From positions 1 through 40,908 of the forward strand of contig CAITJF010000203.1 in NCBI GenBank assembly GCA_903892645.1: a stretch of 40,908 nt of DNA, read 5' to 3'. This document shows, in pieces, positions 1 to 40,908 of this stretch (the stretch's first letter is position 1; every line of letters begins with the position of its first letter). The stretch is from an uncultured Nitrosomonadales bacterium (GTDB lineage Bacteria; Pseudomonadota; Gammaproteobacteria; Burkholderiales; Gallionellaceae). The translations under genes were made by a program, and so were the position numbers. Below the pieces are notes generated by a model, which worked only from the letters and a program-made list of their open reading frames with translations, was not told where the DNA came from and did no database searches.

Positions 1-1525
1 CGGTCCCCATGAGCCCCGCCTGCAGCACCAATTGCGCCGCTTCCGGAATCGACATGAAATAGCGGTTAATCTCCGGGTGGGTGACGGTGATGGGCCCGCC
101 GCGCGCGATCTGCTCGCGGAATTTCGGGATCACGCTGCCGGTGCTGCCCAGCACATTGCCAAAGCGCACCATCACAAAGCGCGTACTCCCCTCTCCCGCT
201 TGCGGGAGAGGGGCCGGGGGAGAGGGTTGCTGCAACGCTTGGCATACCATCTCAGCCAATCGTTTGCTCGCACCCATTACATTGGTTGGGTTGACCGCCT
301 TATCGGTGGAGATCATTACGAACTTGCCAACCCCATGCTGTTGCGCCGCGCGTGCTACCGTCCAGGTTCCCAGCACATTATTGCGTACTGCCTGCCAGGC
401 ATTGTGCTGCTCCATGAGCGGCACATGCTTGTAGGCAGCCGCATGAAAATCCACTGCCGGGCGATACCTGCCCATCACCTCATCCAGCCGCGCTGCATCG
501 CGCACATCGCCGATCAAAAATTCGCATGCCAAATCGGGTTGATTCGTGCGCAGATCCTGCTCGATGGTGTACAGCGCAAATTCGCTTTGCTCGAACAACA
601 TGAGCATGCCCGGATTGAAACGGGCAATCTGGCGGCACAATTCGGAACCGATGGAACCCCCTGCGCCCGTCACCAGTATGGTCTTGCCGGTAATTAATTC
701 ATGCAGCCCGGCATCATCCAATGTCACCGGGTCACGCCCCAGCAAGTCATCCAGCTCCACGGCGCGCAATTGCGAGATGGCAACGTGTCCGCTCAGCAGG
801 TCATCAAACGAGGGCACCGTCAGCACCTTGATTCCAGCCTGGTTGCAGATTTCGATTGCGCGCCTGCGCACCCGGTGCGAGCCGGATGGCATGGCAATAA
901 TGGCCTGTGCTACATTCAACCTCTCCGCCCATTGCGGCAATTCGTCGAGCGTGCCCAGCACCTTGATGCCGTTCAACACACGTCCGCGCTTCTCGGGGTC
1001 GTCGTCCAGAAACCCGGCCAACCGCCAGTCGTGGCTGCGCGCCAGCTCTTTGGACAGGCTGACCGCTGCATCGCCCGCCCCCAGCACCAGCACCGGCTCC
1101 CCATGCAGCTTGAGGTTGCTGTATAAGCCTTGCTCCTTCCACAGGCGATACACGAAGCGGCTGCCACCCATGATGAGCAGCAACAGTATGGGATTGATGA
1201 CCAGCACAGAACGCGGCACCACGGCGCTGACGCGGAACATCCACAACACCACTGGAATGAGTGCGGCAGCCATCAACACGGCCAGAAAAATACGGCGCAA
1301 ATCGGTCACGCTGGCATAACGCCACAGCCCTTGATACAGGCCAAGGCGCCAGAAAATCACGCCTTGCAACGGCGCTACCCAAATCAGGGTGCGGATCATC
1401 TCGTCAATAAAATTGGGCGGCGGGTCAAAATTAAAACGCAACAGATAAGCGAAGCTCCAGGCAAATGCCGCGGCGGTTAAGTCGTGCAGCATCGCCAATA
1501 AGGTGCGTATATTTAACCTAGCCAT
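1..1525 (-). CDS. wbpM: WbpM/PglF-type UDP-GlcNAc 4,6-dehydratase, membrane-bound (3' end outside window)
   Basis: The frame is open from the ATG at 1525 to the window edge, giving 508 residues. Family members are about 620-665 residues, so the C-terminus is missing. The N-terminal ~125 residues hold four hydrophobic segments. A first Rossmann domain follows (VLVLGAG near residue 145), then the catalytic SDR domain with TGAGGSIGSE, ISTDKAVNPTNVMGASK and MVRFGNVLGS. The Met and Lys of VMGASK fit the Ser-Met-Lys triad known in WbpM, which replaces the usual Tyr. The family converts UDP-GlcNAc to UDP-4-keto-6-deoxy-GlcNAc at the inner membrane. The start overlaps the stop of the WecA/WbpL-like gene by 8 bases (ATGGCTAG). 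Residues 434-446 (PSPPAPLPQAGEG) are encoded by a palindromic repeat inserted in frame between the GASK helix and the TRFVMVRFGN strand. The family call is firm; the activity of this allele is inferred. Confidence 0.93.
   Translation of the reverse strand, partial: MARLNIRTLLAMLHDLTAAAFAWSFAYLLRFNFDPPPNFIDEMIRTLIWVAPLQGVIFWRLGLYQGLWRYASVTDLRRIFLAVLMAAALIPVVLWMFRVSAVVPRSVLVINPILLLLIMGGSRFVYRLWKEQGLYSNLKLHGEPVLVLGAGDAAVSLSKELARSHDWRLAGFLDDDPEKRGRVLNGIKVLGTLDELPQWAERLNVAQAIIAMPSGSHRVRRRAIEICNQAGIKVLTVPSFDDLLSGHVAISQLRAVELDDLLGRDPVTLDDAGLHELITGKTILVTGAGGSIGSELCRQIARFNPGMLMLFEQSEFALYTIEQDLRTNQPDLACEFLIGDVRDAARLDEVMGRYRPAVDFHAAAYKHVPLMEQHNAWQAVRNNVLGTWTVARAAQQHGVGKFVMISTDKAVNPTNVMGASKRLAEMVCQALQQPSPPAPLPQAGEGSTRFVMVRFGNVLGSTGSVIPKFREQIARGGPITVTHPEINRYFMSIPEAAQLVLQAGLMGT
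188..226. repeat. GC-rich palindromic dispersed-type repeat inside wbpM
   Basis: Two perfect 12-base arms (188-199 CCCCTCTCCCGC and 202-213 GCGGGAGAGGGG) flank a TT loop. A further partial arm (214-226, CCGGGGGAGAGGG) follows. This layout matches, from memory, a palindromic repeat found in many intergenic regions of beta- and gammaproteobacteria. Here it spans 39 bases, exactly 13 codons, and keeps the wbpM frame open. Copy number elsewhere in this genome cannot be judged from the window. Confidence 0.8.
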
Positions 1526-2498
1526 GCTGCCCTCGCTGAAATACTTGCCAACGCCAATCCAGAACCAGCATCAATAATGCATAGATACCGCTCCATAGCA
1601 GAAAAAGATACCACGGCCATTCAGTGGATTGGCGTATGCCCCAAATAGCGGATACCCCGGCCGCAAACATCAGCACATATTCCAGTAATGCAACGTTACG
1701 ATGCCCCCAGCCCATTTGCACCAAGCGTTGGTAATAATGCTCACGATGCGCCTCAGTAATCTTTGCACCGCACGCACTGCGTTTCAGCAAAGTAACACTG
1801 GCATCCGCCACAAACGGGGAAAACACCAACAGTGGGAACCACGCCGGCCAGTGTCCGTGTTGCCAGCCCCATAGCCCCATCGCGGCAGCCAGAAAGCCCA
1901 GCGGGATGGAGCCCGCATCCCCCATGAACACCTTGGCCGGATAGAAGTTGTAGTACAGAAACCCGAGTGCCGCAGCACCAATGGAAAAATTCAGCATAGC
2001 CTGTGCGTCATCACCGCGCATCAATGCCGCCACACCGTACATGGTGAAGCCGAAGAACGCCATTCCGCCAGCCAGGCCGTCCGACCCATCCATGAAGTTG
2101 TAAAGGTTAGTCATCCACACCACGCACAGTACTACGACCAAGGCCAGCATGACATTCTGTGCCGCCATGCCAGAACCGAACACTAGGACAGCGGCGGCAA
2201 TCACGTGCGCCAACAGCCGCTGGCGCACCGGCAGGCCGCGCATATCATCAAGCAAGGAAACCGCAAACAATGCCAGCAAAGGCAACACCACCCACCATGC
2301 CAATGACATCAGCATCAATACCCAGGCAGACAGCACACCTGCCATCAGCCCCATCCCGCCAATACGCGGGATTGGTGTGTCATGCAGCGAACGCTCATTG
2401 GGAACATCCTGAATCTCCCTGCCCACCTTGCTATACAGCAGGATGGTGGTCAACAGAATAGTAACTAGTGCAGCAATCAGCGGGGCGTAGTGTGTCAT
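1518..2498 (-). CDS. wbpL: WbpL/WecA-type polyprenyl-phosphate HexNAc-1-phosphate transferase
   Basis: This integral membrane protein of the MraY/WecA family has 326 residues and about ten hydrophobic segments. It transfers a HexNAc-1-phosphate from its UDP form to undecaprenyl phosphate and so starts the lipid-linked repeat unit. Visible family motifs are LLDDMRG (DD at 84-85), NFMDGSDG (134-141), FMGDAGS (191-197) and the HREHYYQRLV loop (251-260) typical of the WbpL branch. I chose the ATG at 2498 because it overlaps the upstream stop as ATGA; a GTG at 2519 would add seven residues. Placement between WbpV-like and WbpM-like genes suggests QuiNAc or a related 6-deoxy-HexNAc as first sugar. 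That sugar identity is inference from context. Confidence 0.92.
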   Translation of the reverse strand: MTHYAPLIAALVTILLTTILLYSKVGREIQDVPNERSLHDTPIPRIGGMGLMAGVLSAWVLMLMSLAWWVVLPLLALFAVSLLDDMRGLPVRQRLLAHVIAAAVLVFGSGMAAQNVMLALVVVLCVVWMTNLYNFMDGSDGLAGGMAFFGFTMYGVAALMRGDDAQAMLNFSIGAAALGFLYYNFYPAKVFMGDAGSIPLGFLAAAMGLWGWQHGHWPAWFPLLVFSPFVADASVTLLKRSACGAKITEAHREHYYQRLVQMGWGHRNVALLEYVLMFAAGVSAIWGIRQSTEWPWYLFLLWSGIYALLMLVLDWRWQVFQRGQHG

Positions 2499-3448
2499 GT
2501 ATGTTTGGTTCGGTACCACTCCGCCGTCGCCTGCAAACCTTGCAGCAGGGAATAAGGTGGCGCCCAGTTGAGATCGCGGCGTATTTTATCACCATCAACC
2601 TGCAACGAACCAAGCAAACGTTCCAGTTGTTGCGACTTTCCGGCCAGTTTTCCGGCTAACTGCAACAACGCGGGAGGGCAAGGAAACAAACGGGAAGGAA
2701 TGCCCATTGAGACCGCCAGCTGCCGCAACAAATCAGGTGTCGAAACATCCTCACCATCGCATACCAGATAGGTCTGCCCAACAGCCGCAGGATGGGTTGC
2801 ACAGGTTATTAATGCGTCCACCAGATTCCCCACATAAACCAGGCTGCGGCGATTATGTATGGAAGCGAATGGCAAGGGGATGCGCTGGGCAATCACGTCC
2901 AGCATGTGCACGAAGTTACCTCTCACACCGGGGCCATAGACTAGCGGAGGGCGTGCAATGACTACTTCCATGCCGGTTTCACTGGCTACCCGATACAAGG
3001 CCTGCTCGGCATACCACTTTGAAACGGCATAAGGATCTTGCGGAGCAGGTATATCGGCCCCGGAAAATTTCTGCCCCTCATGGGTTCTTTCACCATTGAC
3101 TTTGATTGAGCTCACATAGACAAACCGCTTTACCCCAGTACGAGCCGCCTGCCGCGCAAGCTTCATCGTACCGTGCAAATTGACCTTGAGAAACTCTGCT
3201 AACGGATCGGCAATATTGTCTTTCATCACATGCACACGCGCAGCGAGATGAATAACAACATCCATACCGCGTAGCGCGTCTACCCAGTCGGTTTCACCAT
3301 CTATTGCGCCAACGGTGCACGCCTCAACACCAGATAGTAATTTGCCGGAAGTTCGCATCGCCCCCCTTACTTGTAGGCCGCGCCGAATTGATTCGGTGAC
3401 TAATGCTTGCCCCACAAAACCACTGGCCCCGGTAACCAACAGGTTCAT
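2495..3448 (-). CDS. wbpV: WbpV/WreQ-like NAD(P)-dependent SDR, probable UDP-4-keto-6-deoxy-GlcNAc reductase
   Basis: This is a 317-residue extended SDR. It has an N-terminal NAD(P) motif GASGFVG (7-13), a Ser at 113-114 and a catalytic Tyr140-x3-Lys144 pair (DPYAVSK). In Pseudomonas and Rhizobium, relatives beside WbpM- and WbpL-type genes reduce the 4-keto-6-deoxy product of WbpM to UDP-QuiNAc. The same trio occurs here in the order SDR, WbpL-like, WbpM-like, which supports that role; a 4-epimerase remains possible. The ATG at 3448 overlaps the stop of the upstream glycosyltransferase (ATGA), and its own stop overlaps the wbpL start in the same way, so the three genes look translationally coupled. 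Confidence 0.85.
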   Translation of the reverse strand: MNLLVTGASGFVGQALVTESIRRGLQVRGAMRTSGKLLSGVEACTVGAIDGETDWVDALRGMDVVIHLAARVHVMKDNIADPLAEFLKVNLHGTMKLARQAARTGVKRFVYVSSIKVNGERTHEGQKFSGADIPAPQDPYAVSKWYAEQALYRVASETGMEVVIARPPLVYGPGVRGNFVHMLDVIAQRIPLPFASIHNRRSLVYVGNLVDALITCATHPAAVGQTYLVCDGEDVSTPDLLRQLAVSMGIPSRLFPCPPALLQLAGKLAGKSQQLERLLGSLQVDGDKIRRDLNWAPPYSLLQGLQATAEWYRTKHT

Positions 3449-4680
3449 GACAAATTGCCTAGTTTTTTACGGGTAGTGCGATTATCTAACGCACACCCCA
3501 AGTAGAGCTCCTTTAACGCCGCATACAGCCGATCTGCGGTAAAAAATTCATCTACTCTTGCCTTTGCACAGCTCCCCATTGTTTGACGCATTTGGGGATT
3601 TTCAACGAAGGCAAGCATGAGTTTTATCATCTCATCCAAATTGCCTGCGGAAAAGAGCATCCCGGTTTGTTTGTCCACAACCGAGTCTGTTAATCCGGGA
3701 ATACATGAACCGATTGTAGGAACACCCATTGCAGCCGCATCAATCACAATTGAGCCAAAGCCTTCGCGATAACTTGGAAGGCACAGGACATCGGTTATAG
3801 CCAAATACACCTCATGATTACTCACATGGCTAACATCAATTACATTAACGAACAGCTCTGGATTTGTTTTGTGTAGCCGCTCAATTTCTCCATCTTCGTC
3901 AGGACCGACAAACAACAATCTGGCGCCTTTGGAAGCAGCCGATACTGAAGAAAATGCCTTCAATACATCAACCGCCCCTTTGTCGCGTGTTTTTCTAGCA
4001 ATAAAGGCAAATACAAAATGCTCCTTACCAATCCCTAAATTGGCACGAAGTTGGTTTGCAGGCTCCGTAAGGCTCGACAAATTAAACCGCGTAACATCAA
4101 CTCCTGATAGAGATCCTTTGGATAAAACAGGCAATAGCTGTCCCGAGTTAGAAATTTTGTTGTCCAGCAGAAAAGCTGATTGCGAGAAGCTATCTGCTAA
4201 GCAAACGGTATTCAGTGAATTGATTAATCTGTCTAGCATGTAATAAAAATATCGCGCCAAACCCTCTCTCGCAACCCATGTTTGCCCAGTAAAAGTGTGG
4301 ATGCGAATGGGCACTCGGCAAATAACTCCTGCTAGGGCAGTCAGCAGACCTGCCTTGGGCATGATGGAATGGACAATATCTGGCTTATAAGAAAGAAAGA
4401 ATCTACACAGCGCGATTAACGCCAAACAGTCCGATATCAGGCTGGTTTTTCGATTAATGTCGATGTCTACAAACTTTACATTGGGGTAGGAGTCTTTGTT
4501 CTTTGACACGCCATGCCCAACCACACACACCTCAAAATCTGCTGGCATTCTTCTCAGTGTGTTATTTAAGTGCCAAGGCACGACATATGAGGCCGTAATT
4601 ACCCTAACTACTTTTAGCTTTGTGCCCATGCTTTTCTTGAGGGTGCCATCTAACTGAATTGATTCGCTGTTGTTATCCAC
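3445..4680 (-). CDS. Family 4 glycosyltransferase (GT-B)
   Basis: This predicted cytoplasmic retaining glycosyltransferase has up to 411 residues. The N-terminal half shows the acceptor-domain pattern (KVVRVIT, then KPDIVHSIMPKAG). The C-terminal half has the GT4 donor-binding signature EGFGSIVIDAAAMGVP, preceded by DVLCLPSY. It likely adds one sugar of the repeat unit; donor and acceptor cannot be read from sequence. The start is uncertain: a GTG at 4680 lies one base after the upstream TAA and suits reinitiation, while an ATG at 4629 removes 17 polar residues and begins right before the first strand. Its stop overlaps the wbpV-like start (ATGA). The gene is visibly more AT-rich than the wbpM region. 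Confidence 0.88.
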   Translation of the reverse strand: MDNNSESIQLDGTLKKSMGTKLKVVRVITASYVVPWHLNNTLRRMPADFEVCVVGHGVSKNKDSYPNVKFVDIDINRKTSLISDCLALIALCRFFLSYKPDIVHSIMPKAGLLTALAGVICRVPIRIHTFTGQTWVAREGLARYFYYMLDRLINSLNTVCLADSFSQSAFLLDNKISNSGQLLPVLSKGSLSGVDVTRFNLSSLTEPANQLRANLGIGKEHFVFAFIARKTRDKGAVDVLKAFSSVSAASKGARLLFVGPDEDGEIERLHKTNPELFVNVIDVSHVSNHEVYLAITDVLCLPSYREGFGSIVIDAAAMGVPTIGSCIPGLTDSVVDKQTGMLFSAGNLDEMIKLMLAFVENPQMRQTMGSCAKARVDEFFTADRLYAALKELYLGCALDNRTTRKKLGNLS

Positions 4681-4681
4681 A

Positions 4682-5635
4682 TTACGATTTGTTGCAACCG
4701 CTCTGCCAATAACCGACGAGATCGCTCAATCCATCTTCCATCGAAAGCGGATGCTGATATCCAAGCTCCTGCTCGATCTTATCATTCGAATAAATCACAC
4801 GGGTGGTTAGCGCGTCAATTCTAGTTTGCGTAAGTGGCATATCTGGAATGCGTCCAAACAACTTTACCAGTGCTCGTAGCGGCGGCTCCGGCAATCTGGT
4901 GCGCGGAACGTCGCGCCCCAGCAATTCGGCAATAATAGCGACGAAGCGCTCGATCGTGCAATGATCCGACAGGTTATAAACTTGCCCTGTGGCTTGAGGC
5001 ATATTGCCACACAGCACCAGCGCTTCAACCACGTTATCCACATGAATGTAATTCGCAGATGCGCCGGGCTTCCCAATGAAAAAAAACCATCCGCGCTGAA
5101 TCATGTAAATCAGGCTATAGAGCGATTGGTTGGGCATTTTCGCCCCATATACGATCGATGGCCGCAAAATCACATGCTGAAATGCACCGCTTGATGACGC
5201 TGCTTTAACCAAGGCATCTGATTTCACCTTTGTCACTTCATACATGCCGCGTGGGTTCAAACGGGTTCGCTCAGTGATTATCCCTTCGCGTTGTTGCCCG
5301 TACGCCCCTGTGCTGCTCAACTGAACCCAGCGCCCAATTCGACCCGTTGCAGCCTCAATCAAGCGGCGTGTACCAAGCACGTGCACTGCCTCCATACGTG
5401 ATACATCGCGTATTTCACCTGCACAGTGATACAGCACATCCACCCCATCCAACATTGACGATAGCTCATTAATTCCCACCGTCACTAAGTCACACTCATG
5501 TATCTCCACCAACAAAGATTGTTTGAATAGTGTCGAACTGCGCGTCAGTAGCCGAACCGTATCGCCTCGCTCGACAAGCCGTTCGACAAGCTTTCCCCCT
5601 ATAAACCCCGTCCCGCCTGTGACCGCCACTATCAT
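4682..5635 (-). CDS. NAD-dependent epimerase/dehydratase family (extended SDR), sugar substrate unknown
   Basis: The 317-residue protein begins with a clear NAD-binding motif (TGGTGFIGGK, residues 6-15). It has a Ser-Ser-Thr stretch near 107-109 and an active-site Tyr132-x3-Lys136 (MYEVTK), so the catalytic residues are complete. It is probably a nucleotide-sugar or lipid-linked-sugar epimerase, dehydratase or reductase acting in the cytoplasm. The gene lies between two glycosyltransferase genes, 47 bases after the GT2 stop and 1-2 bases before the GT4 gene. That fits a role in making or finishing a sugar for one of those transferases. I cannot assign the substrate. Confidence 0.82.
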   Translation of the reverse strand: MIVAVTGGTGFIGGKLVERLVERGDTVRLLTRSSTLFKQSLLVEIHECDLVTVGINELSSMLDGVDVLYHCAGEIRDVSRMEAVHVLGTRRLIEAATGRIGRWVQLSSTGAYGQQREGIITERTRLNPRGMYEVTKVKSDALVKAASSSGAFQHVILRPSIVYGAKMPNQSLYSLIYMIQRGWFFFIGKPGASANYIHVDNVVEALVLCGNMPQATGQVYNLSDHCTIERFVAIIAELLGRDVPRTRLPEPPLRALVKLFGRIPDMPLTQTRIDALTTRVIYSNDKIEQELGYQHPLSMEDGLSDLVGYWQSGCNKS

Positions 5636-5682
5636 ATCTGCAAGTCCACTAAATTCAGAACGTAAAGCTCAGAAGTACCCAC

Positions 5683-6597
5683 TCAAAATTTCGAGCCAAA
5701 AAATCGACGCGCAGGCCCATTACCCCAGAGGGCAGATGGAGCAGAGATAAGCCCGCGTAATACCATTTTTGCACCCGCAAGAACGGAGTTATTTCTCAGA
5801 GTGGCAATCCCTAATTTAATCTCGGCGATTGCAAGAGCACGACGGTTCAGTCGGCGCGCCTTCGTGCTCAATCGTAGCAAATTTACTGCTCGTTGGAATA
5901 ACACCAGTGCTTCACTGGCTACAAGGATTTGATTTTTTTTTGAACGCGTCATACTGGTTGCCAACACTCTTAAACGGCAAAGGTAGTCATCAATTATGGC
6001 AACTTTGGCACGCTGTGCTAGAGCAAGTATCAGACCAAAATCTTGTGCCCAGACAATGTCTGCAGGATACCCGCCCACCTCCTGCGCCAATTGGTGCCGA
6101 TACATGGCTGATGAATGGATGATCGGATTGGTCCAACCCAGACAATCCTGTAGCTCTTCCTGATTTGATGGGGGTTCGAATACGTCGAACACCCTGCCAT
6201 GCTTGTCGATGAGTTGCGCCCATGAGCCCACGAGAGCTACGTCAGGATGTTGATCCAGAAACTCCACTTGTCGCGCAAGGCGATCCGGCGATGAAATATC
6301 GTCTGCGTCCAGGACGGCAATGTAATCACCCCGTGCCTGATCAAAAGCAAAACGAAGCGCGGGAGTCCGGCCAATATTTTTTTCCAATGGAAATACTCGC
6401 ACCCTGGGATCAGAATACTCTTTCAGAACAGACATCGATTTATCCGTTGAGCCGTTCTCCACGGCAATCAATTCCCAGTTTAGAAATGTCTGGCCGATGA
6501 TGCTATCAATGGCGGCCCGTAGATAGGGCTCTGCGTTATAGATAGTCATCAACACTGATACACGCGGGGCTGCTGCGTGGTTAGCCTGCGATATCAT
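5683..6597 (-). CDS. Family 2 glycosyltransferase (GT-A)
   Basis: The 304-residue protein has the GT2 start SVLMTIYNAEPYL (about residues 14-26), ENGSTDKS (47-54) and the metal/nucleotide DxD-type motif LDADD (96-100). No strong transmembrane segment is visible, so it should act at the cytoplasmic face of the membrane. It starts with an ATG overlapping the stop of the CDP-sugar SDR by four bases (ATGA). This makes it a candidate transferase for the CDP-6-deoxyhexose made by the four genes just before it. That pairing is inferred from position only. Confidence 0.9.
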   Translation of the reverse strand: MISQANHAAAPRVSVLMTIYNAEPYLRAAIDSIIGQTFLNWELIAVENGSTDKSMSVLKEYSDPRVRVFPLEKNIGRTPALRFAFDQARGDYIAVLDADDISSPDRLARQVEFLDQHPDVALVGSWAQLIDKHGRVFDVFEPPSNQEELQDCLGWTNPIIHSSAMYRHQLAQEVGGYPADIVWAQDFGLILALAQRAKVAIIDDYLCRLRVLATSMTRSKKNQILVASEALVLFQRAVNLLRLSTKARRLNRRALAIAEIKLGIATLRNNSVLAGAKMVLRGLISAPSALWGNGPARRFFGSKF

Positions 6598-7556
6598 GCC
6601 TCGCTATGCCCCCATGCTTGCGCACAAACCAGAAGAGTCCTGTCAATTTCTTCATCCAGATTACTCTGCAGCATAAAGCCTGTTTTCTGAAGTTTTTCGG
6701 AGTGGTAGCTCAAGGAGTCAACCTGTTCGCCAACCCGTGGCTCAGGTCGTTCTATGCCGGGTAGATATCCCAGAGTCTGTTGGCAGCGCTGGGCAATCTT
6801 CTGCACCATATCCCATACTGAAAGCGAATTATTTCCACCGAGATTAAACAATCCGTCCCCACAGTCCTTCTGGCTTAGTCCAAGCAGATGCCTTACCGCT
6901 CGCCCGGTATCCGCCAGCGTGATGAAATCCCGCTGCTGCAGGCCACTGGAGCGCAAAACCAGTTTGCGGGTCTGTGCCGCCTGGCGGCAAAGGTCATTTA
7001 CGAGTAACGTCCAGCGATCAACATCAGGATGAGTTGGTGCGCCGAAGCCATTGGACAGCCGAACCACGACAGCACTAATTTTTTTATGGTCGTGTGCAGA
7101 CAGAACAAAATCCTCCGCAGCATGGTGGGTTATCGCGTAGGGGTGTATCGGCCTGGGCAGAGTTTGCTCGGTAATATTGCCCACCAGCGGCGCGCCATAA
7201 ACATGGGCCGTGGAGAAATAAATGAATTGTTTTACTCCAGCATCAATCGCTGCCTGCAATACATTGAGCGTTCCCAGCGTATTGACCAGCACCGCCCTGC
7301 CAGGGTCGGCAACACACTCATTCTCGTTCATCGCCGCCAGATGCACTACTGCTTGCACACCAGCCATTGCCGCTGGTAAAGATCCGGTCTCGAGCACATT
7401 CAAAACTGCCGATTCGGCTTGAGGCAGCCAACTCGGTGCGGCTTGCGCTTTACGACTACCCAGCCGCACCACCCATGCAGTGCTATTTGCCAGTTCGACC
7501 GCAATTCTCCCGCCCAGATAGCCAAACCCACCCGTAATCAAGACACGTTTGCTCAT
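6594..7556 (-). CDS. Extended SDR, probable CDP-4-keto-6-deoxyhexose reductase, with His in place of the active-site Lys
   Basis: The 320-residue protein has the NAD(P) motif ITGGFGYLGG (7-16) and FSTAHVYGA (114-122), so the Rossmann core and the Ser/Thr are present. At the active site the usual Tyr-x3-Lys reads Tyr140-Ala-Ile-Thr-His144, so the Lys is replaced by His. The gene sits directly after ddhA, ddhB and an RmlC-like epimerase with four-base ATGA overlaps on both sides. It is therefore the best candidate for the final C4 reduction of the CDP-4-keto-6-deoxy sugar. The reductase role is inferred; it could instead be a second epimerase or a non-classical family member. Confidence 0.8.
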   Translation of the reverse strand: MSKRVLITGGFGYLGGRIAVELANSTAWVVRLGSRKAQAAPSWLPQAESAVLNVLETGSLPAAMAGVQAVVHLAAMNENECVADPGRAVLVNTLGTLNVLQAAIDAGVKQFIYFSTAHVYGAPLVGNITEQTLPRPIHPYAITHHAAEDFVLSAHDHKKISAVVVRLSNGFGAPTHPDVDRWTLLVNDLCRQAAQTRKLVLRSSGLQQRDFITLADTGRAVRHLLGLSQKDCGDGLFNLGGNNSLSVWDMVQKIAQRCQQTLGYLPGIERPEPRVGEQVDSLSYHSEKLQKTGFMLQSNLDEEIDRTLLVCAQAWGHSEA

Positions 7557-8002
7557 CGGTGCTTAAGTGCCCAATCATATGGAATCGAAGGATCAAAAGG
7601 ATCTCTGCGGTCTATCTCATCGGGTGAATGGGAAATGGTGGCGCAGTTTGCAACGACAGCCGTCTCGCTTCCGATGCCCTTGAATCCGTTCCACACCATG
7701 GGCGGCACGGTTACCAGACAGTAATTGTCAGGCCCCATAAATATTTCCTGAATCTCGCCCCGGGTCGGACTCGCTGGCCGTTCGTCGTAGAGCACAAACT
7801 TGATATGCCCATGAGGCACGGCATAATTCAGCGTCATTTCCTTATGGATATGCCAGCCCTTGATGGCCCCGGGATAAACGCAGGAAAAATAAATCTCGCC
7901 GAACTGCTGAAAGGCTGGATCACCAACCTTGAGCATGTGCATCACCTTGCCGCGCTCATCGAGGAACTGGCGCAGCGGTGTAACTTTAACGCCTGCTATC
8001 AT
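7553..8002 (-). CDS. RmlC-like sugar 3,5-epimerase (cupin), acting on a CDP-4-keto-6-deoxyhexose
   Basis: The 149-residue protein is slightly shorter than classical RmlC (about 180). It keeps the catalytic-His region as GWHIHKE (His51, equivalent to the RGLHYQ motif) and the C-terminal DPFDPSIPYDW that matches RmlC's Asp-Pro..Ile-x-Trp end. The strand that carries Tyr residues in RmlC (YKxTxYY) reads NCATISHSPDE here, without Tyr. Four-base ATGA overlaps tie it to ddhB upstream and the SDR downstream. It probably epimerises C3 and/or C5 of the ddhB product. Which carbon is changed, and hence which sugar is made, cannot be told from sequence. Confidence 0.82.
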   Translation of the reverse strand: MIAGVKVTPLRQFLDERGKVMHMLKVGDPAFQQFGEIYFSCVYPGAIKGWHIHKEMTLNYAVPHGHIKFVLYDERPASPTRGEIQEIFMGPDNYCLVTVPPMVWNGFKGIGSETAVVANCATISHSPDEIDRRDPFDPSIPYDWALKHR

Positions 8003-9072
8003 TTTAGCTCCGGGAAATAGTTACGCAATTGTTGGTGGGTAACCATGGATGCCTCTGTGCCATCCATGACTGCCTTGTACCAGTCAGCAGTCGCTGTCAG
8101 GGTTTGTTCCACATTCCAGCGCGGCCGCCAACCGAGCAGCTGGTTCGCCTTGTCGCAATTCAGTTGCAGCAAATTTGCCTCATGCTGTTTTGCTGCGCCA
8201 GGCTCAATCACGATACTGCCCCGCCCGAAACGGCCGACAATACGTTCCGCCACTTCCAGCACAGTACGAACCTCACTGGAAGGCGGGCCAAAATTCCAGG
8301 CACTCGAATAAGTCATGGGTTGCTCCCGCAAACGCGCGGCGAGCAGAAGATAACCTGCAAGCGGCTCCAGCACGTGCTGCCACGGCCTGGTAGCATTGGG
8401 GTTGCGCAGGACTACTGGTTTATCCGACCCAATAGCACGGATACAATCCGGAACAATTCTATCAACGGCCCAGTCACCACCACCAATCACATTCCCGGCA
8501 CGCGCCGTTGCCGCACCCAATTCCGGGCGATGGGCAAAAAACGAACGCGCATAGGCTGAGAAGACAATCTCGGCTGCCGCTTTCGATGCACTATAAGGGT
8601 CGTGGCCTCCCAGGCGGTCATTCTCCCGGTAGCCCCACACCCATTCCAGGTTTTCGTAGCATTTGTCCGAGGTGATATAAACCAGAGAACGAACCGACTC
8701 ACACTGCCGCACAGCGTCCAGCAAATTTACCGAGCCCATCACATTGGTCTCAAATGTTGTTTTCGGATCAGCATAAGATGGCCTGACCAAGGCCTGCGCA
8801 GCCAAATGGAATACAAATTCTGGCCGAAATCCGATCATGGTTTCTGCAAGCCTTGCGCCATCACGCACATCAGCTTCGACGTGACGTATCGATTTGGCCA
8901 AACCCAAGGCTGCAAAATGACTCACTGGTTGTTCCGCAGGAAGAGCATAACCCAGCACTTCTGCACCGATCTCTTTTAGCAGGAAAGCCAGCCACGAGCC
9001 CTTAAAACCTGTATGGCCGGTAACCATTACTCGGCGACCAGCAAAAGTGGACAAGAACTCGGTAGTTACCAT
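7999..9072 (-). CDS. ddhB: CDP-glucose 4,6-dehydratase
   Basis: The 357-residue SDR converts CDP-D-glucose to CDP-4-keto-6-deoxy-D-glucose in the cytoplasm. It has the family-typical NAD motif TGHTGFKGSWL (18-28), YITSDKCYEN (about 132-141) and the active-site pair Tyr160-x3-Lys164 (DPYSASK). TSDKCY and GFKGSWL are hallmarks of the RfbG/DdhB branch. I chose the ATG at 9072, which overlaps the ddhA stop by seven bases (ATGGTAA); a TTG at 9081 would add three residues. It lies between ddhA and the RmlC-like gene. No DdhC-type dehydrase follows, so this is not a 3,6-dideoxyhexose pathway within the window. Confidence 0.95.
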   Translation of the reverse strand: MVTTEFLSTFAGRRVMVTGHTGFKGSWLAFLLKEIGAEVLGYALPAEQPVSHFAALGLAKSIRHVEADVRDGARLAETMIGFRPEFVFHLAAQALVRPSYADPKTTFETNVMGSVNLLDAVRQCESVRSLVYITSDKCYENLEWVWGYRENDRLGGHDPYSASKAAAEIVFSAYARSFFAHRPELGAATARAGNVIGGGDWAVDRIVPDCIRAIGSDKPVVLRNPNATRPWQHVLEPLAGYLLLAARLREQPMTYSSAWNFGPPSSEVRTVLEVAERIVGRFGRGSIVIEPGAAKQHEANLLQLNCDKANQLLGWRPRWNVEQTLTATADWYKAVMDGTEASMVTHQQLRNYFPELK

Positions 9073-9854
9073 TTTACCCAAGGCGCCCTCTCTTGTTCGT
9101 AGAGTGTGTTTAGCAACTGGTACTCGCGGCTGGTATCCATGGGCTGCCAGAAACCATCATGCTCAAACACCATTAACTCACCGTCAGCCACCAGTTTACG
9201 CATGGGCTCCTGCTCAAAAACCAGATCTTCGGCATCATCAAGATAGTCGAATAATTTTTTGGTTGCAACAAAGTACCCCCCGGAAATCCGCCCACCGGCA
9301 GCCTGGGGTTTTTCATTAAACTCCACTGCCCGCCCGCCCTCGCTGACCAACTCACCGAAGCGCCCTGGCGGGCGCACCCCAGTAACGGTCAGTGCCTTAC
9401 CATGAGCCCGATGAAAAGCTAACAACGCCTCAATATCCACATCTCCAACACCATCACCGTAAGTCAGCATGAAGTCTTCGTCACCAACATACTTTCTAAT
9501 TCGGGCAATGCGCGCTCCGGTCATTGCTTCCAAGCCCGTATCAACCAGCGTTACACGCCAATCTGATTCATCATGCACAGTATGAAATTCAATTTCATCA
9601 CGCTTGCCTAGCGTTATAGTAAAGTCTTTGGTATGTGCCTCATAATTCAGAAAGAAATCCTTGATAATTTGGCTCTTATAGCCAAGACACAATACGAAGT
9701 CATGATGGCCAAAATTCGCGTAATATTTCATGATGTGCCACAAAATCGGGTAGCGCCCGATCGGGATCATCGGTTTGGGAATATTGTCGGCCACATCACG
9801 AATGCGCGTTCCATAACCACCACATAGAATTACCGTCTTAAGAGGTTTAACCAT
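9066..9854 (-). CDS. ddhA: Glucose-1-phosphate cytidylyltransferase
   Basis: This 262-residue nucleotidyltransferase makes CDP-glucose from CTP and glucose-1-phosphate. It shows the N-terminal ILCGGYGTRIRD signature with the catalytic Arg, IPKPMIPIG, the metal-binding MLTYGDGVGDV and FGELVSEGG. These fit the RfbF/DdhA family and its usual length of about 257. The ATG at 9854 starts right before the first strand (MVKPLKTVIL); a TTG at 9905 would add 17 residues without similarity. It is the first gene of the tightly coupled CDP-sugar block. It follows the longest non-coding gap of the window, so a promoter may lie upstream, though I see no convincing one. Confidence 0.95.
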   Translation of the reverse strand: MVKPLKTVILCGGYGTRIRDVADNIPKPMIPIGRYPILWHIMKYYANFGHHDFVLCLGYKSQIIKDFFLNYEAHTKDFTITLGKRDEIEFHTVHDESDWRVTLVDTGLEAMTGARIARIRKYVGDEDFMLTYGDGVGDVDIEALLAFHRAHGKALTVTGVRPPGRFGELVSEGGRAVEFNEKPQAAGGRISGGYFVATKKLFDYLDDAEDLVFEQEPMRKLVADGELMVFEHDGFWQPMDTSREYQLLNTLYEQERAPWVKW

Positions 9855-10342
9855 ATTGTCTATCGTCCCGAAACCAATTATTTTTGAATCAACTAGCAAA
9901 CTCAATTAACGACTGATTGACATCAAGATTCTCTCCACTCACACTTTTTCTGGGCCAAATAACAAGTGCCAGCAGCGTGTGCAGTGTCAACCCGCTCCCA
10001 AAAGCTGCGCAGTACCTCTTGCAAACGACATTCGCAAACGCTCCCCCCAGCAACATTCCAATCAAACCTGGATTCAACATAAGCAATCGATCAATGGTCG
10101 GTGTAGCCCACAACACCGTATCGCCTCAGCTTCATTGAGCGAATCCATAAATTCTTCACTTTCATTTTTAAAGTATCTAACAAAATACGCATATGTTAAA
10201 TCGAATTCTTAATAATTTATCCTGCGGTAAGCTTCGCTCTGTATTTTCGTCTTCCGACGACTGGGTTTCATGCTACCAGTTTTTCGTCATACCGAGTAAA
10301 GCCGCCATTCAGTCAAAATAATATTGAATCGCGGGTAGAGAG
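9855..10342. other. 488-base intergenic region with possible decayed gene remnant
   Basis: This is the only gap over 300 bases. On the minus strand a short open stretch from the GTG at 10116 to 9889 encodes 75 residues with a hydrophobic middle (LNPGLIGMLLGG). Stops cut the three minus-strand frames upstream of it. I recognise no family and see no ribosome binding site. It could be the remnant of a deleted gene or plain spacer. The 10140-10342 part is AT-rich. No terminator hairpin with a T run and no clear -35/-10 pair is visible. Confidence 0.4.
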
Positions 10343-12229
10343 TTAATATTCCGCCAGCCCCAACAAATGCCGCCAGCGGGGCAGTTTTTCATTCAGGCAA
10401 AAATAAGGTTCCGTCTCCAAGTCACTACTCTCCCAGGAACGAGACAAAGCATCAGCAAGTTCACTGGGGTTGGTGGCATAAGTTACACCAGCCAACCCGC
10501 GCAACGGACTCATATTAAAAGTATCGCCATCGAGCACCGACACCACGGGAATACCCGCACTGTAGGCATCTACAGCAGCGGACGTAATGTTGCTCGTATA
10601 AACCACATCACAATCACCAAACAAATCAGCCAATGGAGCATCAATAATCTGTAACTGTAGCGAGGGATATTCATTTGCCCTAATTGGGCAAATAGGATGA
10701 GGTTTGACGATATAACGAGTATCAGGTGGCAGAATAGAGGCTGCCGCCATGAGCCATTTCATCTGCTGCCGAGTAATAGAAAGCAAGTAGTCTCCCAATA
10801 TCAACACGCGGAGAGATGCTGCTGGCAACCGCTCGGCGGTCTTCCGTTCAGGCAACAGGTTAACCAGATGCAAATAACGCAGCGCTTCCACTTCCACGAT
10901 TTTTTCTTCCGGAAACTTCCCTTGCAGGTAGGCGGCCATACCGGTCAAGCCATTCAGAGCGACAAAATCTGGCAAGGGTAAATCATTATTGCCGGTATGC
11001 TTATAACTACGGGGATCAAAAAAATAACGCAAGTCCCAATACCTGACGGTTGAGTGAGGCACACCCACCAATTCTCCATGACCGGCAGCCCTCCACGCAT
11101 GGACAAAGGCCATCTCCCAAGCCATATTTTCCTGCAGATAGACACCTAGCTTTTGGCGAGGCAAGCATTCAAGAGTCTGTTCAATAAGGTTCAGAAACAG
11201 ACAATTCGACATCGCAGTAGCGCCGAATACCGAACTGCTCCAATCTTGCTCAAATAATGGCCAAAGATTAATCCTGGAATCTGCTGGTCTGAAATGAGGC
11301 TGCATTTTGCGTAAACGCATGCCCATTAACATTATGCGAGCATAGTCGTATACGACATTCCAGACCACAGACCAAGCCAGAGCTCCATCCAGGGTTGCAT
11401 GGAATTGAATGCCGGCGCTGTTCTGGTTAAAACGGGTGATCAATTCCCGTGCACCTTGTGTTGTAGAAACTGCCGCATGGTCAATGTAGTGATGCAGCCA
11501 ATTGACCCGCACGGCATCACGGTCCAATGCGGTAATGAGGCCTGTCCAGTAATTTGAACTATATCGCCCTGTCACCAAGGCGGCTGGGCTCAGATGCGCC
11601 AGATAATCAACAAAGGTAATTTCACCGCTTGCGGATGAGCGTGGAAACGTCCCGTTTTGCTTAAGCGGCCACCTCTGCCAGAGATACCGCAATAGAAACA
11701 CCAGCGCTTGGGCCGGATGCGGCAACGAACAATAAAGTCTTCTAATCCACGAAACGGGATTCACCCCGTCTGCCAAGCGGTGCCATTCGAACACCATATC
11801 AGTTTGGCCACACCACTCGCGGAAGACTCGTGCCAAGATTTTGTCACTGCTGGCCAAGATGATTCTGCCAACCGGATGAGCGCTGATCAGCTCCTCCAGT
11901 GCCAATAATCTCACTGCGTCGTATACTTGCGGAGACTTGGCAATATTACATTTCTCCGCAAGAAGGGTCATCCACCAGTAGCTAAAACCCGGCCGCAGTG
12001 TCAAATGATCTACCAGACGTTTCCCATTAATCTGCGCCTCACCCAAATCGTAAATCCAGCCCAGAAAACGCGCTCGTAGCGCATCGGCCTGCTCCTCTAC
12101 CCGCCTTGGAATTGAATACACAGAAACATCGCCACTCTCGCCGAACCCCCGCCAAAGCACAGGAATCCATTCTCCTTCAGGGGGCTTATTATCGCCGTCC
12201 CAGACCAAGAATGTCAGGCGATCCGTCAT
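10343..12229 (-). CDS. TIGR04326-like surface carbohydrate biosynthesis protein (putative GT-B-like transferase)
   Basis: This large 628-residue protein resembles, from memory, the TIGR04326 family described from Leptospira-type O-antigen loci. The C-terminal third looks like the donor half of a GT-B enzyme: VLILGDYLL, a KPHP motif (RYIVKPHPICP), DVVYTSNITSAAVDAYSAGIP and VSVLDGD. The N-terminal part has no domain I can name. No transmembrane segment is certain. It lies 34 bases after the KdsB-like gene and ends the unusual ulosonic/cyclitol module, so it may be the transferase for that module's CMP-sugar. That role is inference. The enzyme class has not, to my knowledge, been settled. Confidence 0.72.
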   Translation of the reverse strand: MTDRLTFLVWDGDNKPPEGEWIPVLWRGFGESGDVSVYSIPRRVEEQADALRARFLGWIYDLGEAQINGKRLVDHLTLRPGFSYWWMTLLAEKCNIAKSPQVYDAVRLLALEELISAHPVGRIILASSDKILARVFREWCGQTDMVFEWHRLADGVNPVSWIRRLYCSLPHPAQALVFLLRYLWQRWPLKQNGTFPRSSASGEITFVDYLAHLSPAALVTGRYSSNYWTGLITALDRDAVRVNWLHHYIDHAAVSTTQGARELITRFNQNSAGIQFHATLDGALAWSVVWNVVYDYARIMLMGMRLRKMQPHFRPADSRINLWPLFEQDWSSSVFGATAMSNCLFLNLIEQTLECLPRQKLGVYLQENMAWEMAFVHAWRAAGHGELVGVPHSTVRYWDLRYFFDPRSYKHTGNNDLPLPDFVALNGLTGMAAYLQGKFPEEKIVEVEALRYLHLVNLLPERKTAERLPAASLRVLILGDYLLSITRQQMKWLMAAASILPPDTRYIVKPHPICPIRANEYPSLQLQIIDAPLADLFGDCDVVYTSNITSAAVDAYSAGIPVVSVLDGDTFNMSPLRGLAGVTYATNPSELADALSRSWESSDLETEPYFCLNEKLPRWRHLLGLAEY

Positions 12230-12263
12230 CAGATCGCTTCTACATCAATCCGGGCCGGATACT

Positions 12264-13007
12264 TTAGAGGCATTGCATCAAGCGCTCGACCTTGCGCAAA
12301 TCGTCCGGCGTATCCACTGCATGAGTGTCATGCAGTGTCGGAACCATGCGTACCTTCAACCCATGTTCCAGAACACGCAACATGTCCACAGATTCGGAAA
12401 TTTCCAGCGGTGTTGGTTGCATACGCGTGTATTCAAGCAGAAAATCGCGCCGGAAAGGAATAATGGCAACCTGTTTACCCATGGGAATCTTGTCGGCCTT
12501 GCAGCGTGTCGGAATCGGCTCGCGGGAGAAATACATCGCATTAAGGTTCAGATCGCATACCACCTTTATGCAGTTGCGGTCCTCGAATTCGGCCATATCA
12601 TTGATCTGTCCAAGCAGGTTAACCACCTGAACATCAGCCTCATCCAGCAGCGGTTGCACAGCCTCGGTAATCATATCAGGGTGTGTCATGGGTTCATCGC
12701 CCTGCACCATCACCACAATATCGTAGCGAGTCTTGTTAACCTCTTCCAGTTTCACTAGAGCTTCGGCGCAGCGATCTGAAGCACGTTCGTGCTGGTCACC
12801 GGTCATGACGGCAACGCCGCCGATTGACTCGATATAGTCATAGATTTTCTTGTCACAGGTAGCCACAGCGGTCAACATCAGCAGAGGGGATTTGGACACG
12901 CGTTCGTACACATGACCGATCATAGGCTTGCCGAGAATCGGGGCCATAGGCTTGTCAGGGAAACGGCTGCTGCCCATGCGGGCTGGAATAAGCGCTAGTA
13001 TTTTCAT
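12264..13007 (-). CDS. Divergent KdsB-like CMP-ulosonate cytidylyltransferase
   Basis: The 247-residue protein has the CMP-Kdo synthetase fold markers: an IPARMGSSRFPDKP start (8-21), GKPMIGHVYER (26-36), the metal site VQGDEP (101-106), AMYFSREPIP and a TPDD-type end. KdsB normally couples CTP to Kdo. Two sugar-site motifs differ here. The Kdo-enzyme HxSGTxR motif reads HERASDR (73-79), and the GIYGYR strand reads AIIPFRR. The substrate is therefore probably a related 2-keto-3-deoxy acid, not Kdo; this is inference. The start is the ATG at 13007, 13 bases after the upstream stop; a TTG at 13043 would overlap the upstream gene. The gene closes the aldolase/cyclase module. Confidence 0.85.
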   Translation of the reverse strand: MKILALIPARMGSSRFPDKPMAPILGKPMIGHVYERVSKSPLLMLTAVATCDKKIYDYIESIGGVAVMTGDQHERASDRCAEALVKLEEVNKTRYDIVVMVQGDEPMTHPDMITEAVQPLLDEADVQVVNLLGQINDMAEFEDRNCIKVVCDLNLNAMYFSREPIPTRCKADKIPMGKQVAIIPFRRDFLLEYTRMQPTPLEISESVDMLRVLEHGLKVRMVPTLHDTHAVDTPDDLRKVERLMQCL

Positions 13008-13020
13008 GAAATAATTTCTC

Positions 13021-13998
13021 TTATAATTTTTGACAAACGACAAGCATATGAGAACTCAAACCATGGCCTGCAATAAACATCTGCATAGCCTGTTTTTCAT
13101 CCTCAGCTGCTTGAATAACAAAGGTTCGCCAGAAGCGGTCTTTAATGTGTTGCTGATTATTGCAAAGGATATCGATATCCAGCTTACCCGGCGTGCTGGT
13201 TTGCAATACAGTAAAGCCGAGGCGGTTAAGCAGAATTTGAACTGATTTAGGATTCAGAAAATTTAGATGGTGGGGTGGCGAAACAGATTTTGAATCTTCC
13301 CAGAGTGCTTGAATATCAACCCCAGCGCCAGAAAGTGTTGTAAAAATAAATATATCTCCGACGGACATTAAATCGAGCAAGTGACGCAAAAAACTTTCCG
13401 GGTCATGCAAATGCTCAAAGAGTTCAAAACTCACAAAAGCTTTGGGGCCAACTTCTAGCTGTTCCGTTCTAATATCTTCAAGGAAATCTTGCACGACCTT
13501 AATCCCCTTGTCCCGGCAAACTGTTGCAAGCGCCGGGCCGGGTTCAATCACAGTAACCTGCTGACCTGAAATTTTCTCAAACTCTTCGGCAAAGATACCG
13601 TACCCCCCACCGATATCAACTATGGATTGTTGCGCTGTACCAAACTGTTTGATTAACTCATGGACCATCCGCGTCCTAGGTAGCCAGAGTTTTTCCCGGC
13701 GTGCTTCGGCAGTTTTCTTGTAAAAGGTTGAAGCCCAGTATTTTGCAGATTCAGATTCCTGATAATAGCGAGAAAATGCCTCCCGATGCGGACGAGGACT
13801 GACAAACAATGTCTGGCAAGTGGGGCACTCTTCATAGGTAAAGCCGTGCTTGGTGAAGGAAAAAATACCATTAAGCCCACAGGCCGGGCAACAAACAGGC
13901 AGGCATTCACCAGCGCCGAAGTACTTCTGCGTGTCTATTTCGGCAAGTCGCAGATATTCGTCGAATATCTGCTTGGGGCGAATTTCGTCTTCTTTCAT
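13021..13998 (-). CDS. Class I SAM-dependent methyltransferase with N-terminal zinc ribbon
   Basis: The 325-residue protein has an N-terminal zinc-ribbon-like CPAC...CPTC (Cys37, 40, 58, 61). A Rossmann methyltransferase domain follows with the SAM motif VDIGGGYGIFAEEF (near 137) and a VIEPGP acidic strand end. Such zinc-ribbon methyltransferases are common in polysaccharide and sugar-tailoring loci, where they methylate nucleotide-linked or lipid-linked sugars. The substrate cannot be read from sequence. It sits 12 bases after an FkbM methyltransferase and 13 bases before the KdsB-like gene, inside the unusual ulosonate module. It may thus methylate that module's sugar. Confidence 0.85.
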   Translation of the reverse strand: MKEDEIRPKQIFDEYLRLAEIDTQKYFGAGECLPVCCPACGLNGIFSFTKHGFTYEECPTCQTLFVSPRPHREAFSRYYQESESAKYWASTFYKKTAEARREKLWLPRTRMVHELIKQFGTAQQSIVDIGGGYGIFAEEFEKISGQQVTVIEPGPALATVCRDKGIKVVQDFLEDIRTEQLEVGPKAFVSFELFEHLHDPESFLRHLLDLMSVGDIFIFTTLSGAGVDIQALWEDSKSVSPPHHLNFLNPKSVQILLNRLGFTVLQTSTPGKLDIDILCNNQQHIKDRFWRTFVIQAAEDEKQAMQMFIAGHGLSSHMLVVCQKL

Positions 13999-14010
13999 TA
14001 ATGGTTGCTA

Positions 14011-14745
14011 TTACAGGATTAGGTTCTGATTCAGGTAGATCACCTCTGCCCAATCCGTACGACCATTCATTGGGTTATTTGATATCTCGCTGATACTAAA
14101 TAGCCGAAATCCTAGCGGTAACAGGATATTCTCAACATCCATAAAAGAAGTTTGGTGCTCGTAGTAATCAAAAAAACTAATTTCCAAAATGATGGCTCTT
14201 GTGTTTCGAAGGGTCGCCTCCGCGCCAAGCAACACTTTACACTCAGCTCCCTGAACATCAATTTTGAGAAGATCAATTTGACTTATTGAATGCTGCCTTG
14301 CAAAACTATCCAGCCGAACCGTTGCAACCTTCACTTCTTCATTGAAGTTCTCAAAATACTGTGTGCTCTTTTCTGCAGTCGCGTTCACAATACCGATGGA
14401 ATCTCTGCTGTTCAGATTAACTTTAAGTAAACTATTTGTGTGGGAAATTCTGTTTCGATAGAAAGATGCCGTGCCGTCTGCATCCGAAAACGCCAGATTA
14501 AAATAAGACACCCTTTCTACTGCAGCGGCAGAAAGTACGCTAAAAGAATCAGGATCAGGCTCGAATGAATAGATATGAGCCTTGGGAAAGAGTGGTTTCA
14601 AGAAAGCCACGCTTTCACCGTAGTGCGCACCCACATCGAAGATGACGGGTTCTGCCGCCGGTACAATATGCTGAATGAGCCGCTTACGGCTAAACTTTTC
14701 CTGAAATTCTTCGTTTCGTGATTTTGATTGTCCAACGTTTTCCAT
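14011..14745 (-). CDS. FkbM-family methyltransferase
   Basis: The 244-residue protein carries the FkbM pattern: VIFDVGAHYGES (SAM motif I), IYSFEPDPDSF (acidic loop), DLLKIDVQGAECKVLLGAE and ILEISFFDYYEHQ. FkbM enzymes use SAM to O-methylate hydroxyl groups of sugars or polyketides. The DLLKIDVQGAE motif is intact, so the enzyme should be active. It begins with an ATG 12 bases after the aldolase stop and is followed 12 bases later by the zinc-ribbon methyltransferase. It is the second FkbM gene in this region (the other is at 20047-20886). The exact hydroxyl it modifies is unknown. Confidence 0.88.
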   Translation of the reverse strand: MENVGQSKSRNEEFQEKFSRKRLIQHIVPAAEPVIFDVGAHYGESVAFLKPLFPKAHIYSFEPDPDSFSVLSAAAVERVSYFNLAFSDADGTASFYRNRISHTNSLLKVNLNSRDSIGIVNATAEKSTQYFENFNEEVKVATVRLDSFARQHSISQIDLLKIDVQGAECKVLLGAEATLRNTRAIILEISFFDYYEHQTSFMDVENILLPLGFRLFSISEISNNPMNGRTDWAEVIYLNQNLIL

Positions 14746-14757
14746 GGAAAGCCTTCT

Positions 14758-15519
14758 CTATAAAATTGGGGATGTAGTGGATTTATTCAGGAACACTGCA
14801 TCAGTCGAATAGGCGATAAACCGATACCCCTCAGCAATCCGCTGCTGCAATGCATCAGTATCCGGCATGACCACATGCACGCCGGAGGGGACGCAATGCC
14901 GGCTGCAAAGGGCGCGGATGCGATCCATCGCTGCTATAAACTTAGGCGAATCAAACTTTGCAGTCAGCCCCATGGAAGCGGAGAGGTCATACGGTCCGAT
15001 CAGTACCGCATCCAGCCCCTCGACCTGGAGAATTTCATCCAGATTCTCGACAGCACGGATGTGCTCGATCATCGCCACCAACAACGGCGCTTGTGCTTCT
15101 ACAGCATATGCATCAAAGTGCTTGCCAAACAAGTTGGCGCGGGAAAAACCAACCCCACGAGTGCCCGCTGGCGGCCAGCGGCTGGCATCGCGCACTTTGA
15201 TCAATTGTGCCGCACTTTCAATCATGGGAACGATCACGCCCCCTGCTCCTGCATCCAATGCCTGCTTGCAGTCTTTGGGCTGCCCTTCGGCGAGACGCAC
15301 CAAAGGCAAAGTGCCGCCAATTTCCAGCGCACGAAAGATGTCGGGTAGCTGGCTGACACTGATAGCGCCATGCTCCATATCCACAGCTACCCAGTCGTAG
15401 CCAGCCTGTCCCATGATCTCGGCCACGGACGAATGTGGAATCTGCATCCAACTGCCAATGGACAGATGGTTTAAAGCCAGCGATTTTCGGATGGCAGCAA
15501 TTTTTTCGAAGCGATTCAT
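14758..15519 (-). CDS. HpcH/HpaI-family class II pyruvate aldolase
   Basis: The 253-residue protein matches the HpcH/HpaI/GarL family, which reversibly joins pyruvate (or a close relative) to an aldehyde to give a 4-hydroxy-2-keto acid. Key residues are present: His50 in MEHG, Arg75 in VRLAEG, and the metal ligands Glu152 (AMIEH) and Asp178 (GPYDLS). The TRGVGFSRANLFG loop is also family-typical. In catabolism it would split sugar acids. Beside a KdsB-like activating enzyme and a 2-hydroxyacid dehydrogenase it may instead build a 2-keto-3-deoxy acid, which is inference. A 112-base gap separates it from the upstream gene. No strong Shine-Dalgarno sequence is visible. Confidence 0.9.
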   Translation of the reverse strand: MNRFEKIAAIRKSLALNHLSIGSWMQIPHSSVAEIMGQAGYDWVAVDMEHGAISVSQLPDIFRALEIGGTLPLVRLAEGQPKDCKQALDAGAGGVIVPMIESAAQLIKVRDASRWPPAGTRGVGFSRANLFGKHFDAYAVEAQAPLLVAMIEHIRAVENLDEILQVEGLDAVLIGPYDLSASMGLTAKFDSPKFIAAMDRIRALCSRHCVPSGVHVVMPDTDALQQRIAEGYRFIAYSTDAVFLNKSTTSPIL

Positions 15520-15631
15520 AGTTCGATCAGGTCCATAATTGGGTTACCTGCATAAGTTATTAATCATACAATAATCTTTCGGATTAACGCTGCGAGCGGC
15601 CAGAGTAATGTTGCTTGATTGATTTGTGCTT

Positions 15632-16576
15632 TCACGCTGCTCCTTCGGGAATTTCATTTACATCCAAGCCGTCGATCGCTGCCCTGCCCATGGCCAGGAT
15701 CGCCTCGAAGGCGCTGCCGCCAATATGTGGTGTGACCAAAAAATTGGGCAGCTCCAAAAGTTCTGTGTCCTGCGGTGGCTCAATAGCAAAAACATCAAAG
15801 GCAGCTGCTGCCAAGTGCTTTCCCTTGAGTGCTTGCTTGAGGGCAGACTCATCCACTAGGCCACCGCGCGCCGCGTTGATGAGAATAGAGCTTGGCTTCA
15901 TCAGCGCAATACGCTCAGCACTCAGAATCCCGCTTGTACTGTCGTCCAGCGGCACGTGGAGCGTAACCACATCCGCGCGGGCCAGCATATCTTCCAACCC
16001 CATCGCCTCAATATCATATTCGGCATAAAAATCATCGTAATCGCGGATGTCATTAACCAGAATTTGGCAGCCAAAAGGCTGGAGGAGTCTAACGAGATCC
16101 TTGCCGATATGGCCGCAGCCGATGATCCCAACGATTCGTCCGGACAGAAGCCCTCCCACGTGCTGGCGCCAAATGCCGGATAATACCTCGCGGTTGGCTG
16201 CCGGAACATGGCGCAGCATGGCAATGGCAAATGCGATTACCAGCTCGGATACGGAGCGCCGGTTAACCCCGCCGGTCCAGCCCAGTCGTTTGCCATAGGC
16301 ACGCATGGCCGCCATATCTATCATATCCAGCCCAACGCCGTATTTACTGATAACCTGAAGTTCGGGTAAACGGGCAAGAACATATTCATCAATAGGCTCA
16401 AGGGCGGTAATGGCCTTATCGTGCCCCCTAAGAAACTCGACCAAGCTATCACCCTTTAACTGGAGGCCCGCATCATTAAAAGTGACCTGTTGATAACGTG
16501 CCAGCAATTCGTTACGCAGAACAGGATTATGTGAAAAAGAGCGGGAACAGACGGCAACTTTGACTATATGGTTCAT
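15632..16576 (-). CDS. D-isomer-specific 2-hydroxyacid dehydrogenase (SerA/phosphoglycerate dehydrogenase-like)
   Basis: The 314-residue protein has the two-domain D-2-hydroxyacid dehydrogenase layout. The NAD motif is GIIGCGHIGKDL (about 150-161). The catalytic Arg237 (NAARGGLVDES), Glu266 (AIEPPQ) and His284 (TPHIGGSA) are all present. It should interconvert a 2-keto acid and a D-2-hydroxy acid with NAD(H). I chose the ATG at 16576, which overlaps the stop of the cyclase gene (ATGA); a longer frame to 16606 has no similarity. It is too far from biosynthetic serine genes to be assumed to be serA. Its place between a cyclase and an aldolase suggests a sugar-acid substrate. Confidence 0.88.
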   Translation of the reverse strand: MNHIVKVAVCSRSFSHNPVLRNELLARYQQVTFNDAGLQLKGDSLVEFLRGHDKAITALEPIDEYVLARLPELQVISKYGVGLDMIDMAAMRAYGKRLGWTGGVNRRSVSELVIAFAIAMLRHVPAANREVLSGIWRQHVGGLLSGRIVGIIGCGHIGKDLVRLLQPFGCQILVNDIRDYDDFYAEYDIEAMGLEDMLARADVVTLHVPLDDSTSGILSAERIALMKPSSILINAARGGLVDESALKQALKGKHLAAAAFDVFAIEPPQDTELLELPNFLVTPHIGGSAFEAILAMGRAAIDGLDVNEIPEGAA

Positions 16577-17658
16577 ACAGTTATCTCCGCGAGAAACTGT
16601 GCGCATTGAGAACGAAAGATCTCATCCGGTGGAACCTGTACCCGCTGAATTTCCGCATCAGCGCCCACAGGAAAAATCAGGCCAAGCATAGTGCTGGTAT
16701 TTTTCTTGTCTTTCATAAGCGCAGAAAGCATTACATCAACCGGTATCGAAGTTGTTGCATATTCCCCATAATTTTTACGCAGAGTCGTATGCATCCGATG
16801 GTAGTGCTCTTCCGGTAACAAACCGCGCTCTGCAGCAATGTAGTTGGCCATATCCATACCAATGGCCACAGCAATGCCATGCGGCACTGCATAATTTGTC
16901 GCTGACTCAATCGCATGACCGAAGCTGTGTCCATAATTGAAAATATTGCGAATTCCGCGGTCAAACTCATCCTCCTCAATAAACCGTTTCTTGATAAGCA
17001 GGGCTGACCGAATATATTTCAGGAGTACCGCCCGGTCATCAAACAAACGGTCAAAATCAGCCGCTAACCGGTCAAACGCTTTAACCCCATCTATCGCATG
17101 AACCTTAATGATCTCTCCGATACCCGATTGCACATCTTTCTGCTCTAGGGTTTCAAGAAATCCTGTGTGGATAAATATATTCTGGGGAGGATTGAAGGTA
17201 CCAAGAATATTCTTGGTGGCCCCAAGGTTAATGGAGCTTTTGGAACCAATGCACGAATCTGCTTGAGCCAGCAGAGTCGTGGGTACAAAGCGCCAAGAAA
17301 GACCCCGCAAAAGCGTGCTCGCAATAAAACAGGTGATGTCCTGAATTATGCCGCCCCCTATCGCGACCAGCGTATGGTCGCGCCGCACCTTATTCAGAAC
17401 CAGCCGCTCAATAACAGGTATCGTTTTTTCTATTGATTTATTCTCTTCCGTTGCCTCGATAACAATGGTGTTTGGATAATCAAGAATGGCATGGAAATCG
17501 GAGGCATATAATCGCGCCACATTGGCATCGATCAAAAAATGAGGCGTCCCTTCAAACAGGCGAGCGTTGTCGGATAATAGTGTGTCATCGAAAACTACCG
17601 TGTATGGCCCTCTATGGGATTGAATGACCAACTTCTCAGACACGGCTAAAGCCTCCAT
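16573..17658 (-). CDS. Dehydroquinate-synthase-like sugar phosphate cyclase (AroB superfamily)
   Basis: The 361-residue protein has the AroB fold signature: IGGGIIQD (100-107), RGLSWRFVPTTLLAQAD and KNILGTFNPP. The three likely zinc ligands are Glu182 (GEIIK), His244 (YGHSFGH) and His260 (VPHG), with Lys185 beside them. In true AroB the glycine-rich loop reads VDSSVGGKT; here it reads ADSCIGSKS, and DxxGFxA reads DITCFIA. Family members cyclise heptulosonate or ketose phosphates using bound NAD. Substrate and product here are unknown. The gene overlaps the SDR upstream by 23 bases and the hydroxyacid dehydrogenase downstream by four. With these neighbours it is more likely part of a cyclitol or ulosonate route than of the shikimate pathway. 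Confidence 0.87.
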   Translation of the reverse strand: MEALAVSEKLVIQSHRGPYTVVFDDTLLSDNARLFEGTPHFLIDANVARLYASDFHAILDYPNTIVIEATEENKSIEKTIPVIERLVLNKVRRDHTLVAIGGGIIQDITCFIASTLLRGLSWRFVPTTLLAQADSCIGSKSSINLGATKNILGTFNPPQNIFIHTGFLETLEQKDVQSGIGEIIKVHAIDGVKAFDRLAADFDRLFDDRAVLLKYIRSALLIKKRFIEEDEFDRGIRNIFNYGHSFGHAIESATNYAVPHGIAVAIGMDMANYIAAERGLLPEEHYHRMHTTLRKNYGEYATTSIPVDVMLSALMKDKKNTSTMLGLIFPVGADAEIQRVQVPPDEIFRSQCAQFLAEITV

Positions 17659-18352
17659 CTATAGCGATGTTTTGGCCGGCAAGATAAGTGTTCTCTTCAC
17701 TGGCGAGCCAGAGAACCAGGCGAGCAATTTCATCTGCCTGTCCGAGTCGACGTGCTGGCACTGTAGAAACGATGGCTTGTATCCCATCCTCTCCGAGTAT
17801 CCGCCGGGTCAACTCGGTATCAATAAAGCCTGGTGCAATGCAGTTCGCCAAGACACCATCGGCCGAGTGTTCAGCAGCTAGCGCCAGCGTCATGCCATCC
17901 AGTGCAAATTTACTGGTGGAATAGGATGCCCTGTGTTCCTTGCTGATTTTCCCCCAGATTGAAGATACATTGACAATCCGCCCCCAGCCTCTGCGTACCA
18001 TAGCCGGAATTGCCGCTTGGCAAAGCAAAAACGGCGCGAACACATTCACCTGCTGGATGGACTGAAAATCATCCGGGTTGATCTCGGCAAATGGAGCGAT
18101 TTTATTAATGCCCGCATTATTGACCAGCACATCGGGTTCAGCATGGCGCACGAAGCCAGCACAAACCTTGATTTGCCCAATATCCGAAAAATCAGCGGTA
18201 ACCCACTCTTGGCAAATATCATCCACTTCACTGTTTTTGCCTGTGCGGGTACCAATCACCCACGCACCCTCAGTTCGAAATGCTTGCGCAATTGCCCGCC
18301 CAATCCCCCTTGAGGCACCAGTGATAAATACTTTCTTGCCTGAGAAGCGCAT
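17636..18352 (-). CDS. Classical SDR oxidoreductase (FabG-like)
   Basis: The 238-residue classical short-chain dehydrogenase has the TGASRGIG cofactor motif (11-18), NNAG (78-81), the catalytic Ser130/131, and Tyr144-x3-Lys148 (SYSTSK). The IDGGFSRV end is also typical. It should oxidise or reduce a hydroxyl/keto group with NAD(P)(H). Its gene lies 12 bases after the SIS isomerase and overlaps the cyclase gene by 23 bases. It therefore probably acts on a sugar phosphate or cyclitol in that pathway and not in fatty acid synthesis. The substrate is not readable from sequence. Confidence 0.87.
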   Translation of the reverse strand: MRFSGKKVFITGASRGIGRAIAQAFRTEGAWVIGTRTGKNSEVDDICQEWVTADFSDIGQIKVCAGFVRHAEPDVLVNNAGINKIAPFAEINPDDFQSIQQVNVFAPFLLCQAAIPAMVRRGWGRIVNVSSIWGKISKEHRASYSTSKFALDGMTLALAAEHSADGVLANCIAPGFIDTELTRRILGEDGIQAIVSTVPARRLGQADEIARLVLWLASEENTYLAGQNIAIDGGFSRV

Positions 18353-18364
18353 AACCTTTGACCC

Positions 18365-18967
18365 CTATACCGCCCGGACATACCGCATCAGATACGCACC
18401 CACAAGATGGTCGAGGACCATATGTGCGTCCTCGGCAGGACCATATTCCCTGGGCTCGGTTGGCACATGGACGCCCTCGTCGGCCATGGCTCTCATCTTG
18501 CCCCCATCGAAGGCGGTAATAGCCACGGTCTTGATGCCAGCCGAAAGAGCATAGTCAAAGGCCTTGATCAGGTTAGGTGAATTGCCAGAAGCTGAAATGG
18601 CGACCAACACATCCCCTTGTTTTCCTAACACCCGAAGTTGCCTGACAAAAATTTCTTCATAGCCGAAATCATTACCCAATGCCGTGAGTACAGGCACATT
18701 GTCGGTCAAGCTAATGACGCGGAACGGCTGCTCGTAGTCATTGGTGCCATATGCCAGATCATTGGCAAAGTGGCTCGACGTGGCAGCGCTACCGCCATTA
18801 CCGATAAAAAATATCGTGGCGCCACGACGGCGCGCATCCAACAAGGTTTCAATGAAGCGGGCGATGTCGGCGGTATCAATACGCCCCAGGACTAATTGCA
18901 GGTATTTGATGTAGGCTTCGGCAAAAGCGGCGGGCTCCGATGTAAAAAAACGATCAATATTATTCAT
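18365..18967 (-). CDS. GmhA-like SIS-domain sugar phosphate isomerase
   Basis: This is a 200-residue SIS protein with the GmhA-type phosphate-binding motifs FIGNGGSAATSSHF (54-67) and ISASGNSPN (124-132), and a C-terminal DAHMVLDHLVG helix. GmhA converts sedoheptulose 7-phosphate to D-glycero-D-manno-heptose 7-phosphate. In GmhA the HFAEEL helix carries the catalytic Glu; here it reads HFANDL, leaving Asp at that place. A related but different sugar phosphate is thus possible. I chose the ATG at 18967, which overlaps the oxidoreductase stop (ATGAATAA); a longer frame to 19072 would overlap by 113 bases. The SDR gene follows after 12 bases. Confidence 0.86.
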   Translation of the reverse strand: MNNIDRFFTSEPAAFAEAYIKYLQLVLGRIDTADIARFIETLLDARRRGATIFFIGNGGSAATSSHFANDLAYGTNDYEQPFRVISLTDNVPVLTALGNDFGYEEIFVRQLRVLGKQGDVLVAISASGNSPNLIKAFDYALSAGIKTVAITAFDGGKMRAMADEGVHVPTEPREYGPAEDAHMVLDHLVGAYLMRYVRAV

Positions 18968-20006
18968 GGTTGTCTGGGTTAGGAATGTTATAAGTTTCAC
19001 GCCAAGCGGCATCTGCATAGTAAATCTTGAAAACCAGTTGCATGGTGCGCAAAGCATCTTCGGACGTGCCACTCTGCACCGGCTTGTCGTTCAAGATGGA
19101 GTCCGCAAACACAGCGATTTCTTCGTCCCAAGATGTGTCCTTGTTGTAACGTGTGATTTGCTCCCTGGGGTCACCACGGTCATTGTCCGGGTCAGCCTGC
19201 ACCACAGTCAATGTTTCGGCACCGTAGCTCTTGGTTCCGGATAGAATCCCCCCCAGAATGAGACTGCCTCGGTCCAGGTTGATATCAAGGTGAAAGCGAT
19301 GCCGCCACTGTGTTGCCGAGGAATTGAGCATACCGACAACCCCATTTGCCGTTCGCATCAATGCGTAAGCGTTGTCTTCAACATCATAGCCCCAATGGCT
19401 ATTGGAAATGAAGCTGTGCACTTCAGTGAAGTTGCCCCCGAGCAGGCGCATGAGGTCAACCATATGTATCCCTTGGTCAAGCAATACTCCACCACCCGCA
19501 ATCTCACGCTTGGTGCGCCAGTCCGGCTGGTTGAAGGTAATGAGCTTCGCCTTGCCGTAAACACCGCGCATATTGATGACGCGGCCAAGCTCCCCGGAAC
19601 GCAAGATACGCAGGGCATCCTGTACGGACTCGTGGTAGCGATGATTGAAACCATACATGAGCCTAAGTGCAGGGTGCTGACGCTCGTGGGCAATGACGCG
19701 CACAATGTCTTCAACACTGCGACCCGGCGGTTTTTCGCAAAAAACATGCAGGCCAGACTCCAAGCCCGCGATCGTTACCTCTGCCGCAATGTCGTTAGTC
19801 AGGCAGACGATCAGTACGTCCAGATCCTCCGTTAGCAACCGACGGTAATCCTGATGGTAGCGAATACCGTCAGGAAGCGTGCCCTCCCCGTCAAAAGTCT
19901 GGTCGCACACCGCGACCACGTGCATATGCGGATGGCGATCAATGCAGTCTTTGCGACGTTTCCCAACCACACCGAACCCGGCAATGCCCACTTTCAAATA
20001 ACTCAT
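18960..20006 (-). CDS. Gfo/Idh/MocA-family oxidoreductase
   Basis: The 348-residue NAD(P)-dependent oxidoreductase has the Rossmann start VGIAGFGVVGKRR and the EKP motif with catalytic Lys (VFCEKPPG). The GIHMVDLMRLLGG helix carries the conserved His and Asp. All core residues are present. Family members oxidise or reduce ring hydroxyls of sugars and cyclitols. The ATG at 20006 has a good ribosome binding site (GAGG six bases upstream), so I prefer it to the TTG at 20015. It overlaps the SIS gene by eight bases, linking it to the cyclase module. The substrate is unknown; a cyclitol or sugar phosphate is a reasonable guess. Confidence 0.88.
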   Translation of the reverse strand: MSYLKVGIAGFGVVGKRRKDCIDRHPHMHVVAVCDQTFDGEGTLPDGIRYHQDYRRLLTEDLDVLIVCLTNDIAAEVTIAGLESGLHVFCEKPPGRSVEDIVRVIAHERQHPALRLMYGFNHRYHESVQDALRILRSGELGRVINMRGVYGKAKLITFNQPDWRTKREIAGGGVLLDQGIHMVDLMRLLGGNFTEVHSFISNSHWGYDVEDNAYALMRTANGVVGMLNSSATQWRHRFHLDINLDRGSLILGGILSGTKSYGAETLTVVQADPDNDRGDPREQITRYNKDTSWDEEIAVFADSILNDKPVQSGTSEDALRTMQLVFKIYYADAAWRETYNIPNPDNHE

Positions 20007-20046
20007 GTTCCTCAACTCACTTCAAAAGTAACGATGGGACTAACAC

Positions 20047-20886
20047 CTACCTGACCCAGATCTGGTTAAAAGTATACTGCGCCATGCCAGTATCGAAGAC
20101 CCCAGCATGCCTTTTTTCTTTAAGGGAAAATCCGGCTTCCTGAAGATACATATTTGCATCGTTAGCCTGAGTAGTAAATTTATCATTTATTTCAATCAAA
20201 ATACTCTTTGTTTTAGATAGGATGGGTGCACCACCCTTGAGTATCAAGTGCTCGATTCCATCAACATCCATCTTGATGTAGTCGGGTTGCGGAATTTTGA
20301 GAAACTCAACGGCATCAACCATGGAAAGACCTATTGTTGGAAATTTGAAGGCCTTAAGCATAACCTGCCCATCATGCCCATAATCCTGTCCAAACGTAGA
20401 CAACGCACCTCCCCACTCGGTAGTCGTCATATTGAGTGTGTTGACAGACAATGTATCAGAAAGCGGTAGCGGGACGATGGTGACCTGCTCCGTCAACCCA
20501 TTGAGAAAAATGTTGCGCGCCAGCAGTTCGAGATTAAAGACCGACGGCTCAAAGGCAAACACCCTGCAACCTCGCTGCTTGGCAGCGTAGCAAGAGTACA
20601 GCCCTACATTCGCCCCAATATCCCAAACTACCGAACTTCTGGGTATGCCATCGATCCATTCTAAAGTTTCCGGCTCCTTGGATGAGAAGCTGTCGGCACG
20701 GTATTTATTGAGCGTGTTGGGAATGGAAAAAGTTAATTTCAATCCCGAGTGACTCACCTCTTGTGTCCGGCTCATCGCATTATTGATAATCTGGGTGTAA
20801 AAATAGCGGCCAACAACCGTTTTGCCCATAAGGGCAATTAACCCGTTAATGAGCCGCTTAAGGCCAGACTTGATGATTTTTTCCAA
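20047..20886 (-). CDS. FkbM-family methyltransferase
   Basis: The 279-residue protein shows the FkbM core: VVWDIGANVGLYSC (SAM motif I), VFAFEPSVFN, DYIKMDVDGIEHLILKG and ILIEIND. It should O-methylate a hydroxyl group on a sugar of the repeat unit. The frame starts at a TTG (20886); no nearby ATG precedes the conserved part except Met20, so the exact start is unsure. It lies 36 bases after the FAD/Fe-S dehydrogenase gene and 40 bases before the Gfo/Idh gene. The acceptor is unknown. A second FkbM gene lies at 14011-14745. Confidence 0.86.
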   Translation of the reverse strand: MEKIIKSGLKRLINGLIALMGKTVVGRYFYTQIINNAMSRTQEVSHSGLKLTFSIPNTLNKYRADSFSSKEPETLEWIDGIPRSSVVWDIGANVGLYSCYAAKQRGCRVFAFEPSVFNLELLARNIFLNGLTEQVTIVPLPLSDTLSVNTLNMTTTEWGGALSTFGQDYGHDGQVMLKAFKFPTIGLSMVDAVEFLKIPQPDYIKMDVDGIEHLILKGGAPILSKTKSILIEINDKFTTQANDANMYLQEAGFSLKEKRHAGVFDTGMAQYTFNQIWVR

Positions 20887-20922
20887 TCTATAACACCACT
20901 AAAAAACTTGCATTTACCTGCT

Positions 20923-23778
20923 TTAAGTATTTACCAGCACACTCCGAAAAAACTGCGCCAGATGCTGCGGTTTGGCACTGCTTAGATCCCTAAACTGATG
21001 ACGGCAACTGGCACCAGAAACTAACAGCACGGTAGTAACTTCATTTTCGGCTGGCAAACGCACATTATTTTGAAAAATTCTTTTTGACAAGCTACTGTGC
21101 CGATAACCAAAGCCGCCACCCATTCCACAACAGCCCGTAGAAATAATTTCTGCGTTGAGGCCAAACATGCTATTTAAAAATACTACCATAGCCGAGGCAT
21201 TACCCGTCACTCGTTCATGACAATGCGGATGAAAATAGACCGTTTGGTCATTTGCAGGCAAGGCCGGACTTTTTAATCGGCCTGCAACATGCTCGTGCAA
21301 TAGAAACTCATCCAGCAAAAAACATTTTTCCATCAAATCGGCGGGGTAAGCATCACCCAAAAGAGCGGGGGCTTCATCGCGCAATAATAGCAATTCCGCC
21401 GGTTCGAGGCCGATAATCGGTTTCGCGCCCCTAGAGATCAAATCATCCAGAAGGCAACGCAACCTCTTTTTTGCCTGGCCCAAGAGGCCTTCGCTCACCA
21501 GCAGCCGTATAGAGCTATCCATGAAGCAGAGTTCAGGATCATAACCCAAGCGTTGCAACACGAAGATCGCCGCTTCACCGATTTCCGGCTCAAGGTGGTT
21601 GACGTAGGGATCCACCAGCAACAACACTGGTCGCAGTCCATCTCCAGGTGTGGTTACCGTTGTATACCTGGCACCCGCGCGACGGCTCAACACTACCGGC
21701 GCAGGCATCGGTGGCTTGCGCTCCAGCCCCGCCAGCCTCATCACCAAAGTCGTGCGCGCAAAGCGACCCATCAGGATACGTAATGCTTTCGGCTGCATCG
21801 CAAACAATGTTAACAACAGAGGTTGCATTCCCATCAACCATTGCTTCGGCTGCCACAAGCGGCCGCGCTGACGGCGGCACAAATATTCCGCTTTCATCCG
21901 TGCCATATCCACGCCGGATGGGCATTCGGTCTTGCATGCCTTGCAGCCTAGACAAGTCTCCATAGCCTCGGCCAGCACAGGGTCGTCCAACCCCGCACCA
22001 CTTGGTTGTAAGAAGGCTTGGCGCAGCAAATTGGCCCTGCCCCGCGTGCTGTGCAACTCTTCACCCGTGGCCTGGAAAGTGGGGCACATGGCACCACGAC
22101 CCGTTCCCTGCCGGCAATTGCCGCTGCCATTGCAGCGCTCAAGCACCAGGTCAAAACCGCCGTCGGCTTGCCAATCAAAACCAATGGGCGAAATTTGCGT
22201 TGCAATTCGAGGGTGTCGGCGTATATGCGCATCCACCGGTTGGTCGGAGAGAATTTTCCCCTGATTAAATATCCCGGTGGGATCGAAGGCTTGTTTGACT
22301 TGGCCCAGCAAGGCATAAACTTCCTCGCCGAGAAATTCGCGCAAGTAGGGTGCACGCAGGCGGCCATCACCGTGTTCGCCAGACAAAGAGCCCCGATAAT
22401 GCTTAACCAGGGAGGCGGTTTCCTCAGCAACGCGCCGGAATGTGGCCCGGTCAGATTCGGCATCGAGATCAAGAGCGGGACGCAAGTGCAATAGGCCCAC
22501 CGAGGCATGCCCATAATAAACGCAGTCAAGACTGTAGCGCTCCATTATTTGGCCGATGTCACGGGCAAAGCCGGGCAAAGCATGAACAGGAACCGCACTG
22601 TCTTCGATCACCGCTACAGGACGGGCTCTTTGGCGCAACCCCATGAGCAGCCCCAAACCGGCTTTGCGCAAAGTCCACACCCGTGATGCATCGGCGCCTT
22701 CAAGCACCGGCCAGGCCGTACCCAAGCCTTCTGCTTTCATGATGCCGACAGCTTGCTCGGCCTTGATCCTGGCATTGGCAGGCGTGTCTGCGAAAAATTC
22801 TGCCGCCAGCACGGCAGCGGGATTGCCGACCACCCAAGCGCAATTGGCTCGCTGGCCGGGGTGATCGGCGGCGGCTCGCAATATATTGGCGTCCATCAAC
22901 TCACATGATGCCAAACCGTCTTGCGCCAGCAAACGAATATTAGCCCTGAGCGCCGCATCGAGAGAATCAAAATGGATGCAAGCCAAAGCCTTACCCCTTA
23001 CCAACGGCGAAAGTTTGAGGCGTATAGCCGTGGCCAAAGCAAGCGTGCCTTCGCTGCCGCATATCAATGACGCCAAGTTGAATTGCGCTCCACCATCCAT
23101 CCATGGCTGTGCTTGTGCCAGGGCATCCAGGGCATAACCGGTGTTGCGGCGAATAACGCCGGGATCCGGATAATTAGCAAGAATAGTGTCACGGTGACAG
23201 CTAATAACGCCATAAACTACGCGGTATATTTCACCCTCAAGCCCGGAGGCTTGGCACTTGGCTTCGAGAGCCGGTTCCTCAAGAGGCCCAAAGTGCACAA
23301 TACTTCCATCGGCCAGTACCGCCTTTATTTCGAGCACATTTTCCCGCGTGGTGCCGTAAACAATGGAGTGTGAACCCGCAGCGTTGTTGCCCACCATGCC
23401 ACCGATCGTACAGCGGCTGGAAGTGGAAATATCAATCGGAAACTGCCAACCCAAAGGACGCAGATAATCATTCAGGTCATCCAGAACCACTCCGGGCTGC
23501 ACCCATATCGCCCCGTTTTCAGGCAGCGACAGGATGCCTGCCATGTGGCGGGAAAAATCAACAACAACACCTTCCCCGACACACTGCCCAGCGATGCTAG
23601 TGCCGCCGCCGCGGCAAATCAGGCTACTACATTCGTCTCTGGCCCGGTTTACCAGGGCGATGCACTCTTCCTCGTTCCGGGGAAAGGATACCCCGGCTGG
23701 CTCTTGTTCATAAACGGAAGCATCAGTTGAGTAAAGGCGGGGATCGGTAGCTGCGTTAACGCTCATGTAAAACGCCAT
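20923..23778 (-). CDS. FAD-linked oxidase fused to 4Fe-4S ferredoxin/CCG domains (YdiJ/GlcD-GlcF-like 2-hydroxyacid dehydrogenase)
   Basis: This 951-residue fusion has an N-terminal PCMH-type FAD domain (CRGGGTSIAGQ at 55-65, IGGMVGNNAAGS at 125-136). The FAD-oxidase C-terminal domain carries GEHGDGR (467-473). Two cysteine clusters bind Fe-S (CNGSGNC...MCP, 549-566; CLGCKACKTECP, 609-620). A C-terminal CCG-type domain ends the protein (HPHCHE near 851, GCCGMGG at 882-888). Relatives oxidise D-lactate or similar D-2-hydroxy acids and pass electrons onward. Such an enzyme is odd in a polysaccharide locus. It overlaps the LIC12162-like gene by 23 bases, so it does belong to the operon. An ATG at 23766 is an alternative start. 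Its substrate is unknown; a 2-hydroxy sugar acid would fit the neighbours. Confidence 0.9.
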   Translation of the reverse strand: MAFYMSVNAATDPRLYSTDASVYEQEPAGVSFPRNEEECIALVNRARDECSSLICRGGGTSIAGQCVGEGVVVDFSRHMAGILSLPENGAIWVQPGVVLDDLNDYLRPLGWQFPIDISTSSRCTIGGMVGNNAAGSHSIVYGTTRENVLEIKAVLADGSIVHFGPLEEPALEAKCQASGLEGEIYRVVYGVISCHRDTILANYPDPGVIRRNTGYALDALAQAQPWMDGGAQFNLASLICGSEGTLALATAIRLKLSPLVRGKALACIHFDSLDAALRANIRLLAQDGLASCELMDANILRAAADHPGQRANCAWVVGNPAAVLAAEFFADTPANARIKAEQAVGIMKAEGLGTAWPVLEGADASRVWTLRKAGLGLLMGLRQRARPVAVIEDSAVPVHALPGFARDIGQIMERYSLDCVYYGHASVGLLHLRPALDLDAESDRATFRRVAEETASLVKHYRGSLSGEHGDGRLRAPYLREFLGEEVYALLGQVKQAFDPTGIFNQGKILSDQPVDAHIRRHPRIATQISPIGFDWQADGGFDLVLERCNGSGNCRQGTGRGAMCPTFQATGEELHSTRGRANLLRQAFLQPSGAGLDDPVLAEAMETCLGCKACKTECPSGVDMARMKAEYLCRRQRGRLWQPKQWLMGMQPLLLTLFAMQPKALRILMGRFARTTLVMRLAGLERKPPMPAPVVLSRRAGARYTTVTTPGDGLRPVLLLVDPYVNHLEPEIGEAAIFVLQRLGYDPELCFMDSSIRLLVSEGLLGQAKKRLRCLLDDLISRGAKPIIGLEPAELLLLRDEAPALLGDAYPADLMEKCFLLDEFLLHEHVAGRLKSPALPANDQTVYFHPHCHERVTGNASAMVVFLNSMFGLNAEIISTGCCGMGGGFGYRHSSLSKRIFQNNVRLPAENEVTTVLLVSGASCRHQFRDLSSAKPQHLAQFFRSVLVNT

Positions 23779-25519
23779 TTATAAAAGCCGTCCATTCGTT
23801 CAGCCAGTTGCTACCCAGGTATACCGCCTGTCGATGGAATTCGTTTCTGGCATAAACCACTTCCGAGCTGTTCCACCATTGATCGGGATCCTCCCAGATA
23901 ACATTAAGCTGCGTTGCAGCAGCCTGTGGATCATGAAATACAATTTTCGCCGCCATAAGGATTTTTAACAGCGGATCCATTGCGGGATTAAGCTCCCAAA
24001 GATGTCCGGGATAAAGCAACAAGGTGGGCAACCCGGAAGCCATGGACTCGGCAAACGTAGTGCATGGATAGGTGCAGATGACAACTTTTGAATGCGCTAA
24101 AACTTCGTAAAACGTCTGCCCTTCGATCAGCTTATCCGCACCCAAGTCGTCAATATATCTTTGGCGTATATTCCACCCCATATCAGGGCACGGCTTTGCG
24201 CGAAAATGCGGTCTTATGATGTCAGTTAAAGAATGATAAAACTTAATCGCCTGGTCATAATGAATCAATATTTGGCCTGCCATTGGGGTTGCCCCAACCC
24301 GAATAACGTACCGGGGCAATTCTAAACCTATTAACGAAATGATTTTTTTTTCCGAATGCACCTTGAAACCAATAAGCTTTGGGGCCGGAAGCCGGACATG
24401 TTTGGGGTGAAGCGGTATCACCCATGCCGCATAAAAATCAGAAATATCTTCCTCGAAATTAAAACATATCATCGACCCCATATTTATCGAGCCGCCATGC
24501 TGAACAGGGATGAGTTTACAACCCTTAATTACCTGTTCGGCGGACCATAATTTGAATAGCTCACTGGCCCAGTGCCCAACGCCCGTCAAAATCATTTTTG
24601 GATTCATGCGAATTTTGCTGGCTCGATCCCTCAGCGCTGAAAAGCCTTCCACATATGCATAAGGCAGGTCTTTCACAATCCGCCTGAGCAAAAAAGATTC
24701 AAATGCATTTTTTGCTTTGCTATCTAACGAAATATCGCCCCTGCCCAATCCTGAATCATCAAGAGGAATCGGCCATTCAAATTCCTTGAGATACAAACGG
24801 GGCAACTGCTTAAGGCTCAGATTCAATTTCAGCAGAGCGGCAGGTGTAAAATATGACTGAAAGAAAACTACCCGATTTTGAATTGGCAGCCAGCCAAGAA
24901 AACCATCTACGAACTTAACAAGCTTATACTTTAACGGCCTTGCTTTCAGCTTGCTTGGTGAACCCGTTTCCAAACTTGTTGCTGAATCCAGCTTATTTAC
25001 CTTGCACTGGCTAAAATAATTTGACTCGATGATCTCCAGAAAAAGCTGGTGATTCCATGGGTCATTGATAATTTTCTGGATAAAATCATCGTAATCAAAA
25101 CACGGCTTGCATCCCACATTTGATGTGAGCGCTATTGTTTGCAGTTGCCCGTGTTCTCCAAAAGCCAACCGCAGGCACTCCCAGCGATCCCAAATAACGG
25201 CAATGTAAGTCAGCAACCAAGGACCCAGAATCATTTGCCAGTAGCGCAAGGTGCGGTCAATTTGGTGGTAGCGATTCATTGCGCTAGCGATATCCGCAAG
25301 CAACGAGCCGTACAAGCTCTCCAAATAGCCGTAGTCCTCCCTGAGTTTTTCCCGATCATCCCAATGATTGGGTATCACCTGGCATGATCGTTTCATCCAT
25401 ACATCTTTTCGATCATACAGCCGACACCACTCTCCCAGAAAGACGATGGGTTCATCACTGCCCCATGTCTGCTCAAGGGCCGTCGTGACAAGAAGTTTTA
25501 TGTCTGGATCGGGAACCAT
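23756..25519 (-). CDS. LIC12162-like putative transferase
   Basis: The 587-residue protein has the LIC12162-type (TIGR04331, from memory) N-terminus: TTALEQTWGSDEPIVFLGEW followed by CRLYDRK, NHWDDREKLREDY, LYGSLLADI and RYWQMILGPWL. This family occurs in O-antigen loci and is thought to hold transferases. The C-terminal part (VVICTYPCTTFAESMASGLP) looks like the donor half of a GT-B fold. The ATG at 25519 has an AAGGG ribosome binding site. It starts 20 bases after another GT-B-like gene (25540-26499) and its end overlaps the FAD/Fe-S gene. It may transfer a nonulosonic or other unusual sugar; that is inference. Confidence 0.82.
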   Translation of the reverse strand: MVPDPDIKLLVTTALEQTWGSDEPIVFLGEWCRLYDRKDVWMKRSCQVIPNHWDDREKLREDYGYLESLYGSLLADIASAMNRYHQIDRTLRYWQMILGPWLLTYIAVIWDRWECLRLAFGEHGQLQTIALTSNVGCKPCFDYDDFIQKIINDPWNHQLFLEIIESNYFSQCKVNKLDSATSLETGSPSKLKARPLKYKLVKFVDGFLGWLPIQNRVVFFQSYFTPAALLKLNLSLKQLPRLYLKEFEWPIPLDDSGLGRGDISLDSKAKNAFESFLLRRIVKDLPYAYVEGFSALRDRASKIRMNPKMILTGVGHWASELFKLWSAEQVIKGCKLIPVQHGGSINMGSMICFNFEEDISDFYAAWVIPLHPKHVRLPAPKLIGFKVHSEKKIISLIGLELPRYVIRVGATPMAGQILIHYDQAIKFYHSLTDIIRPHFRAKPCPDMGWNIRQRYIDDLGADKLIEGQTFYEVLAHSKVVICTYPCTTFAESMASGLPTLLLYPGHLWELNPAMDPLLKILMAAKIVFHDPQAAATQLNVIWEDPDQWWNSSEVVYARNEFHRQAVYLGSNWLNEWTAFINGVLHER

Positions 25520-25539
25520 CTTTACCCTTTAATTTGCTA

Positions 25540-26499
25540 TCAAAGTCGCGGAAGGGATTCAGCTATTGGTTTCACCCCAGACAAAATGCGCTGGAAGGAC
25601 TCAATCTCTTTTTGTGGAAGCACACATGCTCTTCCTCCCGGAGGGATGCTGCTAATGACGCGTTTGCCGGCGAGCAAACCGATAACCATTGCCATGGATT
25701 CACAACCAACCACAACATCACAGTCCACCATTTCCTCCAATAGGGTACGTACTCCACCCTGAATAATCGGCAAATTAAATTCATTTCTGGCCCAGTTATA
25801 TTTATCGCCCGGTTCGGATGGATGAGGGCGAATCAGAATGCGTTTAACCTGCCTACCCAAGCTGGCAATGTTAGAAAGAAAGTAACGCAGTGCATCTTCT
25901 TCCACATAACCCCAATGGCGTTCATCTCCGAACTGCTGCAATGCGTGAGTGCGTATCGGTTCACATATATACAGTACCGATATTCCATCCGATGGCGACA
26001 GAGACTTCTTCGGTATGGCGGCGAGTTCCTGACAGATATCCTGAAAATAAGGGTTCTCCACCTGATGCACTGGGAGAGTTTGAAAAATTTCTTTTGCCAT
26101 GCTTGCAGCCACAGCATCTCCGACCCAAATTTCATCTGGCAGACAAGTCTCGCCTGAACGGATGAATCGCTCCCGATAGTTGACCCAGTGATCCAGAAAC
26201 GCAATTGAATGCTTGCCGGATGCACGCGCCAACTTGATTGCGTTGTATTCCAAATCTGACGGCCAGGAAGTGCCGCAAAGAACCGAGCTGGCGCTACGAA
26301 TAGCATCCTCAAGGGAAAGGATTTCAATACTGCCCAACTTTCGCTCAAATATCTTGCGTGCAGGCCCCTCAAGAACATAAATGCAAGCCAACCCTTGACG
26401 ACGCACATAGCTGCTGAGGATTTCCGCACCGCCAGCATCATGAGAAACAATCGCGAAAGGGTTTGTCAAGATTTGACTATACGATGTGTTGAATTCCAT
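25540..26499 (-). CDS. Uncharacterised GT-B-like protein of a surface carbohydrate locus
   Basis: The 319-residue protein matches no family I can name with certainty. It begins with an AIVSHDAGGAEILSSYV segment. Mid-protein is SIAFLDHWVNYRERF and DEIWVGDA. The C-terminal part resembles the nucleotide-sugar half of GT-B enzymes: RILIRPHPSEPGD, then CDVVVGCESMAMVIGLLAGK and a SIPPGG loop. It may be a glycosyltransferase or a partner of the LIC12162-like protein encoded 20 bases downstream. No signal peptide or membrane segment is visible. It is preceded by a 77-base gap. Confidence 0.75.
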   Translation of the reverse strand: MEFNTSYSQILTNPFAIVSHDAGGAEILSSYVRRQGLACIYVLEGPARKIFERKLGSIEILSLEDAIRSASSVLCGTSWPSDLEYNAIKLARASGKHSIAFLDHWVNYRERFIRSGETCLPDEIWVGDAVAASMAKEIFQTLPVHQVENPYFQDICQELAAIPKKSLSPSDGISVLYICEPIRTHALQQFGDERHWGYVEEDALRYFLSNIASLGRQVKRILIRPHPSEPGDKYNWARNEFNLPIIQGGVRTLLEEMVDCDVVVGCESMAMVIGLLAGKRVISSIPPGGRACVLPQKEIESFQRILSGVKPIAESLPRL

Positions 26500-26576
26500 T
26501 CAGGATAATTCTGGATATTCTTCGAACCAGAATTCATGTAATGTTGTGGCCTTGGGATTTTTACCATAATTTGCAT

Positions 26577-27539
26577 TTAAGCAGCGCCAACAGAAGTTAT
26601 AAAATACGGCCTCAATTCCGCATTAAGGCTGATTTTAAAATCCCCTCTATTGGGTGAGTTCACCCCGACGAAATCAATTTCCTGAATGCCTTTTTCAAAG
26701 GCATCTTTTATCATATGCATCAGCAAAAACGTCCCCGCAAAAGTTTTTCTATGGGACGGATCATTCGCGCCGAATAAATAATACGCAGTCCTATCGTCAT
26801 ACAGAAACAGAACCGCTGAAACCGGCACATCGTCCAGCATGGCACAGCCCATTTCCCCATAATTACCCGCGATCGCATGCTTTAAGATTGACTTAACCAG
26901 TACTGACTCCCGATCAGTTCTGTCAATATTCTGCCGTGCGAAAGTCTTGGCATGAAGATCGTCCAGTATCCCTTCATCGCCACTCATTTTCAGCTTCAGC
27001 AATTGGGACGACTTTTTGAATTCTTGTCTTCTGACCGTTCTTACTGATGACACATAACCATCAAAGTTATGATATCCATTTATATCCAAAATGCCGGTAT
27101 AGCGCAGATCAATGTTAAATGTCCCCTTGTCGGGTTCGTGATAGTTGTGCCATTGGAATGGGCGGAGATCACGCAACCTCCATGACTGGCAGAAACAGTA
27201 TTTCTTGTAATACCCTGTCAACTGCGCGACAAAATACTCGACGGTCTTGAACTCGTGCGTTATTTGAGAATGTGCTGCCTGACTTGAGTTGTCCGCCAAT
27301 AAAATCCCCTGGTATTGCGTAAACGGAAATGGTGTGTCGATAGGATTCCCAGGATCCGCGTAGATCACTACCGCGCCAGCAACGATTTTATCTTTGTCGT
27401 AGCAGGTAACCAAATCATAATTCGCCAGAAGAGAATCAAGAAATCTGCTGTAAACAAATACACTTCTTTGCGGGGATGTGGATACGAAAGCATCCCATAC
27501 TTGCCTGTCCTCTTTGAAATTTACTTTCCAGCCGCTCAT
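26577..27539 (-). CDS. FemAB/GNAT-like (PF13480-type) N-acyltransferase
   Basis: The 320-residue protein has the two-lobe GNAT layout typical of FemAB-like and BioF2-like acyltransferases: SVFVYSRFLDSLL and an FPFTQYQGILL strand early, EFKKSSQLLKL, then AVLFLYDDRTAYYLFGA and IDFVGVNSP near the end. Relatives in polysaccharide loci are thought to acylate amino sugars, some with amino acids. I chose the ATG at 27539, 13 bases after the upstream stop; a TTG at 27578 would overlap that gene. It lies next to a DegT-fold aminotransferase gene, which fits acylation of an amino group made by that enzyme. The acyl donor is unknown. Confidence 0.75.
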   Translation of the reverse strand: MSGWKVNFKEDRQVWDAFVSTSPQRSVFVYSRFLDSLLANYDLVTCYDKDKIVAGAVVIYADPGNPIDTPFPFTQYQGILLADNSSQAAHSQITHEFKTVEYFVAQLTGYYKKYCFCQSWRLRDLRPFQWHNYHEPDKGTFNIDLRYTGILDINGYHNFDGYVSSVRTVRRQEFKKSSQLLKLKMSGDEGILDDLHAKTFARQNIDRTDRESVLVKSILKHAIAGNYGEMGCAMLDDVPVSAVLFLYDDRTAYYLFGANDPSHRKTFAGTFLLMHMIKDAFEKGIQEIDFVGVNSPNRGDFKISLNAELRPYFITSVGAA

Positions 27540-27552
27540 ATTGACGCAATCT

Positions 27553-28617
27553 TCATCGGACACCTCCACACGAGGCAATTATCGTGCATGCCTCTTCAAG
27601 CCTATTTAGCGGAACATTCTGATGGCACGGCAATAGAATGCAAGGCCTATATTCTGGATTGCGGCAGTCTCTTCTGATGTCAATGCGATATATCCCAGCA
27701 TGCACTCCAATATCCTTCAGCAAACAGTCTGCTTTCTCACGCATTTTTTCATCTGAAATTGAAAAACATGGCATGGCAAACGGCATGATCTGCTCATAAT
27801 TCCACAACAACAATTCTGGAAAAGCATTTTTCCCGAAGAAATCGACCACAAATTCCATACGCTCACGGCGTTTACGCCCAACCTCCCTGATTTCATCCGT
27901 AGAGGCGGGGAACCCTGCCAAATCGTATGAATCGGGCTTAATGAATTGTGTCAACAACTCATAGGCACTGCCGACAAATAATTTCTCATGGGAAGAACCC
28001 TCCACATCGAAAGCGCTCGCGATAATTTTGCGCATCCACATTCTGACTTCCGGAATATCATCAGGCGCTTCTGCCACAATACACCGCAACTTCTCCTCCA
28101 GTTCCGGGTTGCGTACTATGATGCCTCCGGCCATTCCCTCAATATTAAAAAATTTCGGCAAACTGAATATCGCCACATCACTTGCCCAATCTCTCTCTCC
28201 CGTGATTGCCGTCGCGAAAAAAGAATGTGCACAATCCTCAATCACGTTTGGATGCAAAGGTGCGTTCCGTTGAGGGAAACCGTATTGGTGATACCACAGC
28301 ATTCCGTCACCGTTTTGACCCATATCCACGGGAAATGCAAACGGCGTGATTGCATTTAAGACACATGTGGAAAGGAATGGGGGAACACATAGCCTGCTTC
28401 GATATCTATGCATTCCCAATGCCTTAAGCACGATATTGATTCCCGCCCTGCCGGAGGAGAGGAGAATGACCGGATGGCCAAACCAATCGGAGAGCACCTT
28501 CTCACATAAAACTGGATCGCTCGGTTCCGGCTTGTCATCATGGCGAACAGGCCGAGGGTAGTGTGTAATGGTACGCACCGTTCCAGCATTATCGAGGGGC
28601 GTGATGAACGGCATCAT
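27553..28617 (-). CDS. DegT/DnrJ/EryC1-fold PLP protein, short and divergent
   Basis: The 354-residue protein has the fold type I signs of the DegT family: SSGRAGINIVLKALG (54-68), the PLP-binding Asp in NVIEDCAHS (Asp128), and a probable Schiff-base Lys155 in FSLPKFFNIEGMAGG. It should transfer an amino group to a keto sugar. The sequence between and after these motifs is unlike PseC and the other DegT protein in the locus, and the region after residue 160 lacks the usual DegT pattern. It could therefore be a different PLP enzyme. Two in-frame ATG codons (28617, 28614) are possible starts. The methyltransferase gene ends 10 bases upstream. Confidence 0.75.
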   Translation of the reverse strand: MMPFITPLDNAGTVRTITHYPRPVRHDDKPEPSDPVLCEKVLSDWFGHPVILLSSGRAGINIVLKALGMHRYRSRLCVPPFLSTCVLNAITPFAFPVDMGQNGDGMLWYHQYGFPQRNAPLHPNVIEDCAHSFFATAITGERDWASDVAIFSLPKFFNIEGMAGGIIVRNPELEEKLRCIVAEAPDDIPEVRMWMRKIIASAFDVEGSSHEKLFVGSAYELLTQFIKPDSYDLAGFPASTDEIREVGRKRRERMEFVVDFFGKNAFPELLLWNYEQIMPFAMPCFSISDEKMREKADCLLKDIGVHAGIYRIDIRRDCRNPEYRPCILLPCHQNVPLNRLEEACTIIASCGGVR

Positions 28618-28627
28618 TGGTTAATTA

Positions 28628-29362
28628 TTACCTTTTCCAGATAAGAATGTCTTCACGTGAATACGAATATGGAAGCGTCCTCGGCTGCGGCAAGATAAAG
28701 GCTTCATATCCTCGCATCCTCATATCTTTTACCAAACCCAATGTAAAATCATCATTGAGATAGCTACCTGGGTCGCCCATCGATTGCTGAGCTTGGGAAA
28801 AAATCGAGGATTGCACTTGGGTTTCATCATTTTCATGTGCCGATTTCAACGCCCTGTACTCCTGAGTCACTTTTTCTGCAAGTTCAGAAGCTTGAAATCG
28901 CCGAGCCATATCGACATTGGGAATATCCGCAATTAAAAATCTCCCGTTATGTTTCAAACATGAAAGGCATTTTTCGATAAACTGGATCGCTTCGCCCCGA
29001 TCTTTCAGGCACGTCATGACTGAATAGACAATAATGCAATCGAAGGTTTCTGTGATAGCCACAAACGGCCAGCGCCCGGCAATTAGGTCGATATTCTCCG
29101 GTGTTCCGAATTCTTTGTATTTCTCAATACATTGATCGTGGTCAACTCCGACTGCACGCGCAACCAGGCGGGCTAGCGGAGTCAGCAAAAGCCCAACGCC
29201 ACAACCGACCTCAAGAACAGTGCTTTCTGGAGTGATTTCCAATTTTCTGACAACATCTGCAACGATGTCCTCTATATTTTCATTAAACAGACTCCTGCCT
29301 GATATCAGGAGAGGAGAGTTCAACTTGCTGGCTGCAACGCCATATGCCTCGAAAAAATCCAT
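28628..29362 (-). CDS. Class I SAM-dependent methyltransferase
   Basis: The 244-residue protein has the SAM motif I TVLEVGCGVGLLL, the acidic strand AVGVDHDQ and a DCIIVYSVMTCL strand. ILQPRTLPYSYSRED-like sequence ends it. It should methylate a small sugar-linked substrate in the cytoplasm. The start is uncertain: an ATG at 29362 gives MDFFEAYG, while a TTG at 29431 would add 23 residues. Neither has a strong ribosome binding site. Upstream, 197 bases (29363-29559) lack any supported gene. It may act on the amino sugar made by the flanking DegT-type proteins. Confidence 0.78.
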   Translation of the reverse strand: MDFFEAYGVAASKLNSPLLISGRSLFNENIEDIVADVVRKLEITPESTVLEVGCGVGLLLTPLARLVARAVGVDHDQCIEKYKEFGTPENIDLIAGRWPFVAITETFDCIIVYSVMTCLKDRGEAIQFIEKCLSCLKHNGRFLIADIPNVDMARRFQASELAEKVTQEYRALKSAHENDETQVQSSIFSQAQQSMGDPGSYLNDDFTLGLVKDMRMRGYEAFILPQPRTLPYSYSREDILIWKR

Positions 29363-29559
29363 ATCAACCCCAGTTACTTTAAGGAAACTTCTAGAAATCT
29401 GTCTTCGATGCGCACTTGATGAATCGAACAAATCTTTCGCCGAAACATCTCAGGCGAATTTTGTTTTGTGCCAAGGCTATGCTGATTCCAGCTTGGTATG
29501 TAAGCAATTTCTGTTGGATCACCCAAACAATGGGGCACATCCACTCCATCGGCTACGCA

Positions 29560-30843
29560 TCATTTCAAATCGTCCAGCTGTGCCCATACTTTGTGGAACG
29601 CATCTATCACCTGGTTTACCTGCGCCTCCGGGAACAAGTGTTCGCACATCTCGATGCCCAAAAAAGTCTCGTCGTGCAGCTTCTCGGCATTCGGGCAGAT
29701 ACCGACATCATAGGACACGCTGCCCTGATAAACGCTGGATGTCCACGGAAAGCCTCCACGGCCATAGGCAATGCGTTTCTGATAGATCGGATAGCGATGA
29801 ATATTGACGTAACCCTTGCCCAAACCCGGAACACCTTCGGCGTCGAGCGCTTCTACCAGACGTGCGCGGGTAACCCCGATGCGGTCCACGTCGAGAATCA
29901 TTGCGAACTTATAGAAGGCATGGGTGCACTGATCGAGAACCAGGGGTACGCGCAGGCCATCCAGCCCGCTCAGGCCCGCGATCAGACGTTCAGCCACGGC
30001 TTGGCGCTCGGCTACAAGACGCGGAAGCTTCTTCAACTGCTCGATGCCGATCGCAGCCTCGACTTCGCACATCCGGAAATTAAACCCGATCATATTGGTG
30101 AGGTCGGTTACTCCCTTGTCGCCAGCGACCGCTTCGGCATGATTGCGGATTAATTGCATCCGTTCTGCCAGAAGCGGATCGTTGGTCACGCACATTCCGC
30201 CCTCACCGGTGTGAATATGTTTATGGTAATTGAGGCTGTAGACGCCGATATCAGCGATGGTCCCGGCGTAACGCCCCTTGTAAAGCGCGTTAGGAGCCTG
30301 GGCGCAATCCTCGATCACCTTAAGGTTGTGTCGGCGGGCGATAGCCATGATCTCGTCCAGTTTCGCAGGATGCCCATGGATGTCAATGACCATGATCGCG
30401 CGTGTGCGCGGAGTTATTGCGCGCTCAACCGCAGCGGGATCAAGGTTGAAAGTTTCCGTCTCGATATCCGCAAAAACCGGAATCGCGTTCCAGACCAGGA
30501 TCGCCGTAGCGGAAGCGGACATTGACCAGGTGCTGACGATCACCTCGTCACCTGGTTCAATCCCGATGGCACCGACTGCTGCCATCAATCCCGATGTTGC
30601 CGAATTCACCGAAACAGCATGCCCGATGTTGAAATGCGCTGCCCAGGCGCGCTCGAAGGCTTGCACCTTTTTCCCACCATAGAAATTCGGGTGCCAACTC
30701 CCCAAAAACTGCGACAGCACGCCGGATGCGACAACCGCTTTGGCTGCCTCCAGCTCCTCATTGCCGATGGAATTGTATAGGGGAAATTCCTGACTGATAG
30801 CCTTGGGGCCACCGAAAATAGCCAATTTTTGTTTCACTTTCAT
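29560..30843 (-). CDS. DegT/DnrJ/EryC1/StrS-family aminotransferase
   Basis: The 427-residue PLP enzyme begins with LAIFGGPKA, an N-terminal pattern often seen in StrS/StsC-like members. Asp179 (VIEDCAQ) and the Schiff-base Lys208 (SLNYHKHIHTGEGG) are intact, so it should be active. It transfers an amino group, usually from glutamate, to a keto sugar or keto cyclitol. The start overlaps the stop of a Gfo/Idh oxidoreductase gene (ATGA). Such dehydrogenase-aminotransferase pairs are known to introduce amino groups (WlbA/WlbE, NtdC/NtdA). A similar two-step role is likely here, but the substrate is unknown. Confidence 0.9.
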   Translation of the reverse strand: MKVKQKLAIFGGPKAISQEFPLYNSIGNEELEAAKAVVASGVLSQFLGSWHPNFYGGKKVQAFERAWAAHFNIGHAVSVNSATSGLMAAVGAIGIEPGDEVIVSTWSMSASATAILVWNAIPVFADIETETFNLDPAAVERAITPRTRAIMVIDIHGHPAKLDEIMAIARRHNLKVIEDCAQAPNALYKGRYAGTIADIGVYSLNYHKHIHTGEGGMCVTNDPLLAERMQLIRNHAEAVAGDKGVTDLTNMIGFNFRMCEVEAAIGIEQLKKLPRLVAERQAVAERLIAGLSGLDGLRVPLVLDQCTHAFYKFAMILDVDRIGVTRARLVEALDAEGVPGLGKGYVNIHRYPIYQKRIAYGRGGFPWTSSVYQGSVSYDVGICPNAEKLHDETFLGIEMCEHLFPEAQVNQVIDAFHKVWAQLDDLK

Positions 30844-31841
30844 CCTTTCGTTAAGTTCAATACACGTTCAACAGTTTCCAATGTCTGACTTGCGGTCTCA
30901 CCGTCGGAGTACAGCGCCGTCCCATCGACGAGATGCCGGTATAAATGTTCGGCCACCCACCATTGGTAACGCCGAAAATCCGTTGCGACCTGCCTGGCAG
31001 TGTCGGACAACTTCAGGTATCCTGGATAATCTGGGTCAGGCACAACTTGGCGCATCTCGATCCGTTCACCGCTATCGAGATAATGGACGAAGCCGCCGGT
31101 TCCAACCAATTCGACGCATGCAAGAGAAAAACATTCCTCCCGCGCGGCCAGGAAATGGACATCGCAATCACCAAAGCGAATTCGCACGTCAGGCTCAGGA
31201 TCCACCCCTGCCCAAACGCGCCCAGCATGGATGAGTTCTATCTCACCCACCTCGCCAAGTAAAAAGCGCAGCAAGTCGACGAAATGGGAGGCATTATTGA
31301 GAAAGCCCTTGCTGTACCAAACCACACCTTTGTAAAGATCGCCGCAGCATCCCTCAGCAAGTGCCTGCTTCAGCGCCAGCACACCGGGTTCGAAGCGGCG
31401 CATATAATTTACCAGCAGCACACAATCCGCCCGCTTGGCACACGCGGTCATGCGCTTGGCCTCGGCGTAGGTCGCGGCGATCGGCTTTTCACAGAGCACA
31501 GCCCGCAAAGGCTTTTGCAAGAGCAGCTCCAATGCTTCCATGTGATTCGCGGTAGGCACACAAAGCGCCACTACGCTCGGATTGACGTGGCGCTGCATAG
31601 CCTCAATGCTGTCGAAAGCAGGGACACCGAACTTAAGTTCGAAACGCGCGCGCTCAGCAGCCGACGGGTCAACACCTGCTACCAGGTCGAATCCGGAATG
31701 GCTGGCGAAGGCATTGGCGTGGGTAAGCACTGGGCCCGCCCCTACCGAAACATCATAGTCGTAGCCTTGGCCAATTCGACCAAGCCCGACCACTGCTGCT
31801 GGAAAGCAAATCCGGCCAGCAGCTACTTCATTTACGCTCAT
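30840..31841 (-). CDS. Gfo/Idh/MocA-family oxidoreductase, paired with DegT aminotransferase
   Basis: The 333-residue enzyme has the Rossmann motif VVGLGRIGQG, the EKP motif with catalytic Lys (LCEKPIAA) and a SHFVDLLRFLLG helix with the conserved His and Asp. It should oxidise a sugar hydroxyl with NAD(P). The ATG at 31841 overlaps the pseI stop by 14 bases; an ATG at 31859 would add six residues. The DegT gene follows with a four-base overlap, so its keto product may be the aminotransferase substrate. This is an inference from order and known pairs. Confidence 0.88.
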   Translation of the reverse strand: MSVNEVAAGRICFPAAVVGLGRIGQGYDYDVSVGAGPVLTHANAFASHSGFDLVAGVDPSAAERARFELKFGVPAFDSIEAMQRHVNPSVVALCVPTANHMEALELLLQKPLRAVLCEKPIAATYAEAKRMTACAKRADCVLLVNYMRRFEPGVLALKQALAEGCCGDLYKGVVWYSKGFLNNASHFVDLLRFLLGEVGEIELIHAGRVWAGVDPEPDVRIRFGDCDVHFLAAREECFSLACVELVGTGGFVHYLDSGERIEMRQVVPDPDYPGYLKLSDTARQVATDFRRYQWWVAEHLYRHLVDGTALYSDGETASQTLETVERVLNLTKG

Positions 31842-32910
31842 TGGCCATCCCAGGTTCATCCAGCAGATCCCACGCCATCGGCGTCCCCAACTTTATGTCG
31901 GCCCGCGCGCGCTGCCCCATGACCTTGTCCATCCACTTCGGCGGCAGACCATGTCCCGGCCTGATCGCTCGCACGTTGTCGCGGCTGAACACCTCCCCGG
32001 CCTTCACGTCTTTGACCACATAGAGCGAGCGCCGGAACACCAGGGAGTCGCGCTCCTTCTCCGTAGGTCCGTAGTGTACCTGCCCCAAGGCTTGCCAAGC
32101 ACGTTCCGTTTCAGTGACGAGCGCACGTAACTCGGCTGGCTCCATCGAGAACGCCGAATCCACTCCGCCGTCAGCACGGGCCAAAGTGAAATGCTTCTCA
32201 ATGACACTCGCGCCCAGTGCCACGCTCGCCACGGCAACACCGATCCCCATGGTGTGGTCCGACAACCCTGCTTCGCAGGCATAGCGATCCCGAAGGTGCG
32301 CAATGGTAGCGATATTGGTGTGCTCGGGCGTAGCCGGGTAGGTGCTCGTGCATTTCAACAGGACGAGGTCTCGGCAGCCCGCACTGCGTGCGGCTGCCAC
32401 GCTCTCATCCATTTCTTCCATGGTTGCCATTCCCGTCGAGATAATGAGAGGCTTGCCGGTAGATGCCGCCCGGCGGATCAAAGGAATATCCGTATTTTCG
32501 AACGAAGCAATCTTGTAGCAAGGGACGTCGAGCGACTCGAGAAAATCTATTGCCGTCTCGTCAAACGGCGTACTAAAACCGATCATGCCCAGCTTGCGAC
32601 AATGCTGGAAGATCGGCTGATGCCACTCCCATGGGGTATAGGCTTCCTGGTAAAGTTTATATAGTGATTTGCCCTGCCACAGGCTTTTCGGGTCGGCAAT
32701 CATAAACTCGCCCTCATTCAGGTCGAGCGTCATCGTGTCAGCCGTGTATGTTTGTATCTTGAGAGCATGTGCGCCTGCCTTGGCGGCGGCCTCAACAATT
32801 GCAAGAGCACGTTCGAGTGACTGGTTATGGTTGCCGGACATCTCGGCGATAACCAAAGGAGCGTGGTTTCGGCTTATCAATCTGCCAGCGATCTTGAACT
32901 CTTCGGTCAT
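31828..32910 (-). CDS. pseI: Pseudaminic acid synthase (NeuB family)
   Basis: The 360-residue NeuB-family protein condenses a 2,4-diacetamido-trideoxy hexose with phosphoenolpyruvate to give pseudaminic acid. The TIM-barrel part (about 1-255) shows VIAEMSGNHNQ (20-30), ALKIQTY, GFSTPFDE, YKIASFE and IEKHFTL. A C-terminal SAF domain (about 290-350) has FRRSLYVVKD and IRPGHGL. SGNHNQ and the ALKIQTY strand fit PseI more than sialic acid NeuB. It starts three bases after the PseG-PseH fusion, the previous pathway step. The pseudaminic versus legionaminic call rests on PseC and PseG context. Confidence 0.9.
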   Translation of the reverse strand: MTEEFKIAGRLISRNHAPLVIAEMSGNHNQSLERALAIVEAAAKAGAHALKIQTYTADTMTLDLNEGEFMIADPKSLWQGKSLYKLYQEAYTPWEWHQPIFQHCRKLGMIGFSTPFDETAIDFLESLDVPCYKIASFENTDIPLIRRAASTGKPLIISTGMATMEEMDESVAAARSAGCRDLVLLKCTSTYPATPEHTNIATIAHLRDRYACEAGLSDHTMGIGVAVASVALGASVIEKHFTLARADGGVDSAFSMEPAELRALVTETERAWQALGQVHYGPTEKERDSLVFRRSLYVVKDVKAGEVFSRDNVRAIRPGHGLPPKWMDKVMGQRARADIKLGTPMAWDLLDEPGMANERK

Positions 32911-32913
32911 TTT

Positions 32914-34422
32914 TTAATGAAGCCTCTTTGAATAGCTGATGGACTCAACTTGGTAGCCTGCGCCTAAAAATAGACGCTGGGAGCGCTCATTACCGCCAAG
33001 CACATAGGCACTAATCTTTTTTATCTTTGGCCGATTGGCGGCAAACCAATACTCTGCACTTTGCAAAAGCTCACGTCCCTGCCCCGATTGCGTAATATCT
33101 GGAACAAGATAAATCGAAACGTTCGCCTCGTCGCCCTGAATGTCAAAACGCACAACCCCAACTGGCAAACCTTCGCGCTGTCCAATGAGCAATAATTTAT
33201 CAGTGGAGGCCAGCACCGAAGCAAACCATTTCTGATGGTCTTCCCAATTAATTATGTCAGAGTTACGTGAGGCTGCCCTGATGATTGGGTGATTGCGCCA
33301 CTCGAATAATTTTTCTGAATCGTCCTGCCTTGCAACTCGAATTTCAATGCCACTGCAACCCAGATTTCCGATAACGCGCAACACGCCACGACCATCCACA
33401 GCCCGCATTCCATTGCGGGAAATAGCCTGCCTCAGGTAGCTATTTTCCATAAGTACGCTCACATGCCGCCTAATCGCTGGGATCAGCTCGCCTTCCAGTT
33501 CCGGCGCATACAGTAAGCCTTCGGATGCCGCATCAGCAATCTGATGGCGCTGATTGTCCGCCACACAGATGGCCATCGCAGGCAAACCCAGGCAACAACG
33601 CTCCCATGTAGCCACCCCCCCCGCACCAATCGCCAGATCAGCAGACACCATCAACTTCGCCATCTTGTCGGTTTGCACATGACAAATAAATCCGTGTTGT
33701 ACACATACCGCTTTGATTTGCTCACCACAAGGGTGCTGTGCGCCTATCACCACATCGATATGTAGGCCAGAAATGTCAATCTCGGACAGCGCCTCAACTG
33801 CACGTCCTGTGTAGTTATCGGCATCTACACCCCCAAAGAACACCAATACACGCTTGACCGGACCGTTGCGCGGCTTGATCTGTTCGCGCAACTGCCTAAA
33901 TTCATCACGTAACAAAGCGTAGCTTGGCCCCAGCAATAATTGGCAGTGTGCAGGCACTTTACCGCCATATCGGCTATTCATGTCCGCGTAAAGATTCTGA
34001 TCCAGCAATATATCGCAATCGTGCTGACGGTCAGCGATGTCATCGATGACCAGAATCTTTCTGGCTGTTTGCCGCAGCATGGACTCCCAACGAAAATCCA
34101 GTGCATAGTGATCTACGATGAGCCAATCCCAATTCCTATCGGACAGCGCCTGCATGGAGCCTGCTGCATCCTGTGCCTGACTGACTCCCAGCCAAGGGGC
34201 GTGTGCAAGCTCACCCAATGCCGCATTATTTTTGGCGCTTTCGAGCGGCGCAAACTCATGCCCTTTTGCCGCCAACATACCGCGCATATGTTGAGGCAGA
34301 TGGCGACTGGCAAAACGAATCTGCGCTCCGCGTTGTTTAAGCGCGTCCGCCAACGTCAGGCAGCGCATGAAGTGGCCTGAGCCTATGGTAGGCGATGAAT
34401 CGACACGAAATACAACCTTCAC
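32914..34422 (-). CDS. pseG: PseG-PseH fusion: UDP-sugar hydrolase plus N-acetyltransferase
   Basis: The 502-residue protein joins two pathway enzymes. Residues 1 to about 355 match PseG, a GT-B-like hydrolase that removes UDP: FRVDSSPTIGSGHFMRC with the catalytic His17, VDHYALD, LVFFGGVD and AIGAGGVATWERC. Residues 358-502 form a GNAT domain like PseH (IRVARQDD, FEWRN, SIYLVPDITQSGQGR, NERSQRLFLGAGY), which adds the 4-acetyl group from acetyl-CoA. No stop or linker gap separates them, so this is a real fusion. It starts with GTG, supported by a GGAG ribosome binding site five bases upstream. It precedes pseI by three bases. Confidence 0.9.
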   Translation of the reverse strand: MKVVFRVDSSPTIGSGHFMRCLTLADALKQRGAQIRFASRHLPQHMRGMLAAKGHEFAPLESAKNNAALGELAHAPWLGVSQAQDAAGSMQALSDRNWDWLIVDHYALDFRWESMLRQTARKILVIDDIADRQHDCDILLDQNLYADMNSRYGGKVPAHCQLLLGPSYALLRDEFRQLREQIKPRNGPVKRVLVFFGGVDADNYTGRAVEALSEIDISGLHIDVVIGAQHPCGEQIKAVCVQHGFICHVQTDKMAKLMVSADLAIGAGGVATWERCCLGLPAMAICVADNQRHQIADAASEGLLYAPELEGELIPAIRRHVSVLMENSYLRQAISRNGMRAVDGRGVLRVIGNLGCSGIEIRVARQDDSEKLFEWRNHPIIRAASRNSDIINWEDHQKWFASVLASTDKLLLIGQREGLPVGVVRFDIQGDEANVSIYLVPDITQSGQGRELLQSAEYWFAANRPKIKKISAYVLGGNERSQRLFLGAGYQVESISYSKRLH

Positions 34423-34464
34423 GATGGCTCCGTCAATTACCTGATGTCACAGCATGCATTGACA

Positions 34465-35493
34465 TCACCAAGTGCGCCCGTCATAGGCCGTCTCGATCTC
34501 TTTTATTTCAACCCATTCCCGCCGCACCGAGCTCAATTCGGCCGCAAAAAGTATGTCTGACAAATGGCGATCTTCAGCCCAGGTTTTGGGATAGTCATTT
34601 TTCCCCTCCAGCGCACCGACAAAGCTGGCTATTTCCTGATGGTAGATGTCCTCGAAATTGAAGGTGCTGAGCGCCCTCAGGCTGGCGGGCTTGAGCTTGC
34701 GCCATGAATCATCGGCAAGGCTGTAGCGCAGAAGTTCTTGTGCGGCAAGATCCAGCGTGAAGCTATGCTCTCGTGCAGATACCCTTGCCAAACGAAAAGG
34801 ATTCACTTGGTGAAGCTCGACCAGCAACGAACCACTAATCCCGCTCTCGAACTCAAGCAGCAAATGATAAGTGTCATCCATGTCGGTTTCCCATTCGGAG
34901 GCCCGCTTGTTCAACGCGCAAACCGCCTTGACCGGTCCGAACAGCCATACCAGGCTTTCCGCCTCGAACGGTACCATTTCCCGGACTGCCGATGTCTTAC
35001 GCTGTCCGGCATAAAAATCCGCATAGGATTCCCACGGATGCCAATACGGCAGGTAGCCGCCATAGTGGTAATGAACAGTGTTGATGCCACCCATGCCAAT
35101 TTTTTCAACTTCCTCCTTGAGCCGGAGAAACAAAGGGTGATAGCGCCATGTGCCCGACGAGTATCCGCGAACGCCGGAGCTTCTCTCCATTTCGGCAAAC
35201 CATTCAGCTCTGGGCGTAAAGATATTGGCTTCGCAGAAAAATGGCTGTTTGTTGTTGAAACACCATTCGTAATATTCCTGATGAATGTCAGGCGGAGTAG
35301 AAATCACACACGCATCAACCCCTTCATGCAAAAGTTTGTCTGGCAGAACGACTGTGTCGATTCCGTAAAGAGCCTTGGCTTCTTCTCGCCGATCTTGCCG
35401 GATGTCAAAACCGACTACCGCATGGCCGAGCTGAAGCAAATCGCGAACCCGGCGTTTTCCCATTGATCCCAAGCCGATAACCGCAAACTTCAT
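34465..35493 (-). CDS. Gfo/Idh/MocA-fold protein lacking the usual catalytic Lys
   Basis: The 342-residue protein has a good Rossmann start (FAVIGLGSMGKRR) and CVISTPPDIH. Where the family has EKP with a catalytic Lys, it reads FFCEANIFTPR. The region that normally holds GxHxxD reads MVPFEAESLVWLFG, without the His. It may be inactive as a dehydrogenase, use another chemistry or bind nucleotide sugars as a partner. It starts six bases after the SpsF-like gene and precedes the PseG-PseH gene by 42 bases, so it is co-expressed with the sugar pathway. The function is unknown. Confidence 0.85.
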   Translation of the reverse strand: MKFAVIGLGSMGKRRVRDLLQLGHAVVGFDIRQDRREEAKALYGIDTVVLPDKLLHEGVDACVISTPPDIHQEYYEWCFNNKQPFFCEANIFTPRAEWFAEMERSSGVRGYSSGTWRYHPLFLRLKEEVEKIGMGGINTVHYHYGGYLPYWHPWESYADFYAGQRKTSAVREMVPFEAESLVWLFGPVKAVCALNKRASEWETDMDDTYHLLLEFESGISGSLLVELHQVNPFRLARVSAREHSFTLDLAAQELLRYSLADDSWRKLKPASLRALSTFNFEDIYHQEIASFVGALEGKNDYPKTWAEDRHLSDILFAAELSSVRREWVEIKEIETAYDGRTW

Positions 35494-35499
35494 CGTTTC

Positions 35500-36309
35500 C
35501 TACCCCTCGATCTTCAAGATTCCGCCCGCCGTACGTATTTCCATTGCTTCCTCGTTCACTAGTTCGCGGGTTCTTTCCCAGTATTTTTCATCGAGGCCGG
35601 CATTCAACTGCAATAGTTGCGGCTCGCGTTCAAGCAAGCGACAGATATCCTCAACCCCGAACACCTTGCCCGGCTGATACAGCCTCTCGAAGATCGCCCT
35701 GAAAAAAGCCAAATCTTCATCGTAATCGAGCGTGAGACGCGCTTTCTGGTTGATATGTGCCGGAGATTTAGGCACTATAGTCTCAACCGAAAAAAGCCCG
35801 CTACGGGTAAGGTAATACATAAACCCCGTATCGTTCTTTCCCGGTTTGTAGTTCTCGAATACTTTCTTAAAGGCGCTGGTGCGCACAACCCGCGTCGATA
35901 GTCCGAGCGGCAATCCATCTCCGTAGACCACATCCAAGGCAGGATCAGCCAGCAGTTTTTCGGTGCAAAGATCCATGTACAAGGTGTCGGTGCATATATC
36001 GTCGCCATCCACCTGCAAGATCACATCAAGTTTGTAGGCTTCTGCAGCGCGATAGAGACGGTCGACCAAGTCGTCTCGGCTACCCCTGAAAACATGCGCG
36101 CCGGTCGATTCCACTACATCCACCAAGGGATCATCGTCTGGGTCTGTCGTAGTACAAACGATCACCCGATCCGGCGAAAGATAGCGCGAGGCAAAACACC
36201 TATCCAGCAAATGATGAACCCCTGGGCGCCCGACGATGGGCAGCAAAGCCTTGCCAGGCAGCCTGGATGATCCGAGACGAATCGGAATTAACGCACCAAT
36301 GCGAGTCAT
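35500..36309 (-). CDS. SpsF-type cytidylyltransferase
   Basis: The 269-residue protein has the nucleotidyltransferase start IPIRLGSSRLPGKALLP (8-24) and the metal motif VDGDD (100-104). It resembles SpsF and KdsB-like enzymes, not classical PseF. Classical PseF is not seen in the window, so this enzyme is the best candidate to couple CMP to the pseudaminic-type sugar. It could instead activate a different acid made by the class III aminotransferase module. It overlaps that aminotransferase gene by four bases (ATGA). Confidence 0.83.
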   Translation of the reverse strand: MTRIGALIPIRLGSSRLPGKALLPIVGRPGVHHLLDRCFASRYLSPDRVIVCTTTDPDDDPLVDVVESTGAHVFRGSRDDLVDRLYRAAEAYKLDVILQVDGDDICTDTLYMDLCTEKLLADPALDVVYGDGLPLGLSTRVVRTSAFKKVFENYKPGKNDTGFMYYLTRSGLFSVETIVPKSPAHINQKARLTLDYDEDLAFFRAIFERLYQPGKVFGVEDICRLLEREPQLLQLNAGLDEKYWERTRELVNEEAMEIRTAGGILKIEG

Positions 36310-37724
36310 TTACTTACTCCTTCAACATTTTCCTGGCAACAGGGGCGCTGGGGGGCATTCGCATTCAAGCGGCCGCATGTGCCCTGCATGCAGCGATTGT
36401 AGGGGCGAAATACCGGCTTGACTGCCGGGCCGGTGAAGGTCGATTCGACCGCAGCTCCCGAGTCGAGCACTCGCTTCACTTTGCGCATTCCCGCTTGAAG
36501 CGCCTCGAAAGTTTTTGCCAGTTCCTCGTCACGATGGGAATAAGTAATGGTAATCCACGGTATCAGTACTCCATAAGAGATGACCTCCTCGTGGAAGCTG
36601 GTATGGAGCTCAGGCCAGTAAGACCCATCTTCCCGGGTACACAGAATCTGCGGGTTGCAGTCGAAGCCGATAATGCGCACGTGGTTTGCGACTTTCTCCT
36701 GATGTGCAAGTTTCCGGAAGCCGTCAATGAGGCGCTTTCCCACACCCCATACATGCTTGGTGATGTCGATTCGCTGGCATTCCTCTATCGTCGCCTTGCA
36801 TGCAGCAAGGCCAACGGTCTCTGAACTGTGGGTCTGGGATAGCAGGAAAACTCGTGGTTTGTCGTGCTTCAGTCCACCCAGCTCCATGATGTCGCGCTTC
36901 CCGGCAAGGGCGGAAAAACTGAATCCGTTGGAAATCGCCTTACCGTAAGTGACAAGATCAGGAAAAACACCATACAAATGGTGCGCGCCACGGATATCAA
37001 ACCTCATCCCCGCGATCATTTCATCGAAAATCAGTACGGTGCCTTCCCGCTCGGTCAGCGCCCTGAGTTTCTCGAGGAAGTTATCCTTCGGCTCTTCATT
37101 CTTGACCGGCTCGAGAATCATGCAGGCAATCTGCCCCGGGTGACGGGCATAAAGCGCTTCGACACTGGCAATGTCGTTATAGCGAAAACTCAATGTATAA
37201 CGGGATTCTTCCTCAAGAATCCCGGCGTTCATCGGTGTCGATCCGATAAACCAGTCGTGGATCGAGAAAAACGGCTGATCGCCACAAACAGCCGCGTATT
37301 TCCGCCCAGTGTAGGCTCTTGCGAGCTTCACCGCTGCCGTTGTGACGTCCGAGCCGTTCTTTCCGAACTTAACCATCTCCGGCCAGCCCCAGAGATCAAG
37401 GAGAAATTCTGCCACCTCGTACTCAAGCATGCCGGGGCGGGAAAAATTTAATCCAAGATCAATCTGCCGTTTGACGGCCTCATTCACCGCCGGGTAATTA
37501 TGCCCAAGAATCATGACGCGATTACCCATCGCCCAATCGAGGAAGCGATTGTCATCCACATCCCAGCTATATGCGCCGTCCGCCCGTGCCATAATTTTCG
37601 GTGAGAGCCAAGGAAACTGATCCTCGCCCTTGCTGTAGGTGTGGCTTCCCGCAGGGATCATCGCATGAAGCTTTGTGTTCAATTCATTGCTGCGAGTAAA
37701 ATTGCGAATGGGGCCGGTTACCAT
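36306..37724 (-). CDS. Class III aminotransferase (glutamate-1-semialdehyde aminomutase-like)
   Basis: The 472-residue PLP enzyme has the class III core: GSDVTTAAVKLARAYTGRK, the cofactor Asp234 (IFDEMIAG) and Schiff-base Lys262 (TYGKAISNG). It is not the haem-pathway HemL by context. Such aminotransferases occur beside SpsF-like genes in sugar loci, where they are thought to aminate a sugar or side-chain aldehyde. The last 50 residues are Cys- and Arg-rich, beyond the usual end. The ATG has the strongest ribosome binding site of the window. It overlaps the SpsF-like gene by four bases. Confidence 0.88.
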   Translation of the reverse strand: MVTGPIRNFTRSNELNTKLHAMIPAGSHTYSKGEDQFPWLSPKIMARADGAYSWDVDDNRFLDWAMGNRVMILGHNYPAVNEAVKRQIDLGLNFSRPGMLEYEVAEFLLDLWGWPEMVKFGKNGSDVTTAAVKLARAYTGRKYAAVCGDQPFFSIHDWFIGSTPMNAGILEEESRYTLSFRYNDIASVEALYARHPGQIACMILEPVKNEEPKDNFLEKLRALTEREGTVLIFDEMIAGMRFDIRGAHHLYGVFPDLVTYGKAISNGFSFSALAGKRDIMELGGLKHDKPRVFLLSQTHSSETVGLAACKATIEECQRIDITKHVWGVGKRLIDGFRKLAHQEKVANHVRIIGFDCNPQILCTREDGSYWPELHTSFHEEVISYGVLIPWITITYSHRDEELAKTFEALQAGMRKVKRVLDSGAAVESTFTGPAVKPVFRPYNRCMQGTCGRLNANAPQRPCCQENVEGVSK

Positions 37725-37733
37725 GAATACGAT

Positions 37734-37738
37734 CTCCT
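37734..37738 (-). promoter_or_regulatory. Strong ribosome binding site of the class III aminotransferase gene
   Basis: A perfect AGGAG on the minus strand ends nine bases before the ATG at 37724. Most other genes here have weak sites or rely on overlap with the upstream stop. This one may allow independent, stronger translation after a 101-base gap. Confidence 0.75.
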
Positions 37739-37771
37739 AATTAATTGAGCTTTAATATTTTTGAGCGTCGG

Positions 37772-37796
37772 GGATGGTGGTTACTTAACACCATCC
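37772..37796. repeat. Inverted repeat between the amidase and class III aminotransferase genes
   Basis: An 8-base perfect stem (GGATGGTG at 37772-37779, CACCATCC at 37789-37796) has a nine-base loop. It lies in the 101-base gap. No T run follows on the minus strand, so a Rho-independent terminator is unlikely. It could be an RNA stability or attenuation element, or chance. Confidence 0.55.
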
Positions 37797-37825
37797 TGAT
37801 TTGCAAACTCTTCGCTTGGCGATCA

Positions 37826-38629
37826 TCATCTAGACGCTCTCCATGAGCGTGGAAACGGGCCAAAAGGACTCTCGGCTTCACTTTGATTCCCGGCAACTGG
37901 AAACCCGGCCCGAACTTCAGAGACTTTGCCTGGGTCAACCATCACAATGTTGCACGAATCATCACTCCTTGGAGCTGGCTCACCGCAAGGCTGAAATGCG
38001 ACCGAAGCACCCCCCTTATAGCGCAGCCCCCCACCTTCGCCGCATCGATTGACAGCGATCACATATACCTGATTCTCAATTGCACGTGCCTGTGTCAGCA
38101 CCTGCCAATGCTTGTCGCGCTGCTCGGGCCAGTTGGCGATGATGAGCACAAGGTCTGCATATGGACAGACTTCTTTGAAAAGAAGGGGAAATCTTAAATC
38201 ATAGCAAATAAATACCGTTGCCCTGACCCCGTCGATGTCGAAAATTACGGGGTCGCTGCCCGCAGAGAACACCCGATCCTCTCCGGCATAGCTGAATAAT
38301 TTCTGCTTATCATAGGCCGCATTTATCATTCCATCCGGCCCAAACAACACAGCCGTGTTGTAGCATTTATTGTTTCTTCGCGTCGCAATTCCCGCTAACA
38401 CGTACACTTCATTGTTGCGTGCCGCCGCTGCAAAAGCCTGCATGGACTTCCCGTCCTGCGGCTCAGCATAATCCGAACTCATGGTAAATCCCGAAGGGCT
38501 GGTTTCTGGCAGCACAACGAGTCGCGCGCCTGCACGCGCCCGTTTTTCAATGAGTTCAACTGCTCGCGCCAGGGAACCCTCAGGATCCTGCCAGCCAGTA
38601 TCATATTCGCCAATTGCAACCTTAAGCAT
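37826..38629 (-). CDS. Carbon-nitrogen hydrolase (nitrilase superfamily), YafV/omega-amidase-like
   Basis: The 267-residue protein has the complete Glu-Lys-Cys triad of the superfamily: Glu42 (LPETS), Lys108 (YDKQKLF) and Cys142 (ICYDLRFP). YDKQKLFSYAGED fits the YafV/omega-amidase group, which hydrolyses 2-oxo acid amides. In a sugar locus it may remove or exchange an amide group on an amino sugar or its side chain, which is inference. It overlaps the Gfo/Idh gene by eight bases (ATGCTTAA), which ties it to the operon. A 101-base gap follows. An aminotransferase lies next, so handling of an amide nitrogen by-product is another possibility. Confidence 0.87.
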   Translation of the reverse strand: MLKVAIGEYDTGWQDPEGSLARAVELIEKRARAGARLVVLPETSPSGFTMSSDYAEPQDGKSMQAFAAAARNNEVYVLAGIATRRNNKCYNTAVLFGPDGMINAAYDKQKLFSYAGEDRVFSAGSDPVIFDIDGVRATVFICYDLRFPLLFKEVCPYADLVLIIANWPEQRDKHWQVLTQARAIENQVYVIAVNRCGEGGGLRYKGGASVAFQPCGEPAPRSDDSCNIVMVDPGKVSEVRAGFPVAGNQSEAESPFGPFPRSWRASR

Positions 38630-39545
38630 CTGCCCCCCGTCTTCCCATCTCGATCAACTGCACAACATCCCTTAAATGCTCGTAAGGCGTCTCGCTCTGT
38701 CCGCGGCGGACGCCATCGATAAAGAGCTGAAGTGCACTGCGAAAGGCAGTAAAAGAATCTCGAAACACCTTTTTGATCGAGGAATGCTCGCCAATATAAG
38801 TCAAGGAAATCTCGCCACTGGATTCACCTGTTGATCGAATAACACCAGTGCATCCATTTTCCCAGCGGAGAGAAAGAGTCACCATTTTTCCATCGGTATT
38901 CGACTCAGCTTCATGTACTTTTCCTGGCTGTAAAAAACAAATTACAGGGTCAATAATATGCACCGCGTAGCAATCCCACGATTTCGGAGTCACGCCAATA
39001 ATATGTCGAACCGGACCAAGTTGCTCCGCTTCATCTGCCGTAAGACGCAATTCTTCGGCATAACGCAAGGCAGAGCAGGAAAAGATCTGAGCCGGATTAT
39101 CAGCCAGCGAGAATATCTCATCAAGTTCCCTGATGCTTAAGGCAGGTGGCTTATCCAGATACACAGAGAGTCCAGCTTTCAGAAATGGTTCTGCGATTGC
39201 GCGGTGCTGCTTGGCGTCATCCCGCGCCAAGAGGAGCGCATCGATTTTTCCCAGCATTTTCCGAAAATCATCTACTACAACCGGAATACGGGCAGCCCGT
39301 GCAATATGCGATGAAACGGCGCTATCTTGCGTCCAAATATGAGTTACACATGCGCCGCGCAATTGATCCTCTGGAAACCTCCGTTCCCCGAGATAGGCTG
39401 GTATGGCGGGAAACGGGCATTCGGCCATCGCCACTGGATCATAACCGTTGATAATGGCAGACCAGGAGTATGGGTGGCCGTTTCCTTCACTCATGCCGAT
39501 GATCCCCAGCCTCAAATCTCGAGGTGTATTTACTTCAGATTCCAT
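38622..39545 (-). CDS. Gfo/Idh/MocA-family oxidoreductase
   Basis: The 307-residue protein has the Rossmann start LGIIGMSEGNGHP, unusual in its glycine spacing. The EKP-type motif reads YLDKPPALS, so the catalytic Lys is kept. A later AVHIIDPV segment supplies the His and Asp. It should be an active oxidoreductase on a sugar. The gene overlaps the aldo/keto reductase by 16 bases and the amidase by eight. The substrate is unknown. Confidence 0.82.
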   Translation of the reverse strand: MESEVNTPRDLRLGIIGMSEGNGHPYSWSAIINGYDPVAMAECPFPAIPAYLGERRFPEDQLRGACVTHIWTQDSAVSSHIARAARIPVVVDDFRKMLGKIDALLLARDDAKQHRAIAEPFLKAGLSVYLDKPPALSIRELDEIFSLADNPAQIFSCSALRYAEELRLTADEAEQLGPVRHIIGVTPKSWDCYAVHIIDPVICFLQPGKVHEAESNTDGKMVTLSLRWENGCTGVIRSTGESSGEISLTYIGEHSSIKKVFRDSFTAFRSALQLFIDGVRRGQSETPYEHLRDVVQLIEMGRRGADA

Positions 39546-40408
39546 CGTCTCGTATCTATCAAATCAAGGTCTTCACTCGCTATTTCCACTGGCGCTTCGA
39601 TGGCAGCCATCTCGCATGCAGAAATAATCTCTTCCAACTGCTTCAGTGTATCCACACCAACGATAATCCGGTCTATTTCAGGTCGCGACATGGCAGAATT
39701 CAGACTGGTCTGCAATGGAGTTAGCTCATAATGCGCGAGCCAGTAATCCCATTGACCCCATAGCTGTTGCCAACGGTTAAATGCCGCAGGGCGACCAGTC
39801 GCAGGCATCAACAGCAAGCCTTGCAAGAAAACCGAGCGGGTATGAATTTCGACGCCAGCTTCGTACAGCTTAGTCAGCCAGCCGGAACTGGCCAGACGGC
39901 GATCAAAAACATTGAAGGGGGCCTGCACCAAATCCAGCTTAAAATGTGGCCATAAGGCATCAAGCTCACTGGGCTCATAGATGGAAACCCCTATCTTCTC
40001 GACCAAACCCTGATTTTTGAGCATGATAAGTGCTCTATAAAGCGCGTCGCCTTGAGGACTGAGAAGCTGTTGCGAACGGTGCAACAACAATCCATAAAGC
40101 CGAGGAATTCTCAGTCGCTCCAGTGAGCCAAGAACAGCTTCTTGCACCCAGGCAGCAACATTTTCACAAGCCTCAGGCAGTGCAGGAGGCAACTTGGAAA
40201 TAATTCGCCATTGTCTGACACCAATTTCACCCAGCCGCTGCTCACTCTCACCATAAGCAATGGCGGTATCGATGGTATCGATCCCTACAGACCAAGCCCG
40301 CTCCAGAATAGCAGCCGCCTCATCAAGCCTGACCTGACCAGCTTGGTTAGCTACACCATATGGCATGCCGAATTGAACGGTACCAAGTGCGAGGCGATTC
40401 TTATCCAT
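39530..40408 (-). CDS. Aldo/keto reductase
   Basis: The 292-residue protein has the AKR tetrad: Asp47 and Tyr52 (TIDTAIAYGES), Lys72 (ISKLP) and His110 (LLLHRS). It should reduce or oxidise a carbonyl/hydroxyl with NADPH. AKR genes often sit beside pseC in pseudaminic acid loci, though their step is not settled. I chose the ATG at 40408, which overlaps the pseC stop (ATGGATAA); a TTG at 40414 would add two residues. Its end overlaps the Gfo/Idh gene by 16 bases. Confidence 0.9.
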   Translation of the reverse strand: MDKNRLALGTVQFGMPYGVANQAGQVRLDEAAAILERAWSVGIDTIDTAIAYGESEQRLGEIGVRQWRIISKLPPALPEACENVAAWVQEAVLGSLERLRIPRLYGLLLHRSQQLLSPQGDALYRALIMLKNQGLVEKIGVSIYEPSELDALWPHFKLDLVQAPFNVFDRRLASSGWLTKLYEAGVEIHTRSVFLQGLLLMPATGRPAAFNRWQQLWGQWDYWLAHYELTPLQTSLNSAMSRPEIDRIIVGVDTLKQLEEIISACEMAAIEAPVEIASEDLDLIDTRRWNLK

Positions 40409-40908
40409 GTGCAAATATCTGCCTCAAGGTATCTATTACTTGACTCTGCTCCTGGTCTGTCAGGGATGCGTATAGGGGCAGGGTGATGGCTTCTTTACTA
40501 TAAGATTCCGCTTCCGGATATTGGCCGGGGGTAAATCCAAGTTCGCGGTAATACGGCTGCAGATGCACCGGCATGTAGTGGAGATTGACGCCAATATCCC
40601 TTTGCCGCAGCTCCTCGAACACCTGTTGGTGAGTTTTGACCGTCATATCATGTTTCAACCGAACCACATATAAATGAAATGCGGATCGATTTCCGGACTG
40701 CATGGCCGGCAATTGCAGTGGCAAGTCTTTCAGGGCATGATTGTAACGACAAGCTAGATCATTGCGGCGTTCGATGAAACTATCCAGTCGCGCAAGCTGG
40801 CTTTTGCCCAACGCCGCCTGGATGTCGGTCATGCGGTAATTGAAGCCAAGCACTTGCTGTTCATAATACCAGGCGCCCGTCGGCTTTTGCGCAAAGCGTG
40901 CCGGATCC
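40401..40908 (-). CDS. pseC: PseC-type UDP-4-keto-sugar aminotransferase (5' end outside window)
   Basis: The C-terminal 168 residues are present and the frame stays open to the window edge. Motifs fit PseC of the DegT family: VLGFNYRMTDIQAALG, QLARLDSFIERR, HLYVVRL, GVNLHYMPVHLQPYY and a LPLYASLTDQEQ end. PseC adds the 4-amino group to the UDP-4-keto-6-deoxy-L-altrose-type intermediate of pseudaminic acid synthesis. The PLP-binding Lys lies in the missing part. The aldo/keto reductase gene overlaps its stop. pseB should lie just upstream, outside the window. Confidence 0.9.
   Translation of the reverse strand, partial: DPARFAQKPTGAWYYEQQVLGFNYRMTDIQAALGKSQLARLDSFIERRNDLACRYNHALKDLPLQLPAMQSGNRSAFHLYVVRLKHDMTVKTHQQVFEELRQRDIGVNLHYMPVHLQPYYRELGFTPGQYPEAESYSKEAITLPLYASLTDQEQSQVIDTLRQIFAHG

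Follow-up and report, generated by a model that had tools for sequence, protein, structure and literature searches.

The block at positions 12264–20006 of the window (the whole stretch of 40,908 nucleotides analysed, from an uncultured Nitrosomonadales bacterium) is part of a surface-sugar locus, and its product is probably an acidic sugar of unusual type, perhaps with a carbon ring. The gene set that unites its cyclase with a CMP-transferase is conserved and is not known to have been described before. In the preferred reading, to which a probability of about 45% is given, a cyclase cassette would make a carbocyclic sugar acid, a KdsB-like enzyme would activate it as a CMP donor, and an aldolase module would modify or extend it.

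The block consists of nine ORFs on the minus strand; the preliminary description had spoken of eight adjacent genes, and all the genes it named do exist on this strand, but the count is nine. Its statement that overlaps bind most of them holds for three pairs (Gfo/SIS, SDR/AroB-like and AroB-like/2HADH), while the remaining neighbours are 12–13 bp apart with the exception of one 112-bp gap. At one end lie a KdsB-like cytidylyltransferase (12264–13007; PF02348), a Methyltransf_23 methyltransferase with a Cys-rich N-terminal segment (13021–13998), an FkbM-family methyltransferase (14011–14745) and a pyruvate-type HpcH/HpaI aldolase (14758–15519), the last being an optional member; the two methyltransferases go with the HpcH/KdsB module. 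The gap, the sole large one (15520–15631), separates the aldolase from a PGDH/PdxB-like D-2-hydroxyacid dehydrogenase (2HADH, 15632–16576) of the cyclase cassette. Its promoter-like matches are in no excess over shuffled sequence, and comparison of loci places there the boundary between the cassette and the HpcH-KdsB module. Then come the DHQ-synthase-family cyclase (16573–17658), an AroB-related putative sugar phosphate phospholyase whose ORF has an alternative GTG start at 17643; an SDR oxidoreductase (17636–18352), which adjoins the cyclase in nearly all loci; a GmhA-like SIS-domain isomerase (18365–18967), which scores 116 bits, under the GmhA cut-off of 209; and a Gfo/Idh/MocA oxidoreductase (18960–20006).

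The genes on both sides, also on the minus strand, extend this picture. A second FkbM methyltransferase (20047–20886) belongs to the cassette neighbourhood, with copies 64–74% identical in L034–L038. It is followed by a YdiJ-like FAD/4Fe-4S D-2-hydroxyacid dehydrogenase (20923–23778), a probable accessory, of which a full-length homolog (40% identical) stands directly before SIS-Gfo-SDR-cyclase in L115 and a partial one is found in L032. On the other side, the TIGR04326 surface-carbohydrate protein (10343–12229; 551 bits against a cut-off of 250) is a candidate glycosyltransferase for the CMP-sugar and is also found near a KdsB-like gene in L035, L036, L037, L074, L094 and the L038 locus; a profile search with it found no solved relative, and its fold model is poor (pLDDT 55.6). 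As the preliminary description stated, no PEP-dependent KdsA/NeuB synthase lies within the block. A PseI/NeuB gene (31828–32910) occurs 12 kb upstream, in a separate, pseudaminate-like block. The KdsB-like enzyme is disfavoured as its partner, because the PseI block has its own PF02348 CMP-transferase (35500–36309) and, where NeuB is lacking, the KdsB-like gene goes with the cyclase or with the aldolase.

The cyclase scores 479.7 bits against TIGR04425, an uncharacterised, hypothetical NCBI family with a cut-off of 400, but only 262 bits against the AroB model TIGR01357 (cut-off 305), and the same genome carries a separate true AroB on contig C119; it is therefore not the housekeeping AroB. 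TIGR04425 is also matched by 30 of 34 aligned homologs at E ≤ 1e-119. All the listed catalytic and substrate-binding residues of DHQ synthase are kept in the 43 cyclases from genome loci, and the equivalents of K250, R264, N268 and H275 are invariant in these and in 80 viral cyclases (123 in total), whereas the valiolone synthase 4p53 departs in the alignment from DHQ synthase at K250, N268 and H275; with 4p53 aligned, K223 and N241 of the cyclase are invariant. The retention of DHQ-synthase residues at EEVS-variable positions points to a 2-keto-acid phosphate as the likely substrate. The AlphaFold2 model (pLDDT 92.3) has a DHQ synthase as its top PDB match, and in the fold search DHQ synthases rank above DOIS and valiolone synthase, 2-deoxy-scyllo-inosose synthase matching only in overall fold (TM 0.82). 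The heptulose-derived precursor suggested earlier, that is, a valiolone-type cyclase acting on sedoheptulose 7-phosphate, fits these residues poorly, and a cyclase of this kind was dropped as first choice since EEVS-type substitutions are absent. The search of a plasmid collection gave no TIGR04425 match, the isolated-phage collection gave only AroB-like matches (29–35% identity, some in cellular records), and TIGR04425 is named in no paper found. Annotation can easily label the genes of such cassettes AroB, KdsB or GmhA.

The KdsB-like protein belongs to the NF009905 subfamily (287 bits, cut-off 255) and scores below the cut-off of the kdsB equivalog TIGR00466 (138 bits against 155.2). In the tree it stands apart from housekeeping KdsB, and it has a Gln (KQVAIIPFR) at a position where true KdsB conserves a His (KHVGIYAYR). 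The metal-binding aspartates of the CMP-Kdo synthetase KdsB are D95 and D219 (PMC3149649), and the motifs that hold both, QGDEP and VDTP, are intact. Since the true KdsB of the genome is located on C156, the block gene is not the housekeeping one, and we infer that it activates a sugar acid with CMP.

The block genes recur together across phyla, far beyond chance. Among bacterial loci, a CMP-transferase (PF02348) is found within 12 kb in 22/22 complete cyclase loci with an adjacent Gfo/Idh gene (Gfo-positive) and in 0/23 Gfo-negative ones (Fisher p 2e-13, the loci not being independent), so that Gfo predicts the CMP-transferase, and 2HADH copies 55–79% identical adjoin the cyclase in most Gfo-positive loci. 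Conservation of the set in other genomes, proposed earlier as a check, is thus borne out; the preliminary description had also named outcomes that would tell against it, for instance that the cyclase is AroB, and it withstood these tests, the genome's own AroB and KdsB being on other contigs. The 80 independent IMG/VR contigs with a cyclase divide into 39 CMP-positive and 41 CMP-negative loci. SIS occurs in 38/39 of the former against 1/41 of the latter, and a GT29-like (sialyltransferase-family) gene in 26/39 against none of the 41; both associations persist after clustering at 70% identity. Gfo and 2HADH are absent from most viral loci, and the acid there would need another source.

Starting from the observed genes, their conservation, the cyclase–CMP-transferase association and the retained DHQ-synthase residues, we infer all the substrates, the step order and the product of the pathway that follows. 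Module 1, the cassette Gfo-SIS-SDR-AroB-like-2HADH with the second FkbM gene and the FAD/Fe-S dehydrogenase upstream, would take a central sugar phosphate and form from it a hydroxy acid that is free of phosphate and probably carbocyclic. SIS would produce an aldose phosphate, Gfo would oxidise C1, 2HADH or the FAD/Fe-S enzyme would oxidise C2 to give the 2-keto acid, the cyclase would remove phosphate and close the ring in the way that DHQ synthase acts on DAHP, and SDR would reduce the ring ketone. In L045 a 6-phosphogluconolactonase-family gene separates the cyclase from 2HADH, and L036, L037 and L046 have one close to the cassette; this is what a C1-oxidation step would predict. A quinate-type product would have OH and COOH on one carbon, like the anomeric carbon of Kdo, and would thus be a carba-analogue of an ulosonic acid. 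Module 2, the KdsB-like enzyme and two methyltransferases with the TIGR04326 transferase alongside, would convert the acid into the CMP donor for a surface glycan, and the HpcH aldolase, tied to module 2 here, probably adds pyruvate or otherwise alters the sugar. Several points speak against the preferred reading. A carbocyclic CMP ester would be hard to use in glycosyl transfer, there being no ring oxygen to stabilise the cation; the acid in most viral loci would, as said, need another source; conserved residues are no proof of a substrate; and the HpcH and KdsB-like proteins encoded in the window share 72–75% identity with their counterparts in L094, a locus without a cyclase, so that they may serve a cyclase-independent sugar.

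The aldolase is where the explanations divide. It scores 114.5 bits against PF03328 (cut-off 25), its nearest solved relatives are YfaU (2vws) and the hydroxyketoacid aldolase 6r62, and it stays under the HpaI, GarL and rhamnonate aldolase equivalog cut-offs (152, 127 and 131 bits against 368–441). The preliminary description had it replace KdsA/NeuB, which does not agree with the distribution: of the 22 Gfo-positive bacterial loci, all with a CMP-transferase, only 12 have an aldolase, and aldolase and NeuB are both missing from 38/39 CMP-positive viral loci. L112 and L114 are operons in which cyclase and CMP-transferase stand together with no aldolase. The KdsB-type step therefore does not generally depend on the aldolase, and the general logic suggested by gene content is cyclase plus CMP-transferase, not an aldolase in place of KdsA. 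A serial route close to that of the preliminary description, in which the cassette makes a carbonyl acceptor that HpcH joins to pyruvate, the resulting 2-keto-3-deoxy acid being activated by the KdsB-like enzyme, is less likely than the preferred reading. In its favour, L043 and L044 have HpcH-KdsB interleaved with the cassette genes, and L046 and L097 have it immediately upstream of them; two distant aldolase subfamilies were recruited beside KdsB-like genes in cyclase loci; and L094 keeps the frame TIGR04326-KdsB-MT-FkbM-HpcH with HAD/epimerase/2HADH genes in the cassette's place. However, the aldolase is missing from 10/22 bacterial and 39/39 viral CMP-positive loci, where another module (aminotransferase, Gfo2) would have to make a different CMP-sugar, and a DHQ-synthase-type product offers a carboxylate, not an aldehyde, for the aldol step.

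It is unlikely, too, that two separate sugars are made, a CMP-ulosonate by HpcH and the KdsB-like enzyme and a cyclitol-type residue by the cassette, even though either module is found alone: HpcH with KdsB-like and without cyclase in L094 and L096, and the cassette without HpcH in L035–L037, L112 (aminotransferase-Gfo2-KdsB-Gfo-SIS-SDR-cyclase-2HADH) and L114 (SIS-Gfo-SDR-cyclase-2HADH-SDR-CMP-transferase). The module trees conflict as well (AU p 2e-31), and the 112-bp gap lies between the modules here. Against this, the constant company of Gfo-positive cassette and CMP-transferase is not expected of chance neighbours, and no other candidate activator of the cassette product is seen in the block. 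In favour of the preferred reading, one cassette type is combined with three different KdsB modules, each ending in a PF02348 enzyme. A functional link of aldolase and KdsB-like enzyme is plausible in itself, given that most cyclase loci with an aldolase have the two genes close to each other, as do L094 and L096. Methyltransf_23 homologs are found in L094 (59%), L044, L045, L043, L039 and L042, and those of the block FkbM in L094 (56%) and L038 (40%). It is very improbable that these are ordinary enzymes which happen to lie in an O-antigen locus, AroB and KdsB as spare copies and the aldolase as a catabolic one: although every protein is from a common superfamily, the spare copies were rejected on the profile results and the true copies on C119 and C156, the aldolase is under the catabolic cut-offs, and the set recurs across phyla.

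The preferred reading ties the orphan TIGR04425 cyclases to CMP-sugar activation, both in several phyla and in contigs with a viral classification, and it offers a concrete pathway open to testing; the literature search found no paper uniting the block genes in one pathway. Carbasugars are mainly known from secondary metabolites. If the product is carbocyclic, carbasugars would enter surface glycans, and residues of unexplained biosynthesis could be accounted for. The wider scheme, in which DHQ-synthase-like cyclases lead to carbocyclic ulosonic acid analogues that are activated by KdsB/NeuA-family enzymes and passed by sialyl/Kdo-type transferases to bacterial glycans and, in some viral contigs, to possibly phage-encoded ones, is possible and is put forward tentatively; if it is true, CMP-carbasugars would be a class without earlier description.

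Bradyrhizose was set aside: the part of the bradyrhizose report considered (PMC4743980) describes an eleven-gene cluster centred on dTDP-glucose 4,6-dehydratase and holds no cyclase for comparison. Several known systems are partly similar. The conserved operon of the ebo cluster also includes a cyclase from an uncharacterised clade (EboD, NF004852; PMC5133447), but of another subfamily with other partners, and EboD departs from DHQ synthase where TIGR04425 does not. C7-cyclitol and aminocyclitol pathways (valiolone and DOI synthase) also place dehydrogenases after a sugar phosphate cyclase, with a cyclitol expected, and some cassette variants share their aminotransferases; they differ in the EEVS-type substitutions, whereas the present set has a CMP-transferase partner and a surface-polysaccharide context. 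With sialic and pseudaminic acid systems it shares the PF02348 CMP-transferase and, in many viral loci, the GT29-like gene, but in 38/39 CMP-positive viral loci the NeuB-type synthase is absent and a cyclase is present instead. The Kdo pathway (KdsD-KdsA-KdsC-KdsB) has a SIS-type isomerase and a KdsB-family CMP-transferase for a presumed acidic sugar donor in common with the block, which in contrast lacks KdsA and a KdsC-type phosphatase, has a phospholyase-type cyclase and an optional aldolase, and carries a KdsB-like enzyme below the equivalog cut-off. AroB of the shikimate pathway shares the cyclase fold, the NAD, metal and phosphate residues, K250/R264/N268/H275 and, presumably, the phosphate-eliminating ring closure; TIGR04425 is set apart by fixed differences (Q106, W122, C136, P157 and others) and by its place in surface-sugar operons next to a CMP-transferase, in an organism that has its own AroB.

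The window is one complete contig, C203, of a metagenome-assembled genome of 2.68 Mb in 268 contigs, and the ORF survey found 12264-20006 to be filled by nine minus-strand ORFs, whose identities had been called correctly in the preliminary description, although eight genes were counted there. In the order of transcription they encode Gfo/Idh, SIS, SDR, an AroB-like cyclase and a D-2-hydroxyacid dehydrogenase (2HADH), and then, after a gap of 112 bp, HpcH/HpaI, FkbM, Methyltransf_23 and KdsB-like proteins. Two further genes are upstream of the block: 20047-20886 encodes a second FkbM protein, and 20923-23778 a YdiJ-like FAD/4Fe-4S dehydrogenase, the score of which is under the YdiJ cut-off. The block is also flanked by two large proteins, one of the TIGR04326 family downstream (10343-12229) and one of the TIGR04331 family on the other side (23756-25519); both belong to surface-carbohydrate families named after Leptospira, and Pfam gave no match for either. 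Elsewhere in the window, a separate pseudaminate-like block (31828-37724) contains PseI (511 bits), a PseG-PseH fusion, a PF02348 CMP-transferase and a class-III aminotransferase, and the RfbF, RfbG and RfbC homologs at 7553-9905 form a CDP-sugar branch of the same locus; such homologs are also close to several related cassettes in other genomes (L032, L034, L039 and L044).

The window cyclase is distinct from AroB: it reaches 479.7 bits with TIGR04425, which NCBI lists as a hypothetical equivalog, while its AroB score of 262 bits is below that model's cut-off of 305. The same genome has an ordinary AroB on contig C119 and an ordinary KdsB on C156. TIGR04425 genes above the cut-off are rare: counting the window's genome each time, it alone among 41 relatives has one, and such genes occur in 2 of 369 genomes at class level and 5 of 399 at phylum level. 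At the positions of DHQ-synthase R130, D146, K152, N162, E194, K250, R264, N268, H271, H275, H287 and K356, the same residues are retained throughout the 43 cyclases from genome loci, apart from a single gap at K356, and throughout the 80 viral cyclases; in the viral set, K197 is frequently replaced by His. Valiolone synthase (4p53) departs from DHQ synthase at K250, N268 and H275, and EboD also departs from it. In DHQ synthase, K250 and R264 hold the carboxylate of the substrate. The best matches of the predicted cyclase structure (pLDDT 92.3) are DHQ synthases; DOI synthase comes 26th and valiolone synthase 43rd. Because the DHQ-synthase residues are retained and DHQ synthases are the top fold matches, a 2-keto-acid phosphate is favoured as the probable substrate.

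When species genomes were scanned, 44 loci proved to contain a cyclase relative, and the gene set does recur elsewhere: several betaproteobacterial MAGs have Gfo-SIS-SDR-cyclase-2HADH in unchanged order, with identities of 70-89%, and there are comparable sets in Sphingomonas, Gemmatimonadota, Desulfovibrionaceae, Legionella and other groups. Per-family profiles were run across all loci, that is, these and further loci from other genomes. A PF02348 CMP-transferase lies within 12 kb of the cyclase in all 22 complete loci with Gfo near the cyclase and in none of the 23 cyclase loci without Gfo, even at E 1e-3 (Fisher p 2.4e-13, for loci that are related and partly supplied profile seeds). In L113 the cyclase is 67% identical to that of the window, yet Gfo, 2HADH and the CMP-transferase are absent. 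Another setting of SDR-cyclase, without Gfo or CMP-transferase, occurs in L052-L072 and L075 (Firmicutes and others), mostly alongside RfbF/RfbG/RfbH-type CDP-sugar genes, and probably represents a different pathway. A cupin domain is fused C-terminally to the CMP-transferase in L114 (6689-7840) and in viral loci such as L130 (6192-7316). By eye, the L114 cassette adjoins an apparent flagellin/regulator region, which hints at flagellar glycosylation there. In L112, an aminotransferase-type cassette is accompanied at 1120-2946 by a B12-binding radical SAM protein, and by several methyltransferases.

The IMG/VR contigs, classed as viral by that database and outside the set used to build the bacterial-locus profiles, gave an independent test with 80 further cyclase loci (L118-L197), 39 of which have a CMP-transferase near the cyclase. 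SIS is present in 38 of these 39 and in 1 of the 41 others (p 2e-20); with profiles built from viral loci, a GT29-like gene is found in 26/39 versus 0/41 and a class-III aminotransferase in 26/39 versus 2/41. These associations persist after clustering at 70% identity. One GT29-like member is above the Pfam sialyltransferase cut-off. Among the 39, NeuB occurs once and the aldolase in none; a NeuB-family gene is near the cyclase in 17 of the 41 CMP-transferase-negative loci. TIGR04425-type cyclases are common among these contigs, about half of which carry a compact SIS-SDR-cyclase-CMP-transferase set, often with the aminotransferase and GT29-like genes; among isolated phages, searches turned up no close relative.

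The earlier proposal, with the HpcH aldolase as the key replacement for KdsA, is probably wrong, since only 12 of the 22 Gfo- and CMP-transferase-positive bacterial loci have one; the aldolase is an optional member of the gene set. L112 and L114 are compact operons of cassette and CMP-transferase without aldolase, and in L035-L037 and L112 its place is taken by a HisC-like aminotransferase, a second Gfo and a divergent KdsB. The aldolases of L032, L046 and L097, at 28-31% identity, belong to a different subfamily and have a fumarylacetoacetate-hydrolase-family gene close by. In addition, L094, which lacks the cyclase, retains TIGR04326-KdsB (75%)-MT-FkbM-HpcH (72%), with HAD, hexapeptide, epimerase and another 2HADH gene in place of the cassette, and L096, also without cyclase, has KdsB-HpcH-2HADH-epimerase-HAD-lactonase-family. 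With 100/99 support, the cyclase tree places the window in a group with L032, L034, L035, L036, L038 and L039. The HpcH tree places it with L094, L095 and L043, and rejects a clade of the window with L034, L038 and L039 (AU p 2e-31); in the KdsB tree it pairs with L094 (100/99), apart from housekeeping KdsB. According to these conflicting trees, the cassette and the KdsB module of the window differ in history and are joined at the 112-bp gap.

On the substrates that we infer, SIS would yield an aldose phosphate and Gfo would oxidise C1; in L036, L037, L045 and L046, which have a lactonase, this enzyme would then open the lactone. The 2-keto acid would be made by either the FAD/Fe-S enzyme or 2HADH, after which the cyclase would eliminate phosphate and close the ring, and SDR would reduce the ketone. 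The FAD/4Fe-4S protein at 20923-23778 may be a cassette member oxidising a 2-hydroxy acid, because a full-length homolog (40% identical) immediately precedes SIS-Gfo-SDR-cyclase in L115. In those loci that have an aldolase, the window's among them, it would lengthen or modify the sugar. The pathway has two weak points: glycosyl transfer is chemically difficult with a carbocyclic donor, and the HpcH and KdsB-like proteins of the window are similar to those of a cyclase-free locus.

The preliminary description was right that a new pathway module exists: it is real, conserved, built from known enzyme families and undescribed in the literature as far as searched. Its putative product would have both OH and COOH on one carbon, as in the anomeric carbon of Kdo, so that a KdsB-family enzyme could possibly attach CMP there; KdsB itself uses the C2 hydroxyl adjacent to the carboxylate (PMC3149649).
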